A stretch of DNA of 64,000 bases from Geodermatophilus saharensis. GTDB lineage: Bacteria; Actinomycetota; Actinomycetes; Mycobacteriales; Geodermatophilaceae. The notes beneath the pieces were generated by a model. It searched no databases. It saw only the letters and a program-made list of their open reading frames with translations, and was not told the origin of the DNA. The position numbers and the translations under genes are program-made. Positions 1-64,000 of the stretch are shown in pieces; the first letter of the stretch is position 1, and each line of letters opens with the position of its first letter. The stretch lies in contig NZ_FZOH01000001.1 in assembly GCF_900188205.1 (NCBI RefSeq), forward strand, positions 406,359-470,358, given 5' to 3'.

Positions 1-829
1 CGAGGTACTCGACGGTGCCGGCGCCGTGGTAGCCGGCCTCCCGGCAGATCGCCTTGGCCGAGGAGTGGATGCGGGCGCGCTGCTCGTCGGTGAGGAACGG
101 CGCGGGGGCCTCCTCCACCAGCTTCTGGTTGCGGCGCTGCAGCGAGCAGTCACGGGTGCCGACCACGACGACGTTCCCGTGGGTGTCGGCCAGCACCTGC
201 GCCTCGACGTGCCGCGGCTTGTCGAGGAACCGCTCGACGAAGCACTCGCCGCGCCCGAAGGCCGACACTGCCTCGCGGACGGCGGAGTCGAACAGGTGCG
301 GGATCTCGTCGAGGGTGCGGGCCACCTTGAGCCCGCGCCCGCCGCCGCCGAACGCCGCCTTGATGGCGACCGGCAGCCCGTGCTCCTCGGCGAAGACCAC
401 GACCTCGTCGGCGTCCTGGACCGGGTCGGTGGTGCCCGGTACGAGGGGCGCACCCACCTTGGTCGCGATGTGGCGGGCCTGCACCTTGTCGCCGAGGGCG
501 GTGATCGCCTCGGGGGAGGGGCCGATCCAGGTCAGCCCGGCGTCGATGACGGCCTGCGCGAAGTCGGCGTTCTCCGACAGGAACCCGTAGCCCGGGTGCA
601 CCGCGTCGGCGCCGGACCTCCTGGCGACGTCGATGATCTTGCCGATGACGAGGTACGAGTCGCCCGGCGTGGTGCCGCCCAGGGCGAAGGCCTCGTCGGC
701 GGCGCGCACGTGCAGGGCGTCCCGGTCGGTGTCGGCGTACACCGCGACGCTGGTCAGCCCGGCGTCCCGGCAGGCGCGGGCCACGCGGACGGCGATCTCG
801 CCGCGGTTGGCGATCAGGACCTTCTGCAC
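1..829 (-). CDS. accA3: Acyl-CoA carboxylase alpha subunit, biotin carboxylase part (partial, runs off window)
   Basis: Biotin carboxylase half of an acetyl/propionyl-CoA carboxylase. It carboxylates the biotin of its own carrier domain using ATP and bicarbonate. The 276 codons visible begin [18 protein letters not shown], the standard N-terminus, followed by the [10 protein letters not shown] segment, the glycine-rich ATP-grasp loop [10 protein letters not shown] and [11 protein letters not shown]. The remainder of the ATP-grasp fold and the BCCP domain lie outside the window. The GTG at 827-829 is preceded by a GGGAGA ribosome site. The same strand carries maf, accE and accD5, which matches the mycobacterial accA3-maf-accE5-accD5 order, so this is probably the alpha chain partnering AccD5. 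Confidence 0.93.
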
Positions 830-906
830 CGGGCTCTCCCTCGTTGGTGGACCGGTCGGGACTGTAGTCAGGACGCCCGGGGCCGCTCCCGGGCGGGAGG
901 AGCGGC

Positions 907-1509
907 TCAGCGCCGCCAGAGGGCGGTGATGGTCAGCCCCCGGCGGGAGAGCTGCTCGCGCAGCGCGGCCAGCGACAGCCCGACCACCGACGCCGGGTCG
1001 CCCTCCACGCGCCGCACGAACGGCGCGCCCAGCCCGTCGAGGGTGAAGGCGCCGGCGACCGCGAGCGGCTCGCCGGAGTCGAGGTAGGCGTCGATCTCCT
1101 CGGCGGTGGGGGAGGCGAAGTGCACGACGGTGGAGGTGACGACGACGTCGCGGCCCTCCACGCGGCCGCTCCGCACGTCGAGCAGCGCCTGCCCGGTGTG
1201 CAGCACGCCGGAGCGCCCGGCCATGCGCCGCCACCGGTCGCGGGCCTCGTGCGCGTCGGCGGGCTTGCCCATGGCCTCGCCGCGGAACTCCAGCAGGGAG
1301 TCGGCGCCGATGACCAGCGCGTCCTCGACCCGGCCGGCGACCACGGCGGCCTTGGCCGCGGCCAGCAGCGCCACCTGCTCGCCGACGCGCGGGGCGGTGA
1401 TCGTGGACTCGTCCAGGTCGCTGACCACCACCTCGGGCGCGAGCCCCGCCTGGCGCAGCAGCCCCAGCCGGGCCGGCGAGGCGGAGGCCAGCACCAGCCT
1501 GCGGCTCAT
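907..1509 (-). CDS. maf: Maf-family nucleoside triphosphate pyrophosphatase
   Basis: House-cleaning pyrophosphatase that hydrolyses non-canonical or modified NTPs; Maf has also been linked to septum control. The protein is 200 residues, normal for the family. It opens with [14 protein letters not shown], matching the SASPRR substrate loop, and carries GADSLL and GKP at the position of the GADT...GKP catalytic block. The ATG at 1507-1509 overlaps the accE stop codon (ATGA), so it is translationally coupled to the carboxylase epsilon subunit. A longer frame reaches 1587 but would duplicate accE sequence, so I rejected it. The neighbourhood is as in M. tuberculosis Rv3282. Confidence 0.93.
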
Positions 1510-1718
1510 CCCGGCCGTCCCGCGGCGCGCCAGCCACCGGGGCCGGGCCGCAGGACCGGCCGGTGCAGGCCGGCGGGGGAGGCCCACGCCCCGACCGGGA
1601 CCGGCCGCCGGCGCGGCGGCTCCCGCCGGGACAGCGCGGCGACGACGACGGTCAGCGCGGCGAGCTCCTCGTCGGTCGGCTCGCCCCGGACGACGCGCAA
1701 CAACGGCTGCTCGCTCAC
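1506..1718 (-). CDS. accE: Acyl-CoA carboxylase epsilon subunit
   Basis: Small 70-residue protein, [20 protein letters not shown] onward, followed by a basic proline-rich stretch and an aromatic tail (GAWASPAG...LRPGPGGW). This is the layout of the actinobacterial AccE/PccE epsilon subunit, which binds the beta subunit and boosts acyl-CoA carboxylase activity. The GTG start at 1716-1718 overlaps the accD5 stop (GTGA), and its own stop overlaps the maf start (ATGA), so the three are translationally coupled. Epsilon sequences diverge quickly, so the call rests on size, the RGxPTxEELAAL motif and position. Confidence 0.88.
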
Positions 1719-3343
1719 AGCGGGATGTTCCCGTGCTTCTTCGGCGGCAGCGTCTCGCGCTTGTTGGCCAGCAGCCGCAGCGCCTTGGTCACCTGCACCC
1801 GGGTGTGCGACGGCAGGATCACCTGGTCGACGAAGCCGCGGTCGGCCGCGACGTAGGGCGACAGCAGTGCGTCCTCGTACTCGGTGATCAGCTCCGCGCG
1901 GCGGGCGTCGGGGTCGTCGGCGTCGGCGAGCTCGCGCCGGTAGAGGATGTTGACCGCGCCCTGCGCACCCATGACCGCCACCTGCGCCGTCGGCCAGGCC
2001 AGGTTGAGGTCGGCGCCGAGGTGCTTGGAGCCCATGACGTCGTAGGCGCCGCCGTAGGCCTTGCGGGTGATGACCGTGACCTTGGGGACGGTGGCCTCGG
2101 CGTAGGCGTAGATGAGCTTGGCGCCGCGGCGGATGATCCCCTCCCACTCCTGCGACGTCCCGGGGAGGAAGCCCGGGACGTCGACGAAGGTGAGCACCGG
2201 GACGTTGAACGCGTCGCAGGTGCGCACGAACCGCGCGGCCTTCTCGCTGGCGTCGATGTCCAGCGTGCCGGCGAACTGGGTGGGCTGGTTGGCCACCACG
2301 CCGACCGGTCGCCCCTCGACCCGGCCGAAGCCGACCAGGATGTTGGGCGCGAACAGCGCCTGCACCTCGAGGAACTCGCCGTCGTCGAGGACGTGCTCGA
2401 TGACGGTGTGCATGTCGTAGGGCGTGTTCGGCGAGTCGGGGACGAACGTGTCGAGCTCGAGGTCGGCGTCGGTCACCGCGTCGGGCAGCGTGACGTCGAC
2501 CGGGGCGACGTCGACGGCCGGCAGCGGGTCGAGGTTGTTGCTCGGCAGGTAGGACAGCAGCGCCTTGACGTAGTCGAGGGCGTCGGCCTCGTCCTCGGCC
2601 AGGTAGTGCGCCACCCCGGACTTGGTGTTGTGGGTGCGGGCGCCGCCGAGCTCCTCGAGCGTGACGTCCTCGCCGGTCACCGTCTTCACGACGTCGGGGC
2701 CGGTGATGAACATCTGGCTGGTCTGGTCGACCATCACGACGAAGTCGGTGAGCGCCGGGGAGTAGACGTGCCCGCCGGCCGCGGCGCCCATCACCAGGGA
2801 GATCTGCGGGACGACGCCGGAGGCGTGCACGTTGCGCCGGAAGATCTCGCCGTAGAGGCCGAGGGAGACCACGCCCTCCTGGATGCGCGCGCCGCCGCCC
2901 TCGTTGATGCCGATGACCGGGCAGCCGTTGCGGACGGCCAGGTCGAGGACCTTGACGATCTTCTCGCCGTAGACCTCGCCGAGGCTGCCGCCGAAGACGG
3001 TCACGTCCTGCGAGAAGACGCAGACCGGCCGGCCGTCGACCGTGCCGAACCCGGTGACGACGCCGTCGCCGAAGGGCCGCTTGGCGTCCATGCCGAAGGC
3101 GCTGGAGCGGTGCCGGGCGAACTCGTCGAGCTCGGTGAACGACCCCGGGTCCAGCAGCGCCTCGATGCGCTCGCGGGCGGTCATCTTCCCGGCCGCGTGC
3201 TGCTTCTCCACGGCGCGCTGCGAGCCCGCGTGGGTGGCCTCCTCGACCCGCCGCCCGAAGTCGGCCAGCTTCCCGGCGGTCGTGTGGACGTCGACGCCGC
3301 CGGGGACGGACTCCCCGGCGCTCTCCAGCTCAGCCGCAGTCAC
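1715..3343 (-). CDS. accD5: Acyl-CoA (propionyl/acetyl) carboxylase beta subunit, carboxyltransferase
   Basis: Carboxyltransferase chain that moves the carboxyl group from biotin to propionyl- or acetyl-CoA, giving methylmalonyl- or malonyl-CoA. It has 542 residues, normal for AccD/PccB. Visible motifs are [20 protein letters not shown] near the N-terminus, the oxyanion-forming glycine runs [10 protein letters not shown] and [16 protein letters not shown] in the N-lobe, and [20 protein letters not shown] with [12 protein letters not shown] in the C-lobe. The C-terminus KKHGNIPL is typical. The frame is open to 3922, but that extension runs through the divergent birA gene. GTG 3343, eight bases after a TACGCT -10, is the sensible start. 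The promoter is shared with birA. Confidence 0.95.
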
Positions 3344-3350
3344 GGGGCCG

Positions 3351-3357
3351 TAGCGTA
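3351..3357. promoter_or_regulatory. Bidirectional -10 element for birA and accD5
   Basis: The seven bases TAGCGTA read as TAGCGT on the plus strand (3351-3356) and TACGCT on the minus strand (3357-3352); both fit TAnnnT. The birA GTG lies 6 bases downstream on one side and the accD5 GTG 8 bases downstream on the other, so both transcripts would be leaderless or nearly so. The only space between the two genes is 19 bases. The overlap implies that one polymerase at a time can serve the pair. Function is inferred from pattern. Confidence 0.6.
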
Positions 3358-3362
3358 GGGGA

Positions 3363-4202
3363 GTGCCCGACGCGCCCTCTGCCCGCTGGTCGGAGCTGGA
3401 CCGCCCGCCACTGGACCCGGTGGCGCTGCAGGCCGCCCTCGTCCGCGACAGCCGGCTGTGGCGCTCGCTGGAGGTGGCCGAGGAGGTCGGCTCGACCAAC
3501 GCCGTCCTCGCCGCGCGCGCGACCGACGACGCACCCGAGGGCGCCGTCCTCGTCGCCGAGCACCAGTCCGCCGGCCGCGGCCGGCTCGACCGCACCTGGG
3601 TGTCCCCGCCGCGCGCCGGGATGACCGTCTCGGTGCTGCTGCGCCCCGACGTCCCGGCCGCCCGCCGCGCCTGGCTGCCGTTGCTCACCGGCGTCGCCCT
3701 GGCCGAGGCCGTCGGCGAGGTCTCCGGTGTCCGCACGTCGCTGAAGTGGCCCAACGACCTGCTCGCCGCCGACGGCCTCAAGCTCGCCGGCATCCTCGCC
3801 GAGGCCACCGGCGACGCCGTCGTCGTGGGGACCGGGCTCAACGTCACCACCCGCCGCGAGGAGCTGCCGCCCACCGGCACGTCGCTGGCGGTCGTCCTCG
3901 GCGCACCGGTCGACCGCGGCACGCTGCTGCTGGCCTACCTGCGCGGGCTGGAACGGCGCTACCTCGCCTGGACCGCCGCCCTCGGCGACCCCGTCGCCAG
4001 CGGCCTGGCCGGCGACTACCTCGCCTGGTCCTCCACGGTCGGCGCCGACGTCACCGTCACGCTGCCCGACGGGGCGGACCTGGCCGGTACCGCCACCGCC
4101 GTCGACTGGGACGGCCGGCTGGTGCTGCAGACCGCCGCCGGCACCGTGGAGCTGGCCAGCGGCGACGTGCAGCACGTGCGGACACGCCCGCCGGGAGCCT
4201 GA
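3363..4202 (+). CDS. birA: Biotin--[acetyl-CoA-carboxylase] ligase
   Basis: Attaches biotin to the carrier lysine of acyl-CoA carboxylase via biotinyl-AMP. The protein is 279 residues and monofunctional, with no N-terminal winged-helix repressor domain. The biotin/ATP loop reads [11 protein letters not shown] (near residue 70), followed by KWPNDLL and KLAGILAE in the catalytic core and a small C-terminal SH3-like domain. The GTG at 3363 sits 6 bases after a TAGCGT -10 with no ribosome site, so the message is probably leaderless. It is divergent from accD5, whose complex is its substrate, a sensible functional pairing. Order matches Rv3279c. Confidence 0.95.
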
Positions 4203-4233
4203 CGCCCCGCCTCCGCTCGGTCATCCTGGCGGC

Positions 4234-4881
4234 GTGCCCTACCCCGACAAGCTGCTCGCCGACGACGAGGAGGTCGTCGCCCACCTGCACCCGCACTGGA
4301 CGACGCTGTTCTGGCCGGTCGTCCGCTTCCTGCTGGTCGTCGGCGCCGCCTCCTACCTCGCCGCGCTGGTCCCCGCGGGCCGGCAGCAGGGCGTGCTGCG
4401 GATGGTGCTGCTCGCCGTCGCGCTGGTCGTGCTCGCCGTCGCCGTCGTCCGGCCGGTGCTGCGCTGGCGCACCACCCACGTCGTGCTGACCACCCACCGG
4501 GTGCTGGTCCGGGAGGGCGTGCTGACCCGGCGCGGCCGCGACGTCGCGCTCTCCCGGGTCACCGACGTCTCCTGCCGCCGGACGCTGTGGGAGCGGGTCG
4601 TGCGCTCGGGCACGGTCACCGTGGAGTCCGCCGGCGACGGGCCGCCGCTGGTGCTGCGCCGGCTGCCCGACAGCGACGGGGTGCAGGCGCTGCTCGCCCA
4701 GCTCGTCGACGACGCGGACCCGTTCGGCGCGGTCGCGTCCGAGCAGCACGCACCCGACGGGGGCGGGGACCCGTGGGGCGACGTCCCGTCCGACGACGGC
4801 GGCGCGGACGCGAGCCGGGCGGGCGGCCGGTCCCGGCGGTCGTCGCGGCGGGCCGCCCGGTACGACGTCTCGCGGTACTGA
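4234..4881 (+). CDS. PH-domain (bPH2/YdbS-like) membrane protein
   Basis: The 215-residue protein has a cytoplasmic N-terminus (PYPDKLLADDEEVVAHLHPHW), two adjacent hydrophobic helices at about 28-48 and 57-76, then a bacterial PH/DUF304 domain (THVVLTTHRVLVREGVLTRRGRDVALSRVTDV). It ends in a 60-residue acidic then Arg/Ser-rich low-complexity tail ([12 protein letters not shown]). The corresponding mycobacterial neighbour Rv3278c is of the same type. The molecular role is unknown; bPH2 proteins are small membrane-associated proteins. It lies 31 bases after birA and is probably co-transcribed. The GTG start is supported by the family's N-terminal motif. Confidence 0.85.
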   Translation: MPYPDKLLADDEEVVAHLHPHWTTLFWPVVRFLLVVGAASYLAALVPAGRQQGVLRMVLLAVALVVLAVAVVRPVLRWRTTHVVLTTHRVLVREGVLTRRGRDVALSRVTDVSCRRTLWERVVRSGTVTVESAGDGPPLVLRRLPDSDGVQALLAQLVDDADPFGAVASEQHAPDGGGDPWGDVPSDDGGADASRAGGRSRRSSRRAARYDVSRY

Positions 4882-4960
4882 CCCGTCTGCTTGTCGACAC
4901 CTGCCGGACCGGCGCCGGTTCTTCGTCGTGTCGTCGACTCAACGTGACTGCCTCCTCCAC

Positions 4961-4966
4961 CTACCG
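4961..4966 (+). promoter_or_regulatory. Putative -10 element of the acyltransferase gene
   Basis: TACCGT lies 56 bases before the acyltransferase ATG in the 141-base gap after the PH-protein gene. The start codon itself has a GGGGGAG ribosome site about 7 bases upstream, so this gene would have a leader, unlike many of its neighbours. No convincing -35 was seen. Confidence 0.35.
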
Positions 4967-5022
4967 TGATCGGGCCGTGACATCGGACCGGTCCCTCCCA
5001 GGGACAGGACGGGGGAGCTCCC

Positions 5023-6390
5023 ATGCACTCGACGCAGCGACCGACCCGGCGTGCGGAGATCCGCGCGCTCACCGGTCTGCGGCTCGTGGCCGCCCTCTGG
5101 GTCGTCGCCTACCACCTGGGCACGGGACTGCAGTCCTCGGTCGGTCCGGCCGTCGAGCCGCTGATGCCGGTCGTGCGGGCCGGCTGGCTGGGCGTGGACC
5201 TGTTCTTCGTGCTCAGCGGTTTCGTCATGGCGCTGACCTACCTCGACACGATGGGGCCGCGCTTCGGCTGGCGGCGGTCGGGGGTCTTCCTCTGGGCGCG
5301 CCTGGCCCGGGTGTGGCCGCTGTGGGTGCTGCTGACCCTGCTGTTCAGCGGGTGGCTGCTGATCAGCGACCGCGGCCTGGCCGGCCCGCCCGGACACCAG
5401 CGGGTGGTCGAGCCGCTGGCGCTGCTCGAGCAGCTGTTCATGGTGCAGATGTGGCACCGCGACGAGGTCTGGGGCTCCACCTTCGTGCTCGCCGGCTGGT
5501 CGCTGTCGGTGGAGATGCTCGCCTACGTCTGCTTCCCGCTCCTGGTGCTGGTGCTCTGGCGGCTGCGGCGGCTGCCCGTGACGCTGCTGGCCGCGGGCTC
5601 GGTCGCGGCCATGGTCCCGCTCGCGTACCTCGCCTACCGGACCGGCGCCGAGCCCGAGGCGCTGCCGTGGACGCTGCGGATCGCCGGTGCCTTCGTCAGC
5701 GGGGGTCTGGTGTGCCTGGCCGTGCGCCGGCTGGAGGGCTCGTCGGCCGCGCTGCGCTGGAGCCCGCTGGTCGCCGCCCTCGCCGTCGCCCACGTCGTGT
5801 TCGTGTGCCTGTGGGCCGCCACCCGTGCCCAGCACCAGCCCGGGCACTACGCCGGCGTCGCCACGATGCTGTTCCCCGTCCTCGTCGGCGCGCTGGCGCT
5901 GGCCCCGCGCGGGCTGGCCACCCTGCTGTCCGGCGACACCGCGGTGCTCGGCGGGCGCATCTCCTTCGCCCTCTACCTCGTGCACGGCTGCGTCTTCGAG
6001 ATCGCCGACGACGTCGCCCACTGGGTCCGGCCGCTCAACCCCGGCACGCCGCTGTGGGCGCTGGTGCAGCCCGGCCTCGTGCTCGCCTCGCTGCTGCTGG
6101 CCTGGGTGCTGTTCCGGTTCGTCGAGGAGCCGGCCCGCGGCTGGATGCGCCGGATCGGACCCTCCTCCGGTGCCCGCCGCGGCGACCGGCCGGTCGCCGC
6201 GGCGGGCACCGGAGGAGGCACCGTGGCCCTGCCGCTGCAGCGCCCCGTGGCCCGGCCGGTGGCGGCACCGCCGCACCCGCACCGGCGTCCGGCGACCGCG
6301 CCGCGGGCGGCCGCCGTCCGCGCCGCGGCGGTCGCCGCCCGCGACCTGCGCCCGCCGCTGGCCGACCGCCGGTCGGCCGTGGGCGGCTGA
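5023..6390 (+). CDS. Membrane acyltransferase (OafA/YrhL type, acyltransferase_3)
   Basis: Integral membrane O-acyltransferase that acetylates or acylates an extracytoplasmic glycan or lipid; the substrate cannot be read from sequence. The N-terminus has the family signature EIRALTGLRLVAALWVVAYH (catalytic-type His in VAYHLG) and GVDLFFVLSGFVMALTYL. About ten hydrophobic helices follow, with SWSLSVEMLAY-like and FRFVEEPARGWMRR motifs, the latter the usual end of the family (near residue 378). The last 75 residues are Ala/Pro/Arg-rich and begin at a 58-bp perfect palindrome (6161-6218) that is translated as part of this tail. The true gene may have ended near the palindrome originally. The ATG has a good GGGGGAG ribosome site. 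Confidence 0.85.
   Translation: MHSTQRPTRRAEIRALTGLRLVAALWVVAYHLGTGLQSSVGPAVEPLMPVVRAGWLGVDLFFVLSGFVMALTYLDTMGPRFGWRRSGVFLWARLARVWPLWVLLTLLFSGWLLISDRGLAGPPGHQRVVEPLALLEQLFMVQMWHRDEVWGSTFVLAGWSLSVEMLAYVCFPLLVLVLWRLRRLPVTLLAAGSVAAMVPLAYLAYRTGAEPEALPWTLRIAGAFVSGGLVCLAVRRLEGSSAALRWSPLVAALAVAHVVFVCLWAATRAQHQPGHYAGVATMLFPVLVGALALAPRGLATLLSGDTAVLGGRISFALYLVHGCVFEIADDVAHWVRPLNPGTPLWALVQPGLVLASLLLAWVLFRFVEEPARGWMRRIGPSSGARRGDRPVAAAGTGGGTVALPLQRPVARPVAAPPHPHRRPATAPRAAAVRAAAVAARDLRPPLADRRSAVGG
6161..6218. repeat. 58-bp perfect loopless palindrome
   Basis: Positions 6161-6189 are the exact reverse complement of 6190-6218. The arms begin CCTCCTCCGGTGCCCGCC and meet at ACCGG|CCGGT with no spacer. The match stops on both sides at a C/C mismatch. 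It lies inside the acyltransferase reading frame, just after the usual family C-terminus. It could form a 29-bp RNA hairpin or a DNA cruciform. It may be an acquired terminator, an inverted duplication or an assembly artefact. Confidence 0.9.
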
Positions 6391-6456
6391 CCGCCCGCGG
6401 CCGGGTGTGACCGACCGGTCACGGCGAGCCTGGCCGGTTCTGTCGGTCCCCCGACC

Positions 6457-6462
6457 TACCTT
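6457..6462 (+). promoter_or_regulatory. -10 element TACCTT of sbcD (leaderless)
   Basis: TACCTT ends 8 bases before the sbcD ATG at 6471. No ribosome site is present between them, so transcription probably begins at or next to the start codon. Confidence 0.5.
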
Positions 6463-6470
6463 GCGCACCC

Positions 6471-7619
6471 ATGCGGCTGCTGCACACCTCCGACTGGCAC
6501 ATCGGGCGGTCGCTGCACGGCGCCGACCTGCTCGCCGAGCAGGAGGCGGTGCTCTCCGGCCTGGCCCGCGTCGTGGCCGCCGAGGGGGTCGACGCGGTCG
6601 TGGTCGCCGGTGACGTGTACGACCGCGCGGTGCCCTCGGCCGACGCCACCGCGGTGCTCGACCGCGTGCTCACCCGGCTGCGGGCGGCCGGGGCCACGGT
6701 GGTCCTCACCCCGGGCAACCACGACTCCGCGCGCCGGCTGAACTTCGCCGCCGGCCTGCTCGCGGCCTCGGGCGTGCACGTGCGCGCCACCGTGGCCGGC
6801 CTCGACGAGCCGGTGCTGCTCACCGACGCGCACAGCGACGTCGCCGTCTACGGGCTGCCGTACCTGGAGCCGGAGATCGCCCGGCACGAGATGGGGGTGC
6901 GGGACGCGCGCAGCCACGAGGGCGTCCTGCGGGCGGCGATGGACCGGGTGCGCGCCGACCTGTTCCTCCGCCCGGGCACCCGCTCGGTGGTGCTGGCGCA
7001 CGCCTTCGTCGGCGGCGGCGTGGCCAGCGACAGCGAGCGCGACATCTGCGTCGGCGGCGTCGACCTGGTGCCGGCGTCGGTGTTCGACGGCGTCGACTAC
7101 GTGGCGCTGGGCCACCTGCACCGGCCGCAGTCGCTGTCGGAGCGGCTGCGCTACAGCGGCTCGCCGCTGCCCTACTCCTTCGGTGAGGCCGGGCAGGACA
7201 AGCAGGCCTGGCTGGTCGACCTCGACGCCGGCGGGCTGGCCGGCGTCCGGGCGGTCCCGCTGCCGCTGCCCCGGGCGCTGACGGTGCTCACCGGCACCCT
7301 CGAGGAGCTGCTGGCCGACCCGGCGCACGCCGCGGCCGAGGAGGCCTTCGTCTCCGCGCGGCTCACCGACGCCGTCCGCCCGGCCGACCCGATGCGCCGG
7401 CTGCGCACCCGCTTCGCCCACTGCGTGCACCTGGAGTGGTCCGGCGGCGGGCCCACCGACGGGCGCAGCTACCAGGAGCGGCTGCGCGGCCGCGGCGACC
7501 TCGACGTCGCCGGGGAGTTCGTCGGCCACGTCCGCGGCGGGGTGGGCGCCACCGCCGCCGAGCGCGCCCTGCTGGCCCGCGCGCTGGGCGCCGCGGCCCG
7601 CGAGGAGCTCGCCCGGTGA
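6471..7619 (+). CDS. sbcD: Nuclease SbcCD subunit D (Mre11-like)
   Basis: Calcineurin-fold nuclease subunit that, with SbcC, cuts hairpins and blocked DNA ends. The 382 residues begin RLLHTSDWHIGRSLHGADL (metal ligands Asp and His), then VVAGDVYDR, TPGNHDSARRLNF, VLAHAFV and YVALGHLHRPQ, the five phosphoesterase motifs in order. The C-terminal cap domain follows. The gene is leaderless by position of its -10, and its stop overlaps the sbcC start (GTGA), the usual coupling for this pair. Nothing appears truncated. Confidence 0.96.
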   Translation: MRLLHTSDWHIGRSLHGADLLAEQEAVLSGLARVVAAEGVDAVVVAGDVYDRAVPSADATAVLDRVLTRLRAAGATVVLTPGNHDSARRLNFAAGLLAASGVHVRATVAGLDEPVLLTDAHSDVAVYGLPYLEPEIARHEMGVRDARSHEGVLRAAMDRVRADLFLRPGTRSVVLAHAFVGGGVASDSERDICVGGVDLVPASVFDGVDYVALGHLHRPQSLSERLRYSGSPLPYSFGEAGQDKQAWLVDLDAGGLAGVRAVPLPLPRALTVLTGTLEELLADPAHAAAEEAFVSARLTDAVRPADPMRRLRTRFAHCVHLEWSGGGPTDGRSYQERLRGRGDLDVAGEFVGHVRGGVGATAAERALLARALGAAAREELAR

Positions 7620-10576
7620 GGCTGCACGCCCTCACCCTCACCGCCTTCGGGCCCTTCGCCGGCACCGAGACCGTCGACGTCGACGACGTCGCCCGCGACG
7701 GGCTGTTCCTGCTGTGGGGCCCGACCGGGGCGGGCAAGACCACCCTCCTCGACGCCGTCGTCTTCGCCCTCTACGGCGTCGTGCCCGGCGCCCGCGGGGA
7801 GGCCCGCCGGCTGCGCAGCGACCACGCCGACCCCGCCACCCGCACCGAGGTCAGCTGCGAGCTCACCCTGGCCGGTGAGCGGCTGCTGGTGCAGCGCCGC
7901 CCCGAGCAGACCCGGCCGAAGAAGCGCGGGGCCGGCGAGACCACCGAGCAGGCGCGGCTGTTCGTGCAGCGCTGGACCGGCGAGGCGTGGGAGCCGGTCA
8001 GCACCCGCATCGACGAGGGCTCGGAGTACCTGCGGGTGCGCCTGGGCCTGTCGGCCGAGCAGTTCTGCCAGGTCGTGCTGCTGCCCCAGGGCGACTTCGC
8101 CCGGTTCCTGCGGGCCGAGCCCGAGGAACGGGCCAAGCTGCTGCGCACGCTGTTCGACGTCGACCGCTTCGCCCGCGCCGAGGAGTGGCTGGCCGGGGAG
8201 CGCCGGGCCGCCGAGGAGGCGCTGCGCGCCGACCGGCACCGGGTCAGCACGCTGCTGCACCGGGTGGCCCAGATCGCCGACACCGAGGTGCCCGAGGACC
8301 TCGCCCCCGAGCTGGTCGGCGCCCGCCCGGGCGCCTCGGTCGGCGCCTGGGTGCAGCAGGTCCGCACCCGGGCGGCGGAGCGGCTGACGGCCGCGCGGGC
8401 CGCCGCGGGCGACGCCGCCGCGCGGAGCGCCCGGGCCGACGCCGAGCTCGCCGCCGCCCGCACGCTCGCCGACCGGCACACCCGGCGCGGCCGGGCCCGT
8501 GCCGCCCTCGAGGAGCTCACCGCCCGCGAGGGGCAGCTGGCGCCGCTGCGGGCCCGCGCCGACGCCGGCCGCCGCGCCGAGGTGCTCCGCGACGTGCTGG
8601 AGGCCGCCGACCACACCGCCGGCGCCGCCGCGGAGGCGGCCGCGGCCCGCGCGGCCGCCGAGGCCGCCTGGGCCGCCGCCGGCTCCGGCCGCGAGGCCAC
8701 GGCGGAGACGGCGCGGGAGCTGCGCGACACCGCCGCGCACGCCCGTGCAGTGCTGCCCGAGGCCGGGCGCGCCCGCGAGCTCGCCGCCGACGCCGTCGCG
8801 CTGGCCCGGGAGGTGCAGCGGCTGACCGCCGCCTGCGCCGACGGGGGGCGCGCGGCCGAGGAGGAGCCGGCGCGGGTGACCGCGGCCCAGGCCCGCCTCG
8901 ACGCCGCGCAGGCCGCCGCCGCGCGCCTGCCCGGCCTGGCCGCCGCGGAGGAGGCCGCCCGCACCGCGCTGGACGCCGCCACCCGCGCCGCCGCGCTCGC
9001 CGGCCGGCTCGACCGCGCGCGCACCGACGCCGACACCGCCCGGCTGGCCTGGCTGCAGAGCCGGGAGCGGCTGGTCGAGGTGCGCACCGCGCGGCTCGAC
9101 GGCATGGCCGCCGAGCTCGCCGCCGGGCTGCGCGAGGGCGCCGACTGCCCGGTGTGCGGTTCGACCGAGCACCCGCGCCCCGCCGTCCCGGCCGGTGCGG
9201 CGGTCACCGCCGACGACGAGGAGCGGGCCCGCGCCGCCGTCGACGCCGCCGACGAGCGCCGCACCGCGGCCGCCGCCGTCGTGGAGCGCCAGGAGCGCGA
9301 GCTCGCCGTGCTGCGCGCCCGGGCCGGCGACGAGCCGGCCGAGGAGCTCGCCGCCCGCGCCGCGGCCACCCGGGCCGAGCTGCAGGAGGTGTCGGCGCTG
9401 GCCGGGGGCGTCGAGGCCGCCCGCCGCGCGCTGGCCGCGGCCGAGCAGCGCCGCGACGCGACGCTCGCGGCCCTGGCCGCCGACCGGGAGGCGCTGCAGC
9501 GGCGCACCGCCGAGCAGGCCGCCGCCGACCGGGCCGCCGCCGAGGCCACCGCCCGCGTCGACGCCGCCCGGGGGGAGGACGCCGACCTGCCCGCCCGCAT
9601 CGCCCGGCTGACCGCGGCGGCGCAGCGCTGCGAGGCCGTCGTCGCCGCGGGAGCCGAGGAGGCCCGCGCCCTGGACGCGGCCGTCGCCGCACGCACCGCG
9701 GCCGGGGAGCGCGCCACGGCGGCCGGGTTCGCCGGCGCGGCCGCCGCCCGCGCCGCACTGCTGCCTCCCGGCGAGCTGGCCGCGCTCGACCGGCGGCTGC
9801 ACGAGCACGACGCCGCCCGCTCGGTGCTGGCCGCCACGCTCGCCGACCCCGACCTGGCCGACCTCGGCGAGCGGCCCGACGTCGCGGGGCTGGAGGAGCG
9901 CTGCGCCGCGGTCACCGTCCGCCGCGAGGAGGCGGTGACCGCGCTGGACCAGGCCCGCCGCTGCGCCGCCGCGCTCGACGGGCTGGCCGGTGACGTCCTC
10001 GCCGCGGAGGAGGAGCTCGCCGAGCGCCGGGCCCGCGCCGACCAGGTCGGCGGGCTGGCCGACCTGGTGGGGGGCCGCGGCGCCAACGCGCTGCGGATGC
10101 GGCTGCAGTCGTTCGTGCTGGCCGCCCGGCTCGAGCAGGTGGCCGAGGTGGCCAGCCGCCGGCTGCAGGAGATGTCGCGAGGGCGCTACACCTTCCTGCA
10201 CAGCGACGCCCTGGGCCGGCACGGCGCCCGCGGCGGCCTGGGCCTCGACGTGCTCGACGAGTACACCGGCACCCGCCGGCCCACCAAGACCCTCTCCGGC
10301 GGGGAGAGCTTCATGGCCTCCCTCGCGCTGGCGCTGGGGCTCGCCGACGTCGTCACGGCCGAGGCCGGCGGCGTGCAGATGGACACGCTCTTCGTCGACG
10401 AGGGCTTCGGCACCCTCGACGCCCAGGCGCTCGACGCGGTGATGACCGTGCTCGACGAGCTGCGCCGCGGCGGCCGCACGGTGGGCGTGATCAGCCACCT
10501 CGAGGAACTGCGCACCCGCATCCCCACGCGGCTGGAGGTGGTGGCCGGGCGGTCCGGCTCCCGCCTGGCCTCCTGA
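7616..10576 (+). CDS. sbcC: Nuclease SbcCD subunit C (Rad50-like SMC ATPase)
   Basis: ATPase partner of SbcD that clamps DNA and drives end and hairpin processing. It has 986 residues. The Walker A loop GPTGAGKTT is at 35-43, followed by a very Ala/Arg/Glu-rich coiled coil. The zinc hook is CPVC at 511-514, then the returning coiled coil, the signature LSGGESFMASLALALGLAD and Walker B LFVDEGFGTLD near the C-terminus. The GTG start at 7616 overlaps the sbcD stop. The frame is open upstream to 7436, but that part is the wrong frame of sbcD. Long antisense open frames here are composition artefacts. Confidence 0.96.
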   Translation: MRLHALTLTAFGPFAGTETVDVDDVARDGLFLLWGPTGAGKTTLLDAVVFALYGVVPGARGEARRLRSDHADPATRTEVSCELTLAGERLLVQRRPEQTRPKKRGAGETTEQARLFVQRWTGEAWEPVSTRIDEGSEYLRVRLGLSAEQFCQVVLLPQGDFARFLRAEPEERAKLLRTLFDVDRFARAEEWLAGERRAAEEALRADRHRVSTLLHRVAQIADTEVPEDLAPELVGARPGASVGAWVQQVRTRAAERLTAARAAAGDAAARSARADAELAAARTLADRHTRRGRARAALEELTAREGQLAPLRARADAGRRAEVLRDVLEAADHTAGAAAEAAAARAAAEAAWAAAGSGREATAETARELRDTAAHARAVLPEAGRARELAADAVALAREVQRLTAACADGGRAAEEEPARVTAAQARLDAAQAAAARLPGLAAAEEAARTALDAATRAAALAGRLDRARTDADTARLAWLQSRERLVEVRTARLDGMAAELAAGLREGADCPVCGSTEHPRPAVPAGAAVTADDEERARAAVDAADERRTAAAAVVERQERELAVLRARAGDEPAEELAARAAATRAELQEVSALAGGVEAARRALAAAEQRRDATLAALAADREALQRRTAEQAAADRAAAEATARVDAARGEDADLPARIARLTAAAQRCEAVVAAGAEEARALDAAVAARTAAGERATAAGFAGAAAARAALLPPGELAALDRRLHEHDAARSVLAATLADPDLADLGERPDVAGLEERCAAVTVRREEAVTALDQARRCAAALDGLAGDVLAAEEELAERRARADQVGGLADLVGGRGANALRMRLQSFVLAARLEQVAEVASRRLQEMSRGRYTFLHSDALGRHGARGGLGLDVLDEYTGTRRPTKTLSGGESFMASLALALGLADVVTAEAGGVQMDTLFVDEGFGTLDAQALDAVMTVLDELRRGGRTVGVISHLEELRTRIPTRLEVVAGRSGSRLAS

Positions 10577-10700
10577 CCGCCCGAGTGGGTCCCCCCGTGC
10601 CGGGGAGGGGCCGCGTGGGACACCGGTGACGCGCGGGGGACGTGGGACCACCCGTCCGGAGAGTCGAGACGTAGGTACCGGTAGTACCCGACCGGCCACC

Positions 10701-10706
10701 TAGCGT
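10701..10706 (+). promoter_or_regulatory. -10 element TAGCGT of the LicD/methyltransferase gene (leaderless)
   Basis: TAGCGT lies 7 bases before the ATG at 10714, with no ribosome site between. The hexamer is identical to those before birA and wzm. Confidence 0.5.
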
Positions 10707-10713
10707 CACTGCC

Positions 10714-12303
10714 ATGTCCCTCCCCGGAGCCGAGCCGGACCGCCCGGCCGGCGTCCGGGCGGACGCCTCGGGTCTGGCCCTGACCCCGGACGGGTCCGGG
10801 TGCCTGCCGGCCGTCGTCGAGGTCCTGCTCGAGGGCTACCGGACGGTGTCCTTCCGCACCGACGCCGGGACCTCCCGCGAGGACGGCAGCGTGGAGTTCG
10901 CCTGGCCCCCGGCGCTCGCCGAGCGTCTCTCGGGGCGGGCCACGGTCGTGGTCCGGGACGCCGCACGCGCGGACGTCCTCGCCTCCGGGGAGGCCCGCTT
11001 CGGCGCCGACCCCGCCCGGCTGGACCTGCGCGACGGACAGCGGCGCTGGCTGTCGGTCAACAAGTGGGGGCGCCTCGCCCCCGGCTTCGACGGGATCGAC
11101 CCGGTGGCTCGCCGGGCTCTGCAGGACCGCCTGCTCGACCGCCTCGACGCCGTGCGTGGCGTGCTGGAGGAGGCCGGGCTGCGGCCGTTCGTCTGCTACG
11201 GGACGCTGCTCGGCGCCGTGCGCGACGGGGACCTCATCCCGCACGACGACGACGCCGACCTGGCCTACGTGTCCCGCCACGACCACCCCGCCGACGTCGT
11301 CCGGGAGAACCTCGCGCTCGAGCGGCTGCTGCGCGACCGCGGCTACCCGGTGGTCCGCCACAGCGGGGGCCACCTGCAGCTGGTCTTCGAGGACGGGGAC
11401 GGCGGCCAGGACCACTACCTCGACGTCTTCACCGCCTTCGAGGTCGGGGACCGGACCTACCTCTGCTTCCAGGTCGGCGCCGACGGCCTGGACCTCCGCA
11501 CGCTGTCGGAGGTCACCCTCCGCGGGCGGCGCCAGCCCGCCCCGGCGGCCGCCGAGCAGCTGCTGGCCGAGACCTACGGGCCGGGCTGGCGCACGCCGGA
11601 CCCGTCGTTCACCTTCACCACTCCGCACGCCGTGCGGTCGCGACTACGGACATGGATCGGGGAGTTCAACATGGCCCGCGAGTACTGGCAGGACTTCTAC
11701 TCCAGCACCGACGTCGGCCGGGTCCCGGCCGCGGAGTCGGACTTCGCCCGCTGGGTCGACGAGCGGCTGCCCGCCGGCGCCGCCGTCCTGGACGTGGGCA
11801 CCGGCACGGCCCGCGACGCCCGCTTCTTCGCCCGGTCCGGGCGCACCGTGCACGCGGTCGACTACTCCGCGGCCGCGGTCGAGCGGGGTCGGGCCATGGC
11901 CGCCGCCGAGGGCTGGGACGCGGGCTTCGAGGTCGTCAACCTCGCCGACCTGCACCAGGTCGGCGGCCTGGCCGCGGGCCTGGACCCCTCCGCCGGCTGG
12001 CACCTCTACGCCCGCTTCCTCGTCCACGCCATCGACGACGAGGCGCGGGCCAACCTGTGGGTCCTCGCCTCGGCCGTCGCCCGCCGCGGCGGCGAGTGCT
12101 GGTTCGAGTTCCGCACGAACCGCGACGAGCAGGCCGAGCACGTGTTCGGCGAGCACTTCCGGCGCTACCTCGACCCCGCGCAGGTGGTCATCGAGGCCAA
12201 GGAGCGCGACCTGCAGGTGCTCGACGCGGTCGAGGGCCGGGGCCTGGCCGTCTACGGCGACGAGGACCCGTGGGTCGCCCGGCTGCGCCTGGGAGCGGTG
12301 TGA
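10714..12303 (+). CDS. LicD-type nucleotidyltransferase fused to a SAM methyltransferase
   Basis: A 529-residue two-enzyme protein. Residues 1-110 form a beta-rich domain with no match I recognise. Residues about 135-310 are LicD-like (phosphocholine/phospho-alcohol transfer to glycans): GTLLGAVRDGD at 163-173, the metal-binding cluster HDDDAD at 177-182, and HLQLVFED with DHYLDVF further on. Residues about 325-529 form a class I methyltransferase with motif I VLDVGTGTARDARFF (358-372) and the acidic AVDYS after it. A plausible job is decorating a cell-surface glycan and methylating the same substituent, but substrate and order are inference. A coiled-coil gene follows with a one-base overlap (TGATG). 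Confidence 0.8.
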   Translation: MSLPGAEPDRPAGVRADASGLALTPDGSGCLPAVVEVLLEGYRTVSFRTDAGTSREDGSVEFAWPPALAERLSGRATVVVRDAARADVLASGEARFGADPARLDLRDGQRRWLSVNKWGRLAPGFDGIDPVARRALQDRLLDRLDAVRGVLEEAGLRPFVCYGTLLGAVRDGDLIPHDDDADLAYVSRHDHPADVVRENLALERLLRDRGYPVVRHSGGHLQLVFEDGDGGQDHYLDVFTAFEVGDRTYLCFQVGADGLDLRTLSEVTLRGRRQPAPAAAEQLLAETYGPGWRTPDPSFTFTTPHAVRSRLRTWIGEFNMAREYWQDFYSSTDVGRVPAAESDFARWVDERLPAGAAVLDVGTGTARDARFFARSGRTVHAVDYSAAAVERGRAMAAAEGWDAGFEVVNLADLHQVGGLAAGLDPSAGWHLYARFLVHAIDDEARANLWVLASAVARRGGECWFEFRTNRDEQAEHVFGEHFRRYLDPAQVVIEAKERDLQVLDAVEGRGLAVYGDEDPWVARLRLGAV

Positions 12304-12599
12304 TGCCGGCCCGCAGGCTGGCCGGCGCGGTGCTGCGCCGGGTCGCTCCCCGGACGGTGCGCGCCCTGGAGACGGTGCCCGTCCTCGAGCGGCGCCTCGG
12401 CGAGACCGAGGCCGCGCTCGCCGAGCTCCGCGAGCAGCTCGCGGTGCGCTCCCGGCAGGTCGAGGACCTGCAGCGGTGGCGGCACGAGGCCGAGGCGGGT
12501 CTGGACGAGTCGCGCCGGCTGTCGCTGCGCGTGGCCCAGATGACCGACCTGGTGTTCGACCGGCTGCTGACCTCCTCGGGCGGCGCCGCCGGGCGGTGA
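12303..12599 (+). CDS. Small coiled-coil protein, function unknown
   Basis: A 98-residue protein with a basic N-terminus (PARRLAGAVLRRVAPRTVRALE) and a heptad-rich middle (VLERRLGETEAALAELREQL to LQRWRHEAEAGLDESRRLS). It ends in a short hydrophobic stretch (RVAQMTDLVFDRLLT). No catalytic motif is visible. Its ATG shares a base with the stop of the LicD/methyltransferase gene, so the two are translationally coupled. Inference: an oligomerising or membrane-targeting partner of that enzyme. The frame, start coupling and charge pattern support a real gene; I do not recognise the family with certainty. Confidence 0.7.
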   Translation: MPARRLAGAVLRRVAPRTVRALETVPVLERRLGETEAALAELREQLAVRSRQVEDLQRWRHEAEAGLDESRRLSLRVAQMTDLVFDRLLTSSGGAAGR

Positions 12600-12614
12600 G
12601 CCCCGCCGGGGAGG

Positions 12615-13117
12615 TCAGCTCCCCGGGTCCTCGGGGCGCAGACCCGGTGCGAGCTCGTCGATGCGCTGCAGCAGGCGGTCGAGCCGGTCGCCGCACAGCG
12701 CGGTGATCCGGTCGATCGTCCGCGTCAGGTCGGCGACGTCGAGCGGGTGCTCGGCCACCCCGGCGTTCGACCAGACCGGGCGCATGCCGCCGGGCCCGTC
12801 GACGGCGTCCTCCCAGACGGTGTGCACCACGGCGGTGCGCACCGCGTACAGCTTGCGCACCTGGTGGGTCCACTCCAGGACGTCGTCGTCGAGCCGACGT
12901 CGTCGTTGAGCCGCCGGTCGCGCACCCGCAGCGGCATGAGGTTGCGGATGAGGCGCACGAGCGCGTCCAGCTCCAGCGGCAGCAGGTAGGGCGCGCTGAC
13001 CCGGTCGGTGCCCGACAGGGCCGGGGCGAGCCGGGAGACCGCCCGCTCGGCCGTCGCCGCGGCCGCGACCAGCCGGCCGACCGTGGCGTCCCACGGCGGT
13101 GCCCGCACCGCCGTCAC
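12615..13117 (-). pseudogene. Conserved hypothetical protein broken by a 17-bp tandem duplication
   Basis: Two overlapping minus-strand frames join into one protein. From GTG 13117 the first reads TAVRAPPWDATVGRLVAAAA through LIRNLMPLRVRDRRLNDD. The second picks up DDDVLEWTHQVRKLYAVRTA and runs to the stop at 12615 (GLRPEDPGS). At the junction the sequence contains two adjacent 17-bp copies (12879-12895 and 12896-12912), and removing one restores a single 161-residue frame. The protein looks helical and soluble, and I recognise no catalytic motif. The GTG has no clear ribosome site. Either the gene is recently inactivated, or the duplication is an assembly error. Confidence 0.75.
12879..12912. 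repeat. 17-bp tandem duplication (2 copies, 1 mismatch)
   Basis: GACGTCGTCGTCGAGCC at 12879-12895 is followed at once by the same 17 bases with one C-to-T change at 12896-12912. Seventeen is not a multiple of three, so the duplication shifts the frame of the gene around it. Confidence 0.9.
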
Positions 13118-13208
13118 GCCGCGGCTCCCGCCGTCCGCGGGGGCCGCCGGTGCCGGGGGAGCGGTGCGCGCACGCGGTCGGTCTGCCGGGCCCGGGTGCC
13201 GCTGCCGG

Positions 13209-13715
13209 TCAGCGGGTGAGCACGCCGACGGCCGCGTCGGGGGCCACCGGCGCCGGTGCCGCCGGGAAGACCCACGCGCGGTAGGCGACGAAGCGGATCA
13301 CCGTGCCGACCACGATCGAGAACACGTTGGTGGCCAGGAGCACCACCGAGCTCTCCTGGCCGAGGCCGTGGTGCACCAGCGCGACGATCCCCAGGCCGAT
13401 CAGGAGGGTCACCGCGTTGACCGCCGCGAAGGCCAGGTACTCGCGGCGCAGTCCCGTCCGGGCCCGCGTGGAGAACGACCACCACCGGTGACCGGCGAAC
13501 GCCGTCGACGTGGACACCACGGTCGAGACCAGCTTGGCGACCACCGCGTCGGCGCCGACGCCGGCGTACACCGCCTGGAACACCGCGAGGTCGACCACGA
13601 AGGAGGCGGCGCCGACGACGCCGAACGCCGACAGCTCCCGCACCAGGACCCGCCAGGAGCCGCGCACCCGGTCGGCGAGCGCTCCCCGCCCAGGTCCTCC
13701 CCCCGCCGTCGGCAC
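13209..13715 (-). CDS. GtrA-family membrane protein
   Basis: A 168-residue protein with four hydrophobic helices: AFGVVGAASFVVDLAVFQAV, VVAKLVSTVVSTSTAFAGHR, LAFAAVNAVTLLIGLGIVAL and VVLLATNVFSIVVGTVIRFV. These follow the GtrA pattern, including RWWSFS and RFVAYRAWVF. GtrA proteins are thought to flip or handle undecaprenyl- or decaprenyl-linked sugars for surface glycans. The same family sits beside purK in M. tuberculosis (Rv3277). The GTG at 13715 follows TACGAT by 7 bases, so it is probably leaderless. It is divergent from the SGNH lipoprotein gene. Confidence 0.88.
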   Translation of the reverse strand: MPTAGGGPGRGALADRVRGSWRVLVRELSAFGVVGAASFVVDLAVFQAVYAGVGADAVVAKLVSTVVSTSTAFAGHRWWSFSTRARTGLRREYLAFAAVNAVTLLIGLGIVALVHHGLGQESSVVLLATNVFSIVVGTVIRFVAYRAWVFPAAPAPVAPDAAVGVLTR

Positions 13716-13722
13716 GGCGACG

Positions 13723-13728
13723 ATCGTA
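13723..13728 (-). promoter_or_regulatory. -10 element TACGAT of the GtrA gene (leaderless)
   Basis: On the minus strand TACGAT is followed by 7 bases and then the GTG at 13715. It faces away from the GATACT element of the lipoprotein gene 43 bases to the right. Confidence 0.5.
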
Positions 13729-13770
13729 CGGGCCCGGGCGTGCTGGCCCGGCGATCGGCGCGGTGGACGG

Positions 13771-13776
13771 GATACT
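13771..13776 (+). promoter_or_regulatory. -10 element GATACT of the SGNH lipoprotein gene (leaderless)
   Basis: GATACT lies 8 bases before the GTG at 13785 with no ribosome site. It differs by one base from the strong -10 sequence TATACT. Confidence 0.45.
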
Positions 13777-13784
13777 CGGTCGCC

Positions 13785-14465
13785 GTGCGCACCAGCCCGC
13801 GGTCGACGCCCGTCCCCCGCCGCGGAGCGCGGTGGGCCGCCTGCCTGGCCGCGGTGGTCCTCGCCGGCGTGGTCGGCTGCGGCGACGGCGGCGCACCCGC
13901 GCCGGCCGGTCCTCCGGAGCCGGTCGGCTTCGCCGTCGTCGGGGACTCGATCACCGCCGGCCTGGACGCGCCGGTCGAGGGCACGCGGGTGCGCGGGACC
14001 GGCTCGTGGGTGCCGGCCGCCGAGGTGGCGCCGCTGGAGTTCCGCGGCGGCTGGGCCGTGCCCGGCGCCCGCACCGCCGACATGCGCGCGGGCGTGCGGC
14101 CGGTCGAGGCCGACGTGCTGGTCGTGCTCGCCGGGACCAACGACGTCCTGGGCGGGGTCCCCTGGGAGCGGACCCGGGAGGACCTGCTGGCGGCGGTGGG
14201 GGCCGCCGGGGTGGCGCAGGTGGTCCTGCTCGCCGTCCCGCCGCTCGACGTCGCCCCGCAGGCCCGCGAGGACCTCAACGCCCACCTGGCCGCGCTCGCC
14301 CGGGAGCGGGGCTGGACGTCGGTCGACCCGTGGACCGACGTCGCCACCGACCGCGGCACCTTCACCGCCGGCGCCTCGGCCGACGGCGTGCACCCGACCC
14401 AGCCGGTCGCCGACCTCGTCGGGACGCGGGTCCGGACGGCGCTGCTGGACCTGGCCGGGGACTGA
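13785..14465 (+). CDS. SGNH/GDSL-hydrolase lipoprotein
   Basis: A 226-residue secreted lipoprotein. It has a basic N-terminus, the hydrophobic stretch ARWAACLAAVVLAGV and lipobox VVGC (Cys about residue 34), then a short Pro/Ala linker. The hydrolase blocks appear in order: GDSITAGLD (catalytic Ser), the GG of FRGGWAVPGARTADM, GTNDVL (Asn block) and DGVHPTQP (Asp and His). The family hydrolyses ester or acyl groups on lipids or glycans, and the true substrate is unknown. The frame is open back to 13008, but the GTG at 13785 after a GATACT -10 fits the signal peptide exactly. It is followed 35 bases later by purK. Confidence 0.88.
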   Translation: MRTSPRSTPVPRRGARWAACLAAVVLAGVVGCGDGGAPAPAGPPEPVGFAVVGDSITAGLDAPVEGTRVRGTGSWVPAAEVAPLEFRGGWAVPGARTADMRAGVRPVEADVLVVLAGTNDVLGGVPWERTREDLLAAVGAAGVAQVVLLAVPPLDVAPQAREDLNAHLAALARERGWTSVDPWTDVATDRGTFTAGASADGVHPTQPVADLVGTRVRTALLDLAGD

Positions 14466-14485
14466 CCCCCGGGCCCTGTCCGGGC

Positions 14486-14491
14486 TAGCCT
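14486..14491 (+). promoter_or_regulatory. -10 element TAGCCT of purK (leaderless)
   Basis: TAGCCT ends 9 bases before the purK ATG at 14501. The space between is C-rich with no ribosome site. Confidence 0.5.
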
Positions 14492-14500
14492 CCCCCTGCC

Positions 14501-15730
14501 ATGGCCGACACCCCGCAGCCGACCGCTCCCGCCACCACCGACCCCCGCACCGGGCTGCCGGTCGTGGCGATGGTCGGCGGGGGTCAGCTGGCCCGGATGA
14601 CCCACCAGGCCGCCATCGCCCTCGGCCAGTCGCTGCGGGTGCTGGCCACCGGCCCCGACGAGTCCGCGGCGCTGGTCGCCGCCGACGTCCGGCTGGGCGA
14701 CCACCGCGACCTCGGCGCGCTGCGCGCCCTGGCCGACGGCGCCACCGTGGTCACCTTCGACCACGAGCACGTGCCGACCGAGCACCTGCGCGCCCTGGCC
14801 GCCGACGGCGTCCGCGTCGCCCCCGGCCCCGACGCGCTGGTGCACGCCCAGGACAAGCTGGTGCTGCGCCGGGCGCTGGACGCGGCGGGGGAGCCGCAGC
14901 CGCCGTGGGCCGAGGCGCACACGGTGCACGCGGTCGCCGCCTTCGCCGAGGAGGTCGGCTGGCCGGTGGTCCTCAAGACCCCGCGCGGGGGGTACGACGG
15001 CCGCGGCGTGTTCGTCGTCCACGGGCCCGACCAGGTGGCCGAGCTGCTCGAGCGGCACGGGACCCTGCTGGTCGAGGAGCGGGTGCCGCTGGTGCGCGAG
15101 CTCGCCGTGCTGGTGGCCCGCTCCCCGTTCGGGCAGGTCGCCGTCTGGCCGGTCGTGGAGACCGTCCAGCGCGACGGCGTCTGCGTCGAGGTGCTCGCCC
15201 CCGCCCCCGGCCTCGACGAGGCGACCGCACTGGCCGCGCAGGAACTCGCCGTGCGCGTCGCCGACCGGGTGGGCGTCGTCGGCGTCATGGCCGTCGAGCT
15301 GTTCCGGACCGCCGACGGCGTACTGGTCAACGAGCTGGCCATGCGCCCGCACAACTCCGGGCACTGGACGATCGAGGGAGCCCGCACCAGCCAGTTCGAG
15401 CAGCACCTGCGGGCCGTCCTCGACTACCCGCTGGGCTCGACGGCGATGGTCGCGCCGGCCGTGGTCATGGCCAACGTGCTCGGCGGGGCGGCCTCGGCGC
15501 CCGACTGGGACGGCCCCGGCCTCGACGAGCGGGTGCACCACCTGATGGCGCACTGGCCCGACGTCAAGCTGCACTGGTACGGCAAGGGTCAGCGCCCCGG
15601 CCGCAAGCTCGGCCACGTCACCGCGACCGGGCCCGACCTCGCCGCGGTCCGCGCCCGCGCCGTCGCCGCCGCCCGCTACCTCGCCGACGGCGTCGTCGAC
15701 CCCGCCTTCGCCTTCCCCGAGGAGCACTGA
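14501..15730 (+). CDS. purK: N5-carboxyaminoimidazole ribonucleotide synthase
   Basis: ATP-grasp enzyme of purine synthesis that carboxylates AIR to N5-CAIR. It has 409 residues. The N-terminal fold starts VVAMVGGGQLARMTHQAAIALG; the ATP-grasp core includes FDHEHVPTEHL, WPVVLKTPRGGYDGRGV, LLVEERVPLVRELAVLVAR and VNELAMRPHNSGHWTIE. The last of these carries the metal-binding Glu and Asn and is diagnostic for PurK. The stop abuts the purE GTG with no gap, so the two steps are co-translated. A leaderless start is likely. Confidence 0.97.
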   Translation: MADTPQPTAPATTDPRTGLPVVAMVGGGQLARMTHQAAIALGQSLRVLATGPDESAALVAADVRLGDHRDLGALRALADGATVVTFDHEHVPTEHLRALAADGVRVAPGPDALVHAQDKLVLRRALDAAGEPQPPWAEAHTVHAVAAFAEEVGWPVVLKTPRGGYDGRGVFVVHGPDQVAELLERHGTLLVEERVPLVRELAVLVARSPFGQVAVWPVVETVQRDGVCVEVLAPAPGLDEATALAAQELAVRVADRVGVVGVMAVELFRTADGVLVNELAMRPHNSGHWTIEGARTSQFEQHLRAVLDYPLGSTAMVAPAVVMANVLGGAASAPDWDGPGLDERVHHLMAHWPDVKLHWYGKGQRPGRKLGHVTATGPDLAAVRARAVAAARYLADGVVDPAFAFPEEH

Positions 15731-16282
15731 GTGGGCGAGCCCGTCGCCCCCGCGCCCCGGGTGGGCGTCGTCATGGGCAGCGACTCCGACTGGCCGACCA
15801 TGGAGCCGGCCGCGCAGGCCCTCGCCGAGTTCGGCGTCCCCTACGAGGTGCACGTGCTGTCCGCGCACCGCACGCCGCAGCGGATGCTCGACTACGCCAC
15901 CAGCGCCGTCGGCCGCGGCCTGCGGGTCCTCGTCGCCGGGGCCGGGGGAGCGGCCCACCTGCCCGGCATGCTCGCCGCCGCCACCCCGCTGCCGGTCATC
16001 GGCGTGCCCCGCCCGCTGGACCGCCTCGACGGCCTCGACAGCCTGCTGTCGATCGTGCAGATGCCGGCGGGGGTGCCGGTCGCCACGGTGTCGATCGGCG
16101 GCGGCCGCAACGCCGGCCTGCTCGCCGTGCGGATCCTCGCCGCCGCCGACCCCCAGCTGCGGGCCGCGGTCCAGCGGTTCCAGGCCGACCTCGCCGAGAC
16201 CGTGGTGGCCCGCGACGCCGCGCTGCGGGCCCGCCTCACCGGGCCGGGTGAGACGAGCCGGGGGACTGCTGGGACGTCCTAG
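15731..16282 (+). CDS. purE: 5-(carboxyamino)imidazole ribonucleotide mutase
   Basis: Converts N5-CAIR to CAIR, the step after PurK. The 183-residue protein has the class I PurE motifs: [17 protein letters not shown] for the phosphate loop, [11 protein letters not shown] with the catalytic His, [16 protein letters not shown] and [10 protein letters not shown]. It is slightly longer than E. coli PurE because of a C-terminal extension ([20 protein letters not shown]...). The GTG start directly follows the purK stop. Its TAG stop (16280-16282) is itself part of the -10 hexamer of the next gene. Confidence 0.97.
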
Positions 16283-16285
16283 CAT
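16280..16285 (+). promoter_or_regulatory. -10 element TAGCAT of the acyl-CoA dehydrogenase (leaderless)
   Basis: TAGCAT overlaps the purE stop codon and lies 6 bases before the GTG at 16292, so the dehydrogenase can be transcribed independently of purKE. Confidence 0.5.
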
Positions 16286-16291
16286 CTACCC

Positions 16292-17461
16292 GTGAGCACG
16301 AGCGGGCTGTACCAGCTGACCGAGGAGCACGACGCGATCCGGGCCGCCGTCCGGGACATCGCCGAGCGGGAGATCGCGCCGTACGCGGCGGAGGTGGATG
16401 CGGAGTCGCGCTACCCGATCGAGGCGCAGAAGGCGCTGACGGCGGCCGGCTTCCACGCCACCCACATCCCGGAGCAGTACGGCGGCGAGGGCGCCGACGC
16501 GATCGCCACCTGCATCGTCATCGAGGAGGTCGCGCGGGTCGACGTCTCGGCCTCGCTCATCCCCGCGGTCAACAAGCTCGGCTCGATGCCGGTCGTCCTC
16601 TCGGCGTCGGAGGACCTCAAGCAGAGGGTGCTGGCCCCGATCGCCGCCGGCGACGCGATGATCAGCTACGGGCTGTCCGAGCGGGAGGCCGGCTCCGACG
16701 CCGCCTCGATGAAGACCCGCGCCCGCCGAGACGGCGACACCTGGGTGCTCAACGGCACCAAGGCCTGGATCACCAACGCCGGCGTCTCCGAGTGGTACAC
16801 GGTCATGGCCGTCACCGACCCGGAGAAGCGGGCCAACGGCATCTCCGCCTTCGCCGTCCACCGCGACGACCCGGGCTTCGCCGTGGGCCCCAAGGAGCGG
16901 AAGATGGGCATCAAGGGCTCGCCCACCTGCGAGCTCTACTTCACCGACTGCACCATCCCGGCCGACCGGGTCATCGGCGAGCCCGGCACCGGCTTCAAGA
17001 CCGCGCTGCGGACGCTGGACTTCACCCGCCCGACCATCGGCGCGCAGGCCGTCGGCATCGCCCAGGGCGCGCTCGACGCCGCCGTCGAGTACACCCGCGA
17101 GCGCAAGCAGTTCGGCCGGGCGGTCAGCGACTTCCAGGGCGTGCAGTTCATGCTCGCCGACATGGCCATGCAGATCGAGGCCGCCCGCCACCTGGTCTAC
17201 GTCGCCGCCGCCCGCGGCGAGGCCGCCCACGACGGCGGCAAGGCCGACCCCGACCTCGGCCGGCTGTGCGCCGCGGCCAAGGCGTTCGCCTCCGACGTCG
17301 CCATGAAGGTCACCACCGACGCCGTCCAGCTCTTCGGCGGCGCCGGCTACACGCAGGACTTCCCGGTCGAGCGCATGATGCGCGACGCCAAGATCACCCA
17401 GATCTACGAGGGCACCAACCAGATCCAGCGCATGGTGATCGCGCGGAGTCTCCTGAGGTAG
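16292..17461 (+). CDS. fadE25: Acyl-CoA dehydrogenase (FadE25-like)
   Basis: FAD enzyme introducing the trans-2 double bond into acyl-CoA, transferring electrons to ETF. It has 389 residues, normal length. N-terminal helical domain YQLTEEHDAIRAAVRDIAER; FAD/substrate segment ISYGLSEREAGSDAASMKTRA; WITNAG; C-terminal RKQFGRAVSDFQGVQF, QLFGGAGYTQDFPVERMMRD and YEGTNQIQRMVIARSLL, where the Glu of YEGT is the usual catalytic base. It follows purKE as fadE25 (Rv3274c) does in M. tuberculosis, which is the basis for the symbol. Chain-length preference cannot be read from sequence. Confidence 0.93.
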   Translation: MSTSGLYQLTEEHDAIRAAVRDIAEREIAPYAAEVDAESRYPIEAQKALTAAGFHATHIPEQYGGEGADAIATCIVIEEVARVDVSASLIPAVNKLGSMPVVLSASEDLKQRVLAPIAAGDAMISYGLSEREAGSDAASMKTRARRDGDTWVLNGTKAWITNAGVSEWYTVMAVTDPEKRANGISAFAVHRDDPGFAVGPKERKMGIKGSPTCELYFTDCTIPADRVIGEPGTGFKTALRTLDFTRPTIGAQAVGIAQGALDAAVEYTRERKQFGRAVSDFQGVQFMLADMAMQIEAARHLVYVAAARGEAAHDGGKADPDLGRLCAAAKAFASDVAMKVTTDAVQLFGGAGYTQDFPVERMMRDAKITQIYEGTNQIQRMVIARSLLR

Positions 17462-17485
17462 GACGTCGACCGGCGTCCTCGCAGG

Positions 17486-17674
17486 TCATGGCCATGCCAG
17501 GCCGCTGCGAGGGCGCCGGTCGCCGGTGCGGGAGTGGCGAGTCCCGTCGGATCGGCCTCGATCGTGCGGATCGGTGTCCATCAGAGGCTGGATCCGCAGC
17601 TTCCCCTCGGCCGGCAGTCGCTGCACCGCGTCCACGTGGGCCGCTGTGTCCGGTGCGGTCGTGTCGGCGGTCAT
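17486..17674 (-). CDS. Short uncharacterised ORF (62 aa), possibly a gene remnant
   Basis: The frame starts ATG at 17674 behind a strong GGAGGAGG ribosome site, which is why I list it. The 62 residues (TADTTAPDTAAHVDAVQRLP... then PLMDTDPHDRGRSDGTRHSR) are hydrophilic, with no motif I recognise. It sits among decayed sequence, so it may be the N-terminal stump of a lost gene. Confidence 0.3.
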   Translation of the reverse strand: MTADTTAPDTAAHVDAVQRLPAEGKLRIQPLMDTDPHDRGRSDGTRHSRTGDRRPRSGLAWP

Positions 17675-17836
17675 GACAGGCCTCCTCCTCCCGGGCGGCG
17701 GCCCGGGGGACGTCGGCGCGTCGGGTCGACCTGGCCCGGCGCGGCGGCCGTGACGGAAGGTCGCTGGGCGGCCGCATCCGCAGCATGTGCACGACCGCTG
17801 TCGCGGTGCTGTCCGTTCCCTTGCTGGGTGGTGCTG

Positions 17837-18560
17837 TCAGCGCTGAGCCGCGACTCCGTCCAGTTCACCGGCGACGGCATCGGGCCGGGACGCGCCGGCG
17901 GTGGACTCCACGTCGAACTCCTGGTCACCGAGCTGCGCGCGAGCGCGGCGCTCGGCCCGTTCGGCGTCGGCCCGTTCCAGTCGCGATGCGGGGCGATGCC
18001 GCCTCTGCCGCCAGGCGGCCGCGGCGCCCACCAGGCCCTCCAGCGCGGCGGCGTGCCCGGGAGTGGTCTGCCACGCCCGGCGGTGGGAGATCCCGGCGCT
18101 GGTCAGGTCACCGTCGGCCTCGGCGAGGTGGCCCAGGCCGACCACAGCGGCGGCGGTCCACTCCGGCTCGGGCGCCCCCGGCCAGCAGCTGCTGCGCGAA
18201 GGTCAGCCGCTCCCGGGCGGTTGCGGCGGCACCGCGCTCGCGGGCCAGCAGCCCTTCGCCGACCGCGGCCCGCGGGTCGCCCTCGGCGCCGAGCCGGCGG
18301 GCGACCGCGTGGGACCCGGCGAACAGCTGCCCCGCCCGGTCGGCGTCGCCGAGCAGCAGGGTGACGTGCCCGGCGCCGGCGAGGGCGTACTGGACGGTGT
18401 TGGCCGGGCCGACGCCGCGGACGCTGGCGAGTGCCCCGTCGTACATCTCCAGGGCCTGCTCGAGGCGGCCGGCGCGGTGCAGGGCCATGCCGAGGAAGCC
18501 GCTCACCTGGTCGCCGTCGTCGGCGTCCCCGTGAGGGCCTGGGCAGCACCAGCGCCATCC
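17837..18560 (-). pseudogene. Remnant of a TPR-type regulator/ATPase C-terminus, frameshifted
   Basis: Minus-strand reading from about 18530 gives TPR-like helices (SGFLGMALHRAGRLEQALEM, VQYALAGAGHVTLLLGDAD, GDPRAAVGEGLLARERG) typical of the C-terminal repeats of large AfsR/LuxR-type regulatory ATPases. At a run of five C at 18175-18179 the frame shifts, and the continuation EPEWTAAAVVGLGHLAEADG runs to a stop at 17837. Everything upstream of the repeats (effector and ATPase domains) is missing. So the gene is 5'-truncated and frameshifted, clearly non-functional as a regulator. Confidence 0.6.
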
Positions 18561-18639
18561 GAGGCGAGATGCGCACCGGCGCACGCACGCGCGGGCTCGG
18601 CGGACCTGGTCAGCCCGGCCGGACGAATCCGTCTGCTGC

Positions 18640-18668
18640 TTGCGGAATGTACCCCGAGGGGGTATCAC
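18640..18668 (+). promoter_or_regulatory. Promoter of the copper operon (TTGCGG-17-TATCAC)
   Basis: TTGCGG at 18640-18645 and TATCAC at 18663-18668 are separated by 17 bases. The first CsoR-like operator fills the spacer and touches the -10, so a bound repressor would exclude RNA polymerase. Confidence 0.5.
18649..18666. promoter_or_regulatory. CsoR-like operator 1
   Basis: GTACCCCGAGGGGGTATC is a near-perfect inverted repeat of the TACCCCnnnGGGGTA type bound by CsoR repressors. A csoR gene lies about 340 bases downstream in the same operon. Confidence 0.7.
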
Positions 18669-18677
18669 TTGTACCGG

Positions 18678-18695
18678 ATACCGCTAGGGGGTACC
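18678..18695. promoter_or_regulatory. CsoR-like operator 2
   Basis: ATACCGCTAGGGGGTACC resembles operator 1 and is centred 29 bases from it, nearly three helical turns, so it lies on about the same DNA face. It covers the expected transcription start region, about 22 bases before the copZ start codon. Confidence 0.65.
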
Positions 18696-18717
18696 CAGAC
18701 GCGAGAGGAGAGGTGTC

Positions 18718-18927
18718 GTGACGAGCACCGAGTACACCGTCCGAGGGATGACCTGTGGGCACTGCGCCGGCGCGGTGACCGAGGAGGTCACCAGGATCCC
18801 GGGCGTCACCGACGTCGACGTCGACGTGGCCGGCGGTCGCGTCACCGTCCGCAGCAGCGGTCCCCTGCCCGACGACGCGGTGGCTGCCGCCGTCGACGAG
18901 GCGGGCTACGAGGTCGTCACCGGCTGA
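18718..18927 (+). CDS. copZ: Copper chaperone CopZ-like (single HMA domain)
   Basis: A 69-residue protein made of one heavy-metal-associated domain. The metal loop is RGMTCGHCAGAV (Cys-x-x-Cys near residues 13-16), followed by the IPGVTDVDVDVAGGRVTV beta strands and a closing AGYEVVTG. It would carry Cu(I) in the cytoplasm to the ATPase CopA downstream. The GTG at 18718 has a strong GAGGAGAGG ribosome site. It is the first gene of the operon under two CsoR operators. Confidence 0.9.
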   Translation: MTSTEYTVRGMTCGHCAGAVTEEVTRIPGVTDVDVDVAGGRVTVRSSGPLPDDAVAAAVDEAGYEVVTG

Positions 18928-19005
18928 CCGGCATCCCCGGCGGGGCGCCGGCTGCCCGGTGCCCCGCCTCCCGCTCCGTCCCACCTCACGAGGAGACCGA
19001 CAGAC

Positions 19006-19287
19006 ATGGCCGGCTACAGCCACGACAAGGACGAGCACCTCAAGCGGCTGCGCCGCATCGAGGGCCAGATCCGCGGCCTGCAGCGCATGGTCGAGGACGA
19101 CAAGTACTGCATCGACATCCTGACCCAGGTGTCGGCGGCGACCCGCGCCCTGCAGTCGTTCTCCCTCGGCCTGCTCGACGAGCACCTGGCCGGCTGCGTG
19201 GTCGACGCCGCGCAGAAGGGCGGCCCGGAGGCCGACGCGAAGGTCCGCGAGGCCTCCGAGGCGATCGCCCGCCTCGTCCGCTCCTGA
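19006..19287 (+). CDS. csoR: Copper-sensing transcriptional repressor CsoR
   Basis: A 93-residue all-helical repressor of the CsoR/RcnR family that releases DNA on binding Cu(I). The helix signature HLKRLRRIEGQIRGLQRMVE is followed by the ligand set Cys35 (DKYCIDIL), His60 and Cys64 (LDEHLAGCV), which matches the Cys-His-Cys site of M. tuberculosis CsoR. It is transcribed within the operon it is expected to repress, giving negative autoregulation through the operators at 18649-18695. The ATG has GAGGAGACC upstream. Confidence 0.95.
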   Translation: MAGYSHDKDEHLKRLRRIEGQIRGLQRMVEDDKYCIDILTQVSAATRALQSFSLGLLDEHLAGCVVDAAQKGGPEADAKVREASEAIARLVRS

Positions 19288-19302
19288 CCCGGAGGACCTG
19301 CG

Positions 19303-20301
19303 ATGAACACCCCCGCCAAGCTCGGCGCCTACACGCTCGCGCTGGTCGCCGTCTTCGGCGCGGCCGCCGGCCTCGGTTCGGTGGTCGGCCCCGTCGGCGC
19401 GGCCGCCGACGACACCGCCGGCCACGACACCGCTCCCCACGGCGAGACGCCCGCGGAGTCCCCGATGGACACCAGCGCACAGGCATCCGCCGCCGGCACC
19501 CACCTGCCCGGTGGCCTGCAGGTCTCCGAGAACGGCTACACCCTCGACGCCGCCGGCTCCCTGCCGGCCGGCGCGGCCACCCCGGTGTCCTTCCGGGTCC
19601 TCGGCCCCGACGGGCAGCCGGTGACCGCCTACGACGCCGCCCACGACGAGGACCTGCACCTGATCGCCGTGCGCCGGGACCTCACCGGCTACCAGCACGT
19701 CCACCCCGGGCTGGCCCCCGACGGCACCTGGTCGATCCCGCTGGAGCTGACCGCCGGTGAGTGGCGGCTGTTCGCCGACTTCGACCCCGCCGGCCCCGAC
19801 GAGCCGCTCGTCCTGGGCGCCGACGTCGCCGTCGCCGGTGACCACACCCCGCGGCCGCTGCCCGAGCCCTCGCCCACGGCCGAGGTCGACGGGTACACCG
19901 TCACCCTCGACGGCGAGCTGGTCCCGGGGCAGGAGTCGGAGCTGACCCTGTCGGTCAGCCGGGACGGGCAGCCGGTCACCGACCTGCAGCCCTACCTGGC
20001 CGCCTACGGGCACCTGGTCGCCCTGCGCGACGGCGACCTGGCCTACCTGCACGTGCACCCGGCCGGTGAGCCCGGTGACGGCACCACAGCGCCCGGCCCG
20101 GACGTCGCCTTCTCCGCCACCGCCCCCTCGGTCGGGGACTACCGGCTGTTCCTGGACTTCCGGCACGGCGACGTCGTGCGCACCGCCGAGTTCACCGTCC
20201 GCGCCGGCGACACCGTCGCGCCCGCCACCGGCACCGGCAGCACGGTGACCTCGGGCCCGGCCGACGGCGGCCACGTCGACGACGGGCACGGCCACGGCTG
20301 A
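19303..20301 (+). CDS. Secreted/membrane-anchored protein with HVHP motifs, probable periplasmic copper-binding protein
   Basis: A 332-residue exported protein. The signal or anchor helix is at 5-35 ([20 protein letters not shown]...), then a His/Asp-rich linker and two related beta domains. Each domain has a His-x-His-Pro motif after a hydrophobic strand: [12 protein letters not shown] (about residue 130) and [12 protein letters not shown] (about 250), paired with LHLIAVRRD and HLVALRDGD. Both close with WRLFADFDP / [11 protein letters not shown]. The tail is [10 protein letters not shown]. The duplicated His motifs, His tail and position between csoR and copA suggest external copper binding or hand-off. 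That function is inference; I know no characterised member. Confidence 0.75.
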
Positions 20302-20350
20302 GGCGACGCACGTCCGATCCCATCCCCAGCACCCCCGAAGGAAGAAGACG

Positions 20351-22711
20351 ATGAGCTCCGCGACTGAGCGCACGACCCCACCGGCCGCGGCCGGCGGCGG
20401 CCAGGTCGAGCTGGTGATCGGCGGGATGACCTGCGCCTCCTGTGCGGCGCGCATCGAGAAGAAGCTCAACCGGCTCGAGGGCGTCACCGCCACGGTCAAC
20501 TACGCCACCGAGAAGGCGAAGGTCGCTCTCACCGGCGACGTCACGCCCGCCGACCTCATCGCGACGGTGGAGAAGACCGGCTACACCGCGCAGCTGCCCG
20601 AACCACCGAAGGCCCAGACCGACGGCGAGCAGCCGGACGCCCCGGAGCGCGACGACCACGTCCGCAGCCTGCGGCAGCGGTTGCTGGTCTCCGCGGTCCT
20701 GACCGTCCCGGTCGTGGCGATGGCGATGGTCCCCGCGCTGCAGTTCACCTCCTGGCAGTGGGCCTCGCTCACGCTGGCTGCGCCGGTGGTGGTGTGGGGG
20801 GCCTGGCCGTTCCACCAGGCGGCCTGGACCAACCTGCGCCACGGCACGGCCACGATGGACACCCTCGTCTCGATGGGCACCCTCGCGGCGCTGGCCTGGT
20901 CGCTGTACGCGCTCTTCTGGGGCACCGCGGGCGAACCGGGCATGACCCACCCCTTCGAGCTGACCGTCGCCCGCACCGACGGGTCGGGGAACATCTACCT
21001 CGAGGCCGCCGCCGGGGTGACCACCTTCATCCTCGCGGGGCGCTACGTCGAGGCCCGCTCCAAGCGCCGCGCCGGAGCCGCCCTGCGCGCGCTGCTCGAG
21101 CTGGGCGCCAAGGAGGTCTCGGTGCTGCGCGGCGGCCGCGAACAGCGGATCCCCGTCGACGAGCTCGCCGTCGACGACTCCTTCGTCGTCCGCCCCGGCG
21201 AGAAGATCGCCACCGACGGGGTGGTCACCGAGGGCTCCTCGGCGGTGGACGCCGCGATGCTCACCGGCGAGTCCGTGCCGGTCGAGGTCGGCCCCGGCGA
21301 CGCCGTCGTCGGCGCCACCGTCAACGCCGGCGGCCGGCTGGTCGTCCGCGCCACCCGCATCGGCACCGACACCCAGCTGGCGCAGATGGCCCGCCTGGTC
21401 GAGGACGCCCAGAACGGCAAGGCCGAGGTCCAGCGCCTGGCCGACCGCGTCTCGGGCGTCTTCGTCCCGATCGTCATCGCCCTGGCCGTCGGCACCCTCG
21501 GCTTCTGGCTGGGCACCGGCGGCGGGGCCGGCGCGGCGTTCACCGCCGCGGTCGCCGTCCTGATCATCGCATGCCCCTGCGCGCTCGGGTTGGCCACGCC
21601 GACCGCGCTGATGGCCGGCACCGGCCGCGGCGCGCAGCTGGGCATCCTGATCAAGGGCCCGGAGGTGCTGGAGAACACCCGCCGGGTCGACACCGTCGTG
21701 CTCGACAAGACCGGCACCGTCACCACCGGCCGGATGGCCCTGCTCGACGTCGTCGCCGCTCCCGGCGAGGACCGCGAGCAGGTGCTGCGGCTGGCCGGCG
21801 CCCTGGAGGACGCCTCCGAGCACCCGATCGCCCGGGCCATCGCGACCGGCGCCGCCGAGCAGGTCGGCACCCTGCCGCGCGTCGAGGACTTCACCAACGT
21901 GGAGGGCCTCGGCGTGCAGGGCGTCGTCGACGGGCACGCGGTGCTGGTCGGGCGCACCCGGCTGCTGGCCGAGTGGTCCCAGCCCCTCGGCGCCGACCTG
22001 GAGCGGGCGCAGGCCGCCGCCGAGGCCGAGGGCAGGACCGCCGTCGCCGTCGGCTGGGACGGCGCCGCCCGCGGCGTGCTCGTCGTCGCCGACGCCGTCA
22101 AGGACACCTCCGCCGAGGCCGTCGCGCAGCTCCGCGGCCTGGGCCTGACCCCGGTCCTGCTGACCGGCGACAACGCCACCGTCGCCCGCTCGGTCGCCAC
22201 CACCGTCGGCATCGACGAGGTGATCGCGGAGGTCCTGCCCGCCGACAAGGTCGACGTCGTCAAGCGGCTGCAGGGAGAGGGCAGGGTCGTGGCGATGGTC
22301 GGCGACGGCGTCAACGACGCCGCCGCCCTCGCCCAGGCCGACCTCGGCCTGGCGATGGGCACCGGCACCGACGTCGCGATCGAGGCCAGTGACCTGACCC
22401 TGGTCCGCGGCGACCTGCGGGCCGCCGCCGACGCCATCCGGCTGTCGCGCAGGACGCTGGGCACCATCAAGGGCAACCTGTTCTGGGCGTTCGCCTACAA
22501 CGTCGCCGCGCTGCCGCTGGCCGCCGCCGGGCTGCTCAACCCGATGCTGGCCGGCGCGGCGATGGCGTTCTCCTCGGTGTTCGTCGTCTCCAACAGCCTG
22601 CGACTGCGCCGCTTCCGCACCACCAACGGTGCGACAGCCGCCGGCGGGCGCCCGGACCCAGCCGCCGACGCCCTCGACGACGCACCCCGGCAGGCCACCG
22701 CGGCCGGCTGA
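20351..22711 (+). CDS. copA: Cu(I)-exporting P1B-type ATPase CopA
   Basis: A 786-residue copper pump. One N-terminal HMA domain carries [15 protein letters not shown] (Cys28, Cys31). Eight membrane helices follow, with the TGES actuator loop, the metal-selecting CPC at 408-410 ([14 protein letters not shown]), phosphorylation Asp452 in DKTGT, the SEHPIA nucleotide motif and GDGVNDAA. The seventh and eighth helices carry YN and MAFSS, the Cu(I) signature. It exports Cu(I) received from CopZ. The GGAAGAAGACG ribosome region precedes the ATG. It is fourth in the CsoR-regulated operon. Confidence 0.96.
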
Positions 22712-22787
22712 GCGGCCGCGCCGACAGCCCACTCACCGCTGGATATCCGCCGGGCCTCGCAGGCCACAGCGGATGGGAGGAGAGGTC

Positions 22788-25226
22788 ATGGCAGCGAACC
22801 AGACGACAGCCGTGCTGGAGGTCGCCGGCGTGCACTGGGCGTCGGAGAAGGCGACCGTCGAGCGCGTGCTCGGCCGCCGCTCCGGCGTCCTGCAGGTCGA
22901 GGCCAACCCGGTGAGCCAGACCGCGACGGTCACCTACGACCCGACACGGACGTCGGTGGCCGACCTCACCGCGTGGATCCGCGACTGCGGCTACCACTGC
23001 GCCGGGCAGTCGGTTCCGCAGCACGTCTGCGATCCAGCGGTCGAACCGCGGCTGCGCGGCACCCCCGGGCACCACGACGGCCACCGGCCGGAAGCCGACG
23101 CCGGGGGAGCGCCGCACGGGCACCACGGCGGCGAGGGAGAGGGACACGGCGGTTCCGCCGGGAGGACCTCCCACGAGGCGATGGGCCACGGCGGGCACCA
23201 CGCCGGCACGTCCATGGACGACATGGCCCGCGACATGCGCAACCGCTTCCTGGTGGCTTCGTTGCTGTCGATCCCGATCCTGCTGTGGTCACCGATCGGC
23301 CGGGAGGTGCTCGGCTTCACCGCACCGGCGCCGTTCGGGCTCCGGGACGACGTCTTCTCGCTGGTCCTCTCGCTGCCGGTGGTCCTCTACAGCGCCTGGA
23401 TCTTCTTCGACGGCGCCTGGCGGGCCCTGCGGGTCCGCACGCTGGACATGATGGTGCTGGTCGCCGTCGCGGTCGGGGCGGGCTGGCTCTACAGCCTGGC
23501 CATCACGCTGACCGGCGGCGGCGAGGTCTTCTACGAGGCCGCCACCGTGCTCACCGCCTTCGTGCTGCTCGGCCACTGGTTCGAGATGCGCGCCCGCGGC
23601 GGCGCCAACGACGCCATCCGCACCCTGCTCGAGCTCGCACCCCCGCGCGCGCTGGTGCTCCGGAACGGGCAGCCGGTCGAGGTCCCCACGGGCGAGGTCG
23701 TCGTCGGGGACCTGCTCCTGGTCCGCCCGGGCGGGAAGATCCCCGTCGACGGGAGGGTGGAGGACGGCGACTCCGAGGTCGACGAGTCGATGGTCACCGG
23801 CGAGAGCCTGCCGGTGCACAAGGCGCCCGGTGACGAGGTCATCGGCGCCTCGGTGAACACCACCGGCACGCTGCGGGTCCGGGCGACGAAGGTCGGCAGT
23901 GACACCGCCCTGGCGCAGATCGTCGCGCTGGTGCAGGAGGCGCAGAACTCGAAGGCGCCCGGCCAGCGCCTGGCCGACCGGGCCGCCTTCTGGCTGGTGC
24001 TCGTCGCACTCCTCGGCGGCGGCCTCACCCTGGCGGTGTGGCTGCTGGCCGGGGCGACGCTCGCCATGGCCATGCTGTTCGCGATCACCGTCGTCGTGAT
24101 CACCTGCCCGGACGCCCTGGGGCTGGCCACGCCCACGGCGATCATGGTCGGCACCGGTCTCGGGGCCCGCCGCGGCGTGCTGTTCAAGAACGCCACCGCA
24201 CTGGAGACCGCCGCGCGGATCGACACCGTGGTGATGGACAAGACCGGAACCCTGACGAAGGGGGAGCCGGAGGTCACCGACGTCGTCGTCGACGGCATGA
24301 CCGCCGAGGACGTCCTGGCGCTGGCCGCCGCCGTCGAGCGGGAGTCCGAGCACCCGCTGGCCGCCGCCGTCACCCGGCACGCCGACGACCTCGGCGTGCC
24401 GGCGCTGACCGCCACCGGCTTCCGCAACGTCCCCGGTCACGGCGCCTCCGCGGAGGTCGCCGGACGCCGTGTGCTGGTCGGCAACGCCGCGCTGATGGCC
24501 GACGAGGGCGTCGACCTCGGCGCGCTGGGCGTGCGCCGCGAGGAGCTGGCCGGCAGCGGCCGGACCGCCGTCCTGGTCGCCGTCGACGGCCGCGCCACCG
24601 GCGTGATCGCGCTGGCCGACGCCCCGCGGGCGACCTCGGCGGCCGCCGTGGCCGCGCTGCAGCGGGCCGGCGTGGAGGTGGTCGTGCTCAGCGGCGACAA
24701 CGAGGCCACCGCCCGGCGCATCGCCAGCCAACTGGGCATCGACACCGTCTTCGCCGACGTCCTGCCCGGTGACAAGGCCGCGGTGATCTCCGAGCTGCAG
24801 CGCGCCGGCAGGCGGGTCGCGATGGTCGGCGACGGCGTGAACGACGCACCCGCACTCGCAACCGCCGACCTGGGCATCGCCATCGGTGCCGGCACGGACG
24901 TGGCCATCGAGACCGCCGACGTCGTGCTCGTGCGATCCGACCCGCTGGACGTGCCCACCGCGCTGGCCATCGGCCGCGGCACGCTGCGCAAGATGCGGCA
25001 GAACCTCGGCTGGGCGATCGGCTACAACGCCGTCGCGCTGCCGATCGCCGCCGGTGTGTTCGAGCCGGCGTTCGGGCTGGTCCTGCGGCCGGAGATCGCC
25101 GCCCTCACGATGTCGGGCTCGTCAGTCCTCGTCGCGGTGAACGCGCTGCTGCTCGAGCGGCTGCGGCTGCCCGCCGCTCCGGCCGAGCCCGCGGCGACCC
25201 CCGTGCGGGAGCCGGTGACCCACTAG
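22788..25226 (+). CDS. Second metal P1B-type ATPase, CopB-like, with CPD in place of CPC/CPH
   Basis: An 812-residue P-type ATPase. The N-terminal 75 residues fold like an HMA domain but lack Cys-x-x-Cys ([18 protein letters not shown]). Next is a His/Gly-rich segment at about 95-145 ([21 protein letters not shown]), as in CopB pumps. The membrane metal motif is CPD at 440-442 ([15 protein letters not shown]); Asp484 in DKTGT is phosphorylated; SEHPLA and GDGVNDAP are intact. The eighth helix reads [15 protein letters not shown], close to the P1B-3 pattern. So it is a catalytically complete pump of unsettled ion choice, perhaps Cu(II). ATG 22788 follows GGGAGGAGAGG; an upstream in-frame extension has no domain. 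Confidence 0.88.
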
Positions 25227-25787
25227 CCCGGTGCGACCACGACGGCGGGCTGTCCGGTGGGTCGCCGGGCAGCCCGCCCGGCCTCGAGCGTGACGAGGAG
25301 GAGCGGCGCGGCCGCGGCTCCTCCCGACGGGTCGAGATCGCCGTCGTCACCGACACCGGACCGGTCCGGTCGCTCGGCGGCCGGGCGACGTCCACCCCGC
25401 GGCCCTCCTGAACCTCGGACAGGCAGGCGTCGGCGGAGGCGGTGCACGCCTGGGCGCACTCCACGCACGCCTCGATGCCCGTGCGCAGCTCCACCCTGTC
25501 CACCCGCCCAGGTCCTCCGGGTAGGTGTCCAGCACCTGGGCGACGACCGTCATCGCGACCTCGTCTCGTCCGGCTGCCGGCTGCCCGGATGCCGCCTGCG
25601 ACACGTCCCGGCTCCCGTGGGCCGCCCGGGATCCCCGCCGACCGCACCGAGTCGTCCACGCGCCGGCCGGCCGGCACCCGGACACCCGCCGGGGCGTGCC
25701 CGGCCGCAGGCCGGTCTGCGGCCGGGACGGTCGCACCGCCCCGCGTGCTCCCGGGGGCGGCAGCGCGGCGTCGGTAGCGGGCAGTGG
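25227..25787. other. Decayed stretch after the copper island
   Basis: Apart from the cysteine-rich protein remnant at 25414-25553, I see no gene here. A 16-bp palindrome (ACCGGACCGGTCCGGT, 25355-25370) is present. Open frames are composition shadows. Confidence 0.5.
25414..25553 (-). pseudogene. Remnant of a cysteine-rich four-helix (DUF326-type) copper-binding protein
   Basis: From ATG 25553 the frame reads TVVAQVLDTYPEDLGG, then loses one base. The next frame continues VDRVELRTGIEACVECAQAC TASADACLSE before homology ends near 25414. That matches the first third of the DUF326/four-helix-bundle copper-binding family (C-x-x-C-x3-C repeats), which normally has over 100 residues with further cysteine helices. 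The rest is missing. It adjoins the copper operon, which fits a former copper-storage gene. The family assignment is from motif pattern. Confidence 0.55.
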
Positions 25788-27350
25788 TCAGGCCGACCTG
25801 CTGTTGCGCCACGCGGCGGTGCTCCGGGTCGCCCAGCCCATCCGGGTCGCGGCCTGCCCGGCGAGGCTCCGGACCGCGGACGTGGCCGGGTTCCCACCGA
25901 CCTGGACGCCGATGCCGTGGGCGCCGTGCACCCCGTGGGGGTAGGGCGTCGAGGTCGTCTCGTCCTGCCACCGGCCGTCCGTGGTGCGGCAGCGAACCGT
26001 CAGCCGGTGGCGTCCCCGCGTGGCCTCCCAGGGCGCGGACCAGGGGCGCCAGGCATCCGGGCCGAGATCGACGCCCAGGGCGGCATCGGTCCAGGGACCG
26101 TCGTCGACCCGGAGCTGCACGCGGTCCACGCCCACGGTCGGCGCCCACGCGTAGCCGCGGACGGTGGTCCTGCCGGCCTCGACGCGGGAGTGGTCGGCTG
26201 GTGCGTCGATGCGGGAGGCCGGGTGCACCGGGTAGGTGCCGTCACGCCACCCGCGCCGTCCCCAGTACGACGGCGGCGGCTGCGCGGTGACGGTGATCCG
26301 CCGGAGCCACTTGAGGTTGCCGTCCTGACCGTGGCGGCCGGGGACGAGCAACCGGGCGGGGCTGCCGTGCTCCCGGGGCAGCGGCCGTCCGGCCATCCCG
26401 ACGGCCAGGAACGCCCGCCGGGCCACGTCGAGGGGCAGCACGTTGGTGTAGCCGTCGACCGCCTCGGCGACGACCCAGCCGTCCTCGCCGGTGTGGCCGG
26501 CGCGGTCGAGCAGCTCTCCGACGCCGAGGCCGGTCCAGCGCGCGCAGCCCATCCGGCGGCCGCCGACCGGGTTGTGCACGCACACCATCAGCAGGTCGCG
26601 CTCGTCCAGGGGCAGCGCCAGCAGCTCGTGCAGGGAGAGGGCCAGGACCTCCGCCACCTCGCCGTCCACGACCAGTCGCCAGGCGTCCACGTCGACCCTC
26701 GGTTCGGGCACGGTCACGTCGATGACGGGCAGCTCGCCGGGCTCGGCGAGCAGCGGTGCCAGCCCCGGCTGCCGGGCGGCAGCGTCGGCGGGCGGGCGCG
26801 GCAGCGGCCGGGCAGGCGGGGGCAGCGTGATCCGGTCGCGCAGGCCCGCGGCGCGGCGGCGGGCGCGCCGGTCGGCGGCGACCACCGCGCCCGCCGCGAC
26901 CGCCGCGGCGACCGGCACCACCGACGGGCGGACCCGCAGCGGCGCGACCGCGGTCGCGGCGACCAGGAGTCCGGCCGCGGCCGCGGCGGCGGTGTCCCGG
27001 GTCGACGCGTCGCCGCGGCGCAGGGCGAGGGAGCCGCCGAGGACGTGCGGGGCCGCGGCGGTGGCGGCGCCCAGCAGTGGCCGGCGACCGGCCAGCGCGC
27101 CACCGGCGGCCGCCGCGAGCCCGCCGGCACCGGCCGCCAGCACGGCCAGGCCCGGCTTGTCGGCCCGGCCGACGAGGGCGACCCCGCCGTCGACCAGCGC
27201 CGCGGGGGAGGCGTCGACCAGGCCGCGGGCCAGCCCCGACGACGGCGAGCGGCCGCGGCGCGTGGCCGAGGCGGTGATCTCGCCAGCAGCGGCCGCCAGC
27301 AGCCCGGCGAGCAGGCCGATTCGCGGGCGGGAGGTGCGCTGTGCGGTCAT
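25788..27350 (-). CDS. Membrane-anchored sulfite-oxidase-like molybdopterin protein
   Basis: A 520-residue protein. The N-terminal about 165 residues are Ala-rich with several hydrophobic helices. An oxidoreductase molybdopterin domain follows, with the Mo-ligand Cys in LLMVCVHNPVGGRRMGCARW, then REHGSPARLLVPGRHGQDGN and LKWLRRITV. A C-terminal Ig-like Mo-cofactor oxidoreductase dimerisation domain ends near PYPHGVHGAHGIGVQV. It probably oxidises a sulfur compound or similar outside the membrane; the substrate is unknown. The ATG 27350 has GAGGAG upstream. The last 30 residues after the dimerisation domain are atypical. Confidence 0.82.
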   Translation of the reverse strand: MTAQRTSRPRIGLLAGLLAAAAGEITASATRRGRSPSSGLARGLVDASPAALVDGGVALVGRADKPGLAVLAAGAGGLAAAAGGALAGRRPLLGAATAAAPHVLGGSLALRRGDASTRDTAAAAAAGLLVAATAVAPLRVRPSVVPVAAAVAAGAVVAADRRARRRAAGLRDRITLPPPARPLPRPPADAAARQPGLAPLLAEPGELPVIDVTVPEPRVDVDAWRLVVDGEVAEVLALSLHELLALPLDERDLLMVCVHNPVGGRRMGCARWTGLGVGELLDRAGHTGEDGWVVAEAVDGYTNVLPLDVARRAFLAVGMAGRPLPREHGSPARLLVPGRHGQDGNLKWLRRITVTAQPPPSYWGRRGWRDGTYPVHPASRIDAPADHSRVEAGRTTVRGYAWAPTVGVDRVQLRVDDGPWTDAALGVDLGPDAWRPWSAPWEATRGRHRLTVRCRTTDGRWQDETTSTPYPHGVHGAHGIGVQVGGNPATSAVRSLAGQAATRMGWATRSTAAWRNSRSA

Positions 27351-27635
27351 CGAGGGCTCCTCGGTCGGGGTGATCGGTGCCTCCTCGGGCGGGCCGGGGC
27401 CGACGCTAGGGACACGGAGGACGCGTCACGCCGGCGAAACCGCCGGGATCACCGACTCGCGACGGCCGGGTCCGGCCCGGCCCGCGCCCACCGGCGAGGT
27501 GTGACGGAGGGGTCCGGTCCCGCTCGGCAGCTCGTGCCCGCCGCGACACGCCGGGCGCGTGGCCGGTGTGACGTCCGGTGCGCGGTGCCGCCGCCTCCGG
27601 TTCCCCCCTGGCGCGCAGCGTGTTGACTGGGAGCC

Positions 27636-30600
27636 GTGGGTGCACCGAGCGCAGTGGCCGAGCGGACCGGACGGGGAGATCGTCCCGGGGGCCGGCCGTC
27701 GGGTGGCCGGGGACGGCTCCCGCGGCTGGAGCTCGGGCTGCTGGCCACGGCGCTGGTCGCGCTGATCTGCGCGGCGCTGATGCCGCTGGCGCCGGTGTCG
27801 GTCAGCACCCCGACGGTCTCCTGGCCGCAGGACCCGGCCGCCCCGGTCTCCACCGAGCTGCAGCTCACCGCCCAGCGGCCGGCCGCCCTCGACGTCCGCT
27901 TCAGCTGCGCGGCGCTGACCGCCGCCCGCGGCGCCGGTGACGGTGTCCTGCTGAGCACCGTGGTCCCCGGCCGGCTCGCCGAGGCCGAGGGCCTGCAGGT
28001 CCGCCTCGCCGCCGACGACACGCTGTCGGTCGTCAGCAACGGCACGGAGGTGTACCGCGGCGCCGTCGCGGGCGGGGACTGCGCCTACCGCCTGCGGATG
28101 GACCCCGGCGCGACCCGGCTGTCGGTCGACGGGCAGGCGCTGGCCGAGACCGGCGGCGCGCTGCCCGACGTCGACCTGCTGGCCACCTCCGTCACCGCGC
28201 TGCCCGGCGGCACCGCCGACGACCTCGGGGTGACCGTCGACGTCGACGACCAGTTCTCCACCAGCCCGACCCCGCTCAAGTGGGCGGTCGCCGCCGTCCT
28301 GCTGCTCGCCTCGCTGGCCTGCCTGGCGCTGCTCGCCGTGCGCGAGCGCCGGCGGCGCACCGGCGCGCGGGCGGCGGCCGGCCGTCGGTGGTGGCGGGCG
28401 GTGTCGGTGGTCGACCTCGCCGTGGCCGCCCTGCTGCTGCTGTGGCTGTTCATCGCCCCGCACACCGACGACGACGGCTACTACTCCGCGATGGCGCGCA
28501 ACGCCGTCGAGAACGGGTACGTCGGCAACTACTTCCAGCTGCTCAACCAGGGCTATCCGCCCTTCAGCTGGTTCTACCAGCTGCTCGGCTACTGGGACCT
28601 GCTCGGCTCCTCGCCGGTGGTGCTGCGGATCCCCTCACTGGTGGCGGGGCTGGTCACCTACGGCGCCGCGCGCGCGATCGTGGAGTCGGTCGGCATCCCG
28701 CCGGCGCGGACCGCGGTGGGCCGGCTGGTCCGCCACGGCGTCGTCGCCCTGGTGTTCCTCACCGCCTGGCTGCCCTACAGCATGGGTGTGCGGCCGGAGT
28801 CGATCTCGGCGGTGTTCGCCGTCCTGACGCTCGGCGCGGTCGTGGTGGCCCGGCGGCGGGGGAGCCTGGCCTGGTACGCCGCCGCGCTGCTCGTCGCCGG
28901 GATCGGGGTGACCTGCCACCCGACCGGCATCGTCGCGCTGGCCCCGTGGCTGCTGAGCATCCCGGCGATGTGGCCGCTGGTCCGCTCCACGAGCCCCTGG
29001 CGGACGCTGGCCGTCGCCGCGGGCGTGGTGGCCCCGGCCGCCCTCGCGGCGGTGCCCGGCTTCCTCGACGGCTCGCTGCGCGACTTCACCTACTCCCAGG
29101 AGATCTACGCGCGGCTGTGGCCCCAGGAGAGCTGGTACCGCGAGTGGCTGCGCTGGTCGTTCCTCCTGGGCGACGGGCCGATGGGCTCCTACGCGAAGCG
29201 GGCCACCGTCCTCGTCGCGATGGTCGCCTTCCTCTGGTTCGCCGTGCTCCAGCTCTCCGCCGGCGGCCGTGCCCGGCGCGCGTTCCCGCCGCTGGTCGCG
29301 CTCACCGGCTGGTCGTTCGGCCTCTCGCTGCTGCTGTTGTGGCTGACCCCGAGCAAGTGGACCCACCACTTCGGCGCGCTGGCCGGGATGACCACCGTGT
29401 TCGTGGCCTGCGCGCTCCTCCAGGGCGCGCGCACGGTCGTGGCCGCGCAGCGTGGCCGGCGCAGCCTCGCGCCGGCCACCGTGCTGGCCGGGATCTCGCT
29501 GGTGCTCGTGTTCGCGCTGGCCATGCACGGGCCCAACAGCTGGGCGTACTCGTGGCTGCTGGGCATGCCGCACCGGCTGGTGCCGCCCTTCGCCGGGCCG
29601 GTGGCCTTCGACAGCCCGGCCGTCTGGCTCGTGGTCGTCGCCGTCGTCGGCGGCCTCGTGTGGTGGCGGCTGCCGCGCCGGCGGCGCAGCTGGGGCCGGG
29701 TGACGGCGCTGGCCTTCCCCGCGGCCGTGATGGTCTTCCTCGCCGTCACCCTGGCCTACCTGGTCGGCAGCTTCTCGCTGGCGACCGTGCGGACGTGGGA
29801 CACCTACTCGCCGCAGGCCGACGCGCTGCAGGACCCGCTGGCCCGCGAGGGCGGCGCGCAGCACGCCATCCGCGCCGCCGACCCGCGGACGGCGACCGTG
29901 CTGCCGCTGCAGGAGGGGTCCGCGGCCACCGTGGCCGGGTTCACCGAGCAGGGCGGGTACCTGCCGTCGGCGCCGCCCACCGACACCGCCGACGACGGGC
30001 CGACGGTGTGGGGGAGCTACCCGGGGCCGGGGGCGGAGGCGAACACCGGGGAGCTGACCACCGGCTGGTACGCCCTGCCCGACGCCGCGCCCGACCTGCG
30101 GCTGCTGGTGGAGGCCTCCGGCCGGCCGGGCGGGGGCAACTCGCTCGCCGCCGAGTACGGGGAGCTCACCGGCGACGGCGGTGTCGCCGCGCTGGGCTCG
30201 CAGGTCCTCGACGACGGCGCCGACTCCCCGTTCTGGCGGCAGCTGACCCTGGTGCCCAGCCCCGGCGCCGACGTCGTCCGGCTGGTCGCGGTCGACCGCA
30301 CCGACGGCCCCGGCGGCTGGCTGGCGCTCACCGCGCCGGTGCAGGCGCAGATGCGGCCGCTGACCGAGGTGGTCGGCGACGGCGACGTCACCGCGGTGGC
30401 CTGGCAGATGGCCTTCCAGTTCCCCGCCGCCGACCTCCCGGTCACCGTGTACGGGATCACCGAGCCCGTCGACTGGGTGTTCGCCTGGGGCGAGGGCCCG
30501 CTCGGCGGCCTCGACGACGCCGCCTTCGCCCGGCAGCGGGCCGGGCTGTGGCACCCCACGGTCCGCTCGTCGACGCTCACCCAGCTGGCCACCGACGTCC

Positions 30601-30716
30601 CCGGCCAGCCGGACCTGCGGACCTTCACCGCCTACCAGGTGCGCAACCCCTACGCCGACGCCGCCTACGACCTCGAGCGCGGCCGCACCGCGGTGTGGGG
30701 CTGGCAGGCGCCCTGA
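27636..30716 (+). CDS. emb: Arabinosyltransferase of the Emb family
   Basis: Membrane GT53-type arabinofuranosyltransferase that extends the arabinan of arabinogalactan or lipoarabinomannan from decaprenyl-phospho-arabinose. The 1026 residues have a first hydrophobic helix and an external beta domain (about 40-210), then the multi-helix core. After the second helix come the acidic catalytic motif PHTDDDGYYSAMARNAVENG and the NQGYPPFSWFY loop. About 12 helices follow, and a large extracellular C-terminal carbohydrate-binding domain from about 735 (TYSPQADALQDP...). Only one Emb paralogue is in this window, against three adjacent in M. tuberculosis. GTG 27636 lies 7 bases after TTGACT, possibly leaderless. 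Confidence 0.9.
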   Translation: MGAPSAVAERTGRGDRPGGRPSGGRGRLPRLELGLLATALVALICAALMPLAPVSVSTPTVSWPQDPAAPVSTELQLTAQRPAALDVRFSCAALTAARGAGDGVLLSTVVPGRLAEAEGLQVRLAADDTLSVVSNGTEVYRGAVAGGDCAYRLRMDPGATRLSVDGQALAETGGALPDVDLLATSVTALPGGTADDLGVTVDVDDQFSTSPTPLKWAVAAVLLLASLACLALLAVRERRRRTGARAAAGRRWWRAVSVVDLAVAALLLLWLFIAPHTDDDGYYSAMARNAVENGYVGNYFQLLNQGYPPFSWFYQLLGYWDLLGSSPVVLRIPSLVAGLVTYGAARAIVESVGIPPARTAVGRLVRHGVVALVFLTAWLPYSMGVRPESISAVFAVLTLGAVVVARRRGSLAWYAAALLVAGIGVTCHPTGIVALAPWLLSIPAMWPLVRSTSPWRTLAVAAGVVAPAALAAVPGFLDGSLRDFTYSQEIYARLWPQESWYREWLRWSFLLGDGPMGSYAKRATVLVAMVAFLWFAVLQLSAGGRARRAFPPLVALTGWSFGLSLLLLWLTPSKWTHHFGALAGMTTVFVACALLQGARTVVAAQRGRRSLAPATVLAGISLVLVFALAMHGPNSWAYSWLLGMPHRLVPPFAGPVAFDSPAVWLVVVAVVGGLVWWRLPRRRRSWGRVTALAFPAAVMVFLAVTLAYLVGSFSLATVRTWDTYSPQADALQDPLAREGGAQHAIRAADPRTATVLPLQEGSAATVAGFTEQGGYLPSAPPTDTADDGPTVWGSYPGPGAEANTGELTTGWYALPDAAPDLRLLVEASGRPGGGNSLAAEYGELTGDGGVAALGSQVLDDGADSPFWRQLTLVPSPGADVVRLVAVDRTDGPGGWLALTAPVQAQMRPLTEVVGDGDVTAVAWQMAFQFPAADLPVTVYGITEPVDWVFAWGEGPLGGLDDAAFARQRAGLWHPTVRSSTLTQLATDVPGQPDLRTFTAYQVRNPYADAAYDLERGRTAVWGWQAP

Positions 30717-30731
30717 CCGCGCGGGCGGGCG

Positions 30732-31553
30732 TCAGTCGAGCAGGCGGGTGACCGCCGCGAGCCGGGAGTCGCCGGCCATCGACGCCAGCCACGCCGACCA
30801 GCCCGGCCGCTCGCGCACCGCCGTCAGCGCCGCGCGGGCGGCGGCCCGGTCGCCGCGGCGGGAGGCGGCGAGCGCGGCGTAGAGGTCTCGCGCGCCCTCG
30901 GGGGCGAACAGCGCGAGGGTCTCGTAGTCGCGCTCGTCGTAGGCGCGCTGCAGGTTGCGCAGCATCCGCAGCTGCGCCACCGGGTCGCCGGAGTCGTCGA
31001 CCCGCAGGTCCATCCGCACGCCGTCGTCCTCCTCCGACGCCGGCTGCCCGCTGACCACCAGCAGCGCCGCCGACTGCCGGCCGCGCAGGTCCCCGCCGGC
31101 GTCCTGGCCGGCGGTCAGCGCGGCGAGCAGCCGGTCGGCCAGCCCGCCGCCGCCGGCCCGGTAGGCCTCGGCCATCGCCGGCAGCACGTCCGGCGAGGTG
31201 AGCATGTTGCCCTGCACGCTCCACCCCTCGCCGAGCAGGTGACCGCTGACCGGGAACGAGCCGGGCCCGGTGTCGGCGGCGACGGCGCCGTCGGGCGCGA
31301 GGACGGCGATCTGCCGGTCGACGTCCTCGGCGGCGTGCGCGGCCCGGCGCACCAGGACCTCCGGCGCCGTTCCCTCCGCCAGCCCGCCCAGCAGCACCGA
31401 CCCCAGCCCGCGCGGGCTGCGGGCCTGCACCGCGACGACCCCGACGCCGGGCCGGGCGCTGGGCACCGCCCGGCCGACGGCGAGGATGCAGGAGGAGACC
31501 GCGATGCCCATCTCCCCGGTGTCCGGGTCGCGGGCGACGACCGAGAACGTCAC
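30732..31553 (-). CDS. DUF1028 (Ntn-hydrolase-like) protein
   Basis: The 273-residue protein starts TFSVVARDPDTGEMGIAVSS, the hallmark DUF1028 N-terminus, continues PGVGVVAVQARSPRGLGSVL and SVQGNMLTSPDVLPAM, and ends in a TPR-like helical region (LRNLQRAYDERDYETLALFA to SAWLASMAGDSRL). The family has an Ntn-hydrolase fold and no settled reaction. GTG at 31553. It follows the CoA-transferase pair by 13 bases on the same strand, so all three are likely one operon. The C-terminal extension resembles peptidoglycan-associated variants; that link is weak. Confidence 0.85.
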   Translation of the reverse strand: MTFSVVARDPDTGEMGIAVSSCILAVGRAVPSARPGVGVVAVQARSPRGLGSVLLGGLAEGTAPEVLVRRAAHAAEDVDRQIAVLAPDGAVAADTGPGSFPVSGHLLGEGWSVQGNMLTSPDVLPAMAEAYRAGGGGLADRLLAALTAGQDAGGDLRGRQSAALLVVSGQPASEEDDGVRMDLRVDDSGDPVAQLRMLRNLQRAYDERDYETLALFAPEGARDLYAALAASRRGDRAAARAALTAVRERPGWSAWLASMAGDSRLAAVTRLLD

Positions 31554-31566
31554 CGGGGGCCAGGGC

Positions 31567-32235
31567 TCAGACGGTCGCCGGCAGGGTCATGGTCGGGACG
31601 TCGCCGGGGACGGTCAGCGGGGCGCCGGTCTTCGCGACCACCTCGTCGGGGGTGACGCCGGGGGCGACCTCGCGCAGCACGAACCCGTCCACGGTGACGT
31701 CGACGACGGCGAGGTCGGTGACCACCCGGTCGACGCAGGCCTTGCCGGTCAGCGGCAGCGAGCACTCCTCGACCAGCTTCGGCGACCCGTCGCGGGCCAC
31801 GTGCTCCATCATGATCACCACGCGCCGGGCGCCGTGGACGAGGTCCATCGCGCCGCCCATGCCGTTGACCATCTTCCCGGGGATGAGCCAGTTGGCGAGG
31901 TCGCCGCGGGGGTTGACCTGCATGGCGCCGAGGATGGCCAGGTCCAGGTGCTTGCCGCGGATCATGGCGAAGCTGGTGGCGGAGTCGAAGAAGCTCGCGC
32001 CGGGCAGGATCGTCACGGTCTCCTTGCCGGCGTTGATGAGGTCGGGGTCCTCCTCGCCCTCCACCGGGTAGGGGCCGACGCCGAGGACACCGTTCTCCGA
32101 GTGCAGCACCACGTGCACGCCGTCGGGGACGAAGTTCGGCACCAGCGTGGGCATACCGATGCCGAGGTTGACGTAGGCGCCGTCCTCGAGCTCCTGGGCG
32201 ACGCGGGCGGCGAGCTGGTCGCGGGTCAGGGTCAT
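31567..32235 (-). CDS. scoB: 3-oxoacid CoA-transferase subunit B
   Basis: Beta chain of a succinyl-CoA:3-ketoacid or 3-oxoadipate CoA-transferase, 222 residues. [16 protein letters not shown] is the family N-terminus; [11 protein letters not shown] contains the catalytic Glu that forms the glutamyl-CoA intermediate; [19 protein letters not shown] and [17 protein letters not shown] complete the core. ATG 32235 overlaps the stop of subunit A (ATGA). Sequence alone does not separate acetoacetate from oxoadipate use. No aromatic-degradation genes are nearby, which favours ketone-body-type metabolism. Confidence 0.93.
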
Positions 32236-33050
32236 CGGTTCTCCTCCGTCGCCTCTTCGCCACCGGCCGCCAGCGGGGCGGCGGACTGCTCGGCAGTGGT
32301 CGGGCGTGGGCGGGTGGTGCGCCGCTCGATCCTCTTGCCCTCCGGGCCGACGAGGACGACCCGGTCGACGAAGACGCCGGGCAGGTGGACGTGCTCGGGG
32401 CGGATCTCCCCGGGCTCGACGAGCTCCTCGACCTCGGCGATCGTGATCCGCCCGGCCGTGCCGGCCAGCGGGTTGAAGTTCATCGCCGACTCGTGGAAGA
32501 CCAGGTTGCCGTGCCGGTCGCCGACGGCGGCCCGGACCAGGGCGAAGTCGGCGGTCAGCGCGGTCTCCAGCACGTACTCGACGCCGTCGAAGACCCGCGT
32601 CTCCTTCGGCGCGCTGGTCTCCACCACGGTGCCCTCGGCGTCGTAGCGCACCGGGATGCCGCCGTCGGCGACCATCGTGCCGACGCCGGTGGGGGTGTAG
32701 AAGGCGGGGATGCCGGCGCCCCCGGCGCGCAGCCGCTCGGCCAGCGTGCCCTGCGGGGTCAGCTCGACCTCCAGCTCACCGGAGAGGTACAGCCGCGCGA
32801 GCTCCTTGTTGCCGCCGACGAACGAGCTGATCGTGCGGCGGATGCGGCCGGCGTAGAGCAGCACGCCGAGCGCCTGGTCGTCGACGCCGCAGTTGTTGGA
32901 GATCGTCGTCAGGTCGCGGGTGCCCTGCTCCAGCAGCGCGTCGATCAGCCGGATCGGCACGCCGCACAGGCCGAACCCCCCGACGGCGAGGACGGCGCCG
33001 TCGGGGATGTCGGCCACCGCCTCGCGTGTGCTCGCGACGACCTTGTCCAT
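32232..33050 (-). CDS. scoA: 3-oxoacid CoA-transferase subunit A
   Basis: Alpha chain of the CoA-transferase, 272 residues: [20 protein letters not shown] with the CoA-binding glycine loop, [38 protein letters not shown] and [13 protein letters not shown] are standard. The C-terminal 35 residues ([13 protein letters not shown]...) are an extra low-complexity tail. ATG 33050 with a nearby purine run; it overlaps subunit B by four bases. It is the first gene of the scoA-scoB-DUF1028 unit. Confidence 0.93.
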
Positions 33051-33108
33051 CAGGCGACCCCACCCATCAGCTGACCACCGTCTCCTCCGGCGCGGCCGGC
33101 CGGCTCCC

Positions 33109-33912
33109 TCAGGCGGGCCGGCCCAGCTCGCGGATGCCCTCGATCCGGACGCCGAGCGTAGCGGTGACCCGCTCGGCCTCCGCCCGCGCGCGCAGGGCCG
33201 TCGGGTCGGTGTGTCGGCACAGCACGAGGGAGGCGCCGGCGGCCAGCGGCGCCAGCAGCCAGACGACCGGTCCGGCCTCCGCGGCGGTCGGCTCGTCGAC
33301 CAGCAGCCGGTCCCCGGCGGCGACGCCCAGCCGCCCGGCGAGCTCGCCGGCGGCGTCGACCAGCCCGCCGAGGGTCAGCTCCAGGCCACCGGCGGTGAGG
33401 CCGGGGGAGGCCGGGTCCGGCGGCACGTACGGGGTGAAGACGTCGCTGCGCGCCCGCACCTCGACGGCGAAGTCGCGGGCCGGCCCGGCGTAGCCGGTCA
33501 TGCCCAGGCCGAGCGGGTGCAGCGAGAGGCCGAGCAGCTCGGGCAGGTCCTGCTCCTCCAGCGGCGCGAGCCGGTCCTGGGCGGCCAGGACGACGTCGGC
33601 GGCGTCGAGGCGGCCGTCGTCCTCGGCGGCGGTGTCGAGCACCGCGGCGCCGCAGCTCCAGACGCCGAGCAGCACCGCGGCGGTCTGCCAGTGCACCGGC
33701 AGCACGACCGCGACCGTGCTGCCCGGGCCGACGTCGAACTCGTCCTGCAGCAGGTCGGCGGTCTTGGCCACCCAGTTGGCCAGCGTCGTGGCCGACAGCT
33801 CGACCCGCTCGCCGGTCGCGTCGTCGTAGGAGGTGACCAGGGGAGCGGAGGCGTCGCGCCGCAGGGCGAGGTCCAGGAGGTCCGACGGGGTGGAGGGTCG
33901 CGTGGTGGGCAC
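33109..33912 (-). CDS. TIGR03089 family protein (truncated acyl-adenylate-forming-like)
   Basis: 267 residues resembling the N-terminal part of AMP-dependent acyl-CoA synthetases (ERVELSATTLANWVAKTADLL, GPGSTVAVVLPVHWQTAAVLLGVWSCGA, LLVDEPTAAEAGPVVWLLAPLAAGASLVL). It lacks the P-loop and C-terminal adenylation motifs, so adenylate formation is unlikely. This is the actinobacterial TIGR03089 family (Rv3268), which sits beside the cell-wall LCP gene in mycobacteria and also lies near it here. Function unknown. GTG 33912 was chosen because the open frame upstream runs into the divergent phosphatase gene. Confidence 0.82.
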   Translation of the reverse strand: MPTTRPSTPSDLLDLALRRDASAPLVTSYDDATGERVELSATTLANWVAKTADLLQDEFDVGPGSTVAVVLPVHWQTAAVLLGVWSCGAAVLDTAAEDDGRLDAADVVLAAQDRLAPLEEQDLPELLGLSLHPLGLGMTGYAGPARDFAVEVRARSDVFTPYVPPDPASPGLTAGGLELTLGGLVDAAGELAGRLGVAAGDRLLVDEPTAAEAGPVVWLLAPLAAGASLVLCRHTDPTALRARAEAERVTATLGVRIEGIRELGRPA

Positions 33913-33981
33913 GGGACGAGAGTGGCACTGTGACGAGACAGTCCGCCCCGCGCGTCGTGGGGCGGGGTGCTGCCCGCCGCC

Positions 33982-33987
33982 TACAGT
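33982..33987 (+). promoter_or_regulatory. -10 element TACAGT of the PAP2-ubiA operon (leaderless)
   Basis: TACAGT ends 9 bases before the ATG at 33997. The same hexamer precedes glf and wbbL. Confidence 0.5.
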
Positions 33988-33996
33988 CGGATCCCG

Positions 33997-34536
33997 ATGA
34001 CCGCGATCCCCATCGACAGCCTCGCCCGGCTGGACGCCTGGCTGCTGCGCGCGACCCGACGGCGGCTCGGCCACACCCCGGCCGTGCCCGTCGCCCAGAC
34101 CCTGTCCCACTTCGGTGAGCACGCCCTCGGCTGGCTCGCCATCGGCGGGCTCGGCTGGCTCTCCGGCCGGCGCCGCGACGAGTGGGCCGCCGGCGCCGCC
34201 GGCGTCCTCGCCGCGCACGCGGCCGGCGTCGTCGTCAAGCGCGTCGTGCGGCGGGAGCGGCCGGCGTTCGCCGACATCCCCGCCTTGGTCGGCACGCCGA
34301 GCACGCTGTCGTTCCCGTCGGCGCACAGCTGCTCGACCGCCGCGGCGGCCGTCGGGTACGCGCCGCTGGTCGGCCGTCCGGTCATGGGCGCGCTGCTCGG
34401 CAGCATGCTCGTCTCGCGCGTCCTCCTGGGCGTGCACTACCCGAGCGACGTCACCGCGGGCGCCCTCCTCGGGGGCCTCGCGGCTCGGGTCACCCGGACC
34501 CTGGTACGCCGCCTGACAGAGGAGACACGGGCGTGA
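33997..34536 (+). CDS. PAP2-type phosphatase, probable decaprenylphosphoryl-5-phosphoribose phosphatase
   Basis: Small membrane phosphatase, 179 residues, with the three PAP2 signatures: KRVVRRERP, PSAHSCSTAAA and SRVLLGVHYPSDVTAG. It sits directly upstream of ubiA (stop/start overlap GTGA), as Rv3807c does before Rv3806c. By that context it would remove the 5-phosphate from decaprenylphosphoryl-phosphoribose in the pathway to the arabinose donor DPA. ATG 33997 is preferred over an upstream in-frame start because of the TACAGT -10 placed for leaderless start. Confidence 0.87.
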   Translation: MTAIPIDSLARLDAWLLRATRRRLGHTPAVPVAQTLSHFGEHALGWLAIGGLGWLSGRRRDEWAAGAAGVLAAHAAGVVVKRVVRRERPAFADIPALVGTPSTLSFPSAHSCSTAAAAVGYAPLVGRPVMGALLGSMLVSRVLLGVHYPSDVTAGALLGGLAARVTRTLVRRLTEETRA

Positions 34537-35531
34537 GCACACCCTCCAGCACCGACTCGGTCCGCGCCGAGCAGAAGGTCCCCGGGCCTCCCGCGGCGTC
34601 CCCGCAGGCCGGGCGGGAGGAGACCGTCGAGCTGGCGCCACGGCTGCCCGGCTTCCGCGGCGGCCTCCCGTGGGGCATGGTGCGCGCGCTGCGCCCGCGC
34701 CAGTGGGTCAAGAACGGGCTCGTGCTCGCCTCGCCCCTGGCGGCCGGCCGCATCTTCGAGCCCGAGGTCCTCGGCCCCACGGTCATCGCCTTCGTGGTGT
34801 TCTGCCTGGCCTCGTCGGGCATCTACATCATCAACGACCTCCGGGACATCGAGGAGGACCGCCGCCACCCGCGCAAGCGGTTCCGGCCGATCCCCGCCGG
34901 CGTCGTGCCCATCCCGCTGGCGATCGTCATGGCCGCGGTGCTGCTGGTCGTCGCGCTCGGCGGCGCGGTGCTGCTGACCCGCTGGCAGCTCGCCGGCGTC
35001 GTGGGCAGCTACGTGGTCATCTCGATCTGCTACTCGTTCTTCCTCAAGAACCAGCCGGTCATCGACCTCGCCGTCGTCGCGTCGGGCTTCCTGCTGCGCG
35101 GCGTGGCCGGCGGTGTGGCCGCGGGCATCGAGCTGTCGCAGTGGTTCCTGCTGGTGGCGGCCTTCGGGTCGCTGTTCATGGTCGCGGGCAAGCGGTACTC
35201 GGAGCTGGTGGTCATGGGCGACGCCGCGGCCACCCGCCGCACGCTCAAGGCCTACTCCGCCAGCTACCTGCGCTTCGTCTGGAGCCTCTCGGCCGGCGTG
35301 GCCTGCACCGCCTACAGCCTCTGGGCCTTCGAGATGGGCGAGACCCAGGAGGGCATCCCCTGGTCCACGGTCTCGATCGCGCCGTTCGTCCTCGGGATCC
35401 TGCGGTACGCCGTCGACGTCGACAAGGGTGCCGCCGGCGCCCCCGAGGAGATCGTCCTCGGCGACAAGGTGCTGCTCGTCCTCGGGCTGTTCTGGGCCGT
35501 CCTCGTCGGCGTGGGGGTCTTCACCCGCTGA
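34533..35531 (+). CDS. ubiA: Decaprenyl-phosphate phosphoribosyltransferase (UbiA family)
   Basis: Transfers 5-phosphoribose from PRPP to decaprenyl phosphate, the committed step to decaprenyl-phospho-arabinose, the donor used by Emb. The 332-residue protein has a 50-residue polar N-terminus, then MVRALRPRQWVKNGLVLASPL and the prenyltransferase Asp motif NDLRDIEEDRRHPRKRFRPI (N-D-x-x-D). A second acidic region is MVAGKRYSELVVMGD, and nine hydrophobic helices follow the family pattern. The GTG at 34533 overlaps the phosphatase stop and has AGAGGAGA upstream. Closest known relative by motifs is Rv3806c. Confidence 0.93.
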   Translation: MSTPSSTDSVRAEQKVPGPPAASPQAGREETVELAPRLPGFRGGLPWGMVRALRPRQWVKNGLVLASPLAAGRIFEPEVLGPTVIAFVVFCLASSGIYIINDLRDIEEDRRHPRKRFRPIPAGVVPIPLAIVMAAVLLVVALGGAVLLTRWQLAGVVGSYVVISICYSFFLKNQPVIDLAVVASGFLLRGVAGGVAAGIELSQWFLLVAAFGSLFMVAGKRYSELVVMGDAAATRRTLKAYSASYLRFVWSLSAGVACTAYSLWAFEMGETQEGIPWSTVSIAPFVLGILRYAVDVDKGAAGAPEEIVLGDKVLLVLGLFWAVLVGVGVFTR

Positions 35532-35548
35532 CCCGCCCGGGTCCCTCG

Positions 35549-35586
35549 CCGCGTGCCCCGTCCGGATCCCCGGGCGGGGCACGCGG
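35549..35586 (+). terminator. Rho-independent-like hairpin after ubiA
   Basis: CCGCGTGCCCCG (35549-35560) pairs exactly with CGGGGCACGCGG (35575-35586), and the loop can add CCGG/CCGG pairs. It lies 17 bases after the ubiA stop. No T-run follows, as usual in high-GC actinobacteria. Confidence 0.7.
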
Positions 35587-35854
35587 TGTCTCGGGCCGCG
35601 GTCGCCATAAACCTGCTCGGGAGCGCGTCCGGGACAGGCGGAGTGGGCCGGCGCCGGCCGCGCCGCTCGGCGGGTGGGCACGACGCACGCCTCGGTGAAC
35701 GGCCTCGCCACGCTGGTGTCCGCCGCCTCGTGGGCCGCCCGGCTCCCGGGGTCGTCACCGGCTCGGCGTCGCGCTCGCCCGTCTGGGCAGCGTGCCGCTG
35801 CTCGCGGGAGCCCTCCTGGGCGCTCACGTGCGCCGGCTCCGCCGACCCCGGCGG
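35587..35854. other. Intergenic stretch without a recognisable gene
   Basis: The region between the ubiA terminator and the LysR gene holds only composition-driven short frames. The AT-containing CCATAAACC near 35605 is locally unusual, but I can assign it no role. Confidence 0.4.
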
Positions 35855-36751
35855 TCAGGCGCCGTCGACGGCTGATCGGAGGCTCGCCCGGAAGGCCCGG
35901 ATCGCCGGGTGTCCGGCGGCGCCGCGGCGCACCCCGGTGAACAGGCGTCTGGTGGGTCGCCCGGGCAGGGGGACCAGTCTCAGGTCGGCCTCACGGTCGG
36001 TCCACAGCAGGTCCGGGAGCACCGCGAGCGCGTGACCGGTCTCGACCAGGTGGACGTGGAGCAGGTAGTCCGGGCTGTCGAACCGGACGTCGGGTTCGAA
36101 ACCGGCGCCGCGGCACAGCGTGCGCGCCCACCGGCCCGGTGGCGAGTCGGCCGGGTCGAGGACCCACGGTGCGCCGGCCAGGTCTGCGAGTGCGGTGCCC
36201 GCGTCGCTCCACCTGCCGCTCCGGGGGAGGGCCAGCCGGATCTCGTCGAGCAGCAGGTCCTCCTCGTCGACGCCGGGCACCGCCACGCCGGGCTCTCCCG
36301 CGTACTCCTCGCCGAGGACGACGTCGAAGTCGTGGGTCAGCAGTCCGGCGAAGGCCTGCTCGGGCTCTCGCTGGGTCATCTCGACCCGCAGCCCGGGGTG
36401 CTGCTCGGCGAGACGGGTCAGCGCGGCCGGGATCAGGGTGAGCAGCACGCTCTGGAAGGAGGCGACGCGGAGGGTGCCCCCCACCTCGGTGAGCGACGCG
36501 GTCAGCTCCGCCTCGGCCCGTTCGAGCCGCTCGAGGACGGCATCGGTGTGCCGGACGAGGATGCGGGCCTGCTCGGTCAGCCGCACGCCGCGACCGACCC
36601 GCTCGAGCAGCTGCACGCCGGTCTCGGTCTCCAGCCGGGACAGCTGCTGGGAGATCGCCGAGGGGCTGTAGGACAGCGCCCGGGCGACCTCGGCCAGGGT
36701 GCCGCGCCGCTGCAGCTCCCGGAGCAGGCGCAGCCGGTGAACGTCGAGCAC
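35855..36751 (-). CDS. LysR-family transcriptional regulator
   Basis: A 298-residue LysR regulator. The winged-helix N-terminus is DVHRLRLLRELQRRGTLAEV, with ALSYSPSAISQQLSRLETET as recognition helix. The effector domain has GTLRVASFQSVLLTLIPAALT and VLGEEYAG, and ends VRRGAAGHPAIRAFRASLR. It is divergent from an EamA exporter, the common ArgP-like or exporter-control arrangement. GTG 36751 has AAGGG at good distance; a TTG at 36766 is an alternative adding five residues. It probably controls the exporter and itself through the inverted repeat at 36773-36796. Confidence 0.9.
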   Translation of the reverse strand: MLDVHRLRLLRELQRRGTLAEVARALSYSPSAISQQLSRLETETGVQLLERVGRGVRLTEQARILVRHTDAVLERLERAEAELTASLTEVGGTLRVASFQSVLLTLIPAALTRLAEQHPGLRVEMTQREPEQAFAGLLTHDFDVVLGEEYAGEPGVAVPGVDEEDLLLDEIRLALPRSGRWSDAGTALADLAGAPWVLDPADSPPGRWARTLCRGAGFEPDVRFDSPDYLLHVHLVETGHALAVLPDLLWTDREADLRLVPLPGRPTRRLFTGVRRGAAGHPAIRAFRASLRSAVDGA

Positions 36752-36772
36752 GCCGTCGCCCTTCAACCAGTA

Positions 36773-36796
36773 AGCACTGCTGATCAGTGTAGTGCT
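36773..36796. promoter_or_regulatory. Inverted repeats between LysR regulator and EamA exporter (likely LysR operator)
   Basis: AGCACT (36773-36778) and AGTGCT (36791-36796) form an outer inverted repeat. CACTG and CAGTG (36775-36779, 36785-36789) form an inner one around CTGAT. This AT-richer patch lies just upstream of the LysR start and 76 bases before the exporter start. Confidence 0.6.
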
Positions 36797-36871
36797 GAAT
36801 CATCCGCTGGACCACGGAAGACGTGTCGTCGACGCTGGCGGGGTGCCCGACGTCGTCCCCGCCCCGTCCTC

Positions 36872-37813
36872 GTGAGCCCCCGCCGCACCGGCAGCGGTCC
36901 GGCCGTCCTGATGGTGCTGGGTTCCTGCGTCTCCCTGCAGGTGGGCGCCGCGAGTGCCGCGCAGCTGTTCCCCGCGATGGGCAGCGCGGGGGTCACCCTG
37001 CTGCGGCTGCTCGTGGCCGCGGCACTGCTGCTGGTCGTGACCCGCCCGCACCTCCACCGGTGGACCGGGCGGCAGTGGGCGGCGGTGACCGCGTTCGGGT
37101 TGTGCCTGGCCGGGATGAACGCCTCCTTCTACGCCGCCATCGCCCGCATCCCCCTGGGCACCGCCGTCACCATCGAGTTCCTCGGCCCGCTGGTGCTCGC
37201 CGCCGTGCTCTCCCGCCGGGTGCGCGACACGGCGTGGGTGCTGCTCGCCGCGGCCGGCGTCGTCCTGCTCGGACTGGCCGCGCACGCCGGTGCAGGTTCC
37301 GGGCTGGACCGGGTCGGAGTCGCCTTCGCGCTGCTGGCCGGGGTGTTCTGGGCCGGGTACATCCTGACCAGCGCCCGGGTGGGCGCCGCGGTACCCGGAC
37401 AGGGCGGTCTCGCGGTCGCCCTCGCCGTGGGCTCCCTCGCCCTCGTCCCGGTCGGAGCCGCCGGTGCGGCGGCCGCGATCGGCCGGCCCGACCTGCTCCT
37501 GCTGGCGGCCGTCACCGGCCTGCTCGCCTCGGTGGTGCCCTACACGCTGGAGTTGTCCGCCCTGCGGCGGCTGACGCCCAGCGTCTTCGGCGTCCTGCTC
37601 AGCCTCGAGCCGGCCGTCGCCGCGCTGGCCGGCTGGGTGCTCCTGGCCCAGCCACTCGGAGCGCGCGAGGCCGCGGCCGTGGCACTGGTCGTGCTGGCCA
37701 GCATCGGGTCCACGATCTTCGCGCACCGGCCGGTCGGCGAGCCACCGGCGCCGCCTGCCGACCCCGGCCAGGCTCCCGCGGCGGTGGAGAGGCGGGCGCC
37801 GCAGCTGTCCTGA
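36872..37813 (+). CDS. EamA-family (RhtA-like) metabolite exporter
   Basis: A 313-residue inner-membrane protein with ten hydrophobic helices in two EamA halves. The first half contains AAQLFPAMGSAGVTLLRLLVA and GMNASFYAAIARIPLGTAVTIEFLGPL; the second contains RRLTPSVFGVLLSLEPAVAALAGWVLL. These match the RhtA/threonine-homoserine-exporter branch, but the substrate here is unknown. The open frame extends to 35909 through the LysR gene antisense; the GTG at 36872 just before the first helix is the reasonable start. It is probably controlled by the divergent LysR regulator. Confidence 0.87.
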   Translation: MSPRRTGSGPAVLMVLGSCVSLQVGAASAAQLFPAMGSAGVTLLRLLVAAALLLVVTRPHLHRWTGRQWAAVTAFGLCLAGMNASFYAAIARIPLGTAVTIEFLGPLVLAAVLSRRVRDTAWVLLAAAGVVLLGLAAHAGAGSGLDRVGVAFALLAGVFWAGYILTSARVGAAVPGQGGLAVALAVGSLALVPVGAAGAAAAIGRPDLLLLAAVTGLLASVVPYTLELSALRRLTPSVFGVLLSLEPAVAALAGWVLLAQPLGAREAAAVALVVLASIGSTIFAHRPVGEPPAPPADPGQAPAAVERRAPQLS

Positions 37814-37881
37814 GCCGACGTCCCCGGGGCCGCCTCGCGGACGGGTGCCGGAGCCCGCCACACCCGGCCCGCTGCCCCCGG

Positions 37882-37929
37882 ACGCCGACGGGCCCCTCCC
37901 CGCAGCAGTGGGGAGGGGCCCGTCGGCGT
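37882..37929. terminator. Bidirectional terminator hairpin between EamA and LCP genes
   Basis: A perfect 20-bp stem (37882-37901 with 37910-37929, arms ending GGGCCCCTCCCC) around the loop GCAGCAGT. The convergent LCP stop codon is 10 bases to the right and the EamA stop 69 bases to the left, so it can serve both. Confidence 0.85.
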
Positions 37930-37938
37930 TCCGGGGGA

Positions 37939-39513
37939 TCAGTTGATGCAGCTGGTGTCGGCCGCCGTCCGGGGCGCCTCGGCGGTGGCCTGGCCGGCCG
38001 GCGCCGGGGGCGTGGTCGGCCGGCCGACGCCGTTGAAGTCGCTGCCCAGGACCAGCTGCACGGTGCCGCTGTCGGCGTCCTCGCTGACCTCGACGTCGGC
38101 TCCGGGGACCTGCGCGGCGAGGGCGGCGGCCAGCGCCTCGTCCCCGGCGGCGTGCCGGATCACGGTCTGCGCGTAGTCGCTGCTGTCGGCGTTGCCGGTG
38201 CTGGTGACGACGAAGCCGGCGGCCTCGAGCTCGGTGCTGGCGTCGGCGGCCAGGCCGGGGGTGCCCGAGCCGTTGTAGACCTGCACCGAGACCTCCGACG
38301 GCGCCGCGGTCGCGGGGGTCTCGGGTGCGGGCGCCGCGGGGGCGTCCGGCTCGGCCGAGAGCTCGGCGAAGAACTCGTGCAGCGTGTCCTCGTCGGCCAG
38401 CCTCAGGATCGCGCGGTCCTGCTCGTCGCGGTCGTCGCCGACGACCGGCACGGTCTGGAAGTCGATGTCGCCGGGGGTCACCGACTGCATCTGCTGGGCC
38501 AGGTCGAGCAGCACCAGGTCGCGGTCGATGGTGAGCGACTCCGAGGCCGCCTGCACCAGCTCCCGCTGCGTGCCCAGGTCGAGCAGCACGTCCTCCGACA
38601 GCATCTTGCGCAGCACGCCGCCGATGAACACCTGCTGGCGCACGATGCGGTCGAGGTCGCCGCGGGGGAGACCGTGCCGCTGGCGGACGAAGGCCAGCGC
38701 CTCGGCCCCGGAGATCGTCTGCTCCCCGGCCGGGAACACCGCGCCGGAGAAGTCCGAGTCGTCGACGGCCTCGCACAGGTTCACCGTGACGCCCCCGACG
38801 ACGCTGGTCAGGTCGAAGAAGCCGAGCAGGTCGACCTCGGCGTAGTGGTCGATCTGCAGGCCGGTGAGCTGGCTGATCGTCTGCACGAGCAGCTGCGCCC
38901 CGGCGGCCTGCTTGTCGGCCTCGGGGGCGGAGTCGTCGACCTCGGAGTAGCCGTAGGCGTAGGCGGCGTTGAGCTTGTCCATCCCGTAGCCCGGGATCTC
39001 CACGTAGGAGTCGCGCGGGAAGGAGACGAACGAGGCGCGCGACCCGTCGGCCGGCACGTGCACCAGGATCATCGTGTCGGTGTTGATCCCGGAGTCCGCG
39101 CCGGCGGTCAGTTCGGCCAGCTGCTCGGGGGTCAGGGCGGCGCGGCTGTCGTTGCCGACCAGCAGCAGGTTCATCGCCTCCGGGGCGTCCCCGGCGTCGG
39201 AGTTGCCGGCACTGGGGATCGCGTTGGTCCGGTTGACCGTGGCCTCGGCGACCCGGCCGAGGTACCAGCCCCAGCCGCTGCCGGCCAGCAGCAGCACCGA
39301 CAGCACGGCGACCACCGCACGGACGACGACGGCGGCACGACCGCCGCGTCGCCCCGCTCCGCCGGCCGGGGCCGGGTCCCGGGGAGTGCGGTGCCCGGCG
39401 TCGGCCGGACTCTCCGGGGCCCGGGGGCGCGACGGGCGGCCGGCGCGCGGGTCCAGTCGGGCCGGGAGCTGCCGGCCTCCCGGGCCGCCGTGCTCGGTGC
39501 GGTCTCGGCTCAC
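37939..39513 (-). CDS. LytR-CpsA-Psr (LCP) cell-wall ligase with LytR C-terminal domain
   Basis: Transfers lipid-linked wall polymer, here probably arabinogalactan, to peptidoglycan outside the membrane. It has 524 residues: a Pro/Arg-rich cytoplasmic tail 1-60, one membrane helix about 62-85 (VVVRAVVAVLSVLLLAGSGW), and the LCP domain about 110-340. Conserved sites are LLLVGNDSR, DTMILVHVPADGSRASFVSFPRDSYVEIPG, KLNAAYAYG and RQRHGLPRGDLDRIVRQQ (the Arg pyrophosphate-binding cluster). The LytR_C domain about 400-490 carries VQVYNGSGTPGLA. GTG 39513 is 6 bases after TAACCT, so leaderless. Context parallels Rv3267. Confidence 0.93.
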   Translation of the reverse strand: MSRDRTEHGGPGGRQLPARLDPRAGRPSRPRAPESPADAGHRTPRDPAPAGGAGRRGGRAAVVVRAVVAVLSVLLLAGSGWGWYLGRVAEATVNRTNAIPSAGNSDAGDAPEAMNLLLVGNDSRAALTPEQLAELTAGADSGINTDTMILVHVPADGSRASFVSFPRDSYVEIPGYGMDKLNAAYAYGYSEVDDSAPEADKQAAGAQLLVQTISQLTGLQIDHYAEVDLLGFFDLTSVVGGVTVNLCEAVDDSDFSGAVFPAGEQTISGAEALAFVRQRHGLPRGDLDRIVRQQVFIGGVLRKMLSEDVLLDLGTQRELVQAASESLTIDRDLVLLDLAQQMQSVTPGDIDFQTVPVVGDDRDEQDRAILRLADEDTLHEFFAELSAEPDAPAAPAPETPATAAPSEVSVQVYNGSGTPGLAADASTELEAAGFVVTSTGNADSSDYAQTVIRHAAGDEALAAALAAQVPGADVEVSEDADSGTVQLVLGSDFNGVGRPTTPPAPAGQATAEAPRTAADTSCIN

Positions 39514-39519
39514 GCGACG

Positions 39520-39525
39520 AGGTTA
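39520..39525 (-). promoter_or_regulatory. -10 element TAACCT of the LCP gene (leaderless)
   Basis: On the minus strand TAACCT is followed by 6 bases and the GTG at 39513. Confidence 0.5.
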
Positions 39526-39772
39526 GGTGCGCCGCGGACGCCCCCCGGTCCCGCGACACGGCGGAACGCTCCGTCCCACCCCGTCCCGCCCGTCTGGTCC
39601 CGGGTGCCCACCTGGCCACGCCCGCCCCTCCCCGTCACAGGCGTCACACCGGCGCGGCGGTGCGCCCGGGACGGGCCGGGCTCAAGCCGGGCGCCGGTCG
39701 TGACGATGTCGCAGGCGGGGGACCCGCCGTGGGCAGCCCCGTCGCCGTCCGCCACCCGGAGGTCTCGTTCCC

Positions 39773-42700
39773 GTGCGCCGTCTCGTCGTCGGGCTCCTCG
39801 CCTTCCTGGGCCTCACCGCCCTCGTCCTCGTGCTCCCCGTCTCCGCCGCGCCCGGGCCGGAGGCCGAGCCGGTGGCCACCTCCACCGCCGAGGTGCCGAT
39901 GGGCTCGGTGGCCGAGCCGGCACCGCAGGCCGAGGTGCAGACCGGCACCACCGACCCCGTGGCGGGGGTCCCGGCGACGGCGCCCACGCTGACCGTCAGC
40001 CAGGTCGGCACCAAGTCGTTCTCGCTGGTCGGCGTCACCTGGCGGCTGGACCCCGCGGTCACCGACACCGTCGTGCAGGTCCGCGTCCAGGACGCCGGCG
40101 GCGCGTGGGGGGCGTGGACCGAGGTCACGGTGGAGGACGCCGAGCAGAACCGGGGGACGGCCACCGGCGACGAGGTCCGCGGCGGGACCGCGCCGCTGTG
40201 GACCGGCCCGAGCAGCGCCGTCGAGGCCGAGTTGGTGACCCGGTCCGGCGCGCAGCCCGGCGACGTCCGCCTCGAGCTGGTCGACCCGGGCACCAGTCCC
40301 GCCGACGGCGCGCTGCAGGCCGCCGACCTGGGCGACACCGCGCACGCCGCCACCGCGATGCCGCCGGTGTACTCCCGCGCGCAGTGGGGAGCCGACGAGT
40401 CGATCATGGGGTGGACGCCGCAGTACGCCCCCGCGATCAAGGCCGCGACGCTGCACCACACCGACACCAGCAACGGCTACACCGCCGACGACGTCCCGGG
40501 GATCATCCGGTCGATCTACGCCTACCACGCGCAGAGCCGCGGCTGGGGCGACATCGGCTACAACGTGCTGGTCGACCGGTTCGGCCGGCTGTGGGAGGGC
40601 CGGGCCGGCGGCCTGTCCCGCCCGGTGGTCGCGGCGCACGCCGGCGGCTTCAACAGCGGCACCCTCGGCGTCTCCATGATCGGCAACCACGCCACGACCG
40701 CGCCGACCCAGGCCGAGCTGGACTCCCTGGCCGCGATGATCGCCTGGAAGTTCTCCCTGCACGGCGTCGACCCGAGGGGAACGACCGTGCTGACCTCCGG
40801 CGGCGGCGGGACCGCCAAGTACGCGGCCGGGGTGAAGGTCACGCTGCCGACGGTCTTCGGGCACCGCGACGTCGGGAACACGACCTGCCCGGGCGAGGCC
40901 GGCTACGCCCGGCTGGGCGAGCTGCGCGACCTCGTCGCGGGCCGGCTGACCACGACGACGCAGTCGCCGATCGCCACCCGCTACTCCAGCGACGCCGGAC
41001 TGCGGGCCTCCCTGGGCGGCCCGGTCGGCGCGGAGCAGTCGGCGGGCGGGGTCTCCTGGCAGGTCTACGAGCGCGGCCGGGTCTACGACTCGGCCGCCGG
41101 CGGGGTGCGCGTCGTCCGCGGGCCCCTCCTCGACACCTACCTGGCCTGGGGCGGCCCGGCGGTGCTGGGCGCCCCGCTGACCGACGACACGCCGACCGCC
41201 GACGGCCGCGGCTGGTACGTCGACGTCCAGGGCGGCTCGATCGTCTGGTCCGCCGGGACCGGCGCGCAGGTGGTGCGGGGCGACATCCTCCGGGAGTACC
41301 AGCGGGTGGGCGGCAGCGCCGGCCCGCTGGGCTTCCCGACCACCAGCGACGCGCGCACCCCGGACGGGCGCGGCTACGTCGTCCACTTCGAGGGCGGCGA
41401 CGTCTGGTGGTCGCCGTCGACCGGCGCGCGCACCGTGGCCGGCCAGATCCTCGAGACCTGGCTGGCGCTGGGCGGCACGTCGGGGACGCTCGGCTTCCCC
41501 ACGACCAGCGACGCCGCGACGCCGGAGGGGCGCGGGTACGTCGTGCGGTTCCAGGGCGGGGACGTGTGGTGGTCGGGCGCCACGGGCGCGCAGGTCGTGG
41601 CCGGCGACATCCTCGCCGAGTACCGGCGCACCGGCGGCAGCGCCGGGCCGCTGGGCTTCCCGACCACGAGCGACGCGCGCACGCCCGACGGGCGCGGGTT
41701 CGTCGTGCACTTCCAGGGCGGGGACGTGTGGTGGTCCCCGGCCACCGGGGCCCGCACCGTGGCGGGGCAGATCCTGCAGGCCTGGCTGGCCGCGGGGGGC
41801 AGCTCCGGGCCGCTCGGTTTCCCGACCAGCAGCGACGCGCGCACGACGGACGGGCGCGGGTACACGGTGTCCTTCCAGGGCGGGGCCGTGTGGTGGTCGG
41901 GTGCGACCGGCGCCCACGTGGTGGCCGGCGACATCCTCGCCGAGTACCGGCGCACCGGCGGCAGCGGCGGACCCCTCGGCTTCCCCACGACCAGCGACGC
42001 GCGCACGCCCGACGGGCGCGGCTACGTCGTGCACTTCCAGGGCGGGGACGTGTGGTGGTCCCCGGCCACCGGGGCGCACACCGTGGCCGGCGACATCCTG
42101 GCCCGCTGGCTCGGCACCGGCGGCACCTCCGGGCCGCTGGGCTTCCCCACGACCAGCGACGCGCGGACCGCCGACGGGCGCGGGTACGTCGTCCTCTTCC
42201 AGGGCGGAGGTGTCTGGTGGTCGCCGGCCACGGGCGCGCACGCGGTCGCCGGGGACATCCTGCGCACCTGGCAGGCCACCGGCGGCACCTCCGGGCCGCT
42301 GGGCTTCCCGACCACCAGCGACGCGCGCACGCCCGACGGGCGCGGCTACGTGGTCCGGTTCCAGGACGGCGACGTGTGGTGGTCGCCGGGCACCGGCGCC
42401 CAGGTCGTGCGCGGCGCCATCCTCGCCACCTACCGGGCCGCCGGGGGGTCCTCGGGGCCGCTGGGCTTCCCGACCACCAGCGACGCCCGCTCGCCCGAGG
42501 GGCGCGGCTACGTCGTGCACTTCCAGGGCGGGGACGTCTGGTGGTCCCCGGCCACCGGCGCGCAGGTCGTCGCCGGCCGGATCCTGGCGACCTGGCTGGC
42601 GACCGGCGGCCCGTCGGGGCCGCTGGGCTTCCCGACCACCAGCGACGCGCGCACCCCGGACGGGCGCGGCTACGTCGTCCTCTTCCAGGGCGGAGGTGTG

Positions 42701-42901
42701 TGGTGGTCGCCGGCCACGGGCGCGCGCGCGGTCACCGGGGCCCTCGCCACCGAGTACGCCGCCCGCGGCGGCAGCACGAGCGGCCTCGGCTTCCCGACCA
42801 GCTCCACCTACGCCGTCGCCGGGGGCCTGCGCAACGACTTCCAGGGCGGCGTGCTGACGCTGACGACCGCCACGGGGGCGGTGACCGTCGGGCCGCGGTG
42901 A
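39773..42901 (+). CDS. Secreted N-acetylmuramoyl-L-alanine amidase (PGRP type) with 11 LGFP repeats
   Basis: A 1042-residue exported wall protein. The signal peptide is RRLVVGLLAFLGLTALVLVLPVSAA, then an Ig-like region at 65-170. The amidase_2/PGRP domain spans about 200-395, with zinc-ligand sites ATLHHTDTS and FGHRDVGNTTCPGEAGY plus YNVLVDRFGRLWEGR. It cleaves the bond between muramic acid and the stem peptide. The remaining about 600 residues are eleven LGFP repeats, period 54 (LGFPTTSDARTPDGRG... VWWSPATGA), thought to bind the galactan/arabinan-coated wall. The related LGFP amidase Rv3811 also adjoins glf in M. tuberculosis. GTG 39773 has GGAGGT upstream. Confidence 0.92.
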   Translation: MRRLVVGLLAFLGLTALVLVLPVSAAPGPEAEPVATSTAEVPMGSVAEPAPQAEVQTGTTDPVAGVPATAPTLTVSQVGTKSFSLVGVTWRLDPAVTDTVVQVRVQDAGGAWGAWTEVTVEDAEQNRGTATGDEVRGGTAPLWTGPSSAVEAELVTRSGAQPGDVRLELVDPGTSPADGALQAADLGDTAHAATAMPPVYSRAQWGADESIMGWTPQYAPAIKAATLHHTDTSNGYTADDVPGIIRSIYAYHAQSRGWGDIGYNVLVDRFGRLWEGRAGGLSRPVVAAHAGGFNSGTLGVSMIGNHATTAPTQAELDSLAAMIAWKFSLHGVDPRGTTVLTSGGGGTAKYAAGVKVTLPTVFGHRDVGNTTCPGEAGYARLGELRDLVAGRLTTTTQSPIATRYSSDAGLRASLGGPVGAEQSAGGVSWQVYERGRVYDSAAGGVRVVRGPLLDTYLAWGGPAVLGAPLTDDTPTADGRGWYVDVQGGSIVWSAGTGAQVVRGDILREYQRVGGSAGPLGFPTTSDARTPDGRGYVVHFEGGDVWWSPSTGARTVAGQILETWLALGGTSGTLGFPTTSDAATPEGRGYVVRFQGGDVWWSGATGAQVVAGDILAEYRRTGGSAGPLGFPTTSDARTPDGRGFVVHFQGGDVWWSPATGARTVAGQILQAWLAAGGSSGPLGFPTSSDARTTDGRGYTVSFQGGAVWWSGATGAHVVAGDILAEYRRTGGSGGPLGFPTTSDARTPDGRGYVVHFQGGDVWWSPATGAHTVAGDILARWLGTGGTSGPLGFPTTSDARTADGRGYVVLFQGGGVWWSPATGAHAVAGDILRTWQATGGTSGPLGFPTTSDARTPDGRGYVVRFQDGDVWWSPGTGAQVVRGAILATYRAAGGSSGPLGFPTTSDARSPEGRGYVVHFQGGDVWWSPATGAQVVAGRILATWLATGGPSGPLGFPTTSDARTPDGRGYVVLFQGGGVWWSPATGARAVTGALATEYAARGGSTSGLGFPTSSTYAVAGGLRNDFQGGVLTLTTATGAVTVGPR
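41164..42810 (+). repeat. Tandem 162-bp coding repeats (LGFP array)
   Basis: Near-identical DNA segments recur every 162 bases. The LGFPTTSDAR coding core starts near 41330, 41493, 41655, 41817, 41979, 42141, 42303, 42465 and 42627, with weaker copies at each end. DNA-level identity is high enough for unequal recombination to change repeat number. Confidence 0.88.
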
Positions 42902-42937
42902 CCCGCGTCGGTCCCACGCTCGGGCCGTGACAGGCCG

Positions 42938-42943
42938 TAGTCT
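42938..42943 (+). promoter_or_regulatory. Putative -10 TAGTCT upstream of the Ser-rich protein gene
   Basis: TAGTCT lies 101 bases before the GTG at 43045, in the gap after the first LGFP gene. The start codon itself has an AGGGAGA ribosome site, so a leader RNA would be present. Confidence 0.35.
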
Positions 42944-43044
42944 CCCGGTCACGAAGGCCGTGGACGCGCCGCCCGCCGGGCGCCGGGCGGCCGTCCTGAC
43001 GCCGACGACCGGCTCTCCGCTCCGGTCCAGCAGGGAGACCCACC

Positions 43045-43671
43045 GTGTCCCGTACCCGATCCCGCCGACCGCTCCGGGTCGCCCTCGCACTGCTGGGGGT
43101 CGCCGCCGTCGCGCTCGCCGTGCTGTGGTGGCGGGCCGGTGGTGGCGCGGTCGCCGCGGACGACGCCCCGGCCGCCCCCCCGACGCCGACCTCGTCCTCC
43201 GCGCCGTCGTCTCCCTCGTCGTCTCCCTCGTCGTCGTCCGCGTCGTCCTCGTCACCGGCTGCGTCGTCCGCGCCGTCGTCGGCGGGTGGGTCCGGCACCC
43301 CCGCGGGCGGCACCGGCACGGCGCCCGCGACCGGGTCCACGACCGCGCCGGCCCCCGGCCAGGGCGGACCGGCCCCCGTCGGGGTCGCCGTCACCTGGTC
43401 CCAGTGGGACGACGCGAGCCGGTCGGTGCTCGCCGGCGGCATCGTCGGTGACGTCGTCGAGGCCGGCGGGCGCTGCACGCTCACCCTGAGCCGCGGCGGT
43501 GTCGTCCTGACCGGGGAGTCCGAGGCCGAGCCCGACGCCGCCTCGACCAGCTGCGGCGAGGTGGCCGTGTCGGGCGCGGCACTGACCGCGGGCCCGTGGG
43601 ACGCCGTGCTGAGCTACGCCTCCGACCGCTCGGCCGGGGAGTCCGCGCCGTTCACGGTGGTGGTCCCGTGA
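43045..43671 (+). CDS. Secreted/anchored protein with Ser/Pro linker and small beta domain, function unknown
   Basis: A 208-residue protein. The N-terminal helix at 9-28 (LRVALALLGVAAVALAVLWW) acts as signal or anchor. A 75-residue Ser/Pro/Ala/Gly/Thr linker follows (SSAPSSPSSSPSSSSASSSS...), then a beta domain of about 100 residues from VGVAVTWSQWDDASRSVLAGG to the end. It has two cysteines (RCTLTLS, TSCGEV), able to form a disulfide. The fold resembles a small Ig-like or adhesin domain. Its stop overlaps the start of the second LGFP protein (GTGA), so the two are made together. I recognise no family with confidence. Confidence 0.75.
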   Translation: MSRTRSRRPLRVALALLGVAAVALAVLWWRAGGGAVAADDAPAAPPTPTSSSAPSSPSSSPSSSSASSSSPAASSAPSSAGGSGTPAGGTGTAPATGSTTAPAPGQGGPAPVGVAVTWSQWDDASRSVLAGGIVGDVVEAGGRCTLTLSRGGVVLTGESEAEPDAASTSCGEVAVSGAALTAGPWDAVLSYASDRSAGESAPFTVVVP

Positions 43672-46397
43672 CCCGGCTGCTGCGGCCCCGGCTGACCGTC
43701 GTCGCGCTGCTGGTCCTCGGGCTGGCCGCCGCGCTGTCGCTCGTGGGGTCCTCCGCCCCGCCGGCGCTGCGCGAGTCGGCCGACCTGGGCAGGTTCGACC
43801 CGGGCAACATCATCGACGACACCGTCTTCTACGACTCGACGACCATGAACGCCGACCAGGTCCAGGCGTTCCTGGCCGCGAACGGCTCCGGGCTGGCCGG
43901 CCTGCGGTTCGACACGTGGACCCGCACCGGCGACGACTACTGCGGCGCGTACGCCGGCGCCGCCCAGGAGACCGCGGCGGCGGTGATCGCCAAGGTCGCC
44001 CGCGCCTGCGGCATCAACCCGCAGGTCCTCCTGGTGACGCTGCAGAAGGAGCAGGGGCTGGTCAAGGACGCCAGCATCTCCGCCGACCAGCTGCGCAAGG
44101 CCATGGGCTACGCCTGCCCGGACACCCCGGCCGGCTGCGACGCCACCTACAACGGCTTCTACAACCAGGTCTACATGGCCTCGCGGCAGTTCAAGCGCTA
44201 CCAGGCGCTCCCCAACCGGTACGGGTACGTGGCCGGCCGGGTGAACACCATCCCGTACTTCCCGAACGACCCGACCTGCGGCTCGGCGCAGGTCTACATC
44301 GAGAACCAGGCGACCGCGGGGCTGTACAACTACACCCCCTACGTCCCGAACGCGGCCTCGCTGGCCGCGGGGTACAAGGCGTCGACCGACCGCTGCGCCT
44401 CCTACGGCAACCGGAACTTCTACAACTACTTCACCGACTGGTTCGGGTCGACGCAGACCTCCGGCGCAGCGGCGGTCACCGACAAGGCCCGCGCGCTGGC
44501 GGCGACCGGGCGCGGTCTCGGCGCCGCTCTCGGGGACGTCGCCTGCGACCTGCCCGGCGGCGGCTGCCGGCAGCGCTACGAGCTGGGCGACGTCTTCTGG
44601 TCGGCGATGACCGGCGCCCACGACGTCCGCGGCGAGATCCTGGCCAAGTACCTCGCCACCGGCGGCCCCACGTACATGGGCTACCCGGTCGGCGACGACC
44701 AGCGGGACACCCGGGTCGTGTCGACCGCGGTCTGGTACTCCAACTTCCAGTACGGCGACATCGTGTGGTCGCAGGCGACCAAGGCCCAGGTGGTCCGCGG
44801 CCCGATCCGCGACCACTGGCTCGCACTGGGCGCGTCCGCCGGTTCCCTGGGCCTGCCGACCAGCAGCGACGCGCCGGCCGGGGGCGGCGGCTTCGTCGTC
44901 GACTTCCAGGGCGGCTCGGTCTACTGGTCGGCGGCCACCGGCGCGCACGACGTCCGCGGCGCGATCCTGACGAAGTACCGCCAGGCCGGCGGCCCGGCCG
45001 CCCTGGGCTACCCCACGAGCAACGACAGCCGGGACCGGGCGGTCGCGTCCACGCCCGTCTACTACGTCAACTTCCAGGGCGGTGACGTCGTCTGGTCGGC
45101 CGCCACCGGCGCGCAGGTGGTGCGGGGGCCGATCCTGCAGCGCTGGATCGCCCTCGGCGCCTCCGCCGGACCGCTCGGCCTGCCCGTCACCAGTGACGCC
45201 GTCGCGCCCGGCGGCAAGGGCTACGTGGTCGACTTCCAGGGCGGCTCGGTGTACTGGTCGCCGGCCACCGGCGCGCACGACGTCCGCGGCGCGATCCTGG
45301 CCAGGTACCGGTCCTTCGGCGGGCCGCCCGTCCTGGGCTACCCGACCGGCGACGACAGCCCCGACCGCAACGCCCCCGGCGTCTGGTTCACGAACTTCCA
45401 GGGCGGCGACGTCGTGTGGTCGCAGGCCACCGGGGCGCAGGTCGTGCGCGGCGCGATCCGCGAGCACTGGCTCCGGCTCGGCGCCTCCGCCGGCACCCTC
45501 GGCCTGCCGGTCACCAGCGACGCGGTGGCCCCCGGCAACGGCGGCTACGTCGTGCACTTCCAGCGCGGGGCGGTCTACTGGTCCCCGGCCACCGGGGCGC
45601 ACGCCGTCCAGGGGCCGATCGCGGTGAAGTACGCCGAGGTCGGCGGCCCGCTGTTCGTCGGCTACCCGGTCGGCGAGCAGGGCACCGACCGCGCCGCGCC
45701 CGGGGTGACCTACTCCAACTTCCAGGGCGGCGACATCGTCCACTCGCAGGCCACCGGCGCCCAGGTCGTGCGCGGCGCGATCCTCGCGCACTGGCTGTCG
45801 CTGGGGGCGTCGGCCGGGCCCCTCGGCCTGCCGGTCACCACCGACGCGCTGGCCCCGGGCAACGGCGGCTACGTCGTCGACTTCCAGCGGGGCTCGATCT
45901 ACTGGTCGCCCGCGACCGGCGCCCACGACGTCCGGGGCGCCATCCTCGCGGCCTACCGCACGGCCGGTGGCCCGCCCTACCTGGGCTACCCGACCGGCGA
46001 CGACAGCCGGGACCCGCGGGTGACCGCCACGCCGGTCTACTACAGCAACTTCCAGGGCGGCGACGTCGTCTGGTCGGCCGGGACCGGCGCGCAGGTCGTG
46101 CGCGGGGACATCCTGCGCAAGTGGCTGGAGCTCGGCGCCTCCTCGGGGCGGCTCGGGCTGCCGGTCACCAGCGAGGCCCTCATCCCCGGGGGGCAGGGGT
46201 TCGTGGTCGACTTCCAGCGCGGCTCGGTGTACTGGTCGGCGTCGACCGGTGCCCGGTGGGTCGCCTCGGCGATCAACGAGGAGTACGCGGCCCGCGGCGG
46301 CCCGGCCGGTGAGCTGGGGTACCCGAAGACCGACACCACGACGCTGCCCACCGGGCAGCAGCAGGTCGTCTTCCAGAACGGGACGCTGACGAGGTGA
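43668..46397 (+). CDS. Secreted LGFP-repeat protein with lysozyme-like N-terminal domain
   Basis: A 909-residue exported protein. The signal helix is LTVVALLVLGLAAALSLVG; an N-terminal domain at about 45-270 starts FDPGNIIDDTVFYDSTTMNA and contains PQVLLVTLQKEQGLVKD, AMGYACPDTPAGCDATYNGF and YNYTPYVPN. That domain is common in actinobacterial wall proteins and looks lysozyme/transglycosylase-like, the Glu of KEQG being a candidate acid. Eleven LGFP-type repeats follow, alternating LGLP (VTSDAVAPG) and LGYP (TGDDSPDR) forms in a 108-residue double unit. GTG 43668 overlaps the preceding stop. No amidase domain is present, unlike the first LGFP protein. Confidence 0.85.
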   Translation: MTRLLRPRLTVVALLVLGLAAALSLVGSSAPPALRESADLGRFDPGNIIDDTVFYDSTTMNADQVQAFLAANGSGLAGLRFDTWTRTGDDYCGAYAGAAQETAAAVIAKVARACGINPQVLLVTLQKEQGLVKDASISADQLRKAMGYACPDTPAGCDATYNGFYNQVYMASRQFKRYQALPNRYGYVAGRVNTIPYFPNDPTCGSAQVYIENQATAGLYNYTPYVPNAASLAAGYKASTDRCASYGNRNFYNYFTDWFGSTQTSGAAAVTDKARALAATGRGLGAALGDVACDLPGGGCRQRYELGDVFWSAMTGAHDVRGEILAKYLATGGPTYMGYPVGDDQRDTRVVSTAVWYSNFQYGDIVWSQATKAQVVRGPIRDHWLALGASAGSLGLPTSSDAPAGGGGFVVDFQGGSVYWSAATGAHDVRGAILTKYRQAGGPAALGYPTSNDSRDRAVASTPVYYVNFQGGDVVWSAATGAQVVRGPILQRWIALGASAGPLGLPVTSDAVAPGGKGYVVDFQGGSVYWSPATGAHDVRGAILARYRSFGGPPVLGYPTGDDSPDRNAPGVWFTNFQGGDVVWSQATGAQVVRGAIREHWLRLGASAGTLGLPVTSDAVAPGNGGYVVHFQRGAVYWSPATGAHAVQGPIAVKYAEVGGPLFVGYPVGEQGTDRAAPGVTYSNFQGGDIVHSQATGAQVVRGAILAHWLSLGASAGPLGLPVTTDALAPGNGGYVVDFQRGSIYWSPATGAHDVRGAILAAYRTAGGPPYLGYPTGDDSRDPRVTATPVYYSNFQGGDVVWSAGTGAQVVRGDILRKWLELGASSGRLGLPVTSEALIPGGQGFVVDFQRGSVYWSASTGARWVASAINEEYAARGGPAGELGYPKTDTTTLPTGQQQVVFQNGTLTR

Positions 46398-46480
46398 GGG
46401 CGGCGGGGCGGGCGGGAACCGTGTGACGAACGGGTCCCGGCCACGTCGCGCGCCCGCCGGTGGCCCCGCTGCGGCGCAGG

Positions 46481-46486
46481 TAGCGT
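46481..46486 (+). promoter_or_regulatory. -10 element TAGCGT of the wzm-wzt-glfT1 operon (leaderless)
   Basis: TAGCGT lies 8 bases before the GTG at 46495, with no ribosome site. Confidence 0.5.
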
Positions 46487-46494
46487 GGATCCCC

Positions 46495-47328
46495 GTGGCA
46501 CTCGCACAACCGGCCGGACGCACGCTCGCCGCCGCCGTCGCCGACCTGCGGCGCGGCTGGGAGCAGCGGTCCCTGTGGGGACACCTGGGCTGGCAGGACA
46601 TCCGGCAGCGCTACCGGCGCTCGGTCCTCGGGCCGGTCTGGATCACCATCAGCATGGCGGTCACCGCCGTCGCCCTGGGTGTCCTCTACTCGGGCCTGTT
46701 CGACATCGACCTGGCGCTGTTCCTGCCGCACGTGCTCGTCGGCTTCATCGTCTGGGCCTTCATCAGCGGCTGCATCGCCGAGGGCTCGGAGGTGTTCATC
46801 GCCAACGAGGGCCTCATCAAGCACCTGCCCTCACCGCTGTCGGTGCACGTGTACCGGCTGGTGTGGCGGCAGACGCTGTTCTTCCTGCACAACCTGATCG
46901 TCTACCTGGTCATGCTGTTCATCTACCCGCAGGACCTGAAGTGGACGGCCATCGCGGTGGTCCCGGCCTTCGCCCTGCTGGCGCTCAACGGTGCGTGGGT
47001 GGCGCTGACCGTCGGCGTCATCACCACGCGGTTCCGCGACATCCTGCCGATCACCCAGAGCGTCGTGCAGTTGATGTTCTTCCTGACGCCGATCGTGTGG
47101 GTCTACGACGAGCTGGTGAACAGCCCCAACCCCGACGTCGCCGCGCGGGCCCGGCTGGCGGAGTTCAACCCCTTCCTGCACTTCGTCGAGATCGTCCGCC
47201 GTCCGCTGCTGGGCCAGGACCAGCTGTGGCGGCACTGGGCGGTCGTCCTCGTCATCACGGCGGTCGGCTGGGCGCTGACGATGCTCGTCCTGCGCCGCTA
47301 CCGGTCCCGCGTCTCCTACTGGGTGTGA
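46495..47328 (+). CDS. wzm: ABC-2 polysaccharide export permease, galactan exporter
   Basis: Membrane half of an O-antigen/teichoic-type ABC exporter, 277 residues. LGWQDIRQRYRRSVLGPVWI is the amphipathic N-terminal signature, followed by six hydrophobic helices (LFLPHVLVGFIVWAFISGCI, LFFLHNLIVYLVMLFIY and others), with FFLTPIVWVYDEL and FNPFLHFVEIVRRPLLGQ near the end. With wzt and glfT1 in one operon it corresponds to Rv3783-Rv3781-Rv3782, which moves lipid-linked galactan across the membrane. GTG 46495 is preferred over a more upstream frame because of the leaderless -10. Confidence 0.93.
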   Translation: MALAQPAGRTLAAAVADLRRGWEQRSLWGHLGWQDIRQRYRRSVLGPVWITISMAVTAVALGVLYSGLFDIDLALFLPHVLVGFIVWAFISGCIAEGSEVFIANEGLIKHLPSPLSVHVYRLVWRQTLFFLHNLIVYLVMLFIYPQDLKWTAIAVVPAFALLALNGAWVALTVGVITTRFRDILPITQSVVQLMFFLTPIVWVYDELVNSPNPDVAARARLAEFNPFLHFVEIVRRPLLGQDQLWRHWAVVLVITAVGWALTMLVLRRYRSRVSYWV

Positions 47329-48107
47329 ACGTGAGCAACGACAACCCGGCGAGCACCAGCGGTCCGGTCAGCATCGCGACCAAGGACGCCTGCGTCGACT
47401 TCCCCATCTTCGACGCCAAGAGCCGCTCGCTGAAGAAGACCGTCATGGGGCTGGTCGGCGGCAACATCGACAGCGGCAGCAAGGTGCCGGTGATCGAGGC
47501 GCTGCGCGACGTCACCGTCAACCTCGAGCACGGTGCGCGGGTGGGCCTGGTCGGCCACAACGGCGCCGGCAAGTCGACCCTGCTGCGGCTGCTGTCGGGC
47601 ATCTACGAGCCCACCCGCGGCATCGCGGAGATCCGCGGCCGGGTGGCGCCGGTGTTCGACCTCGGCGTCGGCATGGACCCGGAGATCTCCGGGCTCGAGA
47701 ACATCATGATCCGGGGCCTGTTCCTCGGCATGACCCGCAAGCAGATGCAGGAGCGGGTCGACGACATCGCCGACTTCACCGAGCTCGGCGACTTCCTGCA
47801 CATGCCGCTGCGCACCTACTCCACGGGCATGCGGGTGCGGCTGGCGCTCGGCGTGGTCACCAGCATCGACCCCGAGATCCTGCTGCTCGACGAGGGGATC
47901 GGCGCGGTCGACGCCGCCTTCCTCGAGAAGTCCAAGCAGCGGCTGGTGCAGCTCGTGGAGCGCTCGGGGCTGCTCGTGTTCGCCTCGCACTCCGACGAGT
48001 TCCTCCGCGAGCTGTGCGACACGGCGATCTGGATGGAGCACGGCCGGATCCGGCAGCAGGGCGAGCTCGACGAGGTGCTGCGGGCCTACAAGGGCCTGCC
48101 GGCGTGA
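47325..48107 (+). CDS. wzt: ABC-transporter ATP-binding protein of the galactan exporter
   Basis: ATPase half of the exporter, about 260 residues: Walker A GHNGAGKSTLLRLLSGIYEP, Q-loop region VFDLGVGMDPEISGLENI, signature YSTGMRVRLALG, Walker B EILLLDEGIGAVDAAF and switch ASHSDEF. It has a long N-terminal strand (CVDFPIFDAKSRSLKKTVMG) as in Wzt/TagH and no C-terminal glycan-binding domain. Two in-frame GTGs, 47325 (overlapping the wzm stop) and 47331, are possible; the first fits the GTGA coupling seen elsewhere here. Confidence 0.93.
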   Translation: MNVSNDNPASTSGPVSIATKDACVDFPIFDAKSRSLKKTVMGLVGGNIDSGSKVPVIEALRDVTVNLEHGARVGLVGHNGAGKSTLLRLLSGIYEPTRGIAEIRGRVAPVFDLGVGMDPEISGLENIMIRGLFLGMTRKQMQERVDDIADFTELGDFLHMPLRTYSTGMRVRLALGVVTSIDPEILLLDEGIGAVDAAFLEKSKQRLVQLVERSGLLVFASHSDEFLRELCDTAIWMEHGRIRQQGELDEVLRAYKGLPA

Positions 48108-49036
48108 CGGCGGCGGCTCCGGCGCCCGTCGGGACGGACGTGCCCGCGGCGGGGGAGCGGGTCGTGGCCGTCGTGGTCACCCGGCACCGGCGCGAGCTGC
48201 TGGCGCAGAGCCTGGCCGCGCTCGCGTCGCAGACGCGGCCGCTGGACCACGTCGTCGTCGTCGACAACGGCCCCGACCAGTCCGCCGCCGACGTCGTCGC
48301 GGCCAGCGGGCTGCCGGCCACCCACCTGCCCAGCGCGCGCAACCTCGGCGGCGCCGGCGGCTTCGCCTACGGCATGCTGCACGCCCTCGCCCTCGGCGCG
48401 GACTGGGTGTGGTGCGCCGACGACGACGGCCGCCCGGCCGACGCCGGCGTGCTGGCCACCCTGCTCGACGCCGCCCGGCGGCACGGGCTGGCCGAGGTCA
48501 GCCCGCTGGTCACCGACATGGCCGACCCCGACCGGCTGGCGTTCCCGCTGCGCCGCGGGCTGCGCTGGCGGCGACGCCGCAGCGACTTCGCCGGCGTGGA
48601 CCTGCTGCCGCGGTACGCGTCGCTGTTCAACGGCGCGCTGTTCCGCGCCGGCACGCTCGACGTCGTCGGCGTCCCGGACTACCGGCTGTTCTTCCGCGGC
48701 GACGAGACCGAGATCCACCGGCGCATGCTGCGCGCGGGGCTCGCCTTCGGCACCTGCACCCGGGCGGCCTACCTGCACCCGGAGGGGACGACGGAGTTCG
48801 CGCCGATCCTCGGCGGGCGGCTGTCGGCCCAGTACCCGGCCGACGACGCCAAGCGGTACTACACCTACCGCAACCGCGGGTACCTGATGTCGCAGCCGGG
48901 CATGCGCTGGCTGCGCCCGCTGGAGACCGTCCGCTTCGGCTGGTTCTTCCTGGTGTCCCGCCGCGACCCCGTCGGCTGGCGGGAGTGGCGGCGGCTGACC
49001 CGCGCCGGGCGGCAGGAGCGGCTCACCCGCCGCTGA
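48104..49036 (+). CDS. glfT1: Galactofuranosyltransferase GlfT1 (rhamnose-to-galactan initiating)
   Basis: GT2-family enzyme that puts the first galactofuranose residues on the rhamnose-GlcNAc decaprenyl linker. The 310 residues have the GT-A core VVAVVVTRHRRELLAQSLAA, LDHVVVVDNGP, NLGGAGGFAYGMLHAL and the metal motif WCADDDGRPA, then RLFFRGDETEIHRRMLRAG. The C-terminal KRYYTYRNRGYLMSQPG is typical of GlfT1/Rv3782. The GTG overlaps the wzt stop. Fifteen-base tandem repeats begin within its stop codon. Confidence 0.92.
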   Translation: MTAAAPAPVGTDVPAAGERVVAVVVTRHRRELLAQSLAALASQTRPLDHVVVVDNGPDQSAADVVAASGLPATHLPSARNLGGAGGFAYGMLHALALGADWVWCADDDGRPADAGVLATLLDAARRHGLAEVSPLVTDMADPDRLAFPLRRGLRWRRRRSDFAGVDLLPRYASLFNGALFRAGTLDVVGVPDYRLFFRGDETEIHRRMLRAGLAFGTCTRAAYLHPEGTTEFAPILGGRLSAQYPADDAKRYYTYRNRGYLMSQPGMRWLRPLETVRFGWFFLVSRRDPVGWREWRRLTRAGRQERLTRR

Positions 49037-49094
49037 GTCCTGGCAGCCTGAGTCCTGGCAGCCTGGGTCCTGGCAGCCTGGGTCCTGGCAGCCC
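49035..49094. repeat. Four tandem 15-bp repeats at the end of glfT1
   Basis: GAGTCCTGGCAGCCT occurs at 49035-49049 and 49050-49064. The variant GGGTCCTGGCAGCC(T/C) occurs at 49065-49079 and 49080-49094. The array starts inside the glfT1 stop codon and ends 6 bases before the terminator. Confidence 0.9.
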
Positions 49095-49100
49095 ACCGAC

Positions 49101-49144
49101 GACGAGAGGGCCCCGACCGGATCTCCGGTCGGGGCCCTCTCGTC
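49101..49144. terminator. Bidirectional terminator between glfT1 and glfT2
   Basis: A perfect 20-bp stem (49101-49120 with 49125-49144, GAGAGGGCCCCGACCGG inside the left arm) around the loop ATCT. It lies between convergent genes, 13 bases from the glfT2 stop. Confidence 0.88.
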
Positions 49145-49157
49145 ACGTGCCCGGGGC

Positions 49158-51125
49158 TCACACGCGCTGGTAGCCCCACTCCTCGAAGGCCTGCGACCAG
49201 CTCTCCATCGACGTCAGCTCACCGGCCGCGGCCTGGTAGCGGCGCTGCAAGTCGGGGAACTCCGCCGCCATCCGGCGCAGCAGCTGCGCCGACGTCGCCG
49301 CCAGCCGGCGGAAGGTCGCCGGGTCGCGGCGCCGGAAGGTGACCCCGCGACCGTCGGCGGTCCCGACGGTGGCGCTGTCGAGCCGGGACAGCAGGAACCA
49401 GCGCGCGTCCTGGAAGGCCAGGTTCAGCTGGGGGGTCTCCAGGTTCTCCGGGTCGACCGGGCGGGCGTTGTGCACCAGCGCGCTGACCAGCGTCTTGCCG
49501 ATCTGCAGCGGCTTGACCGGGATGCGGCGGAAGCGCATGGCCTTGGCCGTGGGCATCGACGGCAGCGGCAGGTCGGCCGAGGAGGACAGCACCTGGCCGT
49601 CGGCGTGCGTGGCGCGCACCCGACGGGCCTGGACCACCGACTCCGGCATGCCGCGGAAGAGCGCCTCCGGGCCGGCCAGGAAGTCGCGGTAGGCGAGGTG
49701 GTGCAGCTCGACGGTCGAGTACTGCAGGTTGATGAGGAACCGCAGGTCGGCCTTGAGCATCTCGCGGAACAGCTTGCCGCCGTGGCGGTGCGGCGAGTGC
49801 AGCGCCGCGGCGATGAGCCGGTTGCGGATGTGGAAGTAGGCCTGCCAGTCGCTGGCGTCGTCCTTGTCGCCCCAGGACAGGTGCCAGATGGCGGTGCCCG
49901 GCAGCGACGCGGTCGGGAAGCCGGCGGCGAAGGCGCGCAGGCCGTACTCGGCGTCGTCCCACTTGATGAACACCGGCAGCGGCATGCCGATCTCGTCGAC
50001 GACGGTGCGGGGGATCAGGCACATCCACCAGCCGTTGTAGTCGACGTCGATGCGGCGGTGCAGGTCCGCCGACTCGCGCAGCGTCCGCTTGCCGAAGTCG
50101 TGGTGGTAGTAGGTGTGCGGCGCGTTCGTCCAGAAGAACGTCTCGCGGTCGACGATCTCACCCATGCTGTGCAGCACCGAGCGGTTCTGCAGGGCCAGCA
50201 TCTGCCCGCCGACCAGCATCGGGCTCTTCGCGTAGGCGGCGAAGGCGCGCGCCCGCAGCAGGCTGTCGGGCTCGATCATGATGTCGTCGTCGAGCAGCAC
50301 CACGTGCGTGGCGTCGCTGCGGGTGAACGCCTCGTGCATGGTGCGCGCGAAGCCGCCGCTGCCGCCGAGGTTGGGCTGCTCGACCACGTGCAGCCGCTCG
50401 CCCAGAGCGGCCTTGACCTCGTCGTAGCCCGCGGCGTCCTTGACGTGGTTGTTGCCCTGGTCGGCGATGGTGACCAGGGACAGCCGCTCGAGCACCGCGG
50501 GGTCCTCGACCAGCGCCCGGGCGGCGGCCAGCGCGTCGACGGGACGGTTGTAGGTGCAGATGCCGACGGCCAGCCGCGGCTCCTCGACCGGTGCCTGCGG
50601 GGCGTACCAGCCGGCCTCGCGGATCTGCGTCTCGCTCTCGGCGGTGACGTCGAACCAGTACCAGCCGCCGTCGATGAACGGCGCCAGGTCCAGCTCGAAC
50701 TCGACGGTCCGCTCGTCGTCGCCCACGTGGGAGACGCCGGTGACGTGCATCGACTCGCCGTCGGCCTTGGAGCGGTGGACGTCGATGCGGCAGGTGCCGG
50801 ACACGGTGACCCGCAGGACGATCGAGCCGAGCACGCTCCACCGGCGCCAGTAGCTGGCGGGGAAGGCGTTGAAGTACGTGGCGAAGGAGACCTCGGAGCC
50901 GGCCGCGATGAGGCCGGAGTGCCGGCCCTCCTGGACCACGCGGGTGCCCGCGTTCTCCTCGTCGAGGTAGAGGCTGCGGACCTTGAGCTGGTCGGCCGGC
51001 CGCGGCATGAGCACCCGCTGGACGAGGGTGACGGCCTTGTCCGGGGTGAGGTCGCTCTCCGCCGGCTCGCTGACGGCGTCCGGCTTGACCGGGGCGTCGG
51101 CGACCTGCGGCGTGGTCGTCGTCAT
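49158..51125 (-). CDS. glfT2: Galactofuranosyltransferase GlfT2 (galactan polymerase)
   Basis: Processive bifunctional beta-1,5/1,6 galactofuranosyltransferase using UDP-galactofuranose. It has 655 residues, close to the mycobacterial enzyme. The N-terminal beta-rich domain (about 45-180) precedes the GT-A core with VGICTYNRPVDALAAARAL, NLGGSGGFARTMHEA, the metal motif VVLLDDDIMIEPDS and the catalytic-acid region FIKWDDAEYGLRAFAAGFP plus WHLSWGDKDD. A helical C-terminal domain follows. ATG 51125 has GAGGAC upstream and lies 19 bases after the glf stop, so glf and glfT2 are one operon, as in Rv3809c-Rv3808c. Confidence 0.95.
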   Translation of the reverse strand: MTTTTPQVADAPVKPDAVSEPAESDLTPDKAVTLVQRVLMPRPADQLKVRSLYLDEENAGTRVVQEGRHSGLIAAGSEVSFATYFNAFPASYWRRWSVLGSIVLRVTVSGTCRIDVHRSKADGESMHVTGVSHVGDDERTVEFELDLAPFIDGGWYWFDVTAESETQIREAGWYAPQAPVEEPRLAVGICTYNRPVDALAAARALVEDPAVLERLSLVTIADQGNNHVKDAAGYDEVKAALGERLHVVEQPNLGGSGGFARTMHEAFTRSDATHVVLLDDDIMIEPDSLLRARAFAAYAKSPMLVGGQMLALQNRSVLHSMGEIVDRETFFWTNAPHTYYHHDFGKRTLRESADLHRRIDVDYNGWWMCLIPRTVVDEIGMPLPVFIKWDDAEYGLRAFAAGFPTASLPGTAIWHLSWGDKDDASDWQAYFHIRNRLIAAALHSPHRHGGKLFREMLKADLRFLINLQYSTVELHHLAYRDFLAGPEALFRGMPESVVQARRVRATHADGQVLSSSADLPLPSMPTAKAMRFRRIPVKPLQIGKTLVSALVHNARPVDPENLETPQLNLAFQDARWFLLSRLDSATVGTADGRGVTFRRRDPATFRRLAATSAQLLRRMAAEFPDLQRRYQAAAGELTSMESWSQAFEEWGYQRV

Positions 51126-51144
51126 GGGGAGTCAGTCCTCGCTG

Positions 51145-53443
<2,299 letters not shown>

Positions 53444-53447
<4 letters not shown>

Positions 53448-54553
53448 GGCACGCCGTCGTCATGGCCGGCGGGTCCGGTACCCGGCTGTGGCCGCTGTCG
53501 CGGGCCGCCCGGCCCAAGCAGCTGCTCGACGTCGTCCAGGACGGGGACGGCTCCGGGGACGGGCGTGCGCACAGCCTGCTGGCCGAGGCCTTCGCCCGGC
53601 TGGAGACGCTGCTGCCGGCCGAGCGGATCTGGGTGTGCACCGCCGCGCGCTACGGCGGGCAGGTGCGCGCCGCGCTGCCGCGGCTGCGCCCCGACCGGCT
53701 GGTGCTCGAGCCGGTCGCCCGCGACACCGCCAACGCCGTCGGGCTGGCCGCCGCGCTGGTGGCCGAGGCCGACCCGGACGCCGAGCTCGCCGTCGTCAGC
53801 GCCGACCACGTGATCCGGCCGGTCGAGCGGTTCGCCGCCGCGCTGGGCACCGCCTACGACGCCCTCTCCGCGCGGCCGCGCGCGCTGGTCACCCTGGGCA
53901 TCCGGCCCACCGCGCCGGCCACCGGCTTCGGCTACGTGCGCCGCGGCGCCGCCACCGAGGTACCCGGCGTCGCGGAGGCCGCCGCGTTCAAGGAGAAGCC
54001 CGACCGGGCGACCGCCGAGGGCTACCTCGCGTCGGGTGAGTACCTGTGGAACTCCGGCATGTTCGTGTGGCGGGCGCGCACGGTCCTCGACGCGCTCGCC
54101 GAGCACCTGCCGGCCTCCGCCGAGGGGCTTGCCCGGGTGGTGGCCGCGCCCGCCGGCTCGGCGCGCGACGCCGTGCTCGCGGAGGTGTTCCCGACGCTGC
54201 CGAAGACCAGCGTCGACTACGCCGTCCTCGAGCCCGCGGCCACCGAGCCCGGGCGGGTGCTGGTCGCCGACCTCGAGGCCGAGTGGCTCGACGTCGGCTC
54301 CTGGCCGGCGCTGGCGCAGACGCTGGCCACCGTCGAGGGCAACGCCGTCGGCGGCCTGGCGGTGACCCTCGACAGCGCGGGCAACATCGTCTTCAGCGAC
54401 GACCCCGAGCACCTGGTCGCGCTGGTCGGGGTCCGCGACAGCGTCGTCGTCGCCACCGCCGACGTCACGATGGTCTGCCCGGTCTCCGACGCCGAGCGGG
54501 TCAAGCAGCTGCTCGCCGCCGTCGAGGAGCGATTCGGCCGCCGCTTCAGCTGA
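53444..54553 (+). CDS. manC: Mannose-1-phosphate guanylyltransferase
   Basis: Makes GDP-mannose from mannose-1-phosphate and GTP for mannosylated lipids and glycans. The 369 residues show [26 protein letters not shown] (nucleotide loop), [71 protein letters not shown] and [11 protein letters not shown]. All are standard for the type II monofunctional enzyme without an isomerase domain. GTG overlaps the wbbL stop (GTGA). A hairpin at 54564-54622 follows. Confidence 0.93.
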
Positions 54554-54563
54554 CGCCGGCCCG

Positions 54564-54622
54564 GAGCGTGTGCGCCCACGCCGCAGGAACCGGCCGGGGG
54601 CGCGGCGCCGGCGCACACGCTC
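54564..54622 (+). terminator. Long-loop hairpin after manC
   Basis: GAGCGTGTGCGCC (54564-54576) is the exact complement of GGCGCACACGCTC (54610-54622), with a 33-base GC-rich loop that could fold further. It lies 10 bases after the manC stop. A terminator is the likely role. Confidence 0.6.
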
Positions 54623-54680
54623 GGGGTCGGCACGGGCACCCGGCGCGGTGATCGTCGCCGGGCGTGGTGGGATGCGGGTC

Positions 54681-55451
54681 ATGCAGAGCTTCGACGTCGC
54701 AGCTGTCGTGTCCGGCGGGGCCTCCGGCCTCGGGGAGGCCACCACCCGTGCGCTGGCCGCGCGCGGTGCCGCGGTGACCGTCCTCGACCTCAACGAGGAG
54801 CGCGGGAAGGCGCTGGCCGCCGAGCTGGGCGGGCACACGACGTTCGTCCGCACCGACGTCACCGACGAGTCGCAGGTGGCCGCCGCGGTCGAGGACGCCA
54901 CCGGCAAGGACCGGCCGCTGCGGATCGCGGTCAACTGCGCGGGCATCGGCTGGGCGCAGCGGACCGTCGGCAAGGGCAACGTCGCCCACGACCTCGACCC
55001 GTTCGTCCGCACCGTCATGGTCAACCTGGTCGGCACCTTCAACGTGCTCCGCCTGGCGGCCGCGGCGATGGCCGCCACCGAGCCGGAGGAGGACGGCGAG
55101 CGCGGCGTCGTCGTCAACACCGCCTCGATCGCGGCCTTCGACGGGCAGATCGGCCAGGTCGCCTACAGCGCCTCCAAGGGCGGCATCGTCGGCATGACTC
55201 TGCCCGCCGCCCGCGACCTGTCCAGCGTCGGCGTGCGGGTGTGCACCATCGCGCCCGGCCTGGTCGACACCCCGCTGCTCGGCGGCCTGCCCGAGGAGGC
55301 GCGCACCGCGCTGGCCAACGGCATCCCGTTCCCCAAGCGGCTGGGCCGCCCGGAGGACTTCGCTCAGCTGGCGCTCGACATCGTCGAGCACGGCTACCTC
55401 AACGGCGAGGTCATCCGGATGGACGGCGCGCTGCGCATGGCCCCGCGCTGA
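54681..55451 (+). CDS. Short-chain dehydrogenase, 3-hydroxyacyl-CoA dehydrogenase type (HSD10-like)
   Basis: A 256-residue NAD(P)-dependent oxidoreductase. Cofactor loop [17 protein letters not shown] (T/SGxxxGxG), then [34 protein letters not shown] (the catalytic Ser and YxxxK) and [18 protein letters not shown]. The strand with LDLNEERG suggests NAD preference. Its relatives oxidise short-chain 3-hydroxyacyl-CoA. ATG 54681 was chosen; an in-frame ATG at 54672 adds three residues. It lies between the GDP-mannose gene and a DNA glycosylase with no obvious shared role. Confidence 0.88.
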
Positions 55452-55505
55452 CCCCCGGCGCCCGCCGACCCGACCCGCACGGCTCCCTCTTCCCCGGAGA
55501 CCCGC

Positions 55506-56492
55506 GTGACCACAGCCCTGCCGGCCCCGACCCCGCCGGCACCGCGCCCCGCGCCCGACGTCGTCGGCACCGAGGGTGCCGAGGGCGCCGACTTCGCCGA
55601 CCGCTGGCGGCCGGACTGGCCGCTCGACCTGCGGGCGGTGCTGTACCCCCACCAGCGCAGCGCCGGCGACCCGGCGATGCAGTGGGACGGCGACGCCGTC
55701 TGGCGGACGACGACCACCCCGTGCGGGCCGGCGACGGTGCGGATCACCCACCGGGCCGGTGAGGTGCAGGTGCTGGCGTGGGGGCCGGGAGCGGAGGGGG
55801 CCGGCACGGCGGTGCCCGGCTGGCTCGGCGCCGACGACGACCCGGCGGGCTTCGACCCCGGCGGCCACCCGCTGCTGCGCGAGATCGCCCGCCGCACGCC
55901 CGACCTGCGGCTGAGCCGCACCGGCCGCACCTGGGACGCGCTGGTCCCCGCCGTCCTCGAGCAGAAGGTCACCGTGGTCGAGGCGCACCGCGTCTGGCGG
56001 GCGCTGCTGCGGCTGGCCGGCGACCCCGCGCCCGGGCCCGCCCCCGAGGGCATGCGGGTGCTGCCCTCACCCCGTCGGCTGCGCGAGGTCACCGACTGGG
56101 AGTGGCACCGCTGTGGCCTCGACGGCGCCCGCCGGCGGGCGCTGCTGCACGTCGCGTCGGTCGCCCACGCCCTCGAGCCCGACGCGGACTGCGACTCCCC
56201 GACCCTGCAGCGGAGGCTGCGCACCGTCCCGGGGATCGGGGTGTGGACGGCGGCGGAGGTCGTCCAGCGCACCCACGGCTGCCCCGACACCGTCAGCTAC
56301 GGCGACTACCACCTCAAGAACCTGGTGGGCTGGTCGCTGGCCCGCCGGAAGACCGACGACGACGGGATGATGGTGCTGCTCGAGCCGTGGCGCGGGCACC
56401 GGCAGCGGGTGGTCCGGCTGCTGCGGGTCGGCGGGAGCATGCCGCCCCGGCGCGGCCCGCGGACGGCTCCGACCAACCACCGCCGCATCTGA
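55506..56492 (+). CDS. HhH-GPD DNA glycosylase (3-methyladenine glycosylase II/AlkA-like)
   Basis: A 328-residue base-excision enzyme. The N-terminal AlkA-type beta domain (VLYPHQRSAGDPAMQWDGDA) precedes helices with VPAVLEQKVTVVEAHRVWRALL, the Q-K-V substrate loop, and the helix-hairpin-helix VPGIGVWTAAEVVQRTHGCP. DTVSYGDYHLKNLVGWSL supplies the catalytic Asp. It removes alkylated bases. The GTG start at 55506 is preceded by a GGAGA-like purine run about 8 bases upstream. Its stop codon is the first base triplet of a hairpin element shared with two other genes. Confidence 0.88.
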   Translation: MTTALPAPTPPAPRPAPDVVGTEGAEGADFADRWRPDWPLDLRAVLYPHQRSAGDPAMQWDGDAVWRTTTTPCGPATVRITHRAGEVQVLAWGPGAEGAGTAVPGWLGADDDPAGFDPGGHPLLREIARRTPDLRLSRTGRTWDALVPAVLEQKVTVVEAHRVWRALLRLAGDPAPGPAPEGMRVLPSPRRLREVTDWEWHRCGLDGARRRALLHVASVAHALEPDADCDSPTLQRRLRTVPGIGVWTAAEVVQRTHGCPDTVSYGDYHLKNLVGWSLARRKTDDDGMMVLLEPWRGHRQRVVRLLRVGGSMPPRRGPRTAPTNHRRI

Positions 56493-56553
56493 CGGAGGAC
56501 CCCCTGCCTCCGGCCGCCCGCACGCTGGCGGCGGGTCCCTGCAGGGGGCCGAC
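56490..56553 (+). terminator. Stop-codon hairpin element, copy A
   Basis: The element begins with the TGA of the glycosylase gene and reads ...GGAGGACCCCCTGC. CCCCCTGC (56500-56507) pairs with GCAGGGGG (56541-56548), and an inner GC stem lies between. It shares layout and core sequence with copies at 58564-58628 and 63136-63198. Confidence 0.7.
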
Positions 56554-56609
56554 AGATCACCGGGGGAGTTGCGGTCTCCCTCGGGCGCCGTCCTCCCCGC
56601 GCAGCAGGC

Positions 56610-57479
56610 TCAGCGGCCGTCCTCCAGCAGGGCGAGCAGGTAGTCGCCGTAGCCGCTCTTGCCCAGCGGCTCCGCGGCGCGGCGCAGGCCGTCGTCGTCC
56701 AGCCAGCCCTGCCGCCAGGCGACCTCCTCGATGCAGCCGACCTTGAGGCCCTGCCGCTCCTCGACCACCGACACGAACTCCGTCGCCTGACGCAACGAGG
56801 CGAAGGTGCCGGTGTCGAGCCAGGCGGTGCCGCGGTCGAGGACGGTGACGGTCAGCCGCCCCTCGCGCAGGTAGTGCTCGTTGACGGCGGTGATCTCCAG
56901 CTCGCCGCGGGCGCTGGGCCGGATCGAGCGGGCCACGTCGACCACGCCGGCCTCGTAGAAGTACAGCCCCGGGACGGCGTAGGAGCTCTTCGGCCGGGCC
57001 GGCTTCTCCTCGATGGACAGCACCCGGCCGCCGCGGTCGAACTCGACGACGCCGTAGTCGGCCGGGTTGGCCACGTGGTAGGCGAAGACGTGCCCGCCGT
57101 CGGGGGCGGGCAGCCGGCCCAGCGCCGTCCCGAGCCCCGCGCCGTAGAAGATGTTGTCGCCCAGCACCAGGGCCACCGACTGGTCACCCAGGAAGTCCGC
57201 GCCGATGAGGAACGCCTGCGCCAGCCCCTCGGGCCGCTCCTGCACGGCGTACTCCAGGCGCATGCCCAGCCGGCTGCCGTCACCGAGCAGCGCGCGGAAC
57301 GCCGCCTGGTCGCCCGGGGTGGTGATGACCAGCACCTCGCGGACCCCGGCCATCATCAGCGTGGACAGCGGGTAGTAGACCATCGGCTTGTCGTAGACCG
57401 GCATGAGCTGCTTGCTGACCGCCTGCGTGATCGGGAAGAGGCGGCTGCCGGTGCCCCCGGCCAGGATGATCCCCCGCAT
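56610..57479 (-). CDS. rmlA: Glucose-1-phosphate thymidylyltransferase
   Basis: First step of dTDP-rhamnose synthesis: dTTP plus glucose-1-phosphate to dTDP-glucose. The 289 residues show [80 protein letters not shown] and [14 protein letters not shown], the complete RmlA set. ATG 57479 is 8 bases after TAGGTT, so leaderless; an 18-codon upstream extension is open but unlikely. The product feeds WbbL's rhamnose for the galactan linker. Confidence 0.96.
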
Positions 57480-57487
57480 GGCCGCCG

Positions 57488-57493
57488 AACCTA
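57488..57493 (-). promoter_or_regulatory. -10 element TAGGTT of rmlA (leaderless)
   Basis: On the minus strand TAGGTT is followed by 8 bases and the rmlA ATG at 57479. It lies in the 29-base gap after fbiB, so rmlA can be transcribed independently. Confidence 0.5.
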
Positions 57494-57508
57494 CCGACGG
57501 CGGGACGC

Positions 57509-58633
57509 TCAGACCCGGGGAGAACCCAGCCACAACCTCCCGACGAGGGAGGAGCCGCCGGGCGTGCCCACCGGCTCCCAGCGGGTCGTCCAGCCCTCGG
57601 CGTGCAGCTGGACGACGACCGCGCCGAGCAGCGCCCCGAGGTTGAGCGCGGCGGTGGTGGTGGCCCGCTCGGGCAGGTGCACGTCGACGACGCCGTCGCC
57701 CTCGCCGCCGTGCCGCAGCACCACCGGGAACTCCGGCAGCGCCGCGCTGGCCACCCGGAACGCCGCGGCCACCGCCTCGCGGTCGCCGTCGCGGGGCACC
57801 AGGTCGGCCGCCGGCCGGCGGCTGCCGACCAGGTCGCGGCTGCCGTAGGGGAACAGGTCGCCGGGCCCCAGCCGCACCAGCGCCCGCGCGCCGGGGTCGG
57901 CTCCGGGGGCGTCGTCGGGCGGCTCGAAGGCCAGCCCGCGGACGACCGCGACCGGGACGCCGTCGAGCTTGCCCTTGACCAGGTCGGCGGCCGAGGCCAG
58001 CTCGTCGACGACGGCGACCTGCGTGGTCTCCAGCCGGTTGCCGTGCGCGTCGACCGCGCCGCGGTGGTCGATCAGCGGGGGGAGGCCGGCCGACCCGACG
58101 GCGACGTCGGTCAGCCCCTCCCGCCAGGTGCGGCCGAAGGTGTCACTGACGACCACCGCCACGTCGACGCCGAGCAACTCCCGCAGCCGGCCGCGCAGCC
58201 GGCGCGCCGAGGCGTCGGCGTCCTCGGGCAGCAGCACCAGCGCGTCGCCGGGCACGTTGGAGGCGTCGATGCCGGCCGCGGCCACCACCCAGCCGTGCCG
58301 GGTCTCCACGATGCGCAGCGGCCCGCGGCGGGCGACCACGCGCACCGACTCGGCGTCGATGGCCCGCTGGCGGACGGCCTCGCGGTCGGCGCCCGGCGGC
58401 ACCGGGACCACCCGGCCCTCGACCTTGGACACGACCTTGGAGGTGACGACGACGACGTCGCCGTCGGCCAGCCACGGGGCCGCCCCGGCCACCGCCCCGG
58501 CCAGGTCGTCGCCGGTGGTGAACTCGGGCAACCCGCGGACGGGGAGCACCCGCAGTCCGTCGACCGGCCCTCCTGCAGGGTCCCGCCGCGAACTCGCGAG
58601 CGGCGGGGGGCAGGAGGGTCCTTCCTCAGACAC
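57509..58633 (-). CDS. fbiB: Coenzyme F420 gamma-glutamyl ligase (FbiB/CofE)
   Basis: Adds glutamates to F420-0. Residues about 26-265 are the CofE fold: [82 protein letters not shown] and [15 protein letters not shown]. The last about 110 residues are too short for the nitroreductase-type C-terminal domain of mycobacterial FbiB and look diverged. The frame starts GTG 58633, overlapping fbiA, but residues 1-25 are encoded by a hairpin element (58564-58628). The functional start may therefore be further in, although the next GTG (58549) would clip the first strand. Confidence 0.87.
58564..58628 (-). terminator. Stop-codon hairpin element, copy B
   Basis: On the minus strand the element starts at the fbiA TGA (58628-58626) and reads GGAAGGACCCTCCTGC. 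The outer stem CCCTCCTGC/GCAGGAGGG (58618-58610 with 58576-58568) encloses an inner 8-bp CCCGCCGC/GCGGCGGG stem. It lies between fbiA and the body of fbiB. Confidence 0.75.
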
Positions 58634-59585
58634 CCGCGGCGTCCAGCGCGGCGCGGGCCATCGCCGCGGTGGCCTCCGGGGAGCTCATCAGCAGCGGCAC
58701 CGCCCGGACGTCGACGCCGGGCACCTGCGCGGGGTCGCCGGTGTGCACCAGCCAGGCGTCGAGCAGCCCGCCGTCGGACCGGGCCCCGTAGTGGCGGCCC
58801 ACGCCCTCGGCGCTGACCTCCACGCCGAGCACCGGCAGGCAGCGGTCGGCCATCCCGCGCACCACGCCGCCGTCGACGACGGGGGAGACCCCCACGACGC
58901 GGCCGGGGGTGGCGCGCAGCGCGTCGCGCAGGCCCGGCACGCCGAGGATCGTGCCGATCGACACCACCGGGTTGGACGGCGCCAGCACGACGGCGTCGGC
59001 GCGGGCGAGCGCCTCGACCACCCCGGGCGCCGGGCGCGCCTGCTCGGCGCCGACCTGCACGAAGGCGTGCGGCTGCGGCTCGGCGCGGTGGCGCACCCAC
59101 CACTCCTGGAAGTGGATCGCGCTGCGCCGACCGCTGCCGGGTTCGTCGACGACCACGTGGGTCTCCACCCGCTGGTCGCTCATCGGCAGCACGGTGACCC
59201 CCGGCTGCCAGCGAGCGGCCAGGGCGGCGGTGACGTCGGAGAGCGGGTAGCCGGCGTCGAGCATCCGCGTGCGGACCAGGTGGGTCGCGAGGTCGCGGTC
59301 GCCCAGCCCGAACCACGTGGGCTCGGCGCCGTAGGCGGCCAGCTCCTCCTTGACCGTCCAGGACTCCCCGGCCCGGCCCCAGCCGCGCTCGGGGTCGATG
59401 CCCCCGCCGAGGGTGTAGACGACGGTGTCGAGGTCCGGGCAGATCCGCAGGCCGTGCATCGTGACGTCGTCGCCGGTGTTGACCACCGCGGTGACCGACG
59501 CCGGCGGTGCCACCTCCCGGAGACCGGTGAGGAAACGGGCCCCGCCGACCCCTCCGGCGAGCACGACGATCTCCACGAAAGTCAT
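58626..59585 (-). CDS. fbiA: F420 2-phospho-L-lactate (LPPG:FO) transferase
   Basis: Joins FO to the phospho-lactate or phosphoenolpyruvate moiety to give (dehydro-)F420-0. The 319 residues begin [21 protein letters not shown], then [79 protein letters not shown] and GVSPVVDGG, all CofD/FbiA signatures. Starts at 59585 (ATG) or 59576 (GTG) are possible; no ribosome site is seen. Next to fbiB as in Rv3261-Rv3262. Confidence 0.94.
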
Positions 59586-59702
59586 CGTGCCCCATAGGCA
59601 GTTGTCCACTGTTCGACGGGCGTGTCGAGTACGTGCACGAGAACTGACGAACGACCCGTGACGGGTGTGGCTCCTGTGGTCAAGCGCTTACACCGGGCGC
59701 AG

Positions 59703-59732
59703 TTGACGCTCGGGCAACGACACGCGTGTAAT
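59703..59732 (+). promoter_or_regulatory. Promoter of whiB (TTGACG-18-TGTAAT)
   Basis: TTGACG at 59703-59708 and TGTAAT at 59727-59732 are separated by 18 bases, the closest match to the housekeeping sigma consensus in the window. The leader to the whiB ATG would be about 75 bases. Confidence 0.6.
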
Positions 59733-59814
59733 TCCGGCGGTGTGAGGCGCGGGGGAGCGCCGGGACGGTCCCGGCGCCCGGCGCCCGGACGACAGCGAGA
59801 GGGGACGCATCGTC

Positions 59815-60150
59815 ATGGCAGAGGTCTCGTGGCTGAGTGACTACATCGGCGCATCGGAACGGGCCGGCCGCAGCGCCGGCCCGGCCGACGAGGGGCTGAT
59901 GGGCATGCTCGGCATGGGCCTGACCGACGACGTCGCCTCCTGGCAGGAGCGGGCGCTGTGCGCCGAGACCGACCCCGAGGCGTTCTTCCCGGAGAAGGGC
60001 GGCTCGACCCGCGAGGCGAAGAAGATCTGCACCGGCTGCGAGGTCAAGGCCGAGTGCCTGGAGTACGCCCTCGCCAACGACGAGCGGTTCGGCATCTGGG
60101 GCGGGCTCTCCGAGCGGGAGCGCCGCCGCCTGCGCCGCCGCGCGATCTGA
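59815..60150 (+). CDS. whiB: WhiB-family iron-sulfur transcription factor (WhiB2/WhmD type)
   Basis: An 111-residue [4Fe-4S] regulator that binds the housekeeping sigma factor; WhiB2/WhmD and Streptomyces WhiB are needed for septation. Cysteines are in ERALCAETDPEAFFPEKGG and KKICTGCEVKAECLEYAL (C, CxxC, C), followed by the GIWGGLSERERRRLRRR turn and basic DNA-binding tail. The 45-residue N-terminal extension is usual for this subgroup. ATG 59815 has GAGAGGGGAC upstream, and the gene has a consensus-type promoter and a strong terminator, so it stands alone. Position equals Rv3260c. Confidence 0.95.
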   Translation: MAEVSWLSDYIGASERAGRSAGPADEGLMGMLGMGLTDDVASWQERALCAETDPEAFFPEKGGSTREAKKICTGCEVKAECLEYALANDERFGIWGGLSERERRRLRRRAI

Positions 60151-60217
60151 GCCCGGCCCCGGCAGGGGCCGAACGGGACCGTCCGACACACCGCCGTGCG
60201 ACACCCCCCGTCCACCA

Positions 60218-60254
60218 CCGCAGCCCCCGACGGCACCGCCGTCGGGGGCTGCGG
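60218..60254 (+). terminator. Terminator after whiB
   Basis: A perfect 17-bp stem, CCGCAGCCCCCGACGGC at 60218-60234 with its complement at 60238-60254, around the three-base loop ACC. It is 68 bases after the whiB stop. Confidence 0.88.
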
Positions 60255-60300
60255 CGTCCCCGGGCCGGGGGATCCGGACGGCACGTGATCGGATGGAGGG

Positions 60301-61218
60301 GTGGGCCCCGGTCGCGGTGAGACGTCGGGGCGCGGCACCCGCGTCGTCCTGGGCCGGGCGCCGGTCGCGCGCGAGGTCCGGGCCGCGGTGCCGCTGGCCC
60401 GCGCCGTCCGGGCCCCGCTGACCGCGTCGGCACCCTGGCTGACCACCGTGCTGTCGGTGCAGTCGGCGCACCGCCGGCCGCGGCTGCTGCCCGCCGCAGT
60501 GGTGGTCGAGCCGCACCGGCCGGGCCCGCCCGACGCCCTCGCCCTGCTCGCCCTGGCCACCGCCGGGCCCGTGGTCACCGCCACCGTGCTCGGCGACGGC
60601 CTGCCCGTCCCCGGTGGCCGGCCCGCCGCCCGGCTGCCCGCCCGCGACGACGACGCCGCCGCGCTGCTCGCCGCCGGCCTGCTCGGGCTGCTCACCTCGC
60701 TGCGCCGGCCCTGGCGGCTGCGGCTGGCCGGGTTGCCGCTGGGCGACCCGACCGTGCGCGCACTGGGCCGGATGCGGCCCGACGCGGTGGTGGCCACCGC
60801 CCGCAGCCGGCGCCTCGTCGACGACCTCGGCACGCTGCCCGGCCGGCTGGTCCGCAGCCGGGACGCCCGGGCGGTCGACGCCGCGCTGCCGGCCCTGCTG
60901 GCCGGCGAGCGCGACCCCCGCGCCCGCGACCTGGTGCGCGCCGCCGCGCGGCTGCACGCCGCCGTCGGCCGCCTCGAGGTGGCCACGGTCACCGACGGCG
61001 GCCGGCTGCGCGCGGGCCTGCTCACCCTCCTCGACGGCGACCCCGCCGGCGGGGAGCGGCTGCCCTGGTGGGGGTGGGCCCCGTCCGGGGGGCTGCGGGA
61101 GGAGGCCGGCGCCCCGCTGGTCGGCGTCGCGGTGGCCGGCCGGGGCCGGGTGGTGCGCGCGGTGGCCGACCGCGTCGTGCCGCTGCTGCCGGTCAGCCCG
61201 CGACGCGCACGCGGCTGA
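60301..61218 (+). CDS. Hypothetical protein
   Basis: A 305-residue Ala/Arg/Leu-rich protein that I do not recognise. It starts GPGRGETSGRGTRVVLGRAP; helical segments such as PDALALLALATAGPVVTATVL and AAALLAAGLLGLLTSLRRPWRLR are amphipathic rather than clear membrane spans. No catalytic motif is visible. The frame has plausible GC3-rich codon use and ends by overlapping the tail of the convergent membrane-protein gene by 26 bases. GTG 60301 lies beside GGAGGG. Annotation as coding is likely but not certain. Confidence 0.6.
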   Translation: MGPGRGETSGRGTRVVLGRAPVAREVRAAVPLARAVRAPLTASAPWLTTVLSVQSAHRRPRLLPAAVVVEPHRPGPPDALALLALATAGPVVTATVLGDGLPVPGGRPAARLPARDDDAAALLAAGLLGLLTSLRRPWRLRLAGLPLGDPTVRALGRMRPDAVVATARSRRLVDDLGTLPGRLVRSRDARAVDAALPALLAGERDPRARDLVRAAARLHAAVGRLEVATVTDGGRLRAGLLTLLDGDPAGGERLPWWGWAPSGGLREEAGAPLVGVAVAGRGRVVRAVADRVVPLLPVSPRRARG

Positions 61219-62185
61219 GCAGCGGGTCGGGCAGCGACTCCGCCCGCTCCGTGCCGAGGAACATCGTCCCCTCCGCGGGCGCCTCGCCGTCCTCCAGCGG
61301 CGCGGCCGGGGCCACGGTCACGCTGAGGTCGTAGACGCGGCCGGTGTAGGCCGGCGGCGTGCCGGCCGGTCGGGTGTAGGTGGGGAACCGCCCGGCCACC
61401 CGCAGCGCGTCGCCGTTCCGGGTGACGCCCAGCGCCGGGGTCGGCAGGTCGGCGTGCTCGGTGCCGGTGGGCGTGCACCCGGCGCCGGCCGGGTCGTCGG
61501 GCGCCGTGGTGCCCAGGCAGTTCCAGGTGGGCAGCCGCACGTGCGCCAGGGCGGTGCCGTCCTCGCCGACGGTGACGCTCACCGCCGGGTAGGCGACGGT
61601 GACCCCGACCGCGCGGTGCTCCAGCACCAGCCCGCCGAAGGCCAGCCGGGCGCTCGTGCCGTCGTCGCCCAGCGGGACCGAGCGCGCCGCGAGCAGCCCG
61701 GCGCCCCGCTCGCCGGACAGCGGGTCGGCGGGCACCGGGGGCAGGTCGGGTGTGCGGGGCGCCGGCGCGGGCGCCGACGAGGGCGGGGGAGCGGCGGCCG
61801 GGGCGGCCGCGGGCGGGGATCCCCCCGCGCGGCCGGTGACCAGCGCGACGCCGGAGAGGACGGCGACCAGCGCCAGCGCCGCCGCGGCCAGCCCCGCGAC
61901 CGCGCGGGTGACGGGCTCCTCCTCCGGCGCGGCGAGGGGCTCCGCCCGTGCCGGGGCCGGCCGGGCGGGCGTGCCCGGCGGCGCCTCGAGGAACCCGGGG
62001 AGGTCGTCGTGCGCCCAGCGCCGCGCGGCGGCGGGAGGCGGGACGTCGGGCGGGGAGGAGGGTGCCGCGCCCACCCGCGGCGGCGTGCGCGCCAGCAGCA
62101 CCGCCACCGCGACCAGCGCCGGCAGCGCTGCGCCGAGCACCACCCAGGCGGCGATCGGCGCGGCGGGGTCCATCCCCCAGAGCAT
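61193..62185 (-). CDS. Membrane protein with extracytoplasmic beta domain, function unknown
   Basis: About 330 residues. The first helix (PIAAWVVLGAALPALVAVAVLL) is followed by a Pro/Ala-rich cytoplasmic loop with RRWAHDDLPGFLEAPPG. A second helix (VAGLAAAALALVAVLSGVALV) is followed by a Pro/Ala linker and a C-terminal beta domain from about 185 (ARSVPLGDDGTSARLAFGGL). That domain contains two cysteines (WNCLGTTAPDDPAGAGCTP) that could pair. It is probably an anchored wall-facing protein; the family is not recognised. Starts at 62185 or 62173 (both ATG) are possible. It overlaps the + strand hypothetical gene tail to tail. Confidence 0.7.
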   Translation of the reverse strand: MLWGMDPAAPIAAWVVLGAALPALVAVAVLLARTPPRVGAAPSSPPDVPPPAAARRWAHDDLPGFLEAPPGTPARPAPARAEPLAAPEEEPVTRAVAGLAAAALALVAVLSGVALVTGRAGGSPPAAAPAAAPPPSSAPAPAPRTPDLPPVPADPLSGERGAGLLAARSVPLGDDGTSARLAFGGLVLEHRAVGVTVAYPAVSVTVGEDGTALAHVRLPTWNCLGTTAPDDPAGAGCTPTGTEHADLPTPALGVTRNGDALRVAGRFPTYTRPAGTPPAYTGRVYDLSVTVAPAAPLEDGEAPAEGTMFLGTERAESLPDPLLSRVRVAG

Positions 62186-62234
62186 CGCAGGGCGCCTGCG
62201 TGCGGCACGGCCGGCGCCCTGACACGATCCTCGG

Positions 62235-63128
62235 GTGGCCGAGAGCGAGACGACGTCGTCCGGGATCCGCGACCGCGTGACCTCGCTGCTCACCGAGCTC
62301 GGCGTCACCCAGCCGGTGCTGTCGGTCGCCGACCTCACCGCGCGCCTCGGCGTGGTGCAGGGCGTGCTGGCCGACCGGGTCCTCGACCTCGCCGTCACCG
62401 AGAGCGGCCGCCGCCGGCTGCGCGCGGAACTGCGCGGCCGGCGCTGGGCCGAGGAGCGGAAGGTCGGCGTCCCGGAGGTGCTCGCCGCCGCCGAGGACGG
62501 CCGCTGGCTGCTGTCGCGCCGGGTCCACCCCGGGCCCTCCGGCGGGCAGCGGTGGACGGCGGCGGCGGTGGAGACGGCGGTGCGCATCGCGCCGCTGCCG
62601 GTCCCGCCGGGCCAGCCCTGGTCACCGCCCGCGGGTCCCGCGCTGCGCCGGGCGCGGTCGACGGTCGGCGACACCGGCCGGCTGCTGCGCGGCGGCCTGC
62701 GGCTGGGCGAGCTGCGCGCCGTCCGCGCCGCCGCGGCCCAACTGCCGCTGTCGGAGGTCGGTCACGGCGACTACCGCGCGGCCAACCTCGTCCTCGACGG
62801 CGACGCGCCCGAGGGCGAGCCGCGCCTGGTCGTCCTCGAGTGGTCCGGGGTGCGCGCCGCGCCCCGCCACCGCGACCTGCTGACGCTGTGGGCCACCACC
62901 CCCGGCGCGCAGGACCGGGCGCAGGTCGGCGAGGTCGTGCTCTCCCGCACCGCCGGCTGGGAGGAGCCCGACGTGGGCCTGCTGTGGCACGCGGTGGCCC
63001 TCGAGCAGCTGGTGGCCCGGCTGACCCGCGCCGACCGCGGCGACGGGCTCGACGTCGCCTTCGCCCGCGCCCGCCTCGACGAGGCGCGCCGGATGGCCGA
63101 GGAACTCGGCAGCCCGGTCGCGCGGTGA
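62235..63128 (+). CDS. Protein with an aminoglycoside-phosphotransferase-like motif, degenerate kinase
   Basis: A 297-residue soluble protein. The C-terminal half has HGDYRAANLVLD (about 177-188), the H-x-D-x4-N catalytic loop of APH/choline-kinase folds. RLVVLEWSGVRAAPRHRDLLTLW follows where the metal-binding IDWE/DFG segment is expected, and the family's usual Asp is replaced by Glu. The N-terminal half lacks a clear nucleotide-binding lobe lysine motif. It could be a divergent small-molecule kinase or a pseudokinase. GTG 62235 sits 6 bases after CACGAT, a possible leaderless -10. It converges on the zincin-like gene across hairpin copy C. Confidence 0.62.
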   Translation: MAESETTSSGIRDRVTSLLTELGVTQPVLSVADLTARLGVVQGVLADRVLDLAVTESGRRRLRAELRGRRWAEERKVGVPEVLAAAEDGRWLLSRRVHPGPSGGQRWTAAAVETAVRIAPLPVPPGQPWSPPAGPALRRARSTVGDTGRLLRGGLRLGELRAVRAAAAQLPLSEVGHGDYRAANLVLDGDAPEGEPRLVVLEWSGVRAAPRHRDLLTLWATTPGAQDRAQVGEVVLSRTAGWEEPDVGLLWHAVALEQLVARLTRADRGDGLDVAFARARLDEARRMAEELGSPVAR

Positions 63129-63135
63129 TGGAACG

Positions 63136-63198
63136 GCCTCCTCGCAGGGGCCCGCGCCGAGCCTGCGAGCCGTGGGGGGCGAGGTGGTCCTTCCTTCA
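63136..63198 (-). terminator. Stop-codon hairpin element, copy C
   Basis: On the minus strand the element begins with the TGA of the zincin-like gene (63198-63196) and reads AGGAAGGACCACCTCGC. The stem CCTCGC/GCGAGG (63184-63179 with 63145-63140) replaces the CCTGC/GCAGG pairs of copies A and B by paired changes. It lies between two convergent genes. Confidence 0.72.
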
Positions 63199-63675
63199 GG
63201 CGGTGGGGTCGATCTCCTCCGGGTCGCGGCCCAGCAGCACGGCCACCTGGTCGACGACGACGTCGCGCACCAGGTCGGCGAGGTCGTCGCGGTCGTGCGC
63301 CCGGATCTCCAGCGGCCGCCGGTAGACGACGATCCGCGCCGGCACGTCCCGGCCGTCCTCGCGGTGGGCGGGCAGCACCCGCGCCAGCGGCACCGTGGCG
63401 TCGTCGAGGACGTCGGGGTCGAGGACGACCTCGTCGGGGCTGGTGTGGTCGACCCACGGCACGTCCTCGACGGCGAACTCCACGCCGGCCAGCTCGCGCT
63501 CCCAGCGCCGCTCGATGTCCTCGACCGCGTCCAGGACGAGGTCGTCGAACTGCTCGGCGCGGCTGCGCGACAGCGGCACCTCGTCGGGGACCAGGCGTCC
63601 GCGCAGCCCCCGGCCGTGCCGGTCGCGGCGGGAGCGGGGCGGGCCGGCGGAGGGGCGCGGGGCGGGTCGGCTCAT
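63196..63675 (-). CDS. Zincin-like metallopeptidase-family protein lacking HExxH
   Basis: A 159-residue protein of the DUF1025/zincin-like type. After a basic N-terminus come FDDLVLDAVEDIERRWERELAGVEFAVEDVP, RIVVYRRPLEIRAHDRDDLADLV and VRDVVVDQVAVLLGRDPEEIDP. In family members with protease potential the last helix has HExxH; here the place reads VVVDQV. Most actinobacterial copies appear to lack it too, so it may be a scaffold. The order zincin-like then DUF3499 is that of Rv3259-Rv3258c. ATG 63675 is 9 bases after TACGCT on the minus strand (leaderless). Confidence 0.82.
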   Translation of the reverse strand: MSRPAPRPSAGPPRSRRDRHGRGLRGRLVPDEVPLSRSRAEQFDDLVLDAVEDIERRWERELAGVEFAVEDVPWVDHTSPDEVVLDPDVLDDATVPLARVLPAHREDGRDVPARIVVYRRPLEIRAHDRDDLADLVRDVVVDQVAVLLGRDPEEIDPTA

Positions 63676-63684
63676 GGCGGGGCG

Positions 63685-63690
63685 AGCGTA
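63685..63690 (-). promoter_or_regulatory. -10 element TACGCT of the zincin-like gene (leaderless)
   Basis: On the minus strand TACGCT is followed by 9 bases and the ATG at 63675. Confidence 0.45.
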
Positions 63691-63880
63691 CGGCGCGCCG
63701 GACCGGACGGGCAGCGCGCGCGGCGGGCGGTCGGCGGCGCCCCCGGTCCCGCCTGCGGCGACCCGGTGGCGGGGCGCGCGGGGACGTCGGGTTGGATGGG
63801 AGAGGAGGGGCTGGCGAGCGGTGCGCCTGCTCGCCGCGGTCCCCGCACGCGGCTACTGTGCCTCGCGTGAGGAACCGGTG

Positions 63881-64000
63881 GTGAGGCAGTCACGTCGCTG
63901 CTCGCGCAGCGGCTGCGCGCAACCGGCGGCGGCGACCCTGACCTACGTCTACGCCGAGTCGACCGCCGTCGTCGGCCCGTTGGCCACGTTCTCCGAACCG
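63881..64000 (+). CDS. DUF3499 family protein (partial, runs off window)
   Basis: The first 40 codons read VRQSRRCSRSGCAQPAAATL then TYVYAESTAVVGPLATFSEP. This is the start of the actinobacterial DUF3499 family, small proteins with CxxxxC that probably bind metal. The gene is too short here to show its end. GTG 63881 has GAGG 8 bases upstream; a GTG three bases earlier is also in frame. A possible -10, TACTGT at 63854-63859, is followed 7 bases later by a five-codon open frame (VRNRW, 63867-63884) whose stop overlaps this start. Position next to the zincin-like gene matches Rv3258c. Confidence 0.88.
   Translation, partial: MRQSRRCSRSGCAQPAAATLTYVYAESTAVVGPLATFSEP

Follow-up and report, generated by a model that had tools for sequence, protein, structure and literature searches.

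A probable mobile, REP-like hairpin element behind stop codons in Geodermatophilaceae

The attC sites of integrons are imperfect palindromes that lie behind the stop codon of the cassette, their bottom strand being the one that is folded and recombined, and they carry boxes of the form RYYYAAC/GTTRRRY. MIRUs are inserted in operons where a stop and a start overlap as DTGA, and they are oriented along translation. As described in part of PMC2734929, MIRUs are dispersed actinobacterial units of 40-100 bp. In the passages of PMC3733652 that deal with them, the GTAG and CGTC REPs are dispersed short palindromes, mostly intergenic, which lie near gene 3' ends and show complementary changes in their stems; the ends of GTAG REPs often supply a TAG stop, and the Rickettsia palindromic elements (RPE) are palindromes turned into in-frame coding sequence.

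Here we analysed a window of 64 kb (the whole stretch of DNA under study) from Geodermatophilus saharensis, in which an initial annotation had noted three hairpins. The element resembles REPs in being dispersed, intergenic, palindromic and near gene 3' ends, but it measures about 60-80 bp and is made of two nested stems, compared with the 20-40 bp of REPs; it also lacks an unpaired GTAG tag, about 90% of the sample lies at a stop codon, and the RAYT/Y1 partner of GTAG REPs was not found in 36 genomes of the family. The main text of PMC3733652 has no mention of Actinobacteri, Mycobacteri, Streptomyces or Geodermatophilus, and the element described here is found in Actinomycetota. Its placement at stop codons, including an operon overlap (17 of 35 fbiA/fbiB loci filled; 37 of 41 copies at stops), likens it to MIRU as described above, and it differs from MIRU in occurring also at TAG stops and at non-overlapping genes. 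Its in-frame reading in fbiB recalls the RPEs, but here the reading frame enters the element at a gene start overlapping a stop, and most sampled copies lie behind the stop, outside the upstream gene. It differs from attC in that no cassette array was seen, gene order being conserved with genome G010, and that the attC boxes are not evident by eye in its consensus. It matched no curated RNA family of Rfam (the window, at the gathering score; positions 56400-63300, at E <= 1). A literature search, covering papers open without subscription, gave among the matches listed no paper on such repeats in Geodermatophilaceae, and PMC9686282 holds nothing of this kind at its mentions of palindromic, repeat or REP among the matches listed (12 of 50 places). 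We regard the element family as new.

Layout and distribution of the element family

The three copies in the window have the following features.

56490..56553, plus strand: copy A (R1 62.6 bits)
56490-56492, plus strand: TGA of copy A, the stop of the gene at 55506-56492 (plus)
56497-56501, plus strand: GGACC anchor of copy A
56500-56507 and 56541-56548, plus strand: outer arms of copy A, CCCCCTGC/GCAGGGGG
56510-56518 and 56527-56535, plus strand: inner arms of copy A, 8 of 9 positions paired
58564..58628, minus strand: copy B (R1 89.1 bits)
58628-58626, minus strand: TGA of copy B, the stop of fbiA (58626-59609; CofD, PF01933)
58618-58610 and 58576-58568, minus strand: outer arms of copy B, CCTCCTGC/GCAGGAGG
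58607-58600 and 58589-58582, minus strand: inner arms of copy B
57509-58633: fbiB open frame (PF01996), within which copy B lies and is read in frame
63136..63198, minus strand: copy C (R1 78.3 bits)
63198-63196, minus strand: TGA of copy C, the stop of the Zincin_1 (PF06262) gene at 63196-63675
63184-63179 and 63145-63140, minus strand: outer arms of copy C, CCTCGC/GCGAGG
62235-63128: convergent gene whose stop is reached by the 3' tail of copy C

The initial annotation had placed the three copies correctly, each of them beginning with the in-frame TGA of the gene before it, and the outer stems were indeed different yet paired, with the sequences that it gave. Of the names proposed for the upstream genes, fbiA and the zincin-like gene agreed with Pfam (PF01933 and PF06262), but the "glycosylase" on the A side (55506-56492) gave no Pfam match at E <= 0.001.

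In its 5' part the consensus consists of (T)GA-N-GAAGGACC, a variable outer stem and a C-rich spacer, and in its 3' part of the inner stem with the loop CTCGC-N-GCTCG, CCCTG, the outer stem and GGCCGTTCC(AGCACGTCACC) at the 3' end. By eye, the consensus GA-N-GAAGGACC...GGCCGTTCCAGCACGTCACC has no unpaired GTAG or CGTC end tag; CGTC is present in the long tail, but 9 nt past GGCC.

The pattern common to the three copies had 76 matches in the genome, against 21 for a reversed control pattern, and a covariance model built from 41 copies found at least 151 matches (E <= 1) across the genome of 4.89 Mb (150 of 14,498 candidates were scored, and the matches listed extend to E = 1.1e-9), so that the family cannot be attributed to chance. 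The 41 copies lie in an unselected 800 kb of the G. saharensis genome, five of 46 rows having been left out (three opposite-strand duplicates of counted copies and two at 26 and 22 bits), and by extrapolation there would be about 250 copies per genome; in another element listing one of 11 rows was left out, an opposite-strand duplicate in L321. Within the genus every one of the 26 genomes searched had matches, and of the 11 other genera of Geodermatophilaceae 8 had them, which makes 34 of 61 genomes with our own included; the 24 genomes that represent other families of the order had none. The hairpin family is thus confirmed, with many further copies than the three from which it was proposed. 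The tails were considered as a possible vestige of some larger, autonomous element: a tail motif was found 44 times in the G. saharensis genome, and the tail loci inspected (13 of the 44, plus three other loci) comprise complete copies, tails without a core, half copies starting at the apex (by eye) and one tandem array; an ORF-bearing version was not noticed among them. In a second hairpin family (G062, G337), a coding stop lies exactly 22 nt before the common motif in three of 12 copies.

Sense orientation at pre-existing gene stops

The 5' end of the element, which had been placed at the stop codon of the preceding gene on the basis of three copies, coincides with a same-strand gene stop in 37 of the 41 sampled copies, whereas gene stops account for 699 of the 2670 (26%) TGA/TAG triplets outside gene interiors (p = 9e-18; gene calls were home-made and stops were sought on the same strand only), and the placement is therefore not random. 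Around fbiA in named genomes of Geodermatophilus, Blastococcus and Modestobacter, 37 of 48 copies were at stops. The copies at stops fall within a range of 7 nt, most of them 1-5 nt behind the stop. Four copies are more than 12 nt from any called stop: one follows a stop at 27 nt, in two a TGA precedes the anchor by 7 or 8 nt in a frame that was not called as a gene, and C10:193579 is the one true exception.

TAG stops end 9 of the 37 element-bearing genes and 95 of 708 genes overall (p = 0.08), being used at least as often as expected, and targeting of TGA only was rejected. The stop type tracks the spacer to GGACC, with TGA followed by 4 nt in 54 of 57 cases and TAG by 5 nt in 11 of 12 (p = 2e-9), in a set from which 21 of 90 regular-expression candidates were left out for lack of a stem or coding frame and whose expression misses any spacer shorter than 3 nt, as found in four of the 41 copies. 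A DNA target motif upstream of the stop was also rejected, because the only signal is a rise of C at the codon third positions -10, -7, -4 and -1, which points to codon usage or a coding filter and not to a motif. Element-bearing genes have slightly more C at third codon positions (p = 0.004), with no clear difference in a codon log-odds score (p = 0.09); 17 of the 37 element-bearing ends lie between convergent genes, and 54% are codirectional compared with 67% of all genes.

At the fbiA/fbiB overlap, 17 of 35 loci are filled (among them L127 and L151) and 18 empty (L132 and L137 being scored so). In all 17 the element lies inside the overlapping gene pair, in frame with fbiB, and so has entered a coding frame. 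Nine of these loci have a further in-frame start downstream of the overlapping one, so that fbiB could start there, and eight list the overlapping start only (L122, L124, L126, L127, L130, L135, L140 and L151); of these, L135 was scored as filled by eye, being a remnant of 12 nt that R1 did not match, and L140 belongs to a MAG whose sole label is "Frankiales bacterium".

Relatives without the element keep the stop at each of the three sites (A, B and C), and this coexistence of filled and empty orthologous sites supports the mobility that had been suggested. At site A all 27 loci agree in the aligned codon of the stop; three of them carry the element in sense orientation (L127, L129 and L131) and 24 do not, L137 having a copy in the opposite orientation. 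At site C the stop keeps its aligned codon in 39 of the 42 distinct loci; of the 42, eight have clear elements (L244, L245+L121, L243, L256, L255, L260, L247+L128 and L259), three have degraded ones (L262+L124, L269+L126 and L142) and 31 have none. Filled sites at A and C were counted by eye; the automatic element flag overcalls.

When filled orthologs were aligned with empty ones, 32 of 35 pairs had their stops at matching codons of the alignment, which indicates that copies arrive at pre-existing gene ends, this rate being only marginally above that of element-free pairs (357 of 464; p = 0.055). The stop type changed in 12 of the 32 pairs and in 43 of 357 element-free pairs (p = 5e-4); inspection by eye shows at least four of the "empty" partners to be degraded copies, and removing four of them left p = 5e-4. 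Both genomes have the element in just 6 of the 41 ortholog pairs that bear one, and the stop type differs in none of these six. Copies are related to one another, so that the counts are not independent. To judge from the sequences compared, the element probably brings the last bases of the stop with it.

At sites 315327 and 257374 the hairpin core is wholly different between flanks that are 93-99% identical, and by eye copies are nested in loops at L127 and L126. Neither a target-site duplication nor a sharp 3' end was found in the filled/empty comparisons, the 3' boundaries being ragged; copies with a full tail have TGAC/GTCA-like ends (by eye), where a MITE of a DNA transposon would have terminal inverted repeats plus a target-site duplication, and no duplication was seen. 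The empty partners have -6 to 65 nt of their own between the stop and the point where similarity resumes, mostly with no clear counterpart in the filled site, and clean transposition is therefore not proved.

Better pairing on the strand opposite the mRNA

Changes on both sides of a stem pair were found in 56 cells of the 41 copies, compared with 17.3 +/- 3.3 after shuffling (none of 500 shuffles reached 56) and with at most 16 when partners were slid; the number of pairs with any such change was less extreme (11 against 8.1 shuffled, matched by 13 of 500 shuffles). The compensating changes seen in copies A, B and C therefore go beyond chance, but they had been taken to point to selection on the folding of the upstream mRNA, and this does not agree with the strand that keeps the better fold. 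On the mRNA strand the cells that are not Watson-Crick comprise 102 A.C and 19 G.T (still 42 and 19 when two fixed positions are left out), and because A.C on this strand is a G.T wobble on the other, the mismatches favour pairing opposite the mRNA. Of the two strands, the one opposite the mRNA has the better fold in 38 of the 41 copies, as it does in 42 of the 48 taken from other family genomes; in the 48-copy set the preference leans on one inherited position, which holds 33 of the 46 A.C cells and without which the counts are 13 and 4 (p = 0.049). Compensating stem changes should hence not be taken as proof of RNA function. The data speak neither for nor against a stop-linked processing element, the alternative offered in the initial annotation.

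Mode of spread and rival explanations

We give a probability of about 0.6 to the reading that A, B and C belong to a mobile, REP-like (MIRU-like) DNA hairpin family of Geodermatophilaceae that targets stops. In the mechanism that we propose, the unit would move as single-stranded DNA folded from the bottom strand and handled by a hairpin-recognising enzyme, and it would join just behind the T of the stop codon or inside the loop of a copy already present. Its first bases (GA or G) would rebuild the stop, so that the host protein would be unchanged and the insertion tolerated. If a new copy entered the loop of an old one and the 5' half of the old copy were then lost between the common GAAGGACC ends, this would account for the nearly identical flanks with a wholly different core. 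The Y1 transposase domain (PF01797) was found in none of the 36 family genomes and in 5 of 14 control genomes, and mobilisation of the RAYT/IS200 kind was rejected on this ground. Y2 (PF04986) matched one of the 36 and none of the 14 controls, a search therefore without a positive control. RVT_1 matched 21 of the 36 at E <= 0.001, 20 of them over the cut-off, and was found neither in the G. saharensis genome nor in several element-rich ones.

A functional RNA element of the 3' UTR, its hairpin affecting the terminating ribosome or mRNA decay and its position being fixed by selection, would explain why most copies lie 1-5 nt behind stops and why stem pairs compensate. It has a precedent in E. 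coli, where REPs within 15 nt of the stop stall ribosomes (as described in part of PMC12306157), and the slightly higher third-position C of element-bearing genes fits it, with the log-odds score as given above. We hold it unlikely, since the better fold is on the strand opposite the mRNA, the same gene is without an element in 18 of 35 (B), 24 of 27 (A) and 31 of 42 (C) loci, and so few ortholog pairs are filled in both genomes. An intrinsic transcription terminator spread as a module, close to the mobile terminator first suggested, would fit a GC-rich hairpin directly behind stops that is somewhat commoner between convergent genes (17 of 37), but only the mobility part of that suggestion agrees with the data. 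No T run is seen by eye in copies A-C or the consensus, a separate hairpin (stem >= 9 bp) follows elements no less often (5 of 37) than element-free stops (70 of 671), some of these downstream hairpins being common to the filled site and its empty relative, and copies are read in frame inside the fbiA-fbiB overlap, all of which makes a terminator improbable.

An ordinary REP-type repeat without target preference, purged by selection from everywhere but behind stops, could draw on REPs of other bacteria, which are found near 3' ends, where they can provide the stop (part of PMC3733652); most copies would then be expected in intergenic DNA away from stops, and the 37 of 41 at stops within 7 nt leave this explanation already disfavoured and quite improbable. 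The unit might instead enter the mRNA or the gene DNA at the codon of the terminating ribosome and be copied back, which would suit the use of both TGA and TAG genes (TAG 9 of 37 against 95 of 708), the lack of an upstream DNA motif beyond the third-base bias and the sense orientation at stops. Such translation-guided insertion is highly improbable in our view, as our genome has no RVT_1 match, copies nest by eye in each other's loops, away from stops, and the best fold is that of the bottom strand and not of the mRNA strand.

Returning to the mobile DNA hairpin, it is a tentative and rather doubtful proposal that it forms a new class whose integration would recognise stops as such (TGA and TAG, with no flanking motif found), through the terminating ribosome and the mRNA or through a bottom-strand hairpin recombinase, swapping in its own stop and leaving the host protein unchanged. 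If this were true, stop targeting would be a safe-site strategy at codon resolution. Bacterial repeats are known near gene ends, but here about nine in ten sampled copies lie at the stop itself and in one orientation. Whether a mobile element can target translation stops thus becomes a concrete, testable question, for which the pairs of filled and empty sites in Geodermatophilaceae are ready material.

Layout and abundance of the element

The three hairpin units described in the initial annotation are present in the window:

56490..56553, plus strand: copy A, starting at the stop codon of the preceding gene
58564..58628, minus strand: copy B, starting at the fbiA stop, inside the fbiB frame
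63136..63198, minus strand: copy C, starting at the stop codon of the Zincin_1 gene

The genome holding the window (C10:406359-470358) comprises 4.89 Mb in 20 contigs, and the window's fbiA is nearest to Geodermatophilus among named genomes, with 96% identity to G. aquaeductus in the best segment. The recurring layout begins with a stop codon and a short purine run ending GGACC, continues with an outer stem whose sequence varies from copy to copy and an inner stem enclosing a CTCGC-N-GCTCG loop, and finishes with CCCTG and a closing arm; copies whose 3' end extends further carry GGCCGTTCCAGCACGTCACC next. The sequence GTTCCAGCACGTCACC, allowing at most one mismatch, has 44 matches in the genome versus 1 for its reversed control. 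No Rfam family matched the window at the gathering score, nor the stretch 56400-63300 at E ≤ 1.

A pattern search of the genome found 76 places, against 21 with the reversed control pattern, and BLASTN with copy B as query gave at least 41 matches (40 of 116 candidates scored). A covariance model (R1) trained on 41 copies from this genome gave at least 151 matches at E ≤ 1 (150 of 14,498 candidates scored), the weakest among the matches listed having an E value of 1.1e-9. In an unselected sample, 800 kb of C10 cut as 40 stretches, 46 hits at E ≤ 0.01 reduced to 41 distinct copies of at least 33 bits each, which scales up to about 250 copies per genome.

Several variant or separate repeats were also observed. 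At loci L308 and L299 the core is a near-perfect long palindrome that lacks the C-rich spacer and keeps the usual 5' and 3' ends, and at L071 (G000:C12:556868-557071) the element is repeated in tandem about every 63 bp. At window positions 6156-6223 two 34-bp arms, 94% complementary, abut without a spacer to form a near-perfect inverted repeat with a GGACC-like start but without the loop of the element family, and repeat arrays with 162-bp spacing (54 codons), their repeats 61-83% alike, occupy 41147-42904 and 44994-46269.

Placement at existing gene ends

The coincidence of the 5' end with a stop codon, noted initially for three copies, held in the 800-kb sample, where a simple codon-usage caller gave 708 genes: a same-strand gene stop lies 4 to 10 nt before GGACC in 37 of the 41 copies, at 7 nt in 23 and 8 nt in 9. 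Of the other four, one is a copy that follows another (27 nt), two have a TGA belonging to a frame that was not called as a gene, and one is a genuine exception. Gene stops make up only 699 of the 2670 TGA and TAG triplets that lie outside the interior of genes, so an element aimed at the triplet alone would be at a stop in 26% of cases (p = 9e-18). The stops at the 37 copies are 28 TGA and 9 TAG; those of all called genes are 604 TGA, 95 TAG and 9 TAA. Of 48 copies around fbiA in named relatives, 37 sit at stops, and several of the remaining 11 are, as judged by eye, within other elements. A sequence motif upstream of element-bearing stops was sought and none was found.

Comparison of orthologous gene ends with the element (filled) and without it (empty) indicated where the elements arrive. 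The same aligned codon holds the stop in 27/27 loci at site A (3 filled, by eye) and in 39 of 42 distinct loci at site C (8 clearly filled and 3 degraded, by eye). Synteny with the relative G010 over 800 kb yielded 505 gene-end pairs; both members carry an element in 6 of them, and just one member does in 35. Of these 35 pairs, 32 share the aligned stop position, compared with 357 of the 464 element-free pairs; at least four partners scored as "empty" are visibly degraded copies. Elements thus arrive at gene ends that are already there.

The stop codon itself seems to come along with the element. The spacer between stop and GGACC has four bases in 54/57 TGA copies and five in 11/12 TAG copies (p = 2e-9), so that the distance from GAAGG to the stop's G stays constant. 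Stop type differs, in both directions, in 12 of 32 filled/empty pairs, compared with 43 of the 357 element-free pairs (p = 5e-4, also after removal of four degraded "empty" partners), and in 0/6 pairs filled in both genomes. REP ends supplying a TAG stop are on record (PMC3733652).

Folding strand and function

The initial annotation had proposed that an RNA fold is under selection, perhaps in a mobile terminator or a stop-linked processing element. Its compensating stem changes were borne out: both sides changed in 56 cells, whereas shuffling gave 17.3 and sliding the partners no more than 16. Mismatches, though, point to the other strand, A.C on the mRNA strand being a G.T wobble on the opposite one: over 23 stem pairs in 41 copies the mRNA strand has 102 A.C versus 19 G.T cells, and 48 copies from other family genomes have 46 versus 4, of which a single inherited position contributes 33 A.C cells. 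Without two fixed positions the former become 42 versus 19 (p = 0.004) and without the inherited position the latter 13 versus 4 (p = 0.049), p-values that are optimistic because the copies share ancestry. The better predicted fold is on the strand opposite the mRNA in 38/41 copies with RNA parameters, 36/41 with DNA parameters, and in 42/48 copies of the other family genomes.

The terminator reading fared poorly. A separate stem of at least 9 bp is as frequent behind elements (5 of 37) as behind other stops (70 of 671), and several of these hairpins are common to a filled site and its empty relative; the element therefore does not act in place of the terminator.

At fbiA/fbiB, 35 loci were compared: our own, 33 from named genera of the family and one from a "Frankiales" MAG. 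In 17 the fbiA stop is followed by an element or a remnant of one, in 18 by neither. A candidate fbiB start, GTG, precedes or overlaps that stop, and its frame is open through the element into fbiB in 17/17 filled loci; no other start is listed in the fbiB frame in 8 of these, and 9 also have one behind the element. We infer that the element is translated there, and the constant frame suggests that selection held the inserted DNA in frame.

Spread, turnover and identity

Under stricter filters, with no more than 77 candidates scored in any genome, 34 of 61 genomes had matches: 26/26 of the same genus, ours included, 8 of the 11 genomes that each represent another genus of the family (one of the 8 with only 5 matches) and 0/24 from other families of the order. 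A class-wide search of 296 genomes gave matches in five, ours among them, the other four being weak. Two of the four (G062 and G337, both from a single genus of another actinobacterial family) have a distinct, second hairpin family that shares the loop motif (loci L350-L361 and L340-L346). In 3 of its 12 copies a coding frame ends, with TAG or TAA, precisely 22 nt ahead of that motif.

Copies also appear to be replaced in place. The flanks of C10:315327 and 257374 match G010 at 93-99% identity and the two genomes have part of the tail in common, yet the hairpin cores differ throughout with pairing retained. Inspection by eye found elements inside the loops of others (L127, L126) and half elements that begin with the apex of the hairpin and immediately follow a complete element (L296, L305, L315, L079). 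This handful of loci suggests turnover in which a new element would insert into the loop of a resident copy, whose 5' half would then be lost.

Membership in the REP families GTAG or CGTC was ruled out by tag, size and enzyme. In placement the closest likeness is to MIRU, which is placed at DTGA. The element is best read as a REP-like, apparently mobile palindrome with a placement most like that of MIRU.
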